Below, piece by piece: positions 1-48,049 of a stretch of 48,049 nt of DNA (positions within the stretch are counted from its first letter, which is position 1; the number at the start of each line of letters is the position of its first letter). The DNA comes from a virus. The stretch is from positions 1-48,049 of IMG/VR virus record IMGVR_UViG_3300037247_002298, one strand, 5' to 3'. The notes under the pieces were generated by a model. The model had not been told where the DNA came from. It did not search any database and worked only from the letters and a program-made list of their open reading frames with translations. The position numbers were made by a program, and so were the translations under genes.

Positions 1-1
1 A

Positions 2-91
2 AAGGAAATGAATGAAGAGTTGAAGCGTTTGCAAGGACTTTGTGAAAAAAACAAAATAGAATACAAGAACAAAGAAAAAAAATCTAAATAA
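2..91 (+). CDS. C-terminal end of a truncated lysine-rich protein
   Basis: The reading frame is open from the left edge to a TAA at 89-91 and encodes about 29 residues, very rich in Lys and Glu. An ATG at position 8 could also start a 27-residue peptide, but the frame continues upstream of it, so this is more likely the tail of a gene cut by the window edge. It converges on the fibre gene that ends at 97. No function can be assigned. Confidence 0.4.
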   Translation, partial: KEMNEELKRLQGLCEKNKIEYKNKEKKSK

Positions 92-98
92 TTTTTTT
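92..98 (+). terminator. T-run terminator
   Basis: Seven consecutive T follow the stop codon of the truncated plus-strand gene. Archaeal transcription commonly ends at such T-runs. The site lies between two convergent genes. Confidence 0.35.
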
Positions 99-2658
99 AA
101 TCTAATTTCATAGATGTTCTAAAGAATCTTTCTTCAGTACCAAAGCCAGTATTACATCCAAAGAAATATCCAAATTCTTCAGCATATGCTATCTCAGATC
201 TGGCATTTGATACACCTATAGTATCACCTACTCTGAAATTACTTATAGGAAAATTTTTCCATGTCAAACCATCATTGGATGCCCAAAATATTTTGGGAGA
301 TGAAGTGCCATCAATATTAGTTCCAATTACAACCCACAATGATAAATCAGGTGCCCACACAATATCCTCCATAGCTCCATCAGACTCTGGAGGAGTTTGG
401 TTAACCCATGTGACAAAATCATCAGAAAATTCAACTCTGACACTACCTGGACCTAAACCACATGCACCAAATTTCTGTTGTCCTTCAGACCAAATAATTC
501 TTCTAGGAAGTCCAAGTGCTGAATCATTGGTAAAAGGACCACTCCATGTTATTCCATCAGGTGAAGTTATGTGCTCACTATTGGCACCTGTACCATTCTG
601 TTTAACATAATATGTGGCCATACTTGGAGAAAAGACAATTCTACTCCATGTAGCAAATGCAACTAATGGTGCAGGTGTTACTCTGCGTGTCCAAGAACTT
701 CCATCAGGAGAAGTGTAAACTTCATGAGTTGCATCAAACTTAGATAATCCTACAAATAGCTGATCTTCTTCAGACCAAACTACATCTGAAAAATTCTGAC
801 CAAGATTGCTAAAATCAAGAGTAACATTGCTGAAACTTGTTCCTCTATCTGTTGAAACTTGCATTGAAAATGATGCAGAGGTTGATGATGCTATTGTTCT
901 GATTACAACCAATGTTCCATTAGTGCCAAGATTAGGTGCATAAGCCAATCGACCATAACCAAGATTGCTAGTTAGTGAAGTAGCACTTGACCATGTTGCA
1001 CCATAATTATCTGAAAATGCACCTCCTTTAGTTGCATTACTTACCCCAACGATGACCAATCTTCCAACTCGATTGGCAGCATTTGTTGGAAGGTAAATCA
1101 TATTGCTCATGTTTTGTTCAGGTGGATTTCCAGTAATGTCAATTATTTCCCAAATTTTTAGATAATCTGCAGCAACACCAGCTCGACCATCATAAACCCA
1201 TGCTCCTGCTCCATCAATACCATCTGCACCTCCTCCCATGTTAGGTCCACCAGAAGTTCCAGGTGCAAATTCTTCCCAAACTTGGTCACTTGCATCTATA
1301 GTTATAGGATTGTTTGAGATTAAATGGTATAGTTGATTTGCAAACTGTGATCCTTCTTCTATTGCAACAAAAGTTTCAGATAATACTTTAGCACTTGTAT
1401 CAAAGTCTGCAGGTCTGGTTAGTGGTGCATTTCCTGCAGTAACTACTCCAATTTGCCAAAGTCCGTTTTCAGATAGTGTATCTTGATTTGTAAGTAATAC
1501 TCTATCATCTTCAACTAATGTAACACCATCAAATAATACAGAAGTAGATACAAAACTAGTAATATCTACAGTGCTTTTGGCTCTAGCTGGCAATTTCCAT
1601 GTTAATGCCCCACCTGTACTTAGTCCTGAGAATTCAAAGATACTTGCAAAAGTATACAGAGCATCAAAGCCTGTCAAGTTTGCAGGAGTTGTTACTGATA
1701 CGATTCTAACTTCTACTGTAACATCAGTTACAGGAGTGAAGATAATTTCATTTTTTGGTTGGTTGATTGCCAATGTTGCTGAATCCATTTTTGTTCTTCT
1801 TCCCAATTCAGTAGCATTTGTAATGTCAAACCAAACCATTTCAACATCATTTGTACCACTAAATAACGGAGCAACTGCTGCACTCAAAAAATATGTTTTA
1901 CCTGAAATTAATTCAAAGATTCCATCTAATTGTCCTGCACCTGTTTGCAATACAATTAATCCATCAGCACCTGTTGGAGGAGTGTTTGTATCATATTCTA
2001 TATGATCATTTACTGCAATGTTTGTAGTTTGATCTGCAGCAATTGCAGCTGAAATAAATGTGCCAGTGTCGCCACCATTTCCTCCACCTCCAGCTACTGA
2101 ACCACCAACGATTCTCCATTTTGTAGTGGTGATATCAAAAACTAAAGTTATTGCCATGTTGAATTCAAGTGTAAAATCATTAGTGTCAGGAGTGAGAATT
2201 GTATTGTCAGTAGCAGCTGCTGTATGTTGGATTGTAATTGTATTTCCAAAAATATTATACAAAGTAAGTCGCTGTCCAGGACGCTGTGATCCAGTAATAG
2301 TAGTTAGAATTCCACTGGTTCCAGAACTGAGTGCTACTATTCTATCAGTTGAGACTTGAGATAATGCAGTACCTGAACCATCAGATAGAAGATCAATGAT
2401 GTTTGTTCCCACATCAAGTAATGCTGTCTGCAGATCAAATCCAATGTTTCCTCTAAATAATGCACCCTGAAGATTTGCCTTTCTCTGATCAGAGCCAGCT
2501 TGCGAAATATTTGCAATACCACTCTGGTCTGAAAAGTGAACACTTCCTAAATTGTAAGAATTTTGCTGGGTTGCTGCTGCATATACTTCGTCATCAAACT
2601 CTTTTTGATAAACAGTATCCTTGGAGCTATCAGAAAAGGAGCGCGCTTTTCCTACCAT
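97..2658 (-). CDS. Tail tip/receptor-binding protein with Asp-box propeller
   Basis: 853 residues, last gene of the tail operon, with its ATG immediately after the tail-hub gene. Around residues 355-465 there is a module common in phage fibres (DGVTL, DDRVLL, then ENGLWQ and RPADFDTS). The C-terminal third carries at least five Asp-box/BNR-like motifs (FSDNYGATW, SPDGSSW, SPDGITW, SNDGLTW and similar), the signature of sialidase-like beta-propellers. No catalytic sialidase residues could be identified, so binding of host surface glycan or S-layer is more likely than hydrolysis. A Gly-rich linker lies near residue 195. Its position at the end of the tail operon and its modular make-up support a receptor-binding role, which is inference. 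Confidence 0.7.
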   Translation of the reverse strand: MVGKARSFSDSSKDTVYQKEFDDEVYAAATQQNSYNLGSVHFSDQSGIANISQAGSDQRKANLQGALFRGNIGFDLQTALLDVGTNIIDLLSDGSGTALSQVSTDRIVALSSGTSGILTTITGSQRPGQRLTLYNIFGNTITIQHTAAATDNTILTPDTNDFTLEFNMAITLVFDITTTKWRIVGGSVAGGGGNGGDTGTFISAAIAADQTTNIAVNDHIEYDTNTPPTGADGLIVLQTGAGQLDGIFELISGKTYFLSAAVAPLFSGTNDVEMVWFDITNATELGRRTKMDSATLAINQPKNEIIFTPVTDVTVEVRIVSVTTPANLTGFDALYTFASIFEFSGLSTGGALTWKLPARAKSTVDITSFVSTSVLFDGVTLVEDDRVLLTNQDTLSENGLWQIGVVTAGNAPLTRPADFDTSAKVLSETFVAIEEGSQFANQLYHLISNNPITIDASDQVWEEFAPGTSGGPNMGGGADGIDGAGAWVYDGRAGVAADYLKIWEIIDITGNPPEQNMSNMIYLPTNAANRVGRLVIVGVSNATKGGAFSDNYGATWSSATSLTSNLGYGRLAYAPNLGTNGTLVVIRTIASSTSASFSMQVSTDRGTSFSNVTLDFSNLGQNFSDVVWSEEDQLFVGLSKFDATHEVYTSPDGSSWTRRVTPAPLVAFATWSRIVFSPSMATYYVKQNGTGANSEHITSPDGITWSGPFTNDSALGLPRRIIWSEGQQKFGACGLGPGSVRVEFSDDFVTWVNQTPPESDGAMEDIVWAPDLSLWVVIGTNIDGTSSPKIFWASNDGLTWKNFPISNFRVGDTIGVSNARSEIAYAEEFGYFFGCNTGFGTEERFFRTSMKLD

Positions 2659-5600
2659 TTAGACAAACCTCTTGACACATGTGATGTTCCTAGTAAAACC
2701 GCCTTCCCCTGTTCCAGGTGCAGTCAGATTATACTGAATGTGTTTAATGACAAGTTTTATTTTCTTTGCAGTAGGATCAGTTGTATCGTCTTGGTTGTTT
2801 ACTAATTCATCATTTTCAAAAAAGAAAGAATCTCCAAACTTTAGTGCAAACAATTCACTTCCAGCAGTTTCAATCTGGAATTGTTTTAGCTGAAACTGTT
2901 CTTTTTCCAGCTCTGTTCGTGCATCATTTAGAAGCTGCTCAAATGTCATGATGTGTGGTCTCTTTCTAAACTGACCTTCTAGATTTCTAGGAGATGTTTG
3001 ACGTGCAATTGCCAAGAGAGGTTTTGAGAAATGAAAGTCATCAAGTGTAATTGCTAGAGTCCCTCCAAAGATTTTAGCTAGACTTGTATTATCTACATTA
3101 AAGTCAAATCCATCCCCAGAAATATCAGGAGCATACCGTCCAAACTCATCATAAAAGTCTTGGATTTGGAATCCTACTATCTGTATCTCTCGAAATGCAA
3201 ATCGATTTACAATTTCTAATTCCTGTGGTAACACCAGTGATGCGATATTATTCAGTGATAGATCAAAGAATCGTGGCTTGCGTCCTCTGTAAATCTTAAA
3301 AGATGAAAGAGGAATTTTTACTGGATAAAATACATCAACAAATGGAATTTCTATGTCAGAAAATACTGTATTGTCATATCTGTCAATCATCCAAACACGA
3401 ATAGTAGTAATTCCATCTAACTTTGCACCACCTATAGTTTGATTTGTAATCTTGATGTTTCCAACTATTTCCTGTAGTTGTCCTAAATCTTCACTTTCTG
3501 TCTGGTTGAATCCTCTGGTTCCTCTGCTTGTCCATGTCATGTTTTGCGTGTCAAGAAAAGATGGTTGTAGATTGTCTTCTCCTACTGATGGTGTATCAGT
3601 GCCATACAGATTACCTACAGTAACTGATGGAGATCCAAAGTTATTTGGAGAAAATGGAACTCGCCATATAGCCCATGCACCTTTTTTGTAAAAGTCTCCC
3701 AGTGGAGTATCAGAGCCTGCATCTGTTCTTGATTGAAAGTTTGATCCAATTTGATATTTGAATTCAATTGCAGAAAAGATATTTGTTGCAAAGGGGCTTC
3801 CGTCTTTTGTTACATCTGGATGGTTTGTACTATCAGTCTCTGCAGGTTTTGGATCATAACTTTCTGATGATGAAATTGTAGAATATTGATGCAGACAGTC
3901 GACTGCCAAATCTCCTGTAACTACTGACCATGTGCCTGCTCCCTGATCAAACTGATAGATAATTGATTCATCAATGTTAACAATCTGCATGTTATCAAGA
4001 TCAGTTCCAGTATCAGCTGGTCTGTACTTTACAATCCATTCTTCACCACTCCACTCTGCAATATTATTAGAAAACGGAATTCCATTAGAATCAGTACCAC
4101 CAAAGGTATCAATACCTGTCCCATTTACAAAAACTCGTCTTCCAACAGGAAATTGGTTTGCCTGACCAGAATATGCCCAGTTGTTAGCAGCAACAGTTAG
4201 TGTGGCATCACTTGTTGCAATAAAGTCAACCCATGTTCTGAAAAATTTTGCGTTACTTGTATTATCAAGTACAACAATGTTAATGTCAAACATTGTAGCT
4301 CCAGTTGATGTAATGACTTCACTTACCTGCGATACATTGTTAGGATCAGCTGCGCAATTTGCCCACTCTTTTACTTTGTCATCAGTCCATTCACCATACT
4401 GGATAGTATCGCCAAACTCATCTGACATGTCAATTTGATCCCAGTCTGCACTAGCTCCAGGATTTGTAAAGGGCGGAGTTCCAGTAATGTCAGTATTTGC
4501 CTCATAGTGTTTGTTGTCGATGAACTTTACCTTGGAAGTTTCAAGATAGAAAATATTCTCATCCCACTGAGGTCTGAAAATAAACTGATCAACACCACTT
4601 GCATATTTTGAATGACCTGTTGGAAGTGAACCATGAGTTTGTGAGCCCCATGCTGCAACTTGTGATGCAGTAGCTGCTGCTACTCCCACATCAGTAGAGC
4701 CAATATTTACTGCAAGTGATTGGGTAATTGTTGGCAGACTTGCATCATCAGCCAAGTCATTTGTTCTGCCTCCTGAAGAAAACAAAGCAATCTCTATTGC
4801 ATTGACTGCAGATGTCTCAAAGCCGCATTCAAAATAATCTAAGACACCTCCAGAGGCTACAGAGCCGCCAAGCTTGTCAAGCATCTGGACCCATCTGTTG
4901 TATCCAGCGTCCTCAACTATTCCGTATTCAAAGTGATTTACTGTAAATTTTGGAAATCCGTTTCCAAACCCACTTACCTGATTGTACCCTATGGCATGTC
5001 CTGTAAGAACTGGTTGTCTGGAATTTCTATTGTCATTATAGCTTACTCCTATTTCTCGTGCAACTCGAAATGCATCTGCAAAGAAAAATCGCCCTGCAAA
5101 ATTAATTCGCTGCGTGTGATATTCTATTCCAATTAGATTTAACTCTAAAAGTGTCCCTTCATTTTTTGTCTGAGATGGAACAACTAACGGATTAAACTCA
5201 AAGAATCTGTCATATGTATTTCCTGCCAAGTCTTCGATTTGTACTCGAAATCTGTCAAACTGATCAATTACAGTTGGAATGGTTAGATATCCACTGCCTG
5301 CATCGTTTACAGTAATTGAAGTAACTACTCCATTTGTTATTGCAGAAGTGGCAGTAGCTCCTGTTCCAGCTCCTGTAATAGTTACAGTTGGAGCACTTGT
5401 GTATCCAGAACCGCCATCAATTACAGTAATTGAATTAATAAATCCTGCAAGAACTTTAGCTTCACCAAGTGCACCAATCCCACCACCACCACCAGTAATT
5501 GCTACGTTGGGACCACCAGAGTTTGTGATAAAATTTCCAAATGCACCTCCAAGTTTTAAAACACATTCATTGACTTGTCCAGAACCTGTATCAGTAAATG

Positions 5601-5703
5601 AGATTCCAATTACGTCATTTGTAATATCAGAAGTTGTAACATAGTCATCTGATTCATCAAACCAAGTCACAAAGAAATTTACAATATTTCCAATGTTTGC
5701 CAT
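2659..5703 (-). CDS. Tail hub/baseplate protein with GSGY repeats
   Basis: 1014 residues, starting at an ATG that overlaps the stop of the preceding gene (TAATG). It begins MANIGNIVNFFVTW. Residues about 60-150 carry two copies of a Gly-rich beta motif of the type DGGSGYTSAPTV and DAGSGYLTIPTV, known from phage baseplate and fibre proteins. The rest is Thr/Asp/Phe-rich beta structure with no motif I can name. Size and place (after tail-tube and tape-measure-like genes, before the tip protein) are those of a tail hub or tail-associated structural protein. The Gly motif recurs in the NHL protein at 26945-28138. The exact role is inferred from gene order only. Confidence 0.6.
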   Translation of the reverse strand: MANIGNIVNFFVTWFDESDDYVTTSDITNDVIGISFTDTGSGQVNECVLKLGGAFGNFITNSGGPNVAITGGGGGIGALGEAKVLAGFINSITVIDGGSGYTSAPTVTITGAGTGATATSAITNGVVTSITVNDAGSGYLTIPTVIDQFDRFRVQIEDLAGNTYDRFFEFNPLVVPSQTKNEGTLLELNLIGIEYHTQRINFAGRFFFADAFRVAREIGVSYNDNRNSRQPVLTGHAIGYNQVSGFGNGFPKFTVNHFEYGIVEDAGYNRWVQMLDKLGGSVASGGVLDYFECGFETSAVNAIEIALFSSGGRTNDLADDASLPTITQSLAVNIGSTDVGVAAATASQVAAWGSQTHGSLPTGHSKYASGVDQFIFRPQWDENIFYLETSKVKFIDNKHYEANTDITGTPPFTNPGASADWDQIDMSDEFGDTIQYGEWTDDKVKEWANCAADPNNVSQVSEVITSTGATMFDINIVVLDNTSNAKFFRTWVDFIATSDATLTVAANNWAYSGQANQFPVGRRVFVNGTGIDTFGGTDSNGIPFSNNIAEWSGEEWIVKYRPADTGTDLDNMQIVNIDESIIYQFDQGAGTWSVVTGDLAVDCLHQYSTISSSESYDPKPAETDSTNHPDVTKDGSPFATNIFSAIEFKYQIGSNFQSRTDAGSDTPLGDFYKKGAWAIWRVPFSPNNFGSPSVTVGNLYGTDTPSVGEDNLQPSFLDTQNMTWTSRGTRGFNQTESEDLGQLQEIVGNIKITNQTIGGAKLDGITTIRVWMIDRYDNTVFSDIEIPFVDVFYPVKIPLSSFKIYRGRKPRFFDLSLNNIASLVLPQELEIVNRFAFREIQIVGFQIQDFYDEFGRYAPDISGDGFDFNVDNTSLAKIFGGTLAITLDDFHFSKPLLAIARQTSPRNLEGQFRKRPHIMTFEQLLNDARTELEKEQFQLKQFQIETAGSELFALKFGDSFFFENDELVNNQDDTTDPTAKKIKLVIKHIQYNLTAPGTGEGGFTRNITCVKRFV

Positions 5704-6212
5704 TACGGAGTACCTAATCCCTGTGGATCACCACTGAATCGAAGTGTAATTACAACTCCTGCCTTTTCCTTGTATTCGCCTTCTCGAATTACTCTAGTCT
5801 GAGCTAGAACATATCCGAATGTTAAGGATGGCTGTACGTTAAACTGTGGCATGTCATCCATGCGGAGTCCAAATCTTCCCTTTGGAAAAGTAGACTGTAC
5901 TGTTTTATCTTCTTGCAACCAAGTTACAAGGTTAGCTAAATCTTGAGTAGTAGATGATGTCTGTCTTAGCTGTCCTGTTATCTGTACATCTATTCCCTGT
6001 AATCCCATGTCTTGGACTTCGTTGATTTGTCCTGCGACTCGAGGATTTTCTGGAGTTGCGTTTCTATAGTTTACTTCTGTATTGAAAACATAGCTGCCAG
6101 TTGCAATTACTGGCTGTGAGTTAAACTCTATAATGTTTACAGCAAGAGCTGCTGCCTCTGATGCGCCCTGTGCAGTAGTGGCGCGCCATATTGCAGTGTT
6201 CTCACCTGCCAT
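5703..6212 (-). CDS. Distal tail or second tail-tube protein
   Basis: 169 residues with an all-beta look (alternating Val/Thr/Ile strands, ITGQLRQTSS, FGLRMDDMPQFNV). The ATG lies inside the end of the preceding gene (11-bp overlap), so translation is coupled. In siphovirus gene order the slot between the tape measure and the tail hub is filled by the distal tail protein, and this gene occupies it. A tail-tube paralogue is an alternative. No motif distinguishes the two, so the call rests on position. Confidence 0.45.
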   Translation of the reverse strand: MAGENTAIWRATTAQGASEAAALAVNIIEFNSQPVIATGSYVFNTEVNYRNATPENPRVAGQINEVQDMGLQGIDVQITGQLRQTSSTTQDLANLVTWLQEDKTVQSTFPKGRFGLRMDDMPQFNVQPSLTFGYVLAQTRVIREGEYKEKAGVVITLRFSGDPQGLGTP

Positions 6213-7026
6213 TAAAGAACACGCTTCTCCTTCTTGGATTTCCTCGAGAATCAGTTGTGTTGCCGTTAGAATTTTGACTTTGGTAAATGTCCTGACTTGA
6301 GCGATAAGGTGATGATTGGATTATTCCAGTTGCTCCACTTGAAAACTCGAAAAGATTTCCGTTGACTTGCGATGCTCCACCGCGAAGTCCCTGCATAGTA
6401 GTTACTCTTATTTCCTGATAGCCATGACGAATTTCTTCTTGAAGTGTACGCTCATAGAAGTTCATTGTCTCAAGTCTAGCTATTCTCTTGAATCGTCTGT
6501 CAAGCCATCTTCCTGGCATCATTAGTTGATCTAGAACAAAAAGTACAGTCTCGTATACTATCAAGGCAATAATTCCGACGATACCACCTTTGGCAAGAGC
6601 ACCACCAACTTTTCCTAATTTTTTTGTAAATGCACCAAGTAAGAATTGTCCAGGATTAGTTGCTGCACGTTTTAGATTTGCAAAGTGTTCAGAAGATAAC
6701 TGATTTAGTTTTCCAACATTTCCTGTCTTGAATCGTCTTAGTAAAATTCTGTCCTTTTGTGTTTCCAAGTCCTGTTTTTTTTCTACCAGAGTTTTTTCTT
6801 TTTTCTTCTTGTCTTCTTTTTTGAGATTCTTTATCTCTTTTTCTAGGTTATCGATATCTTGTTGAATCGCTTGTTCTTCTTCATCTGTAAGTCCAGTTGA
6901 AACTTTTTTGATTCCTTGCTCGTCAGCCTTTGCAAGATTCTCACTTACTTTGGTAATTATCTCCTGGTCTTCCTCATCAATGTCAAGTTTTATCTTGATG
7001 TGAATTGTGTCTTCACGATTAGCCAA
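6202..7026 (-). CDS. Coiled-coil membrane-helix protein, probable short tape measure
   Basis: 274 residues starting at TTG inside the end of the preceding gene. Residues about 15-105 form a highly charged coiled coil. Residues about 140-170 form a hydrophobic segment preceded by a Gly/Ala-rich stretch (VGGALAKGGIVGIIALIVYE). The tail end is Ser/Asn/Gly-rich and basic. Coiled coil plus membrane segment, located between neck/tube genes and the hub gene, is the usual profile of a tape-measure protein, though 274 residues is very short for one. If the assignment is right, the tail is short. Alternatives are a tail chaperone or a membrane-penetrating tail component. Confidence 0.45.
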   Translation of the reverse strand: MANREDTIHIKIKLDIDEEDQEIITKVSENLAKADEQGIKKVSTGLTDEEEQAIQQDIDNLEKEIKNLKKEDKKKKEKTLVEKKQDLETQKDRILLRRFKTGNVGKLNQLSSEHFANLKRAATNPGQFLLGAFTKKLGKVGGALAKGGIVGIIALIVYETVLFVLDQLMMPGRWLDRRFKRIARLETMNFYERTLQEEIRHGYQEIRVTTMQGLRGGASQVNGNLFEFSSGATGIIQSSPYRSSQDIYQSQNSNGNTTDSRGNPRRRSVFFNGR

Positions 7027-7486
7027 AGAGTTTTGTAGCCTCCAAGTAATTTTGAATTTCTTGAGTTAGTTTGGCTTTGAACCTTGGATATCCTTTTTGA
7101 AGACCATTTTCAAAAATATGTTTAGCTTCTATTCCGCTAACAAAGTGTCCCTTTGAAAAAAATCGAACTCCTCTGAGAACCCATGAAAGTGCTTTTTTGA
7201 AAATAGGTTTTATAAAATGTCGCTTTGTTCCTTCCTCAAACCACAAATCAAGTGGCACGTTATTTTTTCCCTTAAAGTCAACCCAAATCCACAGATAATT
7301 TCCATCAAAATCAGAATGAAGACTATTGATGTATCGTGGAGGCATCTCTTTATGCATGGCCTCTTGGCGAATTGCTTCGACAATTGTTTCATTTGCAATT
7401 TCTACAATTTTATGTTCAAGATACTCTTGTATGCGAAAAGCAAGTGACTGAGTACGCAATGCAGAAAAATATAGATTATCTACCAT
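7019..7486 (-). CDS. HK97 gp10-like neck/tail-completion protein
   Basis: 155 residues; the ATG overlaps the preceding stop (TAATG). The centre contains an EEGTKRHFIKP block followed by a basic ALSWVLRG-RFFSKGHFV stretch and a final helix. This matches the pattern of the HK97-gp10/tail-completion family, where an E-x-G-T turn is followed by a proline-containing strand and a K-rich hairpin. Such proteins cap the tail at the neck. Its place next to the tube-like gene agrees. The family call is by eye. Confidence 0.6.
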   Translation of the reverse strand: MVDNLYFSALRTQSLAFRIQEYLEHKIVEIANETIVEAIRQEAMHKEMPPRYINSLHSDFDGNYLWIWVDFKGKNNVPLDLWFEEGTKRHFIKPIFKKALSWVLRGVRFFSKGHFVSGIEAKHIFENGLQKGYPRFKAKLTQEIQNYLEATKLFG

Positions 7487-7911
7487 TAGGACACCGTTAT
7501 TGTGTCAGTTGTGATTCTGAATCGTACTCGAAAAATTAAACCACCTTCAACTGGTTTTACAATGTTAAAGTCAGGAAGTTGAGCAGTTGCTGTAATTGTG
7601 GCATCGGCACCACCACCTCTTGGTTCAGAAATAATTGAAAATGTTGTAGAGGGAAGATTACCATCAGCATCAAGTTCTATTAAATCATTGAAGAAGGAAA
7701 TTTCAGGAGTGGTTAACAGTAAAGTAGCATCAAAGAAATGATCTCCTTTGCCATAGAAATATTGGACACCACCATCAGTTGTTGGCTCTCGGGCTTCTGG
7801 TCGTCCTAGATGAAAATCAAGCTCCTGGAGCATGATGAATCTATTAGCACCAACATCTAGCTTTAGATTTTGTGCATTGACAAGTTCTGCAATTTCACCG
7901 ATATTAGCCAC
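7486..7911 (-). CDS. Putative major tail-tube protein
   Basis: 141 residues of beta-strand character, starting at GTG. The start is fixed by the late-type promoter centred 28.5 nt upstream (7934-7943), which predicts a leaderless transcript. The C-terminal half (GGLIFRVRFRITTDTITVS) alternates hydrophobic and polar residues as in tail-tube barrels. It heads the tail operon that runs down to position 97. Having its own strong promoter fits a protein made in many copies. No diagnostic motif was found, so the role is inferred from size, composition and order. Confidence 0.45.
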   Translation of the reverse strand: MANIGEIAELVNAQNLKLDVGANRFIMLQELDFHLGRPEAREPTTDGGVQYFYGKGDHFFDATLLLTTPEISFFNDLIELDADGNLPSTTFSIISEPRGGGADATITATAQLPDFNIVKPVEGGLIFRVRFRITTDTITVS

Positions 7912-7933
7912 AGTAAAAGGCTGATTTTTGGAA

Positions 7934-7943
7934 TTAAGGTATT
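7934..7943 (-). promoter_or_regulatory. Late-type promoter for the tail operon
   Basis: TTAAGGTATT on the plus strand (AATACCTTAA read on the minus strand): BRE-like AATACC plus a TATA-like element. Its centre lies 28.5 nt before the GTG at 7911, so the message is probably leaderless. Confidence 0.7.
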
Positions 7944-7948
7944 ACGCT

Positions 7949-9265
7949 CTATTCAAAGAGCATTAAAACGCCATCTTCAAATTCCATCTCAACACCATCC
8001 TCAAATGCCATGATGATATCCTGATCAGTAGAAAATGCTGATGGTCCCGTAAGATTTCCACGAAGGGAGAATTTTACCAGTTCTTCATTTTCTGCTATTT
8101 TGTCTATACTTGTAATGTTGACTAGAAGGTTTTCTATAAGCGTGACTGGAGGAACCTCAGTATTATTGGTATTATGAACAAAATTAACTGTACCAAGTTC
8201 CCCATTATTTTGAGGAAGAAAAATTTGGCTAAGAGAATTTAATGTCTGAGGAGTAATGTCACTTTTTTTAAGAAACATCTGGCAAGTGAACTGTCCTCCA
8301 AAAGAACCTCTAAAGAAATTTGGAATCGCTGTAGTATCAGGTGAATCAGTTGTAACATATGGAATATTTTTCCATCCCTGTACAATCTGAACTCTCTGAG
8401 TTTCGGTATAGATGAAATCAGTTAATGGTAACAAATCACCAGATGAACCTGAAACTTGGAATGCCAAAACTCCCCCATATCCCAAAAAGACTTCTTCAGT
8501 AGTAGCTACAATTCTGGTTAGTGTAAATCTCAGGGTTCTGACAAGCATTGGATCATCAGGGAAAAAGGTATCATCTCTTGTCCAATCAGTATTTGTTCTA
8601 AAAAATTCCCCAGTTGTTGTAGATGGAGAAAAAGATGTCTTGAGAATTCTTATTACTTCACCAGTCATTTGTTGCATTAAATCAATCCAAACTGAGAATT
8701 GATCAGGGTTAGCATCAATAACTTGTAAGAAACATGTCACCTCAAAGATGTCAGACTGCTCAAAGAACTTTGGATGCTCTACAACAATTTCATTTCCTAA
8801 TGCATTTATCTTTTGAACTGTAACTGCTTTTGCAACTTTGTTTCCTGGTACCTGGTCTCTGTCAAAAAACTTTACAGTCTCATTCATATCACCAACTACG
8901 GTTTTGGATAGTTCTCCAGTTAGTGCCCAATTGTTAAATAATAATTCCCTTATTGTCTGAGCTTGCGAAGTTGCAGTAGTAGTACTTGCTTCATTAGAGG
9001 CAGGTCCTGTACCATCTCCATTAATAGCTGATACTCTATACACTGCATTATCTTGTGCAGCGAGTGTTGTGTCACTAAATGCAGTTAGTGTATTTGCAGT
9101 GTCTGCAACTAGTGTTGCAAATCCTGCGCCATTAAGATCTCGTTCTATAAAATATCCCGTAATTGCAGAACCACCATCACTGATAGGAGTGGTCCAACGA
9201 AGCTCAGATGTAGTAGAGTTTGTAGCATCTGCCGATAAATCAAGAGTAACACTAGGAACTGCCAT
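7949..9265 (-). CDS. Virion protein with N-terminal fibronectin type III domain
   Basis: 438 residues from an ATG just after the preceding stop. Residues about 1-95 form a fibronectin type III domain (TSELRWTTPISDGGSAITGY, then VYRVSAINGDGTGPAS), frequent on phage tail and capsid surface proteins. The remainder is a larger beta-rich domain without a recognised motif. The C-terminus has a tandem repeat of acidic MAFEDGVEMEFEDGVLMLFE type. It may be the tail-tube protein with an Ig-like decoration, or a neck or tail-terminator protein. The FN3 domain is clear; the structural role is inferred from the neighbours. Confidence 0.6.
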   Translation of the reverse strand: MAVPSVTLDLSADATNSTTSELRWTTPISDGGSAITGYFIERDLNGAGFATLVADTANTLTAFSDTTLAAQDNAVYRVSAINGDGTGPASNEASTTTATSQAQTIRELLFNNWALTGELSKTVVGDMNETVKFFDRDQVPGNKVAKAVTVQKINALGNEIVVEHPKFFEQSDIFEVTCFLQVIDANPDQFSVWIDLMQQMTGEVIRILKTSFSPSTTTGEFFRTNTDWTRDDTFFPDDPMLVRTLRFTLTRIVATTEEVFLGYGGVLAFQVSGSSGDLLPLTDFIYTETQRVQIVQGWKNIPYVTTDSPDTTAIPNFFRGSFGGQFTCQMFLKKSDITPQTLNSLSQIFLPQNNGELGTVNFVHNTNNTEVPPVTLIENLLVNITSIDKIAENEELVKFSLRGNLTGPSAFSTDQDIIMAFEDGVEMEFEDGVLMLFE

Positions 9266-9267
9266 GA

Positions 9268-9672
9268 CTATGTAGTACTATTGTTTGTGAATCCCGTAAT
9301 TTGACTCGTCAATCCAAAAGTTAAATCACCAGATAATCCACTAGGATTCTTTTTTCCATAGGTTTCCATAATATAGTCCTGTACAGATTTTTTAGATATT
9401 TTTGTCATTTCCATCATTTCTGTTTTCATTGGGTTTTGAAACTGATTGAAAAATGATGCTGCCAATTGAGCTGCCAAAGAAACTAATTCTGGATCATCAT
9501 CTGTACCAGTTACTGGTACTGTTGCATGAAGTCTTATCTGATTTACAACATAGTTATCAGCAGAATTTCTAGCTGTGTTTATTTTAATATTTGAATCATC
9601 ATTACTACGAGCAATATTTAGAAAATCCTTTGTCTCATTTAGAGTAGAGAAGGTTTGATCTGGAGTTGACAA
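9268..9672 (-). CDS. Putative head-tail connector protein
   Basis: 134 residues, TTG start set by the promoter at 9696-9705. The N-terminal half is helical (LNETKDFLNIARSNDD), the middle is helical (LVSLAAQLAASFFNQF) and the C-terminus is Gly/Ser/Thr-rich. Size and helical character resemble gp6/gp15-type connector proteins that sit under the portal, and the FN3 virion protein follows. No firm family match could be made. Confidence 0.35.
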   Translation of the reverse strand: MSTPDQTFSTLNETKDFLNIARSNDDSNIKINTARNSADNYVVNQIRLHATVPVTGTDDDPELVSLAAQLAASFFNQFQNPMKTEMMEMTKISKKSVQDYIMETYGKKNPSGLSGDLTFGLTSQITGFTNNSTT

Positions 9673-9695
9673 TAAATTAAAACATGTTTTTCAAA

Positions 9696-9705
9696 TAAAG
9701 GTATT
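9696..9705 (-). promoter_or_regulatory. Late-type promoter
   Basis: TAAAGGTATT on the plus strand, the complement of AATACCTTTA, centred 28.5 nt before the TTG at 9672. Confidence 0.7.
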
Positions 9706-9710
9706 TTTTA

Positions 9711-11633
9711 TTATACAGACACTCTTAAAAGATTAAACCCTTCAACAACTGGAGCAAACATTAGGTTTACACTCGTAGTTGTAGTTACAACGTTTTCAAA
9801 TGGAGTGTTTAGATCCTGTACAAATTCTCCTTGAAATAGTCTACCAGTATTAAAGGGGAATCCCATGGTACCAACCTGTTGAGCAGCATCAACAGTCATG
9901 TCAGCAAAAGCAGTATCGTTCTTACTTGCTAATGTCACCCCTATAGGAGCATCTGCAATTAGTTCAAGAATAGCTTCTGAGTCTTGGTTAACAGTAATAC
10001 TCTTGGCAGTAATATCAAAAATATGTGGAATCGTGTAAACCCCAAATTTGTTTAATACCACCAAAGTAGAACCATTAGTCCATAACTTTACTTGAATTAC
10101 ATCACCAACAGTTGTATCATGATCTTTTTTATAACCAGCAAACATTCCAAATTCTCCTGCTTGAACAGTACGATTTGCACCTCCCACATCAAATTCAGTG
10201 TCATTGATAAAGAATTTAGCAGAAATATTAGATGATACTGAATCACCATTAGTTACTTGTGTACTCATCATCAATCCAAGTGCTGTAAAAGTTATTCCGC
10301 TTACTCCAGTTGGAAAATCATTAGCATCGACAGTATATGTAAAAGTGTAAGCAGTACCTACAGGCTCTGTTGTGCCAAGAGTGATTCCCAAAGTTTGAGA
10401 ACCATTATCAATTCCAAACCATTCATGGCTTGTATCATCATATACATCATCTGGAATGTTTTGGACTCCTACAACAATATCCGTGGTAATTAGTGCTGGA
10501 GACTCTAGTGATACAGTAGTTGATGACGATGTTCTAACTGATATTTCTCCAGTCGTACTATTTACAAACAGTCTTCTGGTTCCTGCTGCAGGATCTGCAG
10601 GAACTGTTATTTGTGAAATATCTTGAAAAAATGCTCCAAAGCTATTGTTCTGATCATTGTATACAATTTCTGTATTTAGTAATGATTTACTTAGAGTTGT
10701 GATTTTAGTTGTAGTAAATGTATCAGTCTTGGCATTTGTAATGGAGTCGTTTGCTATAGTTAACAGTCCAGCATTATCCATTGTTGCATCTCCACTCATC
10801 ACTACTATCTGAGGGAGATTAGTTGCATCGCCTAACCAAAAGTTTGCTGAAGTAAGATTAGGTAATTCAACTGTTCTGTCCACGGGAGTAACGTTAATTC
10901 TGCCAACACCCAATCCTCCTACTTTGGTCACTCTTGCAATGTTTTGAATTAATGATGTTCCAGTTGGCCTAGTATCAGTTAGGTCCCCAGCAGTACTTGC
11001 TACATAGAGTGTATCACCAATTGAAAACGGATTAGTACTAGAACCCTGTAAAAATCCCGAAAGAGTTACACTTCCATTTGCTAGATTCAAAATGTCTTCA
11101 GTTACTATTCCAATTGCAGGCATTGTTGCAGCACTGGTATTAGCAGCACGTGAAATTACTGGAAGGTCTTCTGCAACATTAAAAGTAGAAATGTATACTG
11201 CTTCACCAGCTAAGAGAGTAGTACCTGTTTCATTTCTTGCCAGCATATGTTCAGTGTCAGAGCTAAGGAAATTTGAGAAATCATCAAGAACTTTATTTGT
11301 TAAACTTTGATCAAAGGACTCAAAGACAAAAGTATCAGTTGAGGTTAATATTGGTAAATTTAGAATAATATCTGATGCAATAAGACTGGGAGTAATGATG
11401 TATTGAAATGTATCAGCTGTATTGTTGATTGTAATTCCACCAACATTAAGTAAGTCAAAGCCTGCAGCATCATGATCAGCAGTCCAAGTAAAAACTTCAA
11501 GTGGCATCGAGCCAATTGTGATTCTCTTGTTTGTAGTTCCAGGATTGGCATCAGCTGAGTCAATAATTAGCAGCTCATCAGCTGCTATCGGAGTAGCCTT
11601 TACTGATTTTGTGCTCCACCTAGCTGAGGACAT
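9711..11633 (-). CDS. Tail fibre protein sharing its N-terminus with the giant fibre
   Basis: 640 residues. The first 45 are nearly identical to those of the 1728-residue fibre next door (MSSARWSTKSVKATPIAADE against MSSAAWSTKSVKATPIAADE), so both probably dock on the same virion site. A second shared module at about residues 52-120 (TADHDAAGFDLLNVGGITI, then a SLTNK motif) appears twice in the giant fibre. The C-terminal half is unique. It has its own promoter at 11657-11666, 28.5 nt before the ATG. The call as a fibre is firm; the ligand is unknown. Confidence 0.75.
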   Translation of the reverse strand: MSSARWSTKSVKATPIAADELLIIDSADANPGTTNKRITIGSMPLEVFTWTADHDAAGFDLLNVGGITINNTADTFQYIITPSLIASDIILNLPILTSTDTFVFESFDQSLTNKVLDDFSNFLSSDTEHMLARNETGTTLLAGEAVYISTFNVAEDLPVISRAANTSAATMPAIGIVTEDILNLANGSVTLSGFLQGSSTNPFSIGDTLYVASTAGDLTDTRPTGTSLIQNIARVTKVGGLGVGRINVTPVDRTVELPNLTSANFWLGDATNLPQIVVMSGDATMDNAGLLTIANDSITNAKTDTFTTTKITTLSKSLLNTEIVYNDQNNSFGAFFQDISQITVPADPAAGTRRLFVNSTTGEISVRTSSSTTVSLESPALITTDIVVGVQNIPDDVYDDTSHEWFGIDNGSQTLGITLGTTEPVGTAYTFTYTVDANDFPTGVSGITFTALGLMMSTQVTNGDSVSSNISAKFFINDTEFDVGGANRTVQAGEFGMFAGYKKDHDTTVGDVIQVKLWTNGSTLVVLNKFGVYTIPHIFDITAKSITVNQDSEAILELIADAPIGVTLASKNDTAFADMTVDAAQQVGTMGFPFNTGRLFQGEFVQDLNTPFENVVTTTTSVNLMFAPVVEGFNLLRVSV

Positions 11634-11656
11634 TAATTATTTTGTGAAATTTGGAA

Positions 11657-11666
11657 TTAAGGTATT
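11657..11666 (-). promoter_or_regulatory. Late-type promoter of the 640-aa fibre gene
   Basis: TTAAGGTATT on the plus strand, centred 28.5 nt before the ATG at 11633. It lies between the giant-fibre stop and the second fibre gene. Confidence 0.7.
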
Positions 11667-11681
11667 ATGCTATACATCATT

Positions 11682-14600
11682 CTAGTTAACACTTCGAGAT
11701 ATTTCTTCCCAACGTGTACCATTCCAGATAACAGTTAGGGTGTCATCAGCAGTAGTTACAAAACTTGCAGCGCCTTGTAGGAAAAATCCATCAGCCCCAG
11801 TATTATGAGTCACAGTTAGTATTGCATCAAAATGCAATACGACCATAGATCCTGCCTGCCAGTTAGTAGAAGTCATTGCATCGATTTGAGTGGTTCCAGT
11901 AATATCAAATAGGTTTCCATCAACCAATGTAATTGTTGTAGCTGAGGCGACATCGGCACCTTTGTTACCTTGAATTCTATCACCTACTACAAGATCTCCT
12001 CCAACATCAACATCAGTACCTGCAGGGGTTGTAAGTTGATTTAATGCAATTGTTAATTCAGTAGAACCGTTAATTGATGCTACAATGGTATCACCAGTTG
12101 GAACATTTAGGAACATACTAGTTGCATCCCACCAAATTTCAGCATTTGCTGCTGTTGGTGTATCTACAACAGAACCAAATTCTAAAATGTCAAGATTTGA
12201 AAGACTGTTGTTTGATGCATCAATATCTTGTGCCCAAGGAGTCTGAACAAATGCTTCTAGATCAACTTCTACTCCATTTCTTTGAATTGTTAGATGATCA
12301 GAATTATCAGCATCCATGAAGAATCTACCAATTGCAGCACTACCAGTAGATGCAGGACTTGAAATAGAATCTAATTGCATGTATCCATTATTAGTTCCAG
12401 CACCAAGAATTAGATTGATGCCATCAGCAAGAATTACGCTTGTTGAACTAATTGTTACCTTTACTAATTGTTGAACCTGAAATGCAACTGCAGTACTTCC
12501 ATTCAAAGTCATAAAATTAGACTGATTGCCAATCCAACCAACACTTGCTCCAGGTCCAGCAACTGCATTACTAGTAAAAATATTATATCTTACCCAAGTC
12601 GGTTGACCTGCAACATCAATTATAGGTTCAAATCCTGAACTACCTGCTTCATCGATTATTTTTCCAGTAGTGCCATCAAAAACTGCGATTACATGGTTAG
12701 TTGCACTTGCAGGTCCAACTACATCACCTCCTGTTTGAATATCTGCAACTCCAACATCATCTCTTATGAAAAGATGAGATCTTCCACCAACATTTTTGAT
12801 GTAGACATGAGCAAAAGTGGCAGCAGGAGCAGCGGGGTCTCCAATTTCTCTAAATCGAATATTTGCTGAATCCACTCGAATGTTAGTGCTATTAAAATTA
12901 ATGAGAGTCGTGGCAAAGGAAGCAACATCTGCACCATTAGATGATAAAGTGATTGCATTTCCTGCTGTAGTATTTAATTCAAATTTAGCATTGTTTAGTT
13001 GAATCCAAGTTAATGAATCTGCAGGCTCTGTATTGAAATTGGCAAATTGTGCACTTCTGATTAATGTCATGTTTGCACTATCATCAATGGTGATTACACC
13101 ATTTGTGAGCAATTTTCCAGTAGTATCATCAAATCTTGTAATTGCATTAGTTGTTGAACTTGCTGGACCAACTACATCTCCACCTCCACCAGCTGTTACT
13201 AATTGAAATTCATCATTGATTGCATTATATGCAATTACATCTCCATCAGTAGGAGTAGTGAATTGAACAATAGGCATAGAAACAACTCCAAGTTCCTCTC
13301 CATCAAAATATTTTATGATGCCATGAGAAAAGTCAGTAACTGTAGTATCAATAGCAAAGTCTCCATCAGTTGCCATTGTAGGTGCAGCAGATAATGGAAT
13401 CCTCATGCTAGTAGCTACAAAGTTTTGTAGAAATGCTCCATAGGTATTTGATTGGTCAGTCCGAACTACTGTAGCGGTAACTGCTAATGTGAGAATATCT
13501 GCAGCAAGTGCAGCGTTCATTCCAGCACCATTAGATACTGAAATTGTTTGTAAGTTGACTCCTGATTTAGGAACTGCAGCAGTTAATGCAAATGTTCCTC
13601 CACCAAGTGAAGAAATTGTATTGGCTTCACCACCTGCAGCACCTGCACCTAAATCAACATCTACACCATTGATTCTTGCAAAAATTGTATTTGAAGTATC
13701 ATTTATCCAAATATCACCATTAACTTGTGTGGTAGGGTCACTTGCGAAAGGTACAATTCTAAAACCTGCATCTGTTACATCATGGCCTACTATTTGTGGA
13801 AGACCTGTAGTGTAAGTATTAACTTGGTTCTCGAGAACAATAACTGCAGTATCTGTAAGATCAGTTGATGCAATTGTAAGAGTGTTTCCTGCTGCTGTAA
13901 TTGTTTTGTTTGTTAGTGTTTGAATAAATGCTTCAGTTACTAGAGTATCAGTACCAGTCAATAATGGTAGATTTAAAATTCTATCAGCTACTATTGCAGC
14001 AGGAGTTACAATATATTGAAAAGTATCAGCAGGATTACTAATTGTAATGCCACCAACATTAAGCAAGTCAAAGCCTGCAGCATCATGGTCAGCAGTCCAT
14101 GGTCCAAGAAATTCTCCACCACCCTCTAAATCAATAACACTGGCATTTCTAATTACTGAGACATGGCTCGAATTTCCAGAGTCTAAAAATATTCTTCCTA
14201 CAGTTGCAGAGCCTGTAACTCCAGGTGAACCAATTGAGGTGTACTGCGTATAAGCTGAAGCCATTATGAGATTATTACTATTAAAATTAGCAGAAGTTGC
14301 ATCATATTGATATTCTACAACATCGTTTACTTCTAACTTGAAATTGTTTCCAGTAGTTACATTGATTTCAAAATCATTGTTCACTACTGCAATGTACTCC
14401 ACTGATGCAGATGGAGGTGAAGTAAAAGAAACAAATTGTAATGATCTAATTAGTGTTGTATTTGCAAGATCATCTATGAGAATTACTCCATTTTGAATTA
14501 GCTTGCCTGTTCCTGTATCAAATCTTGCAATAGCATTATCTGTTGCACTGCCAGGACCTACAACATCTCCAGTACCTGCAACTACTTGATAAGTTGGAGG

Positions 14601-16868
14601 TGAACCTACACCATTAGAAGTTAATACTGTAGCTGCTGCACCAACTGAAACATTCATCTGTGTTTCATTAATGTCTACAAAAGTATTGAGATCACCATCC
14701 ATTGTGGCATTGATTATACTGTTACTGTTAAAGTCAGCAATTGTTGAATCAAATACATATTCAGAAACATCATTAATTTTAAAATCAAAGTCATCTCCTG
14801 TTGGAACATTAAGAATTATTCCGTTACCGTCTGCATAAATTGCTTGGACACCTGCACCAGGAGCTCCAGTAGTTGTGGTAAATTCAATGTTTGATAGATT
14901 GGTTAAATCAAATGTAGCTGCATTAATGTCAGATAGCCAAGGAGTTTGAGAACCAACCCCAACAGTAGATCTTGCAACTTCCTGCCAATCTGCACCATTG
15001 AAAAATAGTGTCAAGACATCACCAACTGCAGTAGTGAAATTAGCACCATTACCTAGTAAAATATCGTTAGTACCTCCAGAGCTGTTAGTTACAGTTAAGA
15101 TTCCATCAAATTGTAAATAAATCACAGAACCTGCTTGCCAGTCAGTTGGAGTGATCTCATTTATCGTATTGGTTCCTGTAATGTCAAATACATTTCCATC
15201 AGTTCCTAGTGTTAGAATACCACCTGCTGGACTAGCTACAGGTGTTCCTTGACCAAATTGCAATCTTCCAGTTTCAATTAGTTCAGCAAAAGTATTTGTT
15301 AACGTAAATGTTTGAGCAGTGCCAAGTCCTGCCAATGTTTCATCAGAAACAGCAGTGTTGAATTGTGCAAAGGTACCAGTTAGGGTGTTACTTGTAAGAT
15401 CAATACTCTTGTTTGCTAGTGTTTGAGCGAATGCTTCTGTAACAAAAATATCATTTCCAGTTAACAGTGGAAGTGTAACTGTTCTGTCAGCTACAATAGC
15501 ATCGGCAATTATTTGGTATTCAAATGTAGCTGCTGGGTTTTGAATGAATAATGTGTCATCGGTAAATGTTTGAGCAAAATCTCCAAAGATATTGATTTGA
15601 TCAGTTCTGACAATTACTGCAGTGTCTGTAAGATTGGTAGATGCAAACTGACCACCGTTGATAACAGTAGAATGATCATGTCCAGAATTTGTAAAATCAC
15701 CAATAGTTGGAGCAGTTAGAGTTTTGTTTGTTAGTGTTTGAATAAATCCTTCAGTTACAAAAGTATCATCTGCAATTAAAAGAGGAATTGTGAGAATTCT
15801 ATCAGCAATAATTGCTGAGGGAGTTATAATATATTGAAAATTATCAGCTGGGTTGTTGATTGTAATACCTCCAACATTAATTAAATCAAATCCTCCTGCA
15901 TCGTGATCAGCAGTCCATGGTCCAAGAAATTCGGCAGTGATATCAAAAGTAAACCAAGAGCCAGCATCACGGCCACGAAATCCAACTCCTGTTTGATAAT
16001 AAATATCCCCATCTACTGGAATTGTAGGATCAGTTGCATTTGCACCAACATTCAGACCAGTAACTGTATTACTTGGATTGAAAGTTTGTCTTACGCCATC
16101 AGGAAATGACACAGTACCATTTAGTGTAAGATCATTAACTCCAACAAGATTTTTTCCATCAAAATCAGCTTCTATTTCACTAAATGTGTAAGTGTCAACA
16201 AATCCAAATTGAAATTTTATTTCTTCACTACTACCTGATGGTACATTTAGGATTAAAGTTCCTGCTAGATTGTCTATTTGTACATCAGTAGTATCGAAAT
16301 TTAATGCACCAATATTATTTAGATCAAAGGTTCCAGCATCATGGTTTGCAGTCCATGGTCCAAGAAATTCCCCTACACTACTTAGGTCAACATTAGCACC
16401 ATTGATTCTACCAAAGATTTGTTGTGTAGATGTGTTTAGCCAAATATCACCATTCACTTGTGTAAATGGATTGCCTGCAAGTGCTCCAATATTAAGACCT
16501 GCATTAGCACCTGTAGAGCCAAGAAAGTCTTGTCTTGCACCTGCAGTGTATGTTGTAGGTAGTGTACTTTGAACTACAGTAGAATCAAGTGTTAGTGTAA
16601 GATCATCAGCATTTACAGTTGTAGATATTGGAGATGTAGTAATTAGTGACTTGAATGGTAAATCAACTCCTACCTTTGTCTGCGCCCATCCATTTCCCAC
16701 TCCAGAGTTTGAAGAAGTGTTAGCTTCTGCAGTAGTTGGAATGGTACCAATTGTAATTCTTTTGTTTTGGGTTGCAGGATTGGCATCAGCTGAGTCAATA
16801 ATTAGCAGCTCATCAGCTGCGATTGGCGTTGCCTTTACTGATTTAGTGCTCCAAGCAGCTGAAGACAT
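11682..16868 (-). CDS. Giant modular tail fibre (1728 aa)
   Basis: The longest gene of the window. The ATG at 16868 is preceded by an AGGAGAATTTA Shine-Dalgarno-like sequence rather than the late promoter, so it is probably read through from upstream. It is built of repeated beta modules: EFLGPWTA-HDAG-FDL at least three times, QTPW-DI-A-FDL twice, VVGP-ATDNAIARFD type four times, and an ITGT-WQAGS-V-L-FD-ILTVT module twice, the second at the extreme C-terminus. The latter modules are familiar from fibres of bacterial siphophages. The N-terminal 45 residues match the 640-aa fibre. A trimeric receptor-recognising fibre is the natural role. Confidence 0.8.
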   Translation of the reverse strand: MSSAAWSTKSVKATPIAADELLIIDSADANPATQNKRITIGTIPTTAEANTSSNSGVGNGWAQTKVGVDLPFKSLITTSPISTTVNADDLTLTLDSTVVQSTLPTTYTAGARQDFLGSTGANAGLNIGALAGNPFTQVNGDIWLNTSTQQIFGRINGANVDLSSVGEFLGPWTANHDAGTFDLNNIGALNFDTTDVQIDNLAGTLILNVPSGSSEEIKFQFGFVDTYTFSEIEADFDGKNLVGVNDLTLNGTVSFPDGVRQTFNPSNTVTGLNVGANATDPTIPVDGDIYYQTGVGFRGRDAGSWFTFDITAEFLGPWTADHDAGGFDLINVGGITINNPADNFQYIITPSAIIADRILTIPLLIADDTFVTEGFIQTLTNKTLTAPTIGDFTNSGHDHSTVINGGQFASTNLTDTAVIVRTDQINIFGDFAQTFTDDTLFIQNPAATFEYQIIADAIVADRTVTLPLLTGNDIFVTEAFAQTLANKSIDLTSNTLTGTFAQFNTAVSDETLAGLGTAQTFTLTNTFAELIETGRLQFGQGTPVASPAGGILTLGTDGNVFDITGTNTINEITPTDWQAGSVIYLQFDGILTVTNSSGGTNDILLGNGANFTTAVGDVLTLFFNGADWQEVARSTVGVGSQTPWLSDINAATFDLTNLSNIEFTTTTGAPGAGVQAIYADGNGIILNVPTGDDFDFKINDVSEYVFDSTIADFNSNSIINATMDGDLNTFVDINETQMNVSVGAAATVLTSNGVGSPPTYQVVAGTGDVVGPGSATDNAIARFDTGTGKLIQNGVILIDDLANTTLIRSLQFVSFTSPPSASVEYIAVVNNDFEINVTTGNNFKLEVNDVVEYQYDATSANFNSNNLIMASAYTQYTSIGSPGVTGSATVGRIFLDSGNSSHVSVIRNASVIDLEGGGEFLGPWTADHDAAGFDLLNVGGITISNPADTFQYIVTPAAIVADRILNLPLLTGTDTLVTEAFIQTLTNKTITAAGNTLTIASTDLTDTAVIVLENQVNTYTTGLPQIVGHDVTDAGFRIVPFASDPTTQVNGDIWINDTSNTIFARINGVDVDLGAGAAGGEANTISSLGGGTFALTAAVPKSGVNLQTISVSNGAGMNAALAADILTLAVTATVVRTDQSNTYGAFLQNFVATSMRIPLSAAPTMATDGDFAIDTTVTDFSHGIIKYFDGEELGVVSMPIVQFTTPTDGDVIAYNAINDEFQLVTAGGGGDVVGPASSTTNAITRFDDTTGKLLTNGVITIDDSANMTLIRSAQFANFNTEPADSLTWIQLNNAKFELNTTAGNAITLSSNGADVASFATTLINFNSTNIRVDSANIRFREIGDPAAPAATFAHVYIKNVGGRSHLFIRDDVGVADIQTGGDVVGPASATNHVIAVFDGTTGKIIDEAGSSGFEPIIDVAGQPTWVRYNIFTSNAVAGPGASVGWIGNQSNFMTLNGSTAVAFQVQQLVKVTISSTSVILADGINLILGAGTNNGYMQLDSISSPASTGSAAIGRFFMDADNSDHLTIQRNGVEVDLEAFVQTPWAQDIDASNNSLSNLDILEFGSVVDTPTAANAEIWWDATSMFLNVPTGDTIVASINGSTELTIALNQLTTPAGTDVDVGGDLVVGDRIQGNKGADVASATTITLVDGNLFDITGTTQIDAMTSTNWQAGSMVVLHFDAILTVTHNTGADGFFLQGAASFVTTADDTLTVIWNGTRWEEISRSVN

Positions 16869-16929
16869 TAAATTCTCCTAAACAAAATTTTGTGAATGTC
16901 AGGAATTGATAGAGTACAAATCAATTACT

Positions 16930-17289
16930 CTATGCTCCAAACTGTACAAGATGAGCTCTAATGAGATTAACTGTGGTTATACTTTGATCTGCTTGAAGAT
17001 TTATGGCATCTCCAGCTTCAATATCAATGTCAAATCGGTATATTCCATCAGTAATTATTTCACCAGCATTATCTGCATTCAGTATTCCTTTAAGTGTCGA
17101 ATTATTAAAAACAGAAATAATTGCAGGAGTAAGACCAAATTCAAATGAAAAGTATAATCGTAAAAGTCCTCCCTTTCCAGGAGATACCTGGGCAGCAGTA
17201 ATTGGAATATCAGAAGCTAAAATGTCACTGGCAGCACTAATTACAGTTGCATTAGGAGTTACAGTTAGTGCATAAGTAGATGAGGTCAA
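16930..17289 (-). CDS. Small beta-rich virion-associated protein
   Basis: 119 residues starting at TTG, with the start fixed by the promoter at 17313-17322 lying 28.5 nt upstream. The sequence is Ala/Ile/Thr-rich with alternating strand patterns (MTSSTYALTVTPNATVIS, IYRFDIDIEAGDAINLQ), suggesting a beta sandwich. It sits between two fibre loci, so it may be a fibre accessory or capsid decoration protein. No family was recognised. Confidence 0.5.
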   Translation of the reverse strand: MTSSTYALTVTPNATVISAASDILASDIPITAAQVSPGKGGLLRLYFSFEFGLTPAIISVFNNSTLKGILNADNAGEIITDGIYRFDIDIEAGDAINLQADQSITTVNLIRAHLVQFGA

Positions 17290-17312
17290 TGTTAAAAATT
17301 ACTATTTCAGAT

Positions 17313-17322
17313 TAAAGGTATT
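17313..17322 (-). promoter_or_regulatory. Late-type promoter
   Basis: TAAAGGTATT on the plus strand, centred exactly 28.5 nt before the TTG at 17289. Confidence 0.7.
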
Positions 17323-17329
17323 TTTAAAA

Positions 17330-17899
17330 TCAGGCTAATTCTAATACTTGCATAGTTGATTCTCTGCCGTCTGCTGTTAATCCTAAGATTGTAACGGTTC
17401 CAGCAGGATCTATACCTCCATCTATATCAATAACTGCTTTTACTACTTGGCCATTCATCTGAGCAACATATGACATTCTAAGACCACCTATATCATTTTG
17501 TCCTAGTTGTTGACCAATATCTTCAACAATTACAGCATTATCACTAATTCTAAACATACAATCTTTATCATTTTGTGAAGCTGAGTAATTGATATTAAAA
17601 AGGATTAGTGCAAATTTCCCTGTAACAGTTGGCAAAGTTATAGTAAAATTAGTAATATCAGTATCACCACCTACTGAGACTGCCTGATCTACTGTAAGTA
17701 CAATATTTGTCCTAGTTTGTGCAGGTCCGTCTTGAAAAGTAGGGGCTGCACCTACGCCATTAGAAGTTAAGACTTGATCAGCAGTTCCCACAGCTACAGT
17801 AGCTGCCACTCCTGCTGCATCCCATGTAATTAATTCTCCATCAGTACCATCTGCCAATCCACCTACTGGAAGATCAGTGGCATTTGTCAATACTAAAGC
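17330..17899 (-). CDS. C-terminal half of a fibre gene split by an in-frame TAA
   Basis: About 189 residues in the same frame as the gene ending at 17900, separated from it only by the TAA at 17900-17902. The first in-frame start after that stop is a TTG at 17890 (MTNATDLPVGG). The segment across the stop continues the repeat seen 140 bp upstream (PALGTP then VLTNAT-L), so the two parts belong to one ancestral fibre. The C-terminal 110 residues form a beta domain ending in MQVLELA. It could be made by re-initiation at TTG 17890, by readthrough, or not at all. Confidence 0.55.
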   Translation of the reverse strand, partial: ALVLTNATDLPVGGLADGTDGELITWDAAGVAATVAVGTADQVLTSNGVGAAPTFQDGPAQTRTNIVLTVDQAVSVGGDTDITNFTITLPTVTGKFALILFNINYSASQNDKDCMFRISDNAVIVEDIGQQLGQNDIGGLRMSYVAQMNGQVVKAVIDIDGGIDPAGTVTILGLTADGRESTMQVLELA

Positions 17900-18442
17900 T
17901 TATGGCGTACCAAGGGCTGGCGTAACCAAAGTAGGACTATTTGATAATACTACGTTTGTAGTTCCAGTTGATGTTGTTACACCTGTACCTCCGTTAGCTA
18001 CAGGAAGAGTTCCTGTAACACCTGTAGTTAATGGTAATCCTGTAGCATTAGTTAGTACAACTGCACTTGGCGTACCAAGGGCTGGCGTAACCAAAGTAGG
18101 AGATGTTGCAAATACTAACAGACCAGTTCCTGTCTCGTCTGAAATTATACTAGCTAATTCTGCAGAGTCTTTTGGAGTTACTATATCCCATTCAGATAGT
18201 AAAAATGCTGATGCAGTGATAGTTGTGTTTGCTCTGTAAAGAGTTCCAGCCTCAATTACAAAATCTCCAACTTTGTAATCATTTAGAACATTAAATGGAA
18301 GTACTGCACTTTGAACTCTAGCGATATCTTCTTCTAAATGTCCTCGAGATAAAATACCTACAATATCTGCATCACTTGCATGTACAGTAGAACCCCTGTT
18401 TGCAGTTCCTGCAGTAATGTCTTTTGGTACTTTATCTACCAT
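17900..18442 (-). CDS. N-terminal half of a tail fibre with PALGTP/ATGLPL repeat
   Basis: 180 residues from an ATG that abuts the preceding stop. Residues about 60-95 contain a short chitin-binding-like patch ([17 protein letters not shown]). Residues about 115-180 carry the [20 protein letters not shown] motif and a VANGGTG motif, both very common in tail fibres of bacterial phages. The frame stops at a TAA inside the second copy of the PALGTP repeat, and coding-quality sequence continues in frame beyond it. The product may be a truncated fibre or part of a two-piece fibre. Confidence 0.6.
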
Positions 18443-18762
18443 TATGCAGTCTCCAATATTGCCATATTGTTGAAAGTTGATGCTATTTCTTCAATTACCA
18501 TATTGTCAAATGTTGCAGCAACTTCTTCAGCGACTTCATTATCATAAACATTTAGTCTTCCTGTTTCATCAATAATCATATCACCAAATACTCCAATTGT
18601 TTCTTCATGAAGACAAGTATCAAATGTTAATGCAACTTCCTCAATTAGTTCGTTAAATGCTTGTACTGGGGGTGCTGAAACATGTAATGTTGATTGTGGA
18701 GAAAAACGTGTATTGTAAGGTACAACTGGATGATGATCTGAAGGATAGAAATTATAAACCAT
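18442..18762 (-). CDS. Hypothetical protein with a repeated EEVAxTFD motif
   Basis: 106 residues. The second half contains near-repeats ([43 protein letters not shown]) spaced about 20-30 residues apart, suggesting a small repeat protein or trimeric fibre stalk. The ATG follows a GGAAAG sequence 5 nt upstream. The late promoter lies 79 nt upstream, so unlike its neighbours this gene has a leader, which contains a 15-codon TTG-started ORF ending directly at this ATG. Function unknown. Confidence 0.5.
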
Positions 18763-18835
18763 TTAACATCTTTCCTGTGTCAATAACAGTTTAACTAAAT
18801 TAGATGACAATAAATGAAAAAGTATGTTTTTAGAT

Positions 18836-18845
18836 TAAAGGTATT
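18836..18845 (-). promoter_or_regulatory. Late-type promoter with a long leader
   Basis: TAAAGGTATT on the plus strand. No annotated gene starts 28 nt downstream. A 15-codon ORF starts with TTG at 18810 and its TAA directly precedes the ATG at 18762, so it may be a leader peptide coupling translation. Confidence 0.55.
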
Positions 18846-18849
18846 ATTA

Positions 18850-19146
18850 TTACTTTTTAGATTTTGATTTTGTAGATTTTGGTTTTACTTCTACTGGGGA
18901 TTCTTTAGGTTTTTCAACAGGTATTGATTCTTTTGGTTCGAGATGGGTTACCTCTTTTTGAATTCTTGATGGTATTCCATCTTGTGTTTTTGGTGTAGAA
19001 TCGTCTATTTGACACACACAATTGTAATTAGCACCGCACTTTATTCCACGAGACATTCCTACTGCGTGATTGATTTTTCCTGATGCTTCCTCAAAAGTAT
19101 TGCCCAATGCAGTTCCGCCACATTTGTTACATTTAGCTGTAATCAT
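18850..19146 (-). CDS. Zinc-ribbon protein with a Lys/Pro-rich tail
   Basis: 98 residues. Two Cys pairs (CNKCGG near the N-terminus, then CGANYNCVC near residue 40) with an intervening His suggest a small zinc-binding domain. The second half is Pro/Lys/Ser-rich and probably disordered (KPKSTKSKSKK). The gene directly follows the major capsid gene with no promoter of its own, so it is likely co-expressed with it. It may be a capsid accessory or DNA-packaging protein. No family recognised. Confidence 0.5.
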   Translation of the reverse strand: MITAKCNKCGGTALGNTFEEASGKINHAVGMSRGIKCGANYNCVCQIDDSTPKTQDGIPSRIQKEVTHLEPKESIPVEKPKESPVEVKPKSTKSKSKK

Positions 19147-19154
19147 TTTTTTAC

Positions 19155-20357
19155 CTATAGTTCAAATGCAGTAATCTTAAAGGCACCAACATCTGAGTGA
19201 GCTTCTTGTACATCTATTCTGATAACTAGGTCACTCTCGTACAATCCACCAACTGACAAGTCAAAGTTTTCAATAGTCAAATCTTCTCTAAGTCCAACTA
19301 CTCCTGCAATGTCTCTCTTTGTAATAATTACAGTTCCTGCATCAATCTGTGGAGTTTCCCAAACATTTCTTAGTCCAAGAGATTGTGCTAATCCTGAATT
19401 GTTAATTACATCTGTATCATCAGTAGGTCCTAATTCAAATCTACTAAAGAATGGATAGAATCCGCCAGTGGATGCAGTCTTTACAGTCTTTGCAGCATCA
19501 GATGGATGCATAAACATTGTATCAGCACGATTTCTTTGTGTACCTGGGAATCTACTTCTAATCACTTCAACTAGTGCTTCTAATTCTTCTTGCACTGGTG
19601 TAGCATTTGCAAGAGCAGCTTTTGTTGCAGTTGGTATAACAGTTGATGCAACAAATACATCAAGAATCTTTCTACCAGTCATAAAGTAAAATTCGTTACC
19701 AGCATTTTTGAGGGATTGCTCTACTGCCAAAAAGTTGTTATCTTTGACATCGTTTCTGTTTACAGCAATTGTACCTCTAAAGGAATTGTTTGTTCCTGAA
19801 GTATCAAGCTCTACAGTTGTTACCTTACCGCCAATGGGTGGTGGGGTTCCGCCTGCTTCTTTGTAAATATCAAGTGATTTCTGATCACCTGGTGAACCAC
19901 CAACAGTATCAGTGTATTTGGTTAATGGTACATTGACTTTTGGTGCTTCCATGTCAATTAATCTAGAATATTGTTTCCAATCACTCCAAGGCTCTGCTCC
20001 TTCTAAAATCTCATCTGCAATTTTTAAAGCTGATAGTGAGTTTGGAACAGATACGGTCTCTTTGAGTTCTTTGCCTCCAATTCTCATGTTACCTCTGGCC
20101 TCATCACCGATTCTGATTCCATAGCGATGTTTCCAAATTGTTGGCAAGTGTGGATTAAGACGACCTTCTGAGAAGGAACCTTCTGATTTATCAAAGAATA
20201 CAGATAGGGGAGTTTCTCTAATTGGTCGGAATAAGTCAAATGGTTTTCCTAGTCTTTGTTGTGCTTCTGCACTGGCAACTAATGCCTCTTGGACATGTGC
20301 CATTTCTTTTAATGCAAGAATACTAGAACGATTGTGTTTTGGTTTAGGAGAAGCCAT
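19155..20357 (-). CDS. Major capsid protein, HK97 fold
   Basis: 400 residues following the decoration-protein gene by 2 bp. An N-terminal helical, charged arm (about residues 1-100) precedes a core with a long helix (VQEELEALVEVIRSRFP), the MFMHPSDAAKTVK segment and the terminal strands (GTVIITKRDIAGVVGLREDL, ESDLVIRIDVQEAHS). These are the usual features of the P-domain spine helix and A-domain of HK97-type capsids. Length and the order scaffold, decoration, capsid agree. The call rests on these patterns and on position; a structure prediction would confirm it. Confidence 0.75.
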   Translation of the reverse strand: MASPKPKHNRSSILALKEMAHVQEALVASAEAQQRLGKPFDLFRPIRETPLSVFFDKSEGSFSEGRLNPHLPTIWKHRYGIRIGDEARGNMRIGGKELKETVSVPNSLSALKIADEILEGAEPWSDWKQYSRLIDMEAPKVNVPLTKYTDTVGGSPGDQKSLDIYKEAGGTPPPIGGKVTTVELDTSGTNNSFRGTIAVNRNDVKDNNFLAVEQSLKNAGNEFYFMTGRKILDVFVASTVIPTATKAALANATPVQEELEALVEVIRSRFPGTQRNRADTMFMHPSDAAKTVKTASTGGFYPFFSRFELGPTDDTDVINNSGLAQSLGLRNVWETPQIDAGTVIITKRDIAGVVGLREDLTIENFDLSVGGLYESDLVIRIDVQEAHSDVGAFKITAFEL

Positions 20358-20359
20358 GT

Positions 20360-20857
20360 CTATGGGGTAACCGTTCCCTCTCTTTGTACATCGACTGCGA
20401 TAATGTGATCACCAGCTGCTAAGGTATCTTGTAATGCTATTGCAATAACTGGTGAGGTTGCGACTGCAATAATTAAAGCACCTGGGTCGGCAGCTGAAGA
20501 ACCTAATAGTGAACCTATTGGAACATCACCAACTACTCTTGCAAGACATCTTCCTTGTGTAACAACAACTACGCCTTGACCTGCACTTGCAGTTGCACGA
20601 TTAATATCAGCAGTTGCAATAGCACCAGTACCATAAACACCATCAGTGTCTCCACCAACAGCAATACCATACATGATATCAGTAACAGCAGTTGCTGGAC
20701 TTTCAACTACTCTTGGTAAAATTTCAGTTGCGGGAACTGTAATAACTAATTCAACAGCAGAACCCATTGTAATTGCACCGTTTGCAATTACATTAATTAC
20801 AGAACTTGATTGATGATCTATTGGTCCTCTTGCAAGTCCTGGAAAGAAATTAGTCAA
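20360..20857 (-). CDS. Capsid decoration protein
   Basis: 165 residues of almost pure beta-type sequence, rich in Gly, Ala, Val and Thr. The pattern GSAVELVI, YGIAVGGDTDG, GQGVVVVTQGR resembles DUF2190-like decoration proteins, which stabilise capsids by binding their surface. It lies directly upstream of the major capsid gene, the typical place. The TTG start is set by the promoter at 20881-20890, 28.5 nt upstream, and that promoter probably also drives the capsid gene. Confidence 0.6.
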   Translation of the reverse strand: MTNFFPGLARGPIDHQSSSVINVIANGAITMGSAVELVITVPATEILPRVVESPATAVTDIMYGIAVGGDTDGVYGTGAIATADINRATASAGQGVVVVTQGRCLARVVGDVPIGSLLGSSAADPGALIIAVATSPVIAIALQDTLAAGDHIIAVDVQREGTVTP

Positions 20858-20880
20858 TGCAAAGTAATGGCTATTCTGTT

Positions 20881-20890
20881 TAAAGGTATT
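20881..20890 (-). promoter_or_regulatory. Late-type promoter for decoration and capsid genes
   Basis: TAAAGGTATT on the plus strand, centred exactly 28.5 nt before the TTG at 20857. Confidence 0.75.
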
Positions 20891-20939
20891 TTTACAAAAA
20901 CTATTTTTTAAAAAAAAATAAAAAAAATAAAAAATTCAA

Positions 20940-20950
20940 AATACCTTTAA
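20940..20950 (+). promoter_or_regulatory. Plus-strand copy of the late promoter, facing the scaffold gene
   Basis: AATACCTTTAA in plus orientation, back to back with the capsid promoter inside a 200-bp AT-rich gap (20858-21061) that otherwise holds only A/T tracts. A transcript would start near 20973 and run antisense to the 3' end of the scaffold gene. A 63-codon ORF at 21001-21192 lies downstream but looks like antisense shadow. Confidence 0.5.
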
Positions 20951-21061
20951 TGTAAAAATGTGTAATGTATGTTCTTAAAAAAAACTAATACAAAAAATTT
21001 ATGCGCAAAAAAATAATTTATTTCAAAAGAATTATTTTTAAAAAATATTTTTTAAAAAAAT

Positions 21062-22159
21062 CTATCCGTAAATCTCTGAAGGTTTTGTACGGAGAATTTT
21101 ATCCATCTCAGTTATTTGAGATCTTGCCAAAGTTATTTCGTCTTGTTTTATGCTTGGACCTGGTTGTATTCCAGACATTGGCACTCCATTAAAGGTTGGA
21201 ACATTTGCACTAGGTTCTATTTCTCTAAACTTTGCAGATGCATTGTTTCTCAAAGTATCAAGGTCTAGTTTCATAGAACCACTGGTTACATTTGTTTCTC
21301 GCAACTCATTAGATAGTTCTTTTATCGCTTCTTTTTGTTGTTTTATCGTAGTTTTTTGTTGTAATATTGCCTCTCTGTGTTGTTTTATAGTTGCATTTAG
21401 GCGTTCATTCATAGGAGCAGTTACTCTTTTGTGATAATCATTAATGATATTTTTTACAGTATATTGCATCTGACGCATCATTTGACTTGTATCCATTGGA
21501 GGTGGTGCAGGCATTCCCATTCCCATCTCTTGTGCAATATCAGGAGCTAAGCCAGGAACAATCAAACCACCACCATTTGGTGCTCCTGCCATCTGATTAG
21601 GTGGCATTTGTTGTTGTGGTATTTGTCCTGGAGGCATTCCATTTGGTGGCATTCCACCTGGAGGCATAGCCTCACTCCATTGATTAACGGTATTTGCCAT
21701 ATCTTCCATAGGTTGTTCACCATCTTTAGTTGGTTCACCCTCACCTGGATATGGTTCTGTATTATCAGAAGATTGATCAGAGCCTTCAGTTCTTGGACCT
21801 TGATTGTGGTTTGCTAATTCTTCTTCACGAGTTTTATGTTCATCATCATCATTATCTTTTTCTTCACTTACAACCTTGTCTCCACCTGTAATAGTTGGAG
21901 CATTCAATTCATCTTCACTGCCATGCATTCCCAATTTTTCTTCTTTAATGTCATCATCATCTTTATCATCTTCAAGTTCTTTTATTGCTGATTCCATAAA
22001 GGAATAAGCATGGTTTCGTTGTTGTTGGTCAGGTGAGTTTGATAGTAAAATTGCAGTCTCTACAAGTTTTTTAACTGCAGGACCAGCGTTTAGTTTTGTT
22101 AAGATTGGGTCTGCTTGTCCAATTGTTGCACATTCTTGTAATTTTTTAATTAGCTTCAA
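21062..22159 (-). CDS. Putative scaffolding protein
   Basis: 365 residues, TTG start 28.5 nt after the promoter at 22183-22192. An N-terminal helical part (1-70) is followed by a very acidic stretch rich in Asp/Glu (70-150), a Pro/Gly/Met-rich linker (160-225) and a coiled coil (about 225-300, MNERLNATIKQHREAIL). Such a hydrophilic, helical, low-complexity protein between the protease and the capsid gene is typical of head scaffolds. A protease target is expected because the neighbour upstream encodes a prohead protease. Sequence conservation in scaffolds is low, so the call is by architecture. Confidence 0.6.
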   Translation of the reverse strand: MKLIKKLQECATIGQADPILTKLNAGPAVKKLVETAILLSNSPDQQQRNHAYSFMESAIKELEDDKDDDDIKEEKLGMHGSEDELNAPTITGGDKVVSEEKDNDDDEHKTREEELANHNQGPRTEGSDQSSDNTEPYPGEGEPTKDGEQPMEDMANTVNQWSEAMPPGGMPPNGMPPGQIPQQQMPPNQMAGAPNGGGLIVPGLAPDIAQEMGMGMPAPPPMDTSQMMRQMQYTVKNIINDYHKRVTAPMNERLNATIKQHREAILQQKTTIKQQKEAIKELSNELRETNVTSGSMKLDLDTLRNNASAKFREIEPSANVPTFNGVPMSGIQPGPSIKQDEITLARSQITEMDKILRTKPSEIYG

Positions 22160-22410
22160 TGTTTAGAGGTGTCGATTCTCTTTAAAGGTATTTTTACAGA
22201 TTGTTTTCGAATAATTTTTAATTGATCTGGATCATGAACTGCTGCATAATCTCCTTTAAACTCGTATTTGTAAGGTTTGCCTTTTGAATACATCCAAGTA
22301 TGTTCATAAAATTCAGTAATATCATAATTGTTATCTTTTTTTGTTATCAATTTGATGTCTTTTTCTCTGATAAATGAAAGTCGTTTTTTTGGTTTTTTTG
22401 TTTTTATCAA
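22156..22410 (-). CDS. Small basic protein with a portal-like segment
   Basis: 84 residues, TTG start 29.5 nt after a weaker promoter copy (22435-22444). It is basic at both ends. Residues about 43-70 read PYKYEFKGDYAAVHDPDQLK, strikingly like a stretch of the portal protein (PYKYEFRGAEYQGYHNPGEI). It overlaps the scaffold gene by 4 bp (TTGA). It may be a duplicated fragment of the portal that now binds the same partner, or chance similarity. Function unknown. Confidence 0.45.
   Translation of the reverse strand: MIKTKKPKKRLSFIREKDIKLITKKDNNYDITEFYEHTWMYSKGKPYKYEFKGDYAAVHDPDQLKIIRKQSVKIPLKRIDTSKH
22183..22192 (-). promoter_or_regulatory. Late-type promoter of the scaffold gene
   Basis: TAAAGGTATT on the plus strand, centred exactly 28.5 nt before the TTG at 22159; it lies within the end of the preceding gene. 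Confidence 0.7.
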
Positions 22411-22434
22411 TTAAAGCAAATATCAATTATTTGT

Positions 22435-22444
22435 TAAAAGTATT
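22435..22444 (-). promoter_or_regulatory. Late-type promoter, one mismatch
   Basis: TAAAAGTATT on the plus strand, centred 29.5 nt before the TTG at 22410. Confidence 0.6.
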
Positions 22445-22445
22445 T

Positions 22446-24371
22446 TTACAGAGTCTCTATTCTAGTTATTTTGATTCCAGGCTCTGCTGATGACACAAAA
22501 TGACCATTCCAGTATAGTCCACTTGGATCAGTAATTACCCAAGTCATTCCAATGCCATCACTTTCCCCAAGCACTACTCCATGTGGTACAACACACAACT
22601 CACAGTCATTTCCTGCACAATCATGATTACATTTTTCAACACTTTCAGAACGTGGCATTCCGCCATTAATTGAGACTGCAGTAATCTTTCCCTCCTTTAT
22701 TGCGTCATTAATTTGAGGATCTCGCTCTATTACTAGTGTCTGTATTTCTTTTCTATTCTTATCAAACTCTGCATCCAAAATTGTAGCGTCTGTTTCAAAT
22801 TCAGGTTGATGGTTGATATCCATTGATTTGCCAATGATTGTTCTAGTCATAGAGTTTAGTTCCTCAGCTGAGAGTTTTCTGCGATATGGTTCACCCTCTG
22901 ATCTGTGGTCAGTCACACTTTCAGCTGCTGCCCTTATTAGGTATAGTTGCCCTCCTGCATCATCTACAAGCTCTTTAGCCTTTGAAATATAATCATCAGT
23001 TAACCACTCAAATTCTGAGCGAAGATTAGAGATTGCTTCTTGCAATGCTTTTCTTTGCAGTTTTGGTCTTCCAACTTTTACTCTATTTGGCAAATCTAAA
23101 CGAACTGAAGGAATTGTTACATTCATGCAATCACATAATTCCTTTAGTGGATTTTTCTTTGTAGTTTTTTTGGTCAAACCCCCATCTTTTTTTACAGTGT
23201 GAAGTGTTCCATCTTTTGCAGCTTTTGTTATGTGACTCTCAATACTATGAATATCTGATTCTTCTTTTCTGGTAAGTGAATTTCCTGCACCGCTATAATT
23301 TGGCAATACTTTCCATGTACAAATACAGTTAGGATGTGTAGTTGTATATCCCATGTTCTCACTTGGAATTACAGGTCTGGCATGTGTTTCAAGTAAATTA
23401 AATGTCTTGCCACTAAAATGTGCACACTCGTCATCTGAAACATGTCCGTGATATTGATACTCTGCAAATACTTCAAGTGGTTTGTCTGTTTCTGAATCTA
23501 AATAATTTTTTATGATAAGATCAATACCAATTGCACCACCAAGAAGTAATGCCCATTTTGCTAAAAGTTTATGAAGTTTTTTTTTCTTGTCTTCTTTTCT
23601 TGTTTCATTAAATTGTCCACTTGGTGGAATGATAACATCTGGAATTTTAAGTGGATACATTTGTGATTGCTCTATTGGATATCGCCATTCAGGAATTGCT
23701 TTTGCTACATTGAATCCGTGTTCATTATGCATTGATGGTTCTGAATTTACATCTGATGCAGTACCTGTCCAGTTAACAGACTCGTAAGGATATGGAGGAT
23801 TCAAAACATTATACGTATTTGATAAATTTCCAATACTGTTTGGATCAGGAGTTGGGTTTGCAGGATATGGATTGGAACCAATTCCATATGGAGATACATT
23901 AGGTGTTGGATATGGTTGTGTATCGGCTGGCAGTCCAGTAAAGTCAGTTAGGGGTGTTCCAGTATCAGGAACTATTGCATAGTTAACATTACCTGCTAAA
24001 TCAACTCCCGTAACTGGTCCAGGCCATGGCATCGCATAGGGTGGCTCTCGTTGTGAAAAGTACTCAATTACGGCTCTATGAACTTCATTTTGTGAGATTC
24101 CTCGAGATAATAGTTCATGCTCCATCTGCATTGCTTTTTGTGCAACATCTCCTGTTGTAGTTTCAACCATAAAGCCAGGTTTGTAATTTACTTCAGCTTT
24201 ATGATATTTTGGATTAACTTCTGTATCCATTGGTTTAGGACTACCTCTTGCAAAAAGATCACAAGTATCCTTTGCTTTGATTTGTCCTTTAACTAATTCA
24301 CAAAGACCACCTGCAACAAAATGTTTGCAGTTACCGCATAATGCAGTATTAGATGTCAGGTTCCTTGACAT
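22446..24371 (-). CDS. Fusion of Mu F-like minor head protein and prohead protease
   Basis: 641 residues with three parts. Residues 12-37 hold a four-Cys motif (C12, C15, C24, C37; CGNCKHF, GGLCELV, DTCDLF). Residues about 300-355 resemble the C-terminal domain of Mu gpF-like head morphogenesis proteins, with C316 and the hallmark HPNCICTW at 346-353. Residues about 510-641 resemble XkdF/S78-type prohead proteases: INHQ with candidate catalytic His521 and AVSINGG with candidate Ser567. The middle (140-200) is Pro/Asn/Tyr-rich, and residues about 260-290 are basic then hydrophobic. It overlaps the end of the upstream gene. The protease would process scaffold and capsid during head maturation. 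Confidence 0.7.
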   Translation of the reverse strand: MSRNLTSNTALCGNCKHFVAGGLCELVKGQIKAKDTCDLFARGSPKPMDTEVNPKYHKAEVNYKPGFMVETTTGDVAQKAMQMEHELLSRGISQNEVHRAVIEYFSQREPPYAMPWPGPVTGVDLAGNVNYAIVPDTGTPLTDFTGLPADTQPYPTPNVSPYGIGSNPYPANPTPDPNSIGNLSNTYNVLNPPYPYESVNWTGTASDVNSEPSMHNEHGFNVAKAIPEWRYPIEQSQMYPLKIPDVIIPPSGQFNETRKEDKKKKLHKLLAKWALLLGGAIGIDLIIKNYLDSETDKPLEVFAEYQYHGHVSDDECAHFSGKTFNLLETHARPVIPSENMGYTTTHPNCICTWKVLPNYSGAGNSLTRKEESDIHSIESHITKAAKDGTLHTVKKDGGLTKKTTKKNPLKELCDCMNVTIPSVRLDLPNRVKVGRPKLQRKALQEAISNLRSEFEWLTDDYISKAKELVDDAGGQLYLIRAAAESVTDHRSEGEPYRRKLSAEELNSMTRTIIGKSMDINHQPEFETDATILDAEFDKNRKEIQTLVIERDPQINDAIKEGKITAVSINGGMPRSESVEKCNHDCAGNDCELCVVPHGVVLGESDGIGMTWVITDPSGLYWNGHFVSSAEPGIKITRIETL

Positions 24372-24933
24372 TTCTTTTCAACTGAGAATCAAAAATATCT
24401 TTCCACAAGTCAGAAGGCTTCGGGTTTTTTACTGGCTCCCCTATTTTTCCTTCCAGACCACCAATTCCTTTTGTGGTTTTGTTAATTTGAGGTTCTATCT
24501 TGCCTACTTTAATTGGAGGATTAAAAACAGGTACCATTCTATTTGCATTTACTTTTTCTTGAATTATTTGTTCTTTGACAGTAGATTGATTATTTGAATC
24601 ACGAGATACTGCACTAGGATTATTTGCACCACCTGAGGAACCAGGATTCATTCGATTCGGTGGATCACCACCACCACGATAAAGACTATCCCATCTGTGT
24701 CGGTACCAATATGGGGGTTGCCAGTTTGGCGAATCTGAACGCTCTCTAATTACTTTCTCCATCATTCCATTACCATTACCTTGTCCATTTACTTCATAAC
24801 CAAATGGAATATCTAAGGGATTGTGATGCTCTTTAGTTTCTTTACCAATAGATGCATTACATACTGCCCAGGGATTATCTACTTCGCCTTTAGCTTTGAG
24901 ATCATCTACACATCTATCTAATTTAGCTGGCAC
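24349..24933 (-). CDS. Head-region protein with N-terminal CVDDL motif
   Basis: 194 residues, GTG start 27.5 nt after the promoter at 24956-24965. It opens MPAKLDRCVDDLKAKGEVDN followed by PWAVCNAS, a short Cys-containing helical motif seen at the N-terminus of many phage and metagenome head proteins. The rest is Pro/Asn/Gly-rich and probably disordered. It lies between the portal and the protease fusion. The motif is recognised; its biochemical role is not known to me. Confidence 0.5.
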   Translation of the reverse strand: MPAKLDRCVDDLKAKGEVDNPWAVCNASIGKETKEHHNPLDIPFGYEVNGQGNGNGMMEKVIRERSDSPNWQPPYWYRHRWDSLYRGGGDPPNRMNPGSSGGANNPSAVSRDSNNQSTVKEQIIQEKVNANRMVPVFNPPIKVGKIEPQINKTTKGIGGLEGKIGEPVKNPKPSDLWKDIFDSQLKRNVKEPDI

Positions 24934-24955
24934 AAAGATTATTGCATATGTAGAA

Positions 24956-24965
24956 TTTAGGTATT
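24956..24965 (-). promoter_or_regulatory. Late-type promoter
   Basis: TTTAGGTATT on the plus strand, centred 27.5 nt before the GTG at 24933. Confidence 0.6.
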
Positions 24966-24966
24966 A

Positions 24967-25227
24967 TCAATCCCACATCTTTTTCATCTGATACTTTATA
25001 CTTGCAAATTTTTTGTGCCATAAAGGATCATACTCAAAATGACGATACGGCATCCAGTTTTTATCAGGTATGATTCGGTATCTTGTATAATTAGGCAGGT
25101 ATGCTCCATTTGTAGTAAATGTAAAATTTAGAGTCCCTGTAGTTGCAGCAGTACTGTTAATCCAAATTGTGTCATCAGCACCAGTGTTAACCCAAATTGG
25201 GTCATCACCAGTATCATACGGATTCAT
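24967..25227 (-). CDS. Small hypothetical head protein
   Basis: 86 residues from an ATG preceded by AGGAGAAATGAAATAAA, a clear Shine-Dalgarno. The N-terminal part repeats DDPIWVNTGADDTIWINS, suggesting a duplicated strand. The C-terminal part is Tyr/Trp/Lys-rich and basic (WMPYRHFEYDPLWHKKF). It is read together with the portal gene just upstream. No family recognised. Confidence 0.5.
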   Translation of the reverse strand: MNPYDTGDDPIWVNTGADDTIWINSTAATTGTLNFTFTTNGAYLPNYTRYRIIPDKNWMPYRHFEYDPLWHKKFASIKYQMKKMWD

Positions 25228-25242
25228 TTTATTTCATTTCTC

Positions 25243-26913
25243 CTATTCATAATTTCTCCCGTAATTCCAATCTTGAGATTGGTTTGATCGTCGATAGTTA
25301 CTTGGAACAAAAGGATTTCCAGTACCTCTCACATCTCTCATCATACTATCATAGATTGGATTATCCATTGGTGGAGAACCCATAACTTGATTGTCAAACT
25401 GTGGATAAATTTCACCACCTCCGATATCGGCATTTGGTGGTAATTGTGGAGCTACAGCTGCATCACTAGTTGGTTGTAAATTACTTGCTACTGCTTGTCC
25501 ATGCGGATCATTATAGTAATTATCAATTGTAACTAGATAGTCCTCATCAATTGGAAGTCCTGCCTGCTCAAATAATTTGAGAATTTGTTTAGGATCTTTG
25601 GGTACTGGGGACTGGAGATATAATTCAATTAGTTTTATCATATCAGGTACTGCAATGTCTTTCTTTTCTACCTGACCAAAGTTTAGATCAAAGCGTCCCA
25701 TATGCCAAGGTACTGGAATCATCCCACCAAGATAATTTACATCATAAAATGGATTTGCGTCATACCAAGGCTTGAATAATTTTTCATTTAATTGTTCACG
25801 TACTGAAATTGGAAATGAAGTTAATCCTAATTCATCAAGTAAAGCTGCACGTTCTGCATTTGCAAATGTGTGAGTTGACTCACCAGCTTGTTTTCCTCTA
25901 AAGTCATTTAATGCCTTGAATAATGGTCCTTGTGTAATGTCTGCAAACTGTGCAGGATTAAAGTTTCTAGCTTGTGAACCAAGTTCTTTTACTTCGACGT
26001 TAGTTCCTGCAATTATATCTTGTCCAATTTGTGCATTCTCTACGTTTTGTTGCAAGTTAGCTCTTTCATCAGCTGATGCACCATCTGCAATCCAAACATT
26101 TCTGCTAATGTATCGTTGCTCTGCAATCTGCATTACAAATTGTGTTCCATATTTTCTGTCAAGCATTGATGGCAATTGCAAGTCTACTGAATCCTCACCA
26201 GACACTGGCATTGAAAAGTCTCTTGTGGATGTAACTGATACTCCGAATCCTGTTCCAAACACTGATGCATTAACTGGATTCCACTTGAAATGTAAAATCT
26301 CTCCAGGATTATGATATCCTTGGTATTCTGCTCCACGAAACTCGTACTTGTATGGAACTCTCTGTCTGTCCCACCATATTCTCACAAATGATGACATAGG
26401 TATATGCATAAGATCTTCAAATCTACGAATATTTCTGATTCCCATTCGGGGTTTCCATACAGAGTTGCCATACCAGAGTAATTCCTTTACAAGTTCTGTA
26501 TCAAAAGTATCAAAGTGCATATTATGTGTAAAGTCTTCCATGTATTCGATAAAGGACTCAGAGTTTCCTTTGATGTAGTGTTGACCTCCTGTAATTTTTG
26601 ATGATAAATCATTAATTGCAAGCTGTACATCTTCGTCTCTTTGAAGTGCAGCAGCTTGTACTCTAAAGGGAACTTCAGGTAAATCAAATGTTCGAGATGT
26701 ATATCCTTCTCTAGAGTATGCGCCAACTGTAGAAATTTCAGGTCCCCAAACTGGTTGCGATAGTCCCGGTACCAACTCAGTTAGTAATGGGCTTTCCATC
26801 ATTGATTTTACTCTGTTAAGATCCATCTTGTTTGTATGATAACCTCTTGCTGGCCTTGGTTCAGTGGAAAGAAGCTTTGCTAAACCATTTCTGATTCGAT
26901 TACCAAAAGCCAA
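25243..26913 (-). CDS. Portal protein
   Basis: About 556 residues. The start is taken as the TTG at 26913 because the late promoter (26937-26946) is centred exactly 28.5 nt before it; a TTG one codon earlier is possible. The middle carries typical portal features: VPFRVQAAALQRDEDVQLAI, a LLWYGNSVWKPRMG strand and GEILHFKWNP, then a long helical stem region (ADERANLQQNVENAQ) and a disordered C-terminus. Portals form the dodecameric gate at one capsid vertex. Its position first in the head operon, opposite TerL, fits. Confidence 0.75.
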   Translation of the reverse strand: MAFGNRIRNGLAKLLSTEPRPARGYHTNKMDLNRVKSMMESPLLTELVPGLSQPVWGPEISTVGAYSREGYTSRTFDLPEVPFRVQAAALQRDEDVQLAINDLSSKITGGQHYIKGNSESFIEYMEDFTHNMHFDTFDTELVKELLWYGNSVWKPRMGIRNIRRFEDLMHIPMSSFVRIWWDRQRVPYKYEFRGAEYQGYHNPGEILHFKWNPVNASVFGTGFGVSVTSTRDFSMPVSGEDSVDLQLPSMLDRKYGTQFVMQIAEQRYISRNVWIADGASADERANLQQNVENAQIGQDIIAGTNVEVKELGSQARNFNPAQFADITQGPLFKALNDFRGKQAGESTHTFANAERAALLDELGLTSFPISVREQLNEKLFKPWYDANPFYDVNYLGGMIPVPWHMGRFDLNFGQVEKKDIAVPDMIKLIELYLQSPVPKDPKQILKLFEQAGLPIDEDYLVTIDNYYNDPHGQAVASNLQPTSDAAVAPQLPPNADIGGGEIYPQFDNQVMGSPPMDNPIYDSMMRDVRGTGNPFVPSNYRRSNQSQDWNYGRNYE

Positions 26914-26936
26914 CAAGAAAAAGTTGTTTCATCAAT

Positions 26937-26946
26937 TAAAGGTATT
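26937..26946 (-). promoter_or_regulatory. Late-type promoter of the portal operon
   Basis: TAAAGGTATT on the plus strand; the spacing selects the TTG at 26913 as start. Confidence 0.7.
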
Positions 26947-28138
26947 ATGGAGAACCAAAGTTATTCTCAAGAGTCAGAGTATCTCCAACACTAGAAAATA
27001 CTTCAACTCTATTATTTTTGGTGTTAGATACTAAAACATATCCTCTGTTTGCATCTGTAAAAGAAGCTACAGAATTGGGATGATAAAGCTCACCATCTTC
27101 AGTACCAGCCGTAGCTCCAGTAGTGGATTCAAGGGTTTCCAAGTCTATTGTTTCTAGAGTATTTCTTCTCCTATTTGCAAATATGGTTCTTGTTGTATTT
27201 CTTAAACGTCCACGTCCACCAGATGGTAGGTTTTTTGGATTCCCAAATTGACTAAGAGAATTTCCTGAACCATCAGATGCATATCTACTGATTAATCCTC
27301 TTTGTTTATCAGCTATTAAGAAAAAATCATTTGTTATACCATAAATTATTCCATTAGGTTTTTGAAAACGTAATCCACCAGTAGCTGAAGGATCAGTTAC
27401 AACTCCAATCACTGTAGGAACATTACCAACGGTATATCTTACAGCTCTATTGTTAAATTGATCTGCAATAAGTAAAGTATCTTCAGCGTTATTTATTGCA
27501 AGTCCTGTTGGACGATACAAATCTGAATAACCTCTACCGCTTTGTCCTACTGAATCAATAAAGTCACCAGTTTTTGCATCAATAGTTCTGATTCTGTTAT
27601 GAAAAGTATCAGTTACAACCAGTCTAGCACCATCACAGAGAATATTTGTAGGATGATTTAATGAAGTATCACTTACACCACCATCGCCAATAGGTCCAGG
27701 ATTTCCAGTTGTACCGTCCCCATTAGTTCCCCAAGGTTCAGTTACAATAGGTGTAAGAATAGCCCCTGATCCTACAGTGGGAGTTACAGTTGGGGGATTG
27801 CTAGGATCATATCCATTTCCTTTTACAGTAACATCTATTTTTGTAATGACTCCTCCTACTTCTTCCTCTACTTCAGCTATGACATTTACTGGAATTGCAA
27901 TGTTTAGTGTGGGTGCAGAGACAAGAACAGGATCACCTACACTATAACCAGTACCTCCATCATTGACAGTCATCTCATTTACATGTCCTGCATCTAATAC
28001 AAAATCAAACTTTGTATTTTTGTAATCCCATTTTGAAATTCTGTGATTAAATTGTTCAACTACCCAAACAGAATTAAATGATTGAGTGTTAAAAGCAAGC
28101 GAAGTAGGCCTATACATTTTTCCAGCAATTAAAGGCAT
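26945..28138 (-). CDS. NHL-repeat beta-propeller protein with Gly-rich insert
   Basis: 397 residues from an ATG 27.5 nt after the promoter at 28161-28170. NHL-type repeats (FNHRISKWD, DTFHNRIRTID, YRPTGLAINNAEDTLLIAD, FNNRAVRY, HPNSVASF) span most of the protein. Between the first repeats, residues about 50-130, sits a Gly-rich insert (VNDGGTGYSVGDP, KGNGYDPSNPPTV) of the type also present in the tail hub at 2659-5703. This links the propeller to the virion and suggests a surface-exposed binding module. NHL proteins are common in Nitrososphaerota, so host acquisition is plausible but unproven. Confidence 0.65.
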   Translation of the reverse strand: MPLIAGKMYRPTSLAFNTQSFNSVWVVEQFNHRISKWDYKNTKFDFVLDAGHVNEMTVNDGGTGYSVGDPVLVSAPTLNIAIPVNVIAEVEEEVGGVITKIDVTVKGNGYDPSNPPTVTPTVGSGAILTPIVTEPWGTNGDGTTGNPGPIGDGGVSDTSLNHPTNILCDGARLVVTDTFHNRIRTIDAKTGDFIDSVGQSGRGYSDLYRPTGLAINNAEDTLLIADQFNNRAVRYTVGNVPTVIGVVTDPSATGGLRFQKPNGIIYGITNDFFLIADKQRGLISRYASDGSGNSLSQFGNPKNLPSGGRGRLRNTTRTIFANRRRNTLETIDLETLESTTGATAGTEDGELYHPNSVASFTDANRGYVLVSNTKNNRVEVFSSVGDTLTLENNFGSP

Positions 28139-28160
28139 ACTATAATTTTTTATTTAACAG

Positions 28161-28170
28161 TAAAGGTATT
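28161..28170 (-). promoter_or_regulatory. Late-type promoter
   Basis: TAAAGGTATT on the plus strand, centred 27.5 nt before the ATG at 28138. Confidence 0.65.
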
Positions 28171-28181
28171 ATGTATTATTT

Positions 28182-28736
28182 CTACGGAATTGTATCTACT
28201 GTAATTCCAGACAAATTAGTGATTATTATTCTGTTGTTAAAAGTATCAGCAATGAAGATGTGTGTAGCATTTTGTGTTACTCCAGATGGGCGATAATATT
28301 GATCAACACCTGTACCTGCACTACCTATTGTGGAAACAAAGTTTCCTTGAGAATCATAAATTTTGACTACGTTTGTAAAAGTACTAGTAACATAACTAAA
28401 GCCAGTACTATTCATAAACAATCCAAGTGGCTGATTCATTGATCCATCAAATGGACTATTTCCAGGGAATCCAAATGTACTGTTAAAGGAACCATCAGGA
28501 TTGAAAGCTTGCACCCTGTGATTTAGTGTATCAGTTACAACAATATTTCCAGTTGCATTTATGAATATACCACTTGGATGATAAAATGTCCCTAGTGGTG
28601 TTTGGCTAGCTGCTTCAGCAGTTGGGAATTCTGCAGATTCAATAGTAGATGTAGCATATAGAGTAAGTACCATAGTTAGTAATACGGAAGCTACAATAGA
28701 TCCTGTAAAGATCATGGGCGTTTTATTCAATTCCAA
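28182..28736 (-). CDS. Membrane-anchored or secreted NHL-repeat protein
   Basis: About 184 residues. The promoter at 28758-28767 points to the TTG at 28736 (26.5 nt); the ATG at 28715 is an alternative, and a TTG at 28754 would lie upstream of the predicted transcript. The N-terminus is a strong membrane segment or signal peptide (MIFTGSIVASVLLTMVLTLY). It is followed by three to four NHL repeats (YHPSGIFINATGNIVV, DTLNHRVQAF, YRPSGV, DTFNNRIIIT) and several N-glycosylation sequons. It probably faces the cell exterior. It may modify the infected cell surface or be a virion propeller; both ideas are inference. Confidence 0.6.
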   Translation of the reverse strand: MELNKTPMIFTGSIVASVLLTMVLTLYATSTIESAEFPTAEAASQTPLGTFYHPSGIFINATGNIVVTDTLNHRVQAFNPDGSFNSTFGFPGNSPFDGSMNQPLGLFMNSTGFSYVTSTFTNVVKIYDSQGNFVSTIGSAGTGVDQYYRPSGVTQNATHIFIADTFNNRIIITNLSGITVDTIP

Positions 28737-28757
28737 AATATTTACAGAATTCAAACT

Positions 28758-28767
28758 TAAAGGTATT
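28758..28767 (-). promoter_or_regulatory. Late-type promoter
   Basis: TAAAGGTATT on the plus strand. The expected start region near 28734 coincides with a TTG at 28736. Confidence 0.6.
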
Positions 28768-29017
28768 ATTCTATTTCAGGTAATGATACAATTCCAAATG
28801 GAACTTTTCGATGTTCATCTTTGGGAACGGTTCGAACTCCGTGATTCTTTTTGTCTTTGTAAAAATCTGGATGTAAAATTCTAGCACACTTGTGACACAG
28901 TTGCCAGTTCTCCCAGTTTACACGCTTTTGTGTACATCGGGACCTATGATAACAATCAGTACCATATCTATGTCCTAGACACATAGCCAAGTTTGTCCTC
29001 CATTGAATTATTACCAA
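28766..29017 (-). CDS. Small Cys/His-rich zinc-finger protein
   Basis: 83 residues starting at TTG. A TATA-like sequence near 29040-29048 lies about 28 nt upstream but lacks the AATACC element of the late class. The centre holds CLGH, DCYHRSRC and LCHKCARILHP, enough ligands for two zinc sites, and resembles short HNH-like or bacteriophage zinc-binding proteins. The catalytic residues of an HNH nuclease are not evident. It is the first gene of the minus-strand block, divergent from the terminase operon. Confidence 0.5.
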   Translation of the reverse strand: MVIIQWRTNLAMCLGHRYGTDCYHRSRCTQKRVNWENWQLCHKCARILHPDFYKDKKNHGVRTVPKDEHRKVPFGIVSLPEIE

Positions 29018-29074
29018 TTATTTTTACAAATTATTGGCATAAATATATGACCTTTAAGAAATCTTTAACGAGAT

Positions 29075-29084
29075 AATACCTTTA
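29075..29084 (+). promoter_or_regulatory. Late-type promoter of the terminase operon
   Basis: AATACCTTTA on the plus strand, centred exactly 28.5 nt before the TTG at 29108. It is the plus-strand counterpart of the structural-gene promoters. Confidence 0.75.
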
Positions 29085-29107
29085 TTTTAAAAAAAGAGTC
29101 GTAGCTG

Positions 29108-29398
29108 TTGGATCATTCAGAGTCTGAGAATACAACTACAGAAAAAATGTACAAAGGAGTAGGTGATGTTTTCATGGCTTATCTAAAACGTTTTGAAGAT
29201 TACGACAAAGAAAATGAAGAAACTAACAAAGATACAATAAATGATCTCAGCAAACTATCAGGTTCTTTGGGATACATGGCACAAGTACATGCTGGTCTTG
29301 CAAAAGCATATGATCATGAAAAGAGACTAGCAGAAATCGAATCTATATTAAAAAACAAATCATCAGATACAGAAAAACCAAAAGTGTGGGGAAAATAA
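29108..29398 (+). CDS. Putative small terminase subunit
   Basis: 96 residues, almost entirely helical and charged (FMAYLKRFEDYDKENEE, YDHEKRLAEIESILKN). The TTG start is fixed by the promoter spacing. It directly precedes terL, 1 bp apart, where the small terminase gene normally lies. There is no visible helix-turn-helix, so the assignment depends on position and helical character. Confidence 0.45.
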   Translation: MDHSESENTTTEKMYKGVGDVFMAYLKRFEDYDKENEETNKDTINDLSKLSGSLGYMAQVHAGLAKAYDHEKRLAEIESILKNKSSDTEKPKVWGK

Positions 29399-29399
29399 T

Positions 29400-31205
29400 G
29401 TGTCATCTACATTTGATCATAAACTAGAAGAAGCAGAAAAAATTCTAAAGCCTACTAAAAAAGTATCAATCACACCACAGCTGCCAACTGATAATTTAGA
29501 GTGGATAAAAAAAGCCCGTCCATATGTTGGCAACGTAAAACGTAACTTTGAGTGGGAGCCTTTCTGGGTTGATGTATACACAGACAAGTCACCAAATATA
29601 GTAATAGTTAACGGACGTCAGACTTTCAAGAGTACATTTGGAACTGATATCATTGGATGTTATGCCACATCTCACGATAATGTTGAGGTAACATATATCG
29701 TAGATAGGGAAGACCGAGTTTCTGCTTGGTCCAAGCAAAGATTCCGAAAAGACACAATGCTGCGAAATGATTTGCTAACTCCATTTTTGATGCACGGAAG
29801 GGCAAATGTTGGAGAAATCAACCTAACTAACAATTCTGTAGTATATGTCAGAACTGATGAGAATGAATACAATAACGTCCAGGGAATGACCAACTCATTA
29901 ATGGTGTATGATGAATGCCAATACCAAGAGTTGCAGTTTAGGGCAGCTGCACTATACTCTATGACTATGACTAAGGGCCAGTGTTACTATTTAGGAATTG
30001 GTGGTGAAGCAGGTTCTGAATGGTACAAGCTTTGGAAAAAATCAGATCAAAGAGAATGGAAATTTGATGATAAATATTGGCGAGAGAAGCTAAAGTTTGA
30101 TGATGAGGGATATCTCTCCAATGAGCATCCTGAAAATGTTGTATCTGGAAAATGGGTTGCAGGAAAACCAGAGAACAAAGAATACAGAGGATATCATATG
30201 CCTCAAACTATTTTTGCAAGAATTCCATTAACAATTAATGATGCAGTTAATCTTTACAAGACAAGACCAGAGAACTCTATAGAATTTCAAGAAAAGTACA
30301 ATCCAAAAAGTATTGTGCAAGCTCACGTTTATGGAAATTTCTTCAAGGCAATGCGTAGACCAATCACACCAGAAATGGTAGAGGCTTGTTATGATTATAC
30401 AAAAACACTATTAACTGGAAAACAAATCAGTGAATTAAAAAAACAGTATGGTACAGAGATTCTAATCTTTCTTGGAATAGACTGGGGTTCAGGGCCTGCA
30501 GCTTCTAAAACTGTTGGCACTGTAATAATTTACTGGAGAAAGACTAACAGGTATCAGATTGCGTTTGTTGATTCCAGACCAATGGAGCATGAATATGATC
30601 AAGCTGCACATTTTGTTAATCTATACAAAGAATATTGTTGTGATTTTTGTGTAGCTGATTTAGGATATGGTAAAGACAAAGTAACTATGATGCAAAACGG
30701 AGGGTATACATCTTTTGGAGATAAAGTCGAAGGCCTTGGACGTGGAAGAGTGAAAGGATGTTGGACATCAGGAAACATCACACAAGAAACAATGCGACAC
30801 AAAAGTCAGGATATAATTGATTCCCCAACTGTAGGTCAAAAAAAAGAATATTATTCAGTAGATAAAACCCAAATCATTCAGAACTTTGTTGATTTTGTTG
30901 GAAGTACAGTACCTGATGATAATGGTAAACGAGTATCACAATTAATCATTCCAATGAAAAATGATTATGAGTGTGATTTTTTGCTTGATGACTTTTGTAA
31001 CATTACAAGAAAAGATCTAGATAGAGACAATGAAGAGATTGCAAAAGATGATCCCAGACAAAAAGCCAAGAAAGAATGGAACCACCCAAAGGATTCAGTT
31101 ATGAGTATCATATACTGTATTGTGGGAAAGACAAAGTATGACCCTCAAGGATTTCAAATATCAAAGATTCGTGTCAAAAACAAATTTAGGTACAAAGCTC
31201 GTTGA
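29400..31205 (+). CDS. terL: Terminase large subunit
   Basis: 601 residues, GTG start right after the preceding stop. The ATPase has a Walker A-like GRQTFKST near residue 75 and a Walker B LMVYDECQ near residue 170. The nuclease domain begins with a conserved Asp (FLGIDWGSG, about residue 355) and a second acidic site (CVADLGYGKDKV). TerL pumps DNA through the portal and cuts concatemers. Length and motif order are standard. It heads a plus-strand operon of small genes with no terminator in between. Confidence 0.9.
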   Translation: MSSTFDHKLEEAEKILKPTKKVSITPQLPTDNLEWIKKARPYVGNVKRNFEWEPFWVDVYTDKSPNIVIVNGRQTFKSTFGTDIIGCYATSHDNVEVTYIVDREDRVSAWSKQRFRKDTMLRNDLLTPFLMHGRANVGEINLTNNSVVYVRTDENEYNNVQGMTNSLMVYDECQYQELQFRAAALYSMTMTKGQCYYLGIGGEAGSEWYKLWKKSDQREWKFDDKYWREKLKFDDEGYLSNEHPENVVSGKWVAGKPENKEYRGYHMPQTIFARIPLTINDAVNLYKTRPENSIEFQEKYNPKSIVQAHVYGNFFKAMRRPITPEMVEACYDYTKTLLTGKQISELKKQYGTEILIFLGIDWGSGPAASKTVGTVIIYWRKTNRYQIAFVDSRPMEHEYDQAAHFVNLYKEYCCDFCVADLGYGKDKVTMMQNGGYTSFGDKVEGLGRGRVKGCWTSGNITQETMRHKSQDIIDSPTVGQKKEYYSVDKTQIIQNFVDFVGSTVPDDNGKRVSQLIIPMKNDYECDFLLDDFCNITRKDLDRDNEEIAKDDPRQKAKKEWNHPKDSVMSIIYCIVGKTKYDPQGFQISKIRVKNKFRYKAR

Positions 31206-31434
31206 ACCACTCTTTATTAGAGAAATAGGTATAAATAAAAAATTGTCAAATAATGATGAAATTATAAAATTCAACAAAGCAAAAAATGCGTATATCGCAG
31301 GGCATCTTGATTCTTGGGCCATAATATTAGAGGAGAATCCTGAGATGCAAAGTACAATAATTAAAGATATGAAAGAGATGGCTAATTCATTAAAGAAAAG
31401 TGCTGGAGTTGTAATTTTAAAAGATGCCAATTAA
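31138..31434 (+). CDS. Small helical hypothetical protein overlapping terL
   Basis: 98 residues if the ATG at 31138 is used, which overlaps the end of terL by 68 bp. A TTG at 31243 would avoid the overlap and leave 63 residues (LSNNDEIIKFNKAKNAY onwards). The conserved-looking part is the C-terminal helix set (AKNAYIAGHLDSWAIILEEN, MKEMANSLKKSAGVVI). No family recognised. The true start is uncertain. Confidence 0.45.
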   Translation: MTLKDFKYQRFVSKTNLGTKLVEPLFIREIGINKKLSNNDEIIKFNKAKNAYIAGHLDSWAIILEENPEMQSTIIKDMKEMANSLKKSAGVVILKDAN

Positions 31435-31455
31435 TGACAACACTGAGAAAACAAT

Positions 31456-31761
31456 TTGGGTATTGACAGGTATTGCAATGATTTATGTTACAATACAATA
31501 CATGGTGACTATTCTTTGAAAGATGGAATTGATACAGAGTATCTAATCACTTTAGTTAATCAGCTAAGATGTAAAAACAATGGCATAAAATCTCACGTTA
31601 ACAAAAAAGGTTTTGTAGATAATCCTGGAATAATGGTAAACGGTGATCATCTATCCTTTGAATATTTGCAAGAGAAATCAAACATTATAGATGCATTACT
31701 AGATACAATTGAAAAAGATATTTTATTAAAGTCAGGCAGACTTAGGAGTTTGAATAATTAA
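31456..31761 (+). CDS. Hypothetical protein
   Basis: 101 residues with a TTG start and no ATG upstream in frame. It contains a short CNDLCYN element, a central INTEGRAL-free polar stretch and a C-terminal helix (EKSNIIDALLDTIEKDILL). Its stop overlaps the next ATG (TAATG), so translation is coupled. Function unknown. Confidence 0.45.
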   Translation: MGIDRYCNDLCYNTIHGDYSLKDGIDTEYLITLVNQLRCKNNGIKSHVNKKGFVDNPGIMVNGDHLSFEYLQEKSNIIDALLDTIEKDILLKSGRLRSLNN

Positions 31762-31994
31762 TGGAAGAAAATGATCAAGAGTTTTGGACATCAGATTCTC
31801 AGGGCGTTCCATTTAGAAGAGGATGGTTTTATCGTGCTTTTGAGTTTCAAGAGTTTATGAAAAAATTAGAAGTAGATCCTAGAGGGGGTAAAATTATTGG
31901 AATGAACTTTGATGGGAAGAATGTAGAATTTTACACAGAGGCATCGCCCCAACAAATGGAAGAATATTTAGTGAAGAATTCTAAAAGTGAGTAA
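31761..31994 (+). CDS. Small acidic hypothetical protein
   Basis: 77 residues; ATG overlaps the preceding stop. It is aromatic and acidic near the N-terminus (NDQEFWTSDSQGVPFRRGWF) and ends with a helix (QQMEEYLVKNSK). Nothing in it points to a function. Tight spacing to both neighbours supports a real gene. Confidence 0.5.
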   Translation: MEENDQEFWTSDSQGVPFRRGWFYRAFEFQEFMKKLEVDPRGGKIIGMNFDGKNVEFYTEASPQQMEEYLVKNSKSE

Positions 31995-31999
31995 AAAAT

Positions 32000-32197
32000 A
32001 TGGCACGCATGTATGGTAGAGGATATCAGATACTAGCATTGTTTAACACAGAATTTCATGAAATGCTTAGAGATTTTTCTGAAGAATTAATGAGTGAGCC
32101 TAATCAAAGATTCAAGTTAACCTTAGAAAAAGCTCCACTAAAAAAGAAAACAAAAGGTCCTAATTATATTCAACCAAAATCAGTGAATGACAAATAA
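32000..32197 (+). CDS. Small basic hypothetical protein
   Basis: 65 residues, starting 5 bp after the preceding stop. A helical part (LFNTEFHEMLRDFSEELM) is followed by a Lys-rich C-terminus (KAPLKKKTKGPN). Its stop overlaps the next ATG (TAATG). A nucleic-acid binding role is conceivable from charge only. Confidence 0.5.
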   Translation: MARMYGRGYQILALFNTEFHEMLRDFSEELMSEPNQRFKLTLEKAPLKKKTKGPNYIQPKSVNDK

Positions 32198-32385
32198 TGG
32201 ATGAACTAGAAGGAAAAGAAGAGATGTCTTTTTGTAAGGAATATGTTACTATAATGTTTAAGCTATTACGTTCTGAGACTCCAAACTCTGCATGGGAGAA
32301 TCTTCGCGCATTACAGGAACTAGAAGAGTTTGCAGACAAAAAAGGAAAGGCAATTTTTGTGGAGGCAAGGCTGATTCCAAATTGA
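32197..32385 (+). CDS. Small helical hypothetical protein
   Basis: 62 residues, ATG overlapping the previous stop, predominantly helical and acidic (WENLRALQELEEFADKKGKA). It is part of the tightly packed post-terminase operon. No family recognised. Confidence 0.5.
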   Translation: MDELEGKEEMSFCKEYVTIMFKLLRSETPNSAWENLRALQELEEFADKKGKAIFVEARLIPN

Positions 32386-32399
32386 CAGTCTTTGATAAA

Positions 32400-32861
32400 A
32401 TGGATACAAGCTATGAACCTTGGATTCCATATCATGGCAAAAAAGATATCCTAGAGCCGACTCATTCCTTAGTTGATGTAGATGGTCCATTTGATTTGTA
32501 TCGTGTAGCAATAGAGTTACCATCAGATGAAAAATTATTTCAAATGGCACAATGGATGCAAAAAGAAGTAGACACTGCAACACGTTTCTCATTAACTGAT
32601 GGAATAATCCAAATTGAGATAGAGGTGTGGGATGGCGACTTTGAAAAAAGATTTTATTTTGCTGGAGATTTGTCGCTAAAACAATGCATAAAGATGTTAA
32701 AATGCAAAAATTTCGTTATGGGGTTTTGTCCTGTTGGAAGACCTAAGATTACAGTAGCTGCAGTCAAACTATTCAGACGTGATGATCTAGTTGAGATGAT
32801 CAAGATAAAACAAATTACTGATGCTCATACCAACAGACCCAATACATGGAAAGTGGGATAA
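32400..32861 (+). CDS. Hypothetical protein
   Basis: 153 residues from the ATG at 32400. A TTG at 32382 that overlaps the preceding stop is the alternative. The centre alternates helix and strand (DLYRVAIELPSDEKLFQMAQ, IIQIEIEVWDGDFEKRFYF) and resembles a small alpha/beta domain. The stop overlaps the following ATG. No known motif. Confidence 0.5.
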   Translation: MDTSYEPWIPYHGKKDILEPTHSLVDVDGPFDLYRVAIELPSDEKLFQMAQWMQKEVDTATRFSLTDGIIQIEIEVWDGDFEKRFYFAGDLSLKQCIKMLKCKNFVMGFCPVGRPKITVAAVKLFRRDDLVEMIKIKQITDAHTNRPNTWKVG

Positions 32862-33400
32862 TGAATTCTACAAATGACACTAAAACTTTTCATGAAAAAT
32901 GGGAAGCAAGAATATCCTTTCAGTGCTCTTGTTGTTTTACCAATTATACATTTAGTGAAACTATGCAGTTTAGATCATTTTGGGTAAATGATGATCCAAA
33001 ATATGGCAAGGAAGCAGCTTGTCCAAAATGCGGCAAGATGCAACTCAAAAATAAATGGTGTATCAATACCAACAAAGACAACTACATTATCTATACTACT
33101 CATTTAGAATTCCCTCAGGTTCCCCCAAACTTTCATGAGGATACAATTGATTCAAAATATTTTTGGGAAACTATGATTCAAAATACACAAAGTGGGAAAT
33201 GGTTAGATTTTCAGGCAAGATACACATCTCAAGCAGATGCTGAAATTGGACATTGGTTAGCATATGACAAGTTAGAAGATATGATATTGTATCCTGAGAA
33301 ATATCCACAAGGAATTATGCAAATATTTTTCAATGCAATGAGTGCAGCGCATGAACAAAGAAAGACCATAGAGCCTCACGTCAAAGAAAATCTAAAATAA
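32861..33400 (+). CDS. Zinc-ribbon protein
   Basis: 179 residues. The ATG at 32861 overlaps the preceding stop; an upstream GTG-type start is less likely. Two Cys pairs (CSCC at about residue 23 and CPKCGK at about residue 53) make a zinc ribbon. The rest is aromatic and polar with a C-terminal helix. Last gene of the terminase operon, convergent with the TIR-like gene. It may bind nucleic acid or transcription machinery; this is speculative. Confidence 0.55.
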   Translation: MNSTNDTKTFHEKWEARISFQCSCCFTNYTFSETMQFRSFWVNDDPKYGKEAACPKCGKMQLKNKWCINTNKDNYIIYTTHLEFPQVPPNFHEDTIDSKYFWETMIQNTQSGKWLDFQARYTSQADAEIGHWLAYDKLEDMILYPEKYPQGIMQIFFNAMSAAHEQRKTIEPHVKENLK

Positions 33401-33418
33401 TTACAACATATTCTAGTT

Positions 33419-33766
33419 TTAATATCCATCTGAGATTTGTACATAAGCTGCCATCATTGCCTGGAGATAAGTCCAAGTTTTTTTCATTTCATCTGCTGAA
33501 TCTCCATAGTGGTTGATTGTTCCAATTAACGTCTCAGTAAACATGTCTTTTCTAAATCCACTTTTTCCATCTTCTTTAATGATGTATACCATTGGTTTTT
33601 TCATATCCTTTGCAAAGCGCCATTCTTTTTGTGCTCGCGAGTCTTCATACCAACTCTCTGAAATCATAAATATTGCAAACCCACTTTTGTCAAGTGCATC
33701 TATTGCAGCTTCTGGATTATTTTCAAAATCTGCTGATGTTTTGATTTGAACTTTGAACTTTTTCAT
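33419..33766 (-). CDS. Possible TIR-like domain protein
   Basis: 115 residues. The segment DKSGFAIFMISESWYEDS followed by RAQKEWRFAKDMKKPMVYII has the TIR-domain layout: a hydrophobic strand ending in a Ser, a short loop with an S-x-x-x-x-E pattern (E48 as the candidate catalytic Glu), a helix, then a strand before a proline-rich turn. The N-terminal strand and BB-loop expected of a full TIR domain are missing or very short, so it may be a reduced TIR, or just resemble one. In a virus it could bind or destroy a defence signal. Tentative. Confidence 0.35.
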   Translation of the reverse strand: MKKFKVQIKTSADFENNPEAAIDALDKSGFAIFMISESWYEDSRAQKEWRFAKDMKKPMVYIIKEDGKSGFRKDMFTETLIGTINHYGDSADEMKKTWTYLQAMMAAYVQISDGY

Positions 33767-33778
33767 TCTACCGCTCCA

Positions 33779-34096
33779 TCATCTAATCTCTGATGAATCT
33801 TTTTCTAGTATTCCAGAATTTTCTGCAGAATGAAAATGCCAAGGAATGTGCTCTAAGCAATAGTGACAACTACATATGCTGCATGGTTTATCTGGTTCCT
33901 CACTGCATCCCAGAATACCACAGAGTAACCCTTGAGCAGATAGATTCGACCATCTCAGTGCAGTTGCTAACAAGTCTTTAGGATCAATGTCATTTAGTCT
34001 CATCTGAGACTTTGGACTAAAATACACATACAGTTGACTGTCATGCTCTTTGAGAATTTTTTCAAATTGTTCTAGTCTGTTTGATCTTTGTTGCAC
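33779..34096 (-). CDS. Zinc-binding hypothetical protein
   Basis: 105 residues, ATG overlapping the stop of the preceding gene by one base. The N-terminal half is helical. The C-terminal half is rich in Cys and His (LLCGILGCSEE, KPCSICSCHYCLEHIPWHFH) and could bind two zinc ions. It forms a small minus-strand operon with the membrane protein upstream and the TIR-like gene downstream. Confidence 0.5.
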   Translation of the reverse strand: MQQRSNRLEQFEKILKEHDSQLYVYFSPKSQMRLNDIDPKDLLATALRWSNLSAQGLLCGILGCSEEPDKPCSICSCHYCLEHIPWHFHSAENSGILEKDSSEIR

Positions 34097-34752
34097 TACA
34101 CTCTAACCTTTGTGTCATTTGGATCAATAAATGCAATTGGCGGACAAATTTTAGAATGGTTTGTCTCAAGATATGCTTTAAGTAAACTTGGATTCTTTGG
34201 CATCTCTTTTTTTGTTGTTTGTTTTTTCTTTGGCCAATGATTTCTGATAAAGTTCACAAGTGGTTTGAATATTGGCACCATACATTTTTTCATTGGAGAT
34301 AATAGAAATTTGTTAACTTGTTTTGGATAATTAGGCAGTACACCAAATGTAAAAATTAACGCTGCACCTATGATGAGATCTGTTATCCCTACCCAATATT
34401 CTCCAAGTAGAAGATTAATTATTCCAATGAAAAATAGTACACTGCTTCCTATACATCGTATAATAAAACCACGTCTTTTGAGTCTCTTCATCACTTCTTC
34501 ATGTGTCATCTCTTTTCTTTCTTTATGTGGAAATAATCTCCAGACAAAAACAAATGGAAGAGATAATGTACTCCACAAAACTCCTCTACAGTACGGACAG
34601 AAATTTACAACCTTTGGTTTACGAGTCCACACCAAAGTTCCTGTTTTTTCAGATGCATCAAAATCAAGATTATCTTTTTCTGTGAAAAAATTCTCTCCAA
34701 AAACATACATGACTAATCTATAGTGCCAGGAATCAGTGTTAAACTGTAACAT
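34096..34752 (-). CDS. Two-helix membrane protein with CPYC motif
   Basis: 218 residues. A CPYC pair (NFCPYCRGVLW) near residue 52 is followed by a first hydrophobic stretch, a basic amphipathic segment, and two transmembrane helices at about residues 92-140 (CIGSSVLFFIGIINLLL and WVGITDLIIGAALIFTFGV). The C-terminal part is strongly basic. It would sit in the cell membrane with the Cys pair and basic tail inside. A role in lysis, membrane attachment of replication, or defence is possible; nothing selects among them. Confidence 0.55.
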   Translation of the reverse strand: MLQFNTDSWHYRLVMYVFGENFFTEKDNLDFDASEKTGTLVWTRKPKVVNFCPYCRGVLWSTLSLPFVFVWRLFPHKERKEMTHEEVMKRLKRRGFIIRCIGSSVLFFIGIINLLLGEYWVGITDLIIGAALIFTFGVLPNYPKQVNKFLLSPMKKCMVPIFKPLVNFIRNHWPKKKQTTKKEMPKNPSLLKAYLETNHSKICPPIAFIDPNDTKVRV

Positions 34753-34845
34753 GTGTTTTTCTTATTATTCTAATATGCTATATATTTTAACATTCGATAA
34801 TCACTGAACGTAATTTTAAAGATTTTTGAAACTATTATCAGAATA

Positions 34846-35145
34846 ATGAAAGAGACTAGAATAATGCATCATATGTGGAAGGAGATGGCCAGACTTCCGA
34901 AAAAGATGAGAGATGAGTTTAATGAAAAAATTCCGCCACTGCTTGGCAAATGGTATTACTATTATGAGAATGAAAACGGCAAGGTAGGTCTTGCGAGAAT
35001 TAATGATCTATGGGCATTCAAGGGAGAAAGAAAACATCACTATGAAGCCTGCGGCCATTTAGACTTTGAGAGGTTTGCAACAAAGAAGCAAGCAGAGATT
35101 GCAATTTACAAAGCACTAAAAGAAGAATACACAAAATATGACTAG
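34846..35145 (+). CDS. Hypothetical protein
   Basis: 99 residues. A TATA-like ATTTTAAAG lies about 28 nt before the ATG, without the late AATACC element, so its promoter is of another class. The sequence is basic, aromatic and alpha/beta (GKWYYYYENENGKVGLARIN, KKQAEIAIYKALKEE). It converges with the next minus-strand gene. No family recognised. Confidence 0.5.
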   Translation: MKETRIMHHMWKEMARLPKKMRDEFNEKIPPLLGKWYYYYENENGKVGLARINDLWAFKGERKHHYEACGHLDFERFATKKQAEIAIYKALKEEYTKYD

Positions 35146-35420
35146 TTAACAAATCCAGTATCTCCTAATGCCAAAGTCTCCCAAGGATGATCTTGAATGT
35201 ATTTGATGGCTTTATTCAATTTCTTAAAGACCAATACATTTGATCCAGTCTTCAAATTAATTACAGTATGAACTGTTTTGTTTTTAATATAATCAGGATT
35301 TTTCTGAAAACAGATAGGACAGCATGCATGATGTATTCGCAATGCCATCAGTCCTCTTACTTTATGACAATAGTGAATAAACATTCCATTTCCAACTATT
35401 GCAGTATCAGCATTTTTCAT
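35142..35420 (-). CDS. Small Cys-containing hypothetical protein
   Basis: 92 residues, ATG located inside the end of the gene upstream. It contains a CHKVRG and a HHACCPICFQK element that may form one zinc site. Its C-terminal half is alpha/beta. Co-transcribed with the zinc-ribbon gene at 35407-35748. Confidence 0.45.
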   Translation of the reverse strand: MKNADTAIVGNGMFIHYCHKVRGLMALRIHHACCPICFQKNPDYIKNKTVHTVINLKTGSNVLVFKKLNKAIKYIQDHPWETLALGDTGFVN

Positions 35421-35748
35421 GCTGACCTAATACCCATTCTAGGATAAATCTTTGTCCATCAGTTGATGCAACTTCAAATAATTGTCCTGGAGATAATTTA
35501 GCCATTTGTTTATTGAGTTCTTCGAATTTTTTTTCAATTTCAACTCTCGTTTTCATACCTTCTTTAATTTCAAGAGTAGGTGCTCGGCTCTTCATTTTCT
35601 GACCTTGAAAATCCAAGCTTACTACATTTTTGCTACACTTTTCACAAAACACTTGTAATCCATTTTTGGTCCATCCTACTGCCAATTGACCAGACAAACA
35701 ATCTGCACAATGAAAGTATCCACCAATCTCGGGGGCATTTCTAATCAT
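35407..35748 (-). CDS. Zinc-ribbon protein
   Basis: 113 residues. The N-terminus holds CADCLSG and CEKCSKN, a four-Cys ribbon of about 25 residues. A helical middle (MKTRVEIEKKFEELNKQMAK) and a strand-rich C-terminus follow. It overlaps the gene downstream by 14 bp. Likely a small nucleic-acid or protein-binding factor; no family recognised. Confidence 0.5.
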   Translation of the reverse strand: MIRNAPEIGGYFHCADCLSGQLAVGWTKNGLQVFCEKCSKNVVSLDFQGQKMKSRAPTLEIKEGMKTRVEIEKKFEELNKQMAKLSPGQLFEVASTDGQRFILEWVLGQHEKC

Positions 35749-35859
35749 TTCATAATCACTCTTAGTTTTTTCTTTACATGTTATTTTTATAAATTGTTAT
35801 AATGTATCAAAACAGACACTGTGTTCAATAGATGTTGAATTTCAATGACTGTTGAATCT

Positions 35860-35869
35860 AATACTAAAT
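35860..35869 (+). promoter_or_regulatory. Promoter of the Cys-rich protein gene
   Basis: AATACTAAAT centred exactly 28.5 nt before the ATG at 35893. It shares the AATAC part and the spacing with the late promoters but has a different TATA part. Confidence 0.5.
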
Positions 35870-35892
35870 AACTCATTAACAACTAATTTCCA

Positions 35893-36270
35893 ATGAGTAT
35901 TGAATATGAATTTGAGAGTGACATCAGCAAAATACCATTACCTGCTGGTCTTACTCTTGACAAAGATACACTAGATGCAATTCAAGCAGAAATGAAAGAG
36001 ATGTTTGGCTGCATAAGCCTAGGTCCACTTGAGTTATGTTATAGTAGACAAGGCGAAAATTTCAACATAAAGGTAAAGATCTTTGGAATTGTTGCTGGAA
36101 GTATGACATTAGGTCCAAGCAGAAATTGTCAAGGAATAGGTCTTGATTTATTCTTAGTAAGTGGATCTATAGAAATCTGCATAAGAGGCAGATGTCTTGT
36201 CTTAAATGGTAAAGTATGCAAATTTGGTTCCTGTACTAGATGGAATAATTTACAAATCGTTTGCTTCTAA
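35893..36270 (+). CDS. Cys-rich hypothetical protein
   Basis: 125 residues with eight cysteines, at positions 40, 49, 79, 96, 101, 109, 114 and 124, in a beta-rich Gly-containing context. The even spacing without CxxC pairs suggests disulfides rather than zinc, but there is no signal peptide. It is probably leaderless (promoter 28.5 nt upstream) and is followed by a T-run. No family recognised. Confidence 0.5.
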   Translation: MSIEYEFESDISKIPLPAGLTLDKDTLDAIQAEMKEMFGCISLGPLELCYSRQGENFNIKVKIFGIVAGSMTLGPSRNCQGIGLDLFLVSGSIEICIRGRCLVLNGKVCKFGSCTRWNNLQIVCF

Positions 36271-36274
36271 CCTT

Positions 36275-36284
36275 TCTTTTTTTT
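36275..36284 (+). terminator. T-run terminator
   Basis: A T-rich run with eight consecutive T begins a few bases after the stop of the Cys-rich gene. Confidence 0.45.
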
Positions 36285-36365
36285 AAAAAATTAAACTATA
36301 TGGTACCAATTCAATTAACAAGGCCCCGTCTCTTTTACGCAAATTTTTTTATCGCCCTTTAAGAT

Positions 36366-36482
36366 TTATTTAATTTTGCCTGTACCATTACAATTAACAC
36401 ATGCTGTATTTGTACAAACTGATCCTCTTCTCATATCACATGACGATACAACTCCAGTTCCATTACAATTAGTACATTTCAT
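36366..36482 (-). CDS. 38-aa DnaJ-like zinc-ribbon microprotein
   Basis: ATG at 36480-36482, stop TAA at 36366-36368. The peptide carries CTNCNGTG near its start and CVNCNGTG near its end, two copies of the CxxCxGxG motif that defines the DnaJ zinc finger, plus two further Cys between them. Two such motifs are enough for one zinc site. It follows the membrane protein gene by 12 bp in the same direction and is likely co-transcribed. A free-standing CxxCxGxG ribbon might act in protein folding or assembly; that is inference. Confidence 0.6.
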   Translation of the reverse strand: MKCTNCNGTGVVSSCDMRRGSVCTNTACVNCNGTGKIK

Positions 36483-36494
36483 AATTATTCTAAA

Positions 36495-36785
36495 TTAACA
36501 ATGCTTACCTGATGAAATATCACATAAAATTAAATTTAGTTTATCTATTTTATCATCGAGTTTTACTATAGTAGAATCTAATTTAGTTAAAGTATTATCA
36601 ATGTTTTCCATATTAGTATTCATTTCAGCAATGGCAACTGCATTGCTTTGAGTTGCTTCTGCATTAGCTGTAATAAATGGCATCATAATAGGTACCATTA
36701 CTGCAAGTAATGCCAACCCAATACTTAGTCCTGCAATAAAATGTTTAGTAGTACAAAATTTTTTGATACTGTTATTTGCTGACAC
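36495..36785 (-). CDS. Membrane-anchored coiled-coil protein
   Basis: 96 residues, GTG start 27.5 nt after the promoter at 36808-36817. One transmembrane helix at about residues 14-36 (FIAGLSIGLALLAVMVPIMM) is followed by a coiled coil with a clear heptad of Leu/Ile (LTKLDSTIVKLDDKIDKLN) and two terminal Cys. The topology is like that of small spanin- or holin-associated proteins, yet archaeal lysis genes are poorly known. Late expression, suggested by the promoter type, would fit lysis or virion release. Confidence 0.55.
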   Translation of the reverse strand: MSANNSIKKFCTTKHFIAGLSIGLALLAVMVPIMMPFITANAEATQSNAVAIAEMNTNMENIDNTLTKLDSTIVKLDDKIDKLNLILCDISSGKHC

Positions 36786-36807
36786 AATAATTTTTAAATT
36801 AACAAAT

Positions 36808-36817
36808 TAAAGGTATT
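36808..36817 (-). promoter_or_regulatory. Late-type promoter
   Basis: TAAAGGTATT on the plus strand, centred 27.5 nt before the GTG at 36785. Confidence 0.65.
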
Positions 36818-37476
36818 ATTCTATTGCAAGTAAACTGATGCTCGCATACTTTCAGATATCATTAACATTAAGAACCCTGTTAGAAATATTTCAGTAAATA
36901 TCAACTTACATTACCCAGGTTGGCCTTATTTTAAAAAGTTACTATATGGTACCCTCGCAGCCTTTCTAATCTGCAACTTGTAGGGGGTACCTTAGAGTCT
37001 CGGTAAATCTACTACGTCGTTATTGCTAATTAAAGTAGTGTCATAAATAATTGGTACATAGATCTCTCGTGTTATTATAGCCTAGGGCACCATAATTTCA
37101 AAATGTAATTGTATGGTACCAGAACTACATTGTATTATAATTAAGGGGGGGTACCTAAAATTAAAAAAGTAACCATATGGTACCAAGAGGATAATACAAG
37201 TCAACAAAGGGGTGGGGGTAATTTCAATCCGTTTCTACCTCTGTGTGTTGGATATGCGTTAGGAGTCCCTCACCTTATGACACTCCTTTTTTGACATGTT
37301 ACAATATTACAGAATTACCCGAGAGATAATTAATACAATCACGCATAAGATTTCCATGTTTTTAATAAAAGACATGACACGACCGTTAAGGTCATTTGAA
37401 CTGAATGATAAGGGGGGGATGGGGGTTAAAGCATGTCGCGCGGCCGTCACGTGTCAATATAGGACACTAAAACAAG
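36818..37476. other. Gene-poor region with GGTACC palindromes and G-runs
   Basis: No convincing gene in about 660 bp; a 62-codon plus-strand ORF at 37296-37484 looks spurious. GGTACC occurs at 36948, 36986, 37115, 37150 and 37179, arranged as TATGGTACC followed about 35 bp later by G-run plus GGTACC, twice, then a third TATGGTACC. G-runs of five or more (including GGGGTGGGGG and GGGGGGGATGGGGG) are all on the plus strand. A locally GC-rich patch lies at 37436-37456. Candidates are a replication origin or a structured RNA. Confidence 0.5.
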
Positions 37477-37590
37477 TCAATTAGGAGGGGATAAACCATA
37501 ACTATCAAAGGGATGACCGCAGATAAGACACTTTTTTAAATTCTCACTAAAGTGAGTTGTTTCACACTCTGGATTAATACAAGTCTGCAT
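37477..37590 (-). CDS. 37-aa zinc-ribbon microprotein
   Basis: ATG at 37588-37590, stop TGA at 37477-37479. The peptide contains CINPEC near its N-terminus and CLICGHPF in its middle, the spacing of a compact zinc ribbon in which the second pair is a typical zinc knuckle CxxCG. An AT-rich element ending in CCTTTAA lies about 30 nt upstream, similar to the leaderless promoters. The coding strand also has a CTCACTAAAGTGAG inverted repeat inside. Role unknown. Confidence 0.6.
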   Translation of the reverse strand: MQTCINPECETTHFSENLKKCLICGHPFDSYGLSPPN

Positions 37591-37800
37591 AGTATACCAG
37601 ATATAATTTATTTAATTAAAGGCCTGTGTGTGTATTATGAACATACATAATTTATGATCAATTATTGTCTATACTGATTTTAATTAATTCTCTATACGGT
37701 ATATTTTGAATAGTTGCAGGAATGAATTTTTAGATATTTTAATAAAATTTATCAAAGTTTTCATTTTATTATTAGGCATCAAAAAAAGTGTGTTATTATG

Positions 37801-37843
37801 GGTTATAGCATAACCTTATATGATCAAGGGTTATAATATAACC
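37801..37843 (+). promoter_or_regulatory. Early promoter with two GGTTAT-N3-ATAACC operators
   Basis: Two perfect 6-3-6 palindromes, GGTTATAGCATAACC at 37801-37815 and GGTTATAATATAACC at 37829-37843, flank a TATA-like TTATATG (37816-37822) centred 25 nt before the ATG at 37844. The second palindrome touches the start codon. This is the layout of a repressor-controlled leaderless archaeal promoter. Confidence 0.7.
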
Positions 37844-38011
37844 ATGATGAAAACAAACTCAGACATGATCGGATCCATCAAGTATTCAATTCAATTAATT
37901 GATGGTAAAGTGATCACAACAAAACAAAGAAAAAATACAGACTTATGCCCAATTTGTAAAAATGGCGCAAGCTGTGAAAACAGTTTCATACATGGGAGAA
38001 TGTGGACATAA
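37844..38011 (+). CDS. First gene of the early operon, small CxxC protein
   Basis: 55 residues. The ATG directly follows the second operator, as at the PCNA gene, so the transcript is probably leaderless; a start at 37820 would lie inside the operator region. It contains a single pair with a third Cys (LCPICKNGASC). The stop overlaps the next ATG (TAATG). Function unknown; its position suggests very early expression. Confidence 0.5.
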   Translation: MMKTNSDMIGSIKYSIQLIDGKVITTKQRKNTDLCPICKNGASCENSFIHGRMWT

Positions 38012-38358
38012 TGAAAGCTGATCAACTAATAGAAAAATGGATTGACAGTCTATGTCATGCTAACGCCAACTATCAAATGATAGTAATGGAGAAAATCGCC
38101 CAATATGAAAACGGGGCAAGCTTGGAAGTTTTACAAAACGCTCTAAGTCTAGCAAACCCATCAAAGACAGCCAAGTTTTTTAACAAAAATCATAGAGTCT
38201 TTGAAGTCTTAGAAAAGAAAGGCATGATCAAAGTAAGACAAGATCCAGAGGAAATTGTATTTATTTTGAACATTACAAAGCCAACAATTCAAGACAGACA
38301 AAAAGTAAGAAAGGCCGCAATTAAAGCCAGAAAAAAATACGAGGCTGATCATAAATGA
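38011..38358 (+). CDS. Possible winged-helix protein
   Basis: 115 residues from the ATG overlapping the preceding stop. Helices with the spacing of a winged-helix domain (ANYQMIVMEKIAQYENGASL, KFFNKNHRVFEVLEKKGMIKV) and a short strand hairpin (IKVRQDPEEIVFIL) precede a very basic helix at the C-terminus. As one of the first genes of an operator-controlled operon it is a reasonable candidate for the regulator of the palindromes, but no test is possible from sequence alone. Confidence 0.45.
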   Translation: MKADQLIEKWIDSLCHANANYQMIVMEKIAQYENGASLEVLQNALSLANPSKTAKFFNKNHRVFEVLEKKGMIKVRQDPEEIVFILNITKPTIQDRQKVRKAAIKARKKYEADHK

Positions 38359-38930
38359 TGAAAATGCCAGAGCCAGACGACAAAAGAATTAAGGAAATAT
38401 CCGAGGATATTCTAAAGTCTATGCTTAAGCGTAGTTTTCCAGCCGTAGACGCAACACACTTTTTTAAAAAATACGCAAATGGAAAAACTCCAGATCCTCA
38501 ATTTATGCATGCCTTGGCCATGATGGACAAAGGCGGCATACTAAGAATTGATCACACAAAAAAGCCTTTTTCTGTGACTTTTGTCTTGATGGAAGACGGC
38601 AAGCCAAAAATGCATCATATGATTGATGATGATTATGGATCCAAAACATTTGGATCTATGTTCAATGATCCATATGAAGGCGATAAAAAAAGAATTCATT
38701 GTTTCAGACATATTATGAATGATGAAAAGGCAAAAAATCCAGACTGTGAAAAATGCGAGCTTGAAGTAAATTCTCAAATCTGCATGCAACATGAAAACGT
38801 GTTAAGTGAATGTGTAGAATGCAAAGTTTCAAGCGAATTATTGAGAGGCGTAACACCAAAAGACAAAGCCCCCGAAATAATCACAGCTATTTTGAAAAAA
38901 TACAAAGCTGAATTTTGGAGGTATGCATAA
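38355..38930 (+). CDS. Zinc-containing hypothetical protein
   Basis: 191 residues; ATGA overlap with the previous gene. The N-terminal half looks helical, possibly with a winged-helix-like part (FKKYANGKTPDPQFMHALAM, KGGILRIDHTKKPFSVTFVL). Residues about 130-160 have CEKCE, a lone Cys and CVECK, a likely zinc site. It shares general design with the preceding protein. No family recognised. Confidence 0.5.
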   Translation: MMKMPEPDDKRIKEISEDILKSMLKRSFPAVDATHFFKKYANGKTPDPQFMHALAMMDKGGILRIDHTKKPFSVTFVLMEDGKPKMHHMIDDDYGSKTFGSMFNDPYEGDKKRIHCFRHIMNDEKAKNPDCEKCELEVNSQICMQHENVLSECVECKVSSELLRGVTPKDKAPEIITAILKKYKAEFWRYA

Positions 38931-38932
38931 AA

Positions 38933-39619
38933 ATGCCTGAAATTTGGTTATTCGGTGAGGCCTCAGTTAACACAGACAACAGCCCAAAGTCAGAATATAA
39001 GAAACTCTGGAATTGTGCTGAGAACTGCGGTTATTTTGTTGAGGCATTCAACGCAACAAAAAACAGATCAGCTCATATCATCGTGAATGGTGAAGACGTG
39101 CCAGACTCTTACATAATGGAAAGTGTTTTGAATTTCACACAAGAAAAAGGCAAGCCCGAAAAATTCACAAGTATTCAAAAGGTATTGTATAAAATATCTT
39201 ATGAAGGCCTAGGACGTGACCAAAAACAAATTAGAAAAATGGTCAAAGTCTTTAATTATTTGGGCGGTGAATTTGTTGAAATCTTTGATCAAGGAAAACA
39301 CGAAATTGATCTAAAAGGTCTGCCAAGTTATCAAAAGGCCTTAGCTCGTGAAGGCAAAAAAGATCATCCTCTTTACACTGGTAACGGTGTAGAAAAAAGA
39401 TCATGTACTTGCATAGATGGCGACAAATGCCCATATTTTGCATGCGTGAATTGTAAAAGTCAAGAAATTGAATTTTCAAATTACACGCATGGTTGTAAAA
39501 AATGCAATAGACTTCAAGACGTTAAAGTCTTAGACCCTTTTATTGTATGTGAGAAACACGGGAAATTTGACAGAGACGATCAAGAATGTCCAAAGTGTAC
39601 ACAGGAGTTTAACCAATGA
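38933..39619 (+). CDS. Multi-zinc-ribbon protein
   Basis: 228 residues from the ATG at 38933, 10 nt after a GGAGGT sequence. The first 140 residues are alpha/beta with a Cys pair early on. The last 75 residues contain at least three Cys pairs or clusters (CTCIDGDKC, CVNCKS, CKKCNR, CEKH, CPKC), so two or three zinc ribbons. Such arrays often bind nucleic acids or recruit transcription proteins. It sits in an operator-controlled early operon. Function unknown. Confidence 0.5.
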   Translation: MPEIWLFGEASVNTDNSPKSEYKKLWNCAENCGYFVEAFNATKNRSAHIIVNGEDVPDSYIMESVLNFTQEKGKPEKFTSIQKVLYKISYEGLGRDQKQIRKMVKVFNYLGGEFVEIFDQGKHEIDLKGLPSYQKALAREGKKDHPLYTGNGVEKRSCTCIDGDKCPYFACVNCKSQEIEFSNYTHGCKKCNRLQDVKVLDPFIVCEKHGKFDRDDQECPKCTQEFNQ

Positions 39620-40071
39620 CTTGGTTTAATGTCAAGTTCATCTTTGATAATGATGAAAAACAACATCTTTCATACTATGTTGAAGCTTCAGACATAATTG
39701 AAGCTGAAAACAAAGCTTTTGAAAAACTTGGTGAAAATGGCAAAAAACACAAAACAGCCGCAGAAATTACACCGATTGTCTTAAACGTGACACTTGGAAA
39801 ACCAGACAAAAAATATGATTCGTTTAAGGATCAAATGGCCGACGATCCAAAAATTGTCGAGCTTGCTTTCATGTATTTGAGAGGCTCAAAAATTGTCAAA
39901 AATGACATTGAAAAAGCTCTTAACATGATGTTTGAACCTTTGGGATCAGAGTATCAAAATCAAGCTATCATGACTTTGAAAATGATAGCTTCGTTAGGGG
40001 CATGTCATGACGTCCAAAAATATGGCAAGACAAAATATCTTGAGGACTGGTTAAAGGAGATGCAAAACTAA
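39616..40071 (+). CDS. Hypothetical early protein
   Basis: 151 residues with ATGA overlap. An N-terminal strand-rich part (WFNVKFIFDNDEKQHLSYYV) and a helix are followed by a mostly helical half (IVELAFMYLRGSKIVKNDIE). The first strands with an EASDIIEAENKAFEKLG helix resemble a small ferredoxin-like fold, but I cannot name a family. Confidence 0.5.
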   Translation: MTWFNVKFIFDNDEKQHLSYYVEASDIIEAENKAFEKLGENGKKHKTAAEITPIVLNVTLGKPDKKYDSFKDQMADDPKIVELAFMYLRGSKIVKNDIEKALNMMFEPLGSEYQNQAIMTLKMIASLGACHDVQKYGKTKYLEDWLKEMQN

Positions 40072-40547
40072 TGGGTTTTTCATATAGTGCATATGGCCTT
40101 TGTTGTGATTTTTGCGGATCAGATCACACCACAAGAAAATATGTAAGAAAAATTGCATGTCCTTATGAATATTGTCAATCATGGGCATGTTGTGATCAAT
40201 GCAGAGCAGCAAAAAAACACATGGCTTCAAGTTGTACACCAGAAAACAAAACGCATAAAGAATTTTGTAAAAAAGCTAGTGAAGAACATGACAAAAAAGA
40301 GCAGCAAAAACAAAATATTCTAAATGAAGGATATTTCATAAGATGCGCGGCTTTATCTCATGGCGTGGATAAAGTCAAAGTTATTTTTAGAAATAAAGAT
40401 GACTTAGAAAAAGCTGCTTTTATGACACATGCAGCTTATGACAAAATTCCGTTAGGAATAACGGCAAAGCTTGAAGACTATGAAATAAGCTTCATGGCAA
40501 AAAACACAGACATTTACGACGCTGAAGCAATGGAGGCTCAAGCATGA
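40071..40547 (+). CDS. Cys-rich zinc protein
   Basis: 158 residues, ATG overlapping the preceding stop. The first 65 residues hold CCDFCGS, CPYEYCQSWACCDQC and further Cys/His, enough for two zinc ions in a cross-brace or B-box-like arrangement. A charged helix follows (CKKASEEHDKKEQQKQN), then an alpha/beta C-terminal part. It may be a protein-interaction factor. No firm family. Confidence 0.5.
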   Translation: MGFSYSAYGLCCDFCGSDHTTRKYVRKIACPYEYCQSWACCDQCRAAKKHMASSCTPENKTHKEFCKKASEEHDKKEQQKQNILNEGYFIRCAALSHGVDKVKVIFRNKDDLEKAAFMTHAAYDKIPLGITAKLEDYEISFMAKNTDIYDAEAMEAQA

Positions 40548-40966
40548 ATCAAATCTTTGAAGTCTTAGTGTATACACACAAAGAAGATCAAGACGGGGCT
40601 TATGGTGAAGCTGACAACGAAATAGGATTCGACAGTTTAGAAAAAGCTGAAGAATATTATTTCAATGTAAGGTATTACTTTGGAAAACAGCTCATGCAAT
40701 ACGAATCCTTAGAAAGTGATGCAGATGGCCAAGTAATACACGAAGATCATCATGATGAAGACTTGAGCGAACGATCTTTTACAGTCACTAAGATTGATGT
40801 TTTAGCGACTTGTGAAGTAAATCTAGACGAATCAGATCTTGTTGAGCTAAATGGCCTAAGTCAAGAAGAAATCAACGAGAAAATTCAAGAGCATGCAATA
40901 AATTCAGACATGTGGCGAATTGTTGAATCTGAAGAAAATGTATCCTATGAGGTAGATGAATCATGA
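40544..40966 (+). CDS. Acidic hypothetical protein
   Basis: 140 residues, ATGA overlap with both neighbours. Very acidic, with a His/Asp-rich patch (VIHEDHHDEDLSE) and a helical C-terminal half. Strongly acidic small viral proteins sometimes mimic DNA, but here there is no specific evidence. Function unknown. Confidence 0.5.
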   Translation: MNQIFEVLVYTHKEDQDGAYGEADNEIGFDSLEKAEEYYFNVRYYFGKQLMQYESLESDADGQVIHEDHHDEDLSERSFTVTKIDVLATCEVNLDESDLVELNGLSQEEINEKIQEHAINSDMWRIVESEENVSYEVDES

Positions 40967-41316
40967 AATCATTTAGATTCTATATCGACATTGATGCAGA
41001 AAACGAAGAGCAAGCAAGGCAGCAGTTATACGAAGACATGCAAACTTTGCCGCTTTGTGATATGTTCGTAGAGGTAAAACCTAGCCAGCAGATCAGTTAT
41101 GAAGAGGCCAAAGAAATCTTTGGATTTGAAAACAAATACGACGCATACAACAAAATCGTAAATCACTTTTATGATTATGATGCGTATTTGTGTAAACATT
41201 GTGCTAGTGATGTTGGCAACGATACCAAAGACATGATCAGACACTTGATGACACACACAAAAGAAGAATTGAAAAAGACTAATGACGGTGATGACTTTGA
41301 GGAGGAGGAAAATTGA
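40963..41316 (+). CDS. C2H2 zinc-finger protein
   Basis: 117 residues with ATGA overlap. Residues about 75-97 carry a classical C2H2-type finger (CKHC, then IRHLMTH). The N-terminal half has strand-helix-strand character, and the C-terminus is acidic (DGDDFEEEEN). Single C2H2 fingers are common in archaeal viruses, where they bind DNA. Its stop overlaps the next gene's TTG start. Confidence 0.6.
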   Translation: MKSFRFYIDIDAENEEQARQQLYEDMQTLPLCDMFVEVKPSQQISYEEAKEIFGFENKYDAYNKIVNHFYDYDAYLCKHCASDVGNDTKDMIRHLMTHTKEELKKTNDGDDFEEEEN

Positions 41317-41684
41317 CTGAAGAAAAATATACAATTAGTCAAGTTTTCCATGCCGCATCAATAGTCAGAGAACAAATGTCAGAAAATCAATTTGACTCTG
41401 ATGACTTTGATGACAAAGAATTTGAAGTAATGGTTTCTGATGTTTTAGAATACCATTGGGATTTTAAGACAAAGGAAAAACGTTATGAAATTCTAACAAC
41501 AGACAACAGCTGCATTTATGAAAAAATCAAGAGACTTTCTGGAATGCAAGGCGGCCAATCTGAGAATGAAATAATTGAAGACATTGCATCAAGTAGTTTA
41601 CATGATCAATCACTCTTTGATGAATTAGAGTCTTATCTAATTCCTGAAACACATGATGCAGAACTAATGGAGGTGAAAAATTGA
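41313..41684 (+). CDS. Hypothetical early protein with coupled TTG start
   Basis: 123 residues. The TTG start overlaps the preceding TGA (TTGA) and is preceded 4 nt upstream by GGAGGAGG, a strong Shine-Dalgarno, so coupled translation is likely. The sequence is acidic and helical, with no motif. Its stop in turn overlaps a TTGA start of the next gene. Confidence 0.5.
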   Translation: MTEEKYTISQVFHAASIVREQMSENQFDSDDFDDKEFEVMVSDVLEYHWDFKTKEKRYEILTTDNSCIYEKIKRLSGMQGGQSENEIIEDIASSSLHDQSLFDELESYLIPETHDAELMEVKN

Positions 41685-41884
41685 TCATGGATAATTTGAT
41701 TGAGGGAATTTTTACCCTCATTCAAAAAGATGATGAGGATCCATTAAAACAAAGTGCACAGCTTGAAGCACTCTATGAAATATCTACAGACACACAGAAA
41801 AAAGCCATTGATAACGCGTTTATTTGTCTCTGTGGTTATTCATTGGATACCATTCTAAACAATCCTGAAGAAATTCAGATTTAA
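41681..41884 (+). CDS. Small GYSL-family protein, copy 1
   Basis: 67 residues. The TTG at 41681 overlaps the previous stop and is placed well behind GGAGGTGA; an ATG at 41687 is the alternative. The C-terminal half (CLCGYSLDTILNNPEEI) is nearly the same as in the protein at 44882-45100 (CISGYSLETIINHPENI), so the virus carries two members of an unknown small family. It ends the first early operon and is followed by a T-run terminator. Confidence 0.55.
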   Translation: MIMDNLIEGIFTLIQKDDEDPLKQSAQLEALYEISTDTQKKAIDNAFICLCGYSLDTILNNPEEIQI

Positions 41885-41905
41885 TTTTTTTTTTGTATTT
41901 TTTTA
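41885..41905 (+). terminator. T-run terminator of the first early operon
   Basis: Two T-runs of about ten and seven, separated by a GTA, follow the stop at 41884. Confidence 0.55.
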
Positions 41906-41919
41906 ATAATACAATGAAT

Positions 41920-41963
41920 GGTTATTACATAACCTTCTTATAATACACGGGTTATCATATAAC
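41920..41963 (+). promoter_or_regulatory. Early promoter with two operators before PCNA
   Basis: GGTTATTACATAACC at 41920-41934 and GGTTATCATATAAC at 41950-41963 flank a TATA-like TTATAATA (41938-41945). The second palindrome runs into the ATG at 41964, whose A replaces the last base. The layout is the same as at 37801-37843. Confidence 0.7.
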
Positions 41964-42770
41964 ATGATGAAAAACCAACAAATTGAAGAACTAGAAGAAA
42001 GTGTATTTTTAGAAAGCTCTGAAATAGTTCAAGTTAGTTTCAAAACTGACAAAGCAACATTATTGCAAATAGCAAAAACTACTGAATGTATGTATGATGA
42101 AGCAACATTCACCATAGATGAAGAGGGTTTATCCTATAGAATGATGGATCCTAGTCATGTTTCATTGGCAGACATTGGAATACCAAATAGCTGCTTTGAG
42201 ACATGGTCATGCATTGAAAAACAAGTCTTTGCCCTCAATATTGAGGAATTCAGAAAGCTTGTAAATTCTTTGGATGCAAAAGGATCAATCAAAGTCGAAA
42301 TACAAAATGAGAAAATCCTTGTCACACAAAATGGTTTTCAAGCATCAATGAAAACAATTGAACCAAGCACAACTGATGTGCCATTACCACACATTCCATA
42401 TGATAGCACAATGGTTTTTTCAGAAAATGAAGAAATCAGCACAATGGAATTTGTCAGAACAATCCGCAAAATTGCAACAGTAAGCGATTATGTCACAATA
42501 GATTGTAATGACGAAAAAGTAATTTTGAGCGGTAAAGGAGACAATGGAGAATCTCAAAAGACTTTTTCAAAAGATCAATTTGAGCTCAGAAATCGCAATG
42601 ACTCTGAGACTACATACAGTCTAGAATATCTCATGCCATTTTTGAGAACTTTGAGCAAAGATTCTCAAATTGAGATTGGATTTAGCACAGCAAAGCCACT
42701 AAGAATCCAGACAAGAGTTAACAATCTAGGTAGAATAGATATCTATCTTGCACCAAGGGTGGAGAATTAA
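41964..42770 (+). CDS. pcn: PCNA sliding clamp
   Basis: 268 residues of archaeal/eukaryotic PCNA type. The signature YRMMDPSHVSLADI lies at about residues 58-72, the interdomain region is at about 120-140, and the C-terminus ends IDIYLAPRVEN, matching the usual APR ending. PCNA rings tether replicative polymerases, ligase and nucleases to DNA. The N-terminus is about 20 residues longer than usual. No polymerase is encoded in the window, so the clamp probably works with the host polymerase. It has its own operator-bearing promoter and a hairpin terminator. Confidence 0.92.
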   Translation: MMKNQQIEELEESVFLESSEIVQVSFKTDKATLLQIAKTTECMYDEATFTIDEEGLSYRMMDPSHVSLADIGIPNSCFETWSCIEKQVFALNIEEFRKLVNSLDAKGSIKVEIQNEKILVTQNGFQASMKTIEPSTTDVPLPHIPYDSTMVFSENEEISTMEFVRTIRKIATVSDYVTIDCNDEKVILSGKGDNGESQKTFSKDQFELRNRNDSETTYSLEYLMPFLRTLSKDSQIEIGFSTAKPLRIQTRVNNLGRIDIYLAPRVEN

Positions 42771-42787
42771 TTCTCCATTCTTTTTTT
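42761..42787 (+). terminator. Hairpin plus T-run after PCNA
   Basis: GGAGAATTAATTCTCC is a perfect 16-bp palindrome spanning the PCNA stop codon, followed by ATTC and seven T. Confidence 0.6.
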
Positions 42788-42797
42788 GGTGATTGAT

Positions 42798-43040
42798 ATG
42801 ACAGAACCAATTGTCTTATGGTACAAAAAAACTTTGAAAAAAACGGGCAAGCCAATAATTGTGCAACAAGGTAAAGGAAAAAACCTCAAAGAATTTCAAG
42901 TGGCCTCATTTAAGCTCAATAAATGCAGAATTGAAATGTCCTTTAATAATTCAGTAGGAAAACCTAAAGCAGCAGGTGCATCAACTGTGTTGTATGTATA
43001 TCCGCTCAATGGTGAAACAATAGAGGAGTTGTGCAAATGA
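42798..43040 (+). CDS. Small hypothetical protein
   Basis: 80 residues from the ATG at 42798, 5 nt after GGTGA. Earlier TTG or GTG codons lie in the terminator hairpin region and are unlikely. It is a basic alpha/beta sequence (KKTGKPIIVQQGKGKN, RIEMSFNNSVGKPKAAGAST). Its stop overlaps the next ATG. Function unknown. Confidence 0.5.
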   Translation: MTEPIVLWYKKTLKKTGKPIIVQQGKGKNLKEFQVASFKLNKCRIEMSFNNSVGKPKAAGASTVLYVYPLNGETIEELCK

Positions 43041-43375
43041 ATATCAAAGATCCCAAGGTAGTTTTACAATGGCTTTTGGATAACGAACTTGTAACAACTA
43101 GATTTTTCAAGAAATACCAAGAGCAAATTATTGAGATAACAGAGTTTGGAATTACTATCAATGAATTGATGAACAAGCTTAAAGAAGGATCAAAGGCAGA
43201 TAAAGAAACTGAGAAATTCATGAAGGAAGTTGATGAAAATCCATATGATTCGCCTCCAAAAACTAAAGAATTGTTGCAAATTCTAGTCAAAGATATTCGA
43301 GACATTCCAGACGGGGACGTGGATAGATATTTAATTATTGATGAGATTAAAAAAATCATCAAAAATATCAAATGA
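43037..43375 (+). CDS. Helical hypothetical protein
   Basis: 112 residues from the ATG in the ATGA overlap at 43037. It is nearly all helix with many charged residues (FGITINELMNKLKEGSKADK, RYLIIDEIKKIIKNIK). It belongs to the PCNA-downstream group of genes. No family recognised. Confidence 0.5.
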   Translation: MNIKDPKVVLQWLLDNELVTTRFFKKYQEQIIEITEFGITINELMNKLKEGSKADKETEKFMKEVDENPYDSPPKTKELLQILVKDIRDIPDGDVDRYLIIDEIKKIIKNIK

Positions 43376-43403
43376 TTATATATCTAAGGGTGATAATATA
43401 ACC
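43376..43403 (+). promoter_or_regulatory. Early promoter with one operator
   Basis: TATA-like TTATATATC at 43376-43384 and a one-mismatch copy of the palindrome, GGTGATAATATAACC, at 43389-43403, directly before the ATG at 43404. Confidence 0.6.
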
Positions 43404-43526
43404 ATGAGTCTTAAAATTATAAAATGTGTTTGTGGCAATCAATATGCATCAAAAAAGAATTCCAAAGCCAAATTAATTCATGAGCGGCCTCAATGTGTAG
43501 TTTGTGGTAAAAGGGAATACAAATGA
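43404..43526 (+). CDS. 40-aa zinc-ribbon protein
   Basis: The ATG at 43404 directly follows the operator, so the message is probably leaderless. CVCGNQYA and CVVCGKREY give a compact four-Cys ribbon like those in small archaeal translation and transcription proteins. Its stop overlaps the next ATG (ATGA). Confidence 0.55.
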   Translation: MSLKIIKCVCGNQYASKKNSKAKLIHERPQCVVCGKREYK

Positions 43527-43777
43527 CTAGACACAATATTCTTTTGGAAATCACAACCAAAAACAAGGGAATTTTAGGACAAGTGGCACTTGACATGATA
43601 GAAGTCAACTTTAAGAAACATGACTCAATTCTTGTATTTTGGAAAAGAAAGGGAGAAAAGATTCGTGTTCTCTCGACTTACTCTGAAATCATGGAGGCAG
43701 TTGATCCAAAAAGATTAACAAACTATCAAAAAAGCGTCATACAATACAGGAGAATCAAAAATAATGACAGGAACTAA
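43523..43777 (+). CDS. Hypothetical protein
   Basis: 84 residues, ATGA overlap. It begins with a strand (HNILLEITTKNKGILG), then a helix and a basic strand pair (HDSILVFWKRKGEKIRVL), then a helix. It resembles a small nucleic-acid-binding alpha/beta protein but has no recognised motif. Confidence 0.5.
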   Translation: MTRHNILLEITTKNKGILGQVALDMIEVNFKKHDSILVFWKRKGEKIRVLSTYSEIMEAVDPKRLTNYQKSVIQYRRIKNNDRN

Positions 43778-43874
43778 ATTTCAATATTGTAAAAAATGCG
43801 TTCGATTTACTTTGCATAGCTGGACAGGGCAGGCAGCTTATGACGGTGAACTAGAATGCACAGAACACAATTAA
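43764..43874 (+). CDS. 36-aa zinc-ribbon microprotein
   Basis: ATG at 43764-43766, inside the end of the previous gene, and TAA at 43872-43874. It carries CKKC near the start and a Cys and His near the end (LECTEH), a plausible C3H or C4-like zinc site. A short T-run follows. It is the last gene of the operon. Confidence 0.5.
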   Translation: MTGTKFQYCKKCVRFTLHSWTGQAAYDGELECTEHN

Positions 43875-43889
43875 TTTTTTAATGAGATA

Positions 43890-44729
43890 TTATTCTACTG
43901 TGCAACTCTCACCACAATAATCCTCGTTAACATCAAATTTTTCCAGTGTTGTTTGTAATTCGGAATAATTTGCACCAACTGATCTGCCCCAATGTGGGAA
44001 TTTTTTTGCCTCTTTAGTACCGTTAAGTTGTACTTCTTTCTCTAATGATTTTATGGTGTTAAAAACAAATGGATCATACTTTTCTAACATCTTTAATTCC
44101 CATTCGTTATAGAAACACCCACACCAACATTCACCTGATTTATCAAAGTATTCATAGGCAGGTGTTTTCTTCAATCCATTTTTTATAAAATATTCCATTA
44201 ACTGTGTCCCATTTTTGTATAAGAATGGTTTTGCAAATGTCATTGTTGCGTTAATGTCTATTGGTTTTTTAGTGTAAAATCTGACTTTATTTCTTGCCCA
44301 TGATTCTTTTTTTCTAACACCTGAAATAAATGCAGATGTTTTCTTTACACTTCTAATGAAATAATACCAAGATTGGAATTTCAGATAACCCATTACAACC
44401 CTATGTGATCCAGGATTTGGAAATCCATGTTGCATTACAATATCACGGTATGATTTTCTTGCCCATGTAAAATACAATTTCCAATTCATTTCTTTACAAT
44501 AATCTAATACAAATTTTCTAGTAATTGGTGATGCAATACCTGTGTTTGTAAAAACAACACCTTTGAAATGTTCAGGATAATTTTCAGCAATATAATGTGC
44601 AACACACGCAGAATCCTTACCACCTGAATACAGTACATAAAAATCAGTTTTCTTGTGATTGTTAATTAAATCATCCATTATTTCCTCAGGCGACTGAGGT
44701 TCTAACCAGACCAAATCCTGATCAGACAA
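43890..44729 (-). CDS. PAPS-reductase-family PP-loop protein
   Basis: 279 residues. The PP-loop YSGGKDSA at about residues 35-42 is the ATP-pyrophosphate binding signature of the PAPS reductase/DndC/ThiI superfamily. It is followed by VVFTNTGIASP, typical of PAPS reductases. A C-terminal Cys cluster (GECWCGCF and YCGESC) might hold an iron-sulfur cluster or zinc. TTG start behind GGAGG, with a late-type promoter at 44786-44795. Candidate jobs are sulfur transfer to nucleic acid (as DndC does) or nucleotide chemistry; the substrate is unknown. Confidence 0.7.
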   Translation of the reverse strand: MSDQDLVWLEPQSPEEIMDDLINNHKKTDFYVLYSGGKDSACVAHYIAENYPEHFKGVVFTNTGIASPITRKFVLDYCKEMNWKLYFTWARKSYRDIVMQHGFPNPGSHRVVMGYLKFQSWYYFIRSVKKTSAFISGVRKKESWARNKVRFYTKKPIDINATMTFAKPFLYKNGTQLMEYFIKNGLKKTPAYEYFDKSGECWCGCFYNEWELKMLEKYDPFVFNTIKSLEKEVQLNGTKEAKKFPHWGRSVGANYSELQTTLEKFDVNEDYCGESCTVE

Positions 44730-44785
44730 TTATTTTGCCTCCAAAAATAAATAAGACTGCAATAATGATTAGCTGAAATTTTCCT

Positions 44786-44795
44786 TAAAGGTATT
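44786..44795 (-). promoter_or_regulatory. Late-type promoter of the PP-loop gene
   Basis: TAAAGGTATT on the plus strand. Here the start codon is about 60 nt away and has its own Shine-Dalgarno, so the message has a short leader. Confidence 0.55.
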
Positions 44796-44881
44796 TTGAA
44801 TATTTAATAAAGTGTACATATTGGCATCCATATTATGAAAAAAATTCCGCCCTCCTATTATACTAGAAATTTCTTACAAGT

Positions 44882-45100
44882 ATGAATATGAAAGATCCTA
44901 GTGCTATTGAGATAATCCATAAACTCATTAAAAATAAAACTAAAAATTTGGATATAGGTAATGAGCTTTTGATTCACTATTATACAAATGCAAAACCTGA
45001 TGAACAAAAAATTATTGATACAATTATGGTTTGTATTTCTGGTTATTCGCTGGAGACAATTATCAACCACCCAGAGAACATAAAGAAGTTTGACTCCTAA
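44882..45100 (+). CDS. Small GYSL-family protein, copy 2
   Basis: 72 residues with a TATA-like TATTATAC about 28 nt before the ATG. It is the paralogue of the protein at 41681-41884: both have an acidic helical N-terminal half and end with the CxxGYSL-TI-N-PE-I motif. The family is unknown to me. Divergent from the PP-loop gene and convergent with the next minus-strand gene. Confidence 0.55.
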   Translation: MNMKDPSAIEIIHKLIKNKTKNLDIGNELLIHYYTNAKPDEQKIIDTIMVCISGYSLETIINHPENIKKFDS

Positions 45101-45105
45101 AAATT

Positions 45106-45405
45106 TTATTGAATAAGATTAATTTTTGGTTTTTGTCTTCCAAGTATTACATAGTTCAGATCATCTGATGAAATAAATGGATCTTTATGAGAATCAATTA
45201 ATCTTTTCATTTCTAGTGTTGCCTTTATCATTGGCTCTGAGCGTTCTATTTGTCCTATGATCTGATATGAATTTCTACAAATTGAATCAATTATTTTTTG
45301 TTGTGTCTTTGTGTATGGAGTATGCAATAAAATAATTCTAACACTTTTGTCTTTTAACAAATCTTTGATAATATTCAAGTGATAATAAAACTCAGGATTA
45401 TCCAT
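45106..45405 (-). CDS. Hypothetical protein
   Basis: 99 residues from an ATG 6 bp after a perfect 18-bp palindrome. The sequence is alpha/beta (VRIILLHTPYTKTQQKIID, MIKATLEMKRLIDSHK). It follows the repeat array on the same strand and could be cotranscribed with it. No family recognised. Confidence 0.45.
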   Translation of the reverse strand: MDNPEFYYHLNIIKDLLKDKSVRIILLHTPYTKTQQKIIDSICRNSYQIIGQIERSEPMIKATLEMKRLIDSHKDPFISSDDLNYVILGRQKPKINLIQ

Positions 45406-45411
45406 GTTTTT

Positions 45412-45429
45412 TTAGAAATTAATTTCTAA
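45412..45429. promoter_or_regulatory. Perfect 18-bp palindrome
   Basis: TTAGAAATTAATTTCTAA is identical on both strands. It sits between the repeat array and the gene starting at 45405, 6 bp before that ATG, which suits an operator. On the minus strand it is followed by A, not T, so it is not a standard terminator. Confidence 0.5.
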
Positions 45430-45486
45430 TAAGATTGTCTTTAATCGTTGTCGAATCAGAAAAAAATTAGGCACTAAGACTTTATT

Positions 45487-46049
45487 GGGTTTCATTATAA
45501 CCATGGCTCGTACAATATGTATGGGTTTCAGCCCCTGTATGACTCGAATATTGGATATGGGTTTCATGGATATGGTGTCTCGTTTGGTTTGCAAGGGTTT
45601 CAAATTACTGTTTGACTCGAATGTATGCCATAGATTTCATATTGATGATGTCTCGTATCCTCTATCGGGGTTTCAATTGTAGTTTGACTCGTATCATTAA
45701 TCTGGGTTTCAGTAATGAGTTGACTCGTACCACTCAGGTGGGTTGCTTTCTTTTCCTGACTCGTAATCGTACTGTGGATTTCACACATTTCGTGACTCGT
45801 ACTATCTATTTGGTTTTCAGTGTTATGATAACTCGTACTCACTTAATGGGTTTCAGAGATGTCTGACTCGATTTTCTTTAATGGGTTTCAGAGTTATGGT
45901 GTCTCGTTTTGATTATATGGTTTCCAACAGCTTGATTAACTCGTATGTATTATATGGGTTTCAAGTATTGTTAACTCGCAAACTTTCTTTGGGTTTCACT
46001 TAATAGTGGCTCGTACCTAAATGTTGGATTTCAAATGTATGTTGACTTC
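45487..46049 (-). repeat. TIGR-like array: 15 units of about 36 bp plus a degenerate end unit
   Basis: On the plus strand each unit reads GGGTTTCA, 8-10 variable bases, TGACTCG (A at position 3 may be T or G; G at 2 may be A), then exactly 12 bases that often begin TA and end T. Units start at 45487, 45523, 45559, 45595, 45632, 45668, 45704, 45740, 45776, 45812, 45848, 45883, 45919, 45956 and 45991; the end unit starts at 46026. Ten of the fifteen are 36 bp, the rest 35 or 37. The variable segments differ in every unit. The array lies 4 bp beyond the stop of the Nop-like gene, on whose strand it is probably transcribed. Strand is inferred. Confidence 0.8.
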
Positions 46050-46052
46050 ACC

Positions 46053-47021
46053 TCAGTCATCTGTAAATGCTTCAACTACACTATGATTTAACAATTGTTT
46101 TGCATAAGGTTCTGTAGCTTCTAATCCTTCCTGTCTTCTCCAGGTTTGCCAAAGATGTGCAAGAAATATCTTTACTACTTTACGCATTGCTCGATTATGC
46201 AAATGCCCATCATTGAAATATACTTTAGAGTTTTTTGTTATTCTTTTAGGATGCAATTTGTGCTCTTCTTTTTTTATTTTGTCATAGAGTTTCCTGTATT
46301 TTGATCTTGATGGTGATTGTTTTACAAAAGACATCCCTGCTTTCCATCCAAGAACTTTGAGTTTGTCATTCCAGTTTGATTGATATCCTGAAATTCTTTT
46401 TTGTACAATTGGATTTGTTTCATGTCCACATATAGGACAATTTTGATGAGGATGAAGCTTCTTGGCTTTTTTGCCAGTGCTATATTCTACTTCAAGAAAT
46501 GTTGGTTTTTTGCATTCAGGACAATATCTATTCATTCCATAACCACAATATTGCCACAAGCTGCTAACATGACCAAATTTTTCAATATCATCAATGTATG
46601 CAATTAATCCTGCTGCAAGCATTGGTCCTATGCCTGTAATTTTTACTAGATATTGATTGTATAATGCGTGATTTTTTAGTTGTTTTCTGATTAGACTATC
46701 AATATCTTTCTCAAAGGATTGTGCATTCTCAAAGATTGTAGTGATTCCATAAATGGATAATTCATCTTTAGTTAGTGAATGATCACGCTCTGATGCACCT
46801 ATCCTAAGCTGTGTTTGAATTCTTTGTGATTGAAAATCATAATACATATCGACTAGAGTTCGCAGTAAATACGGAGGAACTTTATCTGTATCCTTGAATG
46901 GAATTGGGACATCTTTCTTTTTTGAAACTTTCTTTACTGTCTTTTTCTTGACTGTCTTTTTCTTTACAGTCTTTTTCTTTACAGGTTTTTTCTTCATAGT
47001 TTTACTCTTGGTCTTTGACAA
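46053..47021 (-). CDS. tas: Tas-like (IS110-HhH/Nop-type) RNA-guide-binding protein without nuclease
   Basis: 322 residues, TTG start behind GGAGAAAGGAA, overlapping the upstream gene by 20 bp. Residues 1-36 are a Lys-rich tail with repeats. Residues about 48-120 are helical. Residues 125-162 hold the helix-hairpin-helix of the IS110 transposase C-terminal domain (LVKITGIGPMLAAGLIAYID, then WQYCGYG). A four-Cys zinc insert follows (C167, C170, C195, C198) and then a basic helical C-terminus. The DEDD/RuvC catalytic domain of IS110 is absent and no HNH is visible. Together with the adjacent array this fits a nuclease-less TIGR-associated protein (TasA type). A decayed IS110 transposase is the alternative. 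Confidence 0.7.
   Translation of the reverse strand: MSKTKSKTMKKKPVKKKTVKKKTVKKKTVKKVSKKKDVPIPFKDTDKVPPYLLRTLVDMYYDFQSQRIQTQLRIGASERDHSLTKDELSIYGITTIFENAQSFEKDIDSLIRKQLKNHALYNQYLVKITGIGPMLAAGLIAYIDDIEKFGHVSSLWQYCGYGMNRYCPECKKPTFLEVEYSTGKKAKKLHPHQNCPICGHETNPIVQKRISGYQSNWNDKLKVLGWKAGMSFVKQSPSRSKYRKLYDKIKKEEHKLHPKRITKNSKVYFNDGHLHNRAMRKVVKIFLAHLWQTWRRQEGLEATEPYAKQLLNHSVVEAFTDD
46936..46980. repeat. Three 15-bp tandem repeats
   Basis: ACTGTCTTTTTCTTG-type unit repeated three times within the start of the tas-like gene, encoding the repeated KKKTV tail. Likely slippage-expanded low complexity. Confidence 0.7.
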
Positions 47022-47862
47022 TTCCTTTCTCCAAATTTAATCCAATCTTTGGTGATGCTCTATCTATAATAAAATGATAGATGCCTCGCATGGCATGATT
47101 ATCTCTTTTCTCTGCTAAATCCTGAATCTTTTGTGATTTTGTCAAGATTGCTCCGAGTTTAATCATATCAGCTTCTTCAATGTTATTTTCATAATAAACC
47201 CTAAAGAAATTTCTCATTATTGTGTAATGATAAAATATGGAATCTGGATTTGTTGCAACCTGATAAAGAATTGGAATGAATTTTCTGATGGTTGCGATAT
47301 CTCTTGTAGTAATGGACTGGATAAAATCATCAATTGCTAATGGCCTTACAGATCTAATTGATGTGGATTTTGCATAATGCAGACAGTTAATCACTGTTGC
47401 ATATCGCAGCTTGCTTCCTTTGGTGTAATGATCACAATATTCTCTTAGTTCATCGAAGAATTTGTTGTTGCCATGATCAAGTGCTTTGAGATGATCAGAT
47501 AGTGTTAATGGTTTTCCCAAGTTTAGTCTGCGATAAATTTCTCTTTTATCTCCGCCTATGTAAATAAACAAAATTAGATCATATGTTGCAAGATTCCAAT
47601 AGTCTCTTGCATAACGAAGTCCTTCTATCCTATGTTGTCCATCAATTACAACATATTTCACAGAACCTTTGGACTCAACTAAACGTAAAACATTATCAGT
47701 AAATTTATTTTCCAAAATGGCATGTGAAATTTTATGAACTTTTTGTTTTGATACACGTCTTTCAAAATCGGCATATTGAAAAGTTTCCTCAATTTTTGAT
47801 AGGTCAAAATCCTTGAGAACAACTATCTTAGCCTCGGGCGGCATGTAAACAGTTTTCTTCAA
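47002..47862 (-). CDS. DGQHR/ParB-like protein
   Basis: 286 residues, TTG start with a TATA-like AATAAATA about 28 nt upstream. The motif YVVIDGQHRIEGLRYA at residues 70-85 is that of the DGQHR/ParB-N superfamily, and NLGKPLTLSDHLKALD agrees with the following conserved part. Relatives include DndB-type regulators and ParB-like CTPases or nucleases. The C-terminal 150 residues are helical. It overlaps the tas-like gene by 20 bp, so the two are surely co-expressed. Its role in the locus is unknown. Confidence 0.7.
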   Translation of the reverse strand: MKKTVYMPPEAKIVVLKDFDLSKIEETFQYADFERRVSKQKVHKISHAILENKFTDNVLRLVESKGSVKYVVIDGQHRIEGLRYARDYWNLATYDLILFIYIGGDKREIYRRLNLGKPLTLSDHLKALDHGNNKFFDELREYCDHYTKGSKLRYATVINCLHYAKSTSIRSVRPLAIDDFIQSITTRDIATIRKFIPILYQVATNPDSIFYHYTIMRNFFRVYYENNIEEADMIKLGAILTKSQKIQDLAEKRDNHAMRGIYHFIIDRASPKIGLNLEKGIVKDQE

Positions 47863-47921
47863 CTTTGAATATCCATGATTTCATGTATTTATTATAACAT
47901 TTTATGAGCATTGAACCCTGA

Positions 47922-48047
47922 TTATTTTAAAGGGATTCTTAATTTCATTATCATAGAATCAGGCGTACCAATAGTTATTCTAGTTAATGCATTTGTGCCA
48001 AAATATTCCTCATAGCAATTAAAACAAACATTTTGAACGACATTATT
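47922..48047 (-). CDS. C-terminal end of a truncated zinc-containing protein
   Basis: Open frame from the right edge to the TAA at 47922-47924, about 41 residues. It contains a CFNCYEEYFG pair, characteristic of a zinc knuckle, and ends in LRIPLK. The gene is cut by the window edge and runs in the direction of the DGQHR gene, with a gap of 59 bp that contains the latter's promoter. Confidence 0.5.
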   Translation of the reverse strand, partial: NNVVQNVCFNCYEEYFGTNALTRITIGTPDSMIMKLRIPLK

Positions 48048-48049
48048 GA

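What the first reader, a model, noticed from the sequence alone, without database searches (positions are those of the whole stretch)
45487..47021. A TIGR-Tas-like RNA-guided system in an archaeal virus
The array alternates two short repeats with two variable segments in units of 35-37 bp, ten of fifteen being exactly 36. The 12-nt segment never varies in length. The gene next to it encodes the IS110 helix-hairpin-helix region without its nuclease. TIGR-Tas systems (described by Faure and colleagues in 2025 from phages and parasitic bacteria) consist of tandem interspaced guide arrays processed to 36-nt RNAs and a Nop-domain protein related to IS110 and box C/D proteins. All parts match. The presence in what seems to be an archaeal virus, where real box C/D systems also exist in the host, would be a notable extension. 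The lack of a nuclease suggests binding or repression rather than cutting.
Basis: partly seen in the sequence, partly recalled or inferred. Interest (0 to 1): 0.97.

Follow-up and report, generated by a model that had tools for sequence, protein, structure and literature searches.

The report
Viral TIGR-Tas guide-RNA system with ParB
This probable archaeal virus carries a TIGR-Tas system, a recently described RNA-guided DNA-binding machine, here without a nuclease and paired with a ParB-like protein; the kind is already known, but related viruses share the same guides, which suggests conserved targets outside these viruses.

Summary
On the minus strand, directly after the gene at 46053-47021, lie 15 full dual-repeat units plus a terminal one: edge NNCGAGNCA, 9-nt spacer A, loop TGAAANCCA, 9-nt spacer B. 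The chain scores 183.5 against at most 8.5 in 300 shuffles. The protein passes the curated NCBIfam TIGR-Tas model (180 bits, cut-off 100) and matches the solved TasR and TasH. It has no nuclease domain (TasA type) and carries a zinc-ribbon insertion. The gene upstream encodes a ParB-fold protein, the TasParB reported by Faure et al. 2025. The strongest array evidence is covariation: box C of one edge repeat pairs with box D of the next in 15/15 window units and 150/158 units of relatives, as in the TasR RNP.

It is not a first: TIGR systems in archaeal viruses and TasA-TasParB operons are published. New here: related viruses share spacer pairs (94 near-identical pairs against 2-5 in shuffles). 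Their differences fall on spacer positions 3, 6 and 9 and spare the seed. The spacers match neither these viruses nor any convincing archaeal virus. The targets are probably conserved host or rival-element genes; host genomes were out of reach.

The parts
47002..47862 (-). tasParB: ParB-like protein (286 aa from TTG), first gene of the operon
   Evidence: DGQHR motif; PHROG 1033 ParB-like E 4e-5; AlphaFold model pLDDT 85.5 matches Noc/ParB in PDB, Foldseek E 2.6e-4, probability 1.00; homologue upstream of tas in 9 of 10 first relatives, the tenth cut by its contig end, and in G016, G019, G020
46053..47021 (-). tasA: nuclease-less Tas (Nop/IS110-type RNA-binding) protein; ATG start probably at 46997 just after the tasParB stop
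   Evidence: NCBIfam NF052498 TIGR_Tas_endo 180 bits vs cut-off 100; PDB 9MTY TasR E 3e-33, TasH E 3e-12; alignment A1 of 11 relatives at 71-77% identity
46416..46529 (-). zinc-ribbon insertion in TasA (CxxC...CxxC, Cys167/170/195/198)
   Evidence: four Cys invariant in 11 relatives; lies exactly between the two stretches that align to TasR; absent from the distant TasA of L200
45477..46051 (-). TIGR dual-repeat array: 15 full units plus a terminal one
   Evidence: edge C/D covariation 15/15
46043..46051 (-). first, degenerate (5' truncated type) edge repeat GTGAAGTCA, 1-2 nt after the tas stop
45486..45494 (-). last loop repeat TGAAACCCA
45460..45466 (-). T7 run after the array, candidate archaeal terminator
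   Evidence: sequence; inference from established knowledge of archaeal termination
41964..42770 (+). PCNA sliding clamp, marks an archaeal host
   Evidence: Pfam PCNA_N/PCNA_C over cut-off
29400..31205 (+). terminase large subunit of the host virus; tas operon lies directly behind it in most relatives but not here
   Evidence: PHROG 675 E 4e-27; synteny

Best explanation
A TIGR-TasA-TasParB system of a tailed archaeal virus. Shown by sequence: an operon-like order tasParB - tasA - array on one strand, with units of 36 nt built as box C (edge), spacer A, loop repeat, spacer B, box D (next edge). Inferred by homology: the array transcript is cut inside the edge repeats into 36-nt tigRNAs; a TasA dimer holds one tigRNA through its two C/D motifs; spacers A and B pair with opposite strands of adjacent 9-bp half-sites. 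With no nuclease, the complex binds and bends DNA, blocks transcription or replication, or loads the ParB clamp there. The guides are under selection for target pairing. Because the same guide pairs recur in diverged viruses and match nothing in those viruses, the targets are most likely conserved sequences of the shared host, or of rival elements in it (the target step is inference, about 0.6 on its own).
For: Tas identity; ParB fold; array beside tas in nearly all relatives with a complete locus; edge C/D covariation across neighbouring edges of the same unit: 15/15 in the window (p 1.5e-4), 150/158 elsewhere (null 119), 19/19 in L196 and 19/19 in L200, while within one edge repeat pairing is at chance; positions 1, 2 and 7 of the edge were free in the parser, so this is not built in. 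Shared spacer pairs: 94 vs 2-5 in shuffles; window 12 vs 0-1; L196, with a terminase only 43-49% identical, 10 vs 0-1. Substitutions at positions 3/6/9: 39 of 62 (p 2e-6); at seed positions 4-5: 6 of 62. Seed positions are A-rich, 53% vs 35%. No target excess in own or sister records.
Against: No small-RNA data; no target found; the host genome could not be searched. Part of the guide sharing could be inheritance or recombination between arrays rather than selection for a target. TasA and TasParB functions are untested anywhere in the sources read.
Confidence: 0.93

Rival explanations
1. A box C/D sRNA cluster borrowed from the archaeal host: the RNAs guide 2'-O-methylation of RNA.
For: The C/D-like motifs and the Nop-related protein are shared ancestry (Faure 2025).
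Against: Protein hits Tas models, not Nop5; no Rfam match; no stable fold, z 0.11; 9+9 compact dual repeats without k-turn sequences; no fibrillarin or L7Ae was seen among the proteins scanned, though neither was searched for as such.
Confidence: 0.02
2. An IS110-type transposon with a bridge RNA.
For: Pfam Transposase_20 and a weak hit to the IS110 NCBIfam model, far below its cut-off.
Against: No DEDD/RuvC domain (only about 50 residues precede the coiled coil), Tas model far stronger, tandem array of many different guides.
Confidence: 0.01
3. The guides regulate the virus's own genes or hit sister viruses (superinfection exclusion within the family).
For: Faure et al. propose inter-MGE competition.
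Against: Best tandem matches of true pairs equal mispaired controls in 19-21 records including the window, at both half-site orders.
Confidence: 0.12
4. The array is a relic; guide sharing only reflects recent common descent.
For: Neighbouring records do share array segments, for example G001 and G004.
Against: Edge C/D pairing is kept by compensatory changes; substitutions avoid the seed and concentrate at positions 3/6/9; a virus with a terminase only 43-49% identical carries the same guides.
Confidence: 0.05

Closest known systems
TIGR-TasA with TasParB (Faure et al. 2025, Science, PMC12045711)
   Same: Solo Nop-type Tas, ParB-like partner gene in the same operon, dual-repeat array, 36-nt unit, C/D motifs at both repeats, edge C/D pair between successive edges, array starting with a truncated edge repeat.
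   Different: Zinc-ribbon insertion in TasA, a feature the paper's main text does not mention; guides shared between viruses; lies in a family of PCNA-encoding tailed viruses. A rho-independent terminator is replaced by a T-run.
TaTasR / PDB 9MTY (Thermoproteota archaeon TasR)
   Same: Closest solved relative by sequence; same UG...CCA loop motif (TGAAANCCA here).
   Different: 9MTY has an N-terminal RuvC nuclease; the window protein does not.
Acidianus tailed spindle virus array (Hochstein 2016, cited by Faure as ref. 39)
   Same: Described by Faure et al. as a similar array in an archaeal virus.
   Different: Paper not held here; sequence not compared.
IS110 recombinases and archaeal box C/D sRNPs
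   Same: Shared RNA-binding Nop-type domain and box C/D logic.
   Different: No DEDD transposase domain, no bridge RNA; no fibrillarin-type effector seen among the scanned proteins.

Membership tests
TIGR-Tas | Protein with the Tas/Nop-type RNA-binding domain | tested here: met
   NF052498 180.4 bits, cut-off 100; 9MTY 3e-33, TasH 3e-12
TIGR-Tas | Adjacent array of two alternating 8-12-nt repeats with about 9-nt spacers | tested here: met
   9-nt edge and loop repeats, spacers 8-10 and 9 nt
TIGR-Tas | Box C/D motifs in both repeats; C/D pair between successive edge repeats | tested here: met
   15/15 in window, p 1.5e-4; 150/158 in relatives; G6-C3 pair invariant in the units tested; L196 and L200 19/19 each
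TIGR-Tas | Processing to 36-nt tigRNAs | not testable with these tools
   needs small-RNA data; unit length 36 only
TIGR-Tas | RNA-guided binding of both DNA strands by tandem spacers | tested here: inconclusive
   no target in own or sister viruses; scans of viral contigs without a convincing archaeal-virus hit; host not searchable
TasA subtype | Solo Nop domain, no RuvC or HNH nuclease | tested here: met
   only about 50 residues, Lys-rich and variable, precede the coiled coil; no nuclease family hit. Fold model too poor to add
TasParB | ParB-like gene in one operon with tasA | tested here: met
   fold match to Noc/ParB, PHROG 1033, conserved next to tas.
IS110 transposase | N-terminal DEDD/RuvC recombinase domain | tested here: not met
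   (NF033542 31 bits, cut-off 140)
Box C/D sRNP | Nop5 protein with fibrillarin and L7Ae, k-turn sRNAs | tested here: not met
   no Nop5 hit, no Rfam hit; fibrillarin and L7Ae not searched for specifically

The most novel reading that the evidence does not exclude
The shared guides target conserved protein-coding genes of the archaeal host, in a fixed codon register with a 2-bp gap between the half-sites, so that every third guide base (3, 6, 9), which is poorly read by the complex, falls on wobble positions. TasA then loads the ParB clamp at these sites: a sequence-programmed gene-silencing or chromosome-takeover system that host silent mutations cannot easily escape.
Probability: 0.2. Interest if true: 0.88.

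Novelty: new member of a known kind. Interest (0 to 1): 0.57.

Why it matters
Faure et al. state that natural targets and the origin of TIGR spacers are unknown. Here is a set of related viral records in which the same guide pairs recur in diverged viruses, and in which the pattern of guide changes shows which guide positions matter. This makes the question of what nuclease-less TIGR systems bind testable with one host genome. It also gives comparative support, outside E. coli and outside TasR, for the seed at positions 4-5 and for the edge C/D pair of the tigRNA.

Tried and rejected
Targets in own and sister viruses, both half-site orders, and for A+rc(B) gaps -1 to 3 with and without tolerance at 3/6/9: equal to mispaired controls. 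Targets in IMG/VR for four shared guides: scattered or redundant unrelated contigs; one hit (L066) lies in a bacterial-type phage integrase in the predicted frame (QYDRTFR), judged chance. Host identification: no relative of Tas or PCNA in genome contigs; terminase hits in the phage collection are mostly Bacillus and other Firmicute phages at about 23-27% identity, portal and capsid have none. AlphaFold of TasA gave pLDDT 51 and no PDB match: uninformative, neither for nor against. Coding-phase idea: with gap 0 or an unspecified gap there is no signal; with a 2-bp gap and frame 1 the synonymous share is 0.53 vs 0.36 expected (best of 18 models compared, z 3.0), but stop-codon depletion is weak once homologous guides are collapsed. 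Kept as a suggestion only; simple mismatch tolerance at 3/6/9 explains the same data. Box C/D sRNA cluster, IS110 and CRISPR rejected.

Full report
OBSERVATION. The array is in the sequence. Read on the minus strand it consists of edge repeats NNCGAGNCA, 9-nt spacers A, loop repeats TGAAANCCA and 9-nt spacers B. It begins with a degenerate edge repeat (46051-46043) 1-2 nt behind the tas stop codon and ends in front of a T7 run. A chain of alternating repeats of this kind scores 183.5; shuffles reach 8.5. The array RNA has no unusual folding energy (z 0.11), as expected of dual-repeat rather than stem-loop TIGR arrays.

PROTEIN. The 322-aa product passes the curated NCBIfam model for TIGR-Tas proteins with 180 bits against a cut-off of 100; the IS110 model gives 31 bits against 140. 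In the PDB it matches TasR 9MTY (accession confirmed in PMC12045711) and TasH. It lacks the nuclease domain that precedes the Nop domain in both. The four cysteines of a zinc ribbon are invariant in 11 relatives and lie exactly between the two stretches that align with TasR. My AlphaFold model is poor (pLDDT 51) and says nothing.

PARTNER. The next gene upstream (47002-47862, same strand) encodes a DGQHR/ParB-like protein; its model (pLDDT 85.5) matches Noc and ParB (E 2.6e-4, probability 1.00). It is found next to tas in nearly every relative whose contig reaches far enough. Faure et al. reported exactly such tasParB-tasA operons with dual-repeat arrays.

RELATIVES. IMG/VR yielded 13 further records with Tas 69-78% identical. 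Arrays with the same repeats, on the same strand, follow tas in most; some have a second array between terminase and tasParB or farther off. In nine or more records the order is terminase - tasParB - tas - array; in the window and G007 the operon sits elsewhere and points the other way. A pattern scan for the repeats found two more arrays: L196, on a contig with a terminase only 43-49% identical, and L200, a GC-rich virus with a 28% identical solo Tas and no zinc ribbon. The window encodes PCNA, so an archaeal host is likely; which one could not be found.

STRUCTURE OF THE GUIDE RNA. In the TasR RNP, box C from one edge repeat pairs with box D of the next (PMC12045711). I tested nucleotide 7 of the upstream edge against nucleotide 2 of the downstream edge. 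They pair in 15/15 window units, with four departures from the common U-A pair (three A-U, one C-G), p 1.5e-4; in 150/158 units of relatives (null 119); in 19/19 of L196 and 19/19 of L200. Within one and the same edge repeat the two positions pair at chance level. These positions were not constrained when arrays were parsed. This fixes strand, unit borders and the two-edge architecture of the RNA, and shows that the array has been maintained.

SHARED GUIDES. Of the guide pairs, many recur in different viruses: 94 between-record pairs with at most two edits per spacer, 2-5 when A and B are re-paired at random; the window takes part in 12 (0-1 in shuffles), L196 in 10 (0-1). The differences between such homologous guides are not random: counted along linking trees, positions 1-9 have 2,3,12,3,3,11,7,5,16 changes; 39 of 62 fall on 3, 6 and 9 (p 2e-6) and only 6 on 4-5. 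Both spacers show it. Positions 4-5 are the biochemical seed of TasR (positions next to the cut under the C-5 rule; my derivation), and here they are also A-rich, 53% against 35% elsewhere. Guides therefore seem to be selected for pairing. The 3/6/9 pattern can mean that every third base is poorly read, or that targets are coding sequences in a fixed codon register with a 2-bp gap; the second reading has some support but not enough. The test was chosen after seeing the pattern, so its p value is optimistic.

TARGETS. True A/B pairs match own and sister virus records no better than mispaired controls. Four IMG/VR scans gave no convincing archaeal-virus target. By elimination I favour conserved host sequences, or a rival element, as targets. 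That step is inference.

VERDICT. A genuine TIGR-TasA-TasParB system; a new member of a known kind, in a setting (archaeal virus) already on record. The added value is the comparative evidence on guide architecture, seed and shared guides.

Noticed in passing
14 parsed arrays, G000-G020 (for example G001:4294-4770, G010:29547-31161, G019:27322-27835) and L196:1725-2443: The same spacer pairs recur in diverged viruses, for example CGAAATGTG/CAGTATGAT in six records including the window (unit with loop repeat at 45783).
   Followed up: yes
first unit after tas in G000, G008, G016 and in G002, G003, G005, G009, G010: The first unit of an array is conserved in two alternative forms (ACATACATT/ACATTTAGG or AAAAACTTT/AGGATTAGT), suggesting a fixed guide at the leader end.
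   Followed up: partly
window 29400-47862 compared with G003, G010 and others: The tas operon lies behind the terminase in most relatives but about 16 kb away and inverted in the window, and away from the terminase in G007: relocation of the cassette.
   Followed up: partly
G016:3034-3852 and G019:36508-37233: A second, diverged ParB-like gene (39% and 31% identical) in viruses with this system; G016 also has two arrays.
   Followed up: no
G009 (L046):300-1457: tas is split in two opposite pieces around the array at the contig end, either an assembly fault or an inversion.
   Followed up: no
L200:5285-6940: A GC-rich (54%) virus with a 28% identical solo Tas and the same repeat consensus, without ParB or zinc ribbon in the stretch read: an independent lineage of the same array type.
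   Followed up: partly
window 43890-44729: PAPS-reductase-like gene (PHROG 424, Pfam PF01507), an auxiliary metabolic or DNA-modification candidate.
   Followed up: no
window 26945-28754: Two neighbouring proteins with beta-propeller features in the virion module: NHL repeats by Pfam in 26945-28138; 28182-28754 looks similar by eye only.
   Followed up: no
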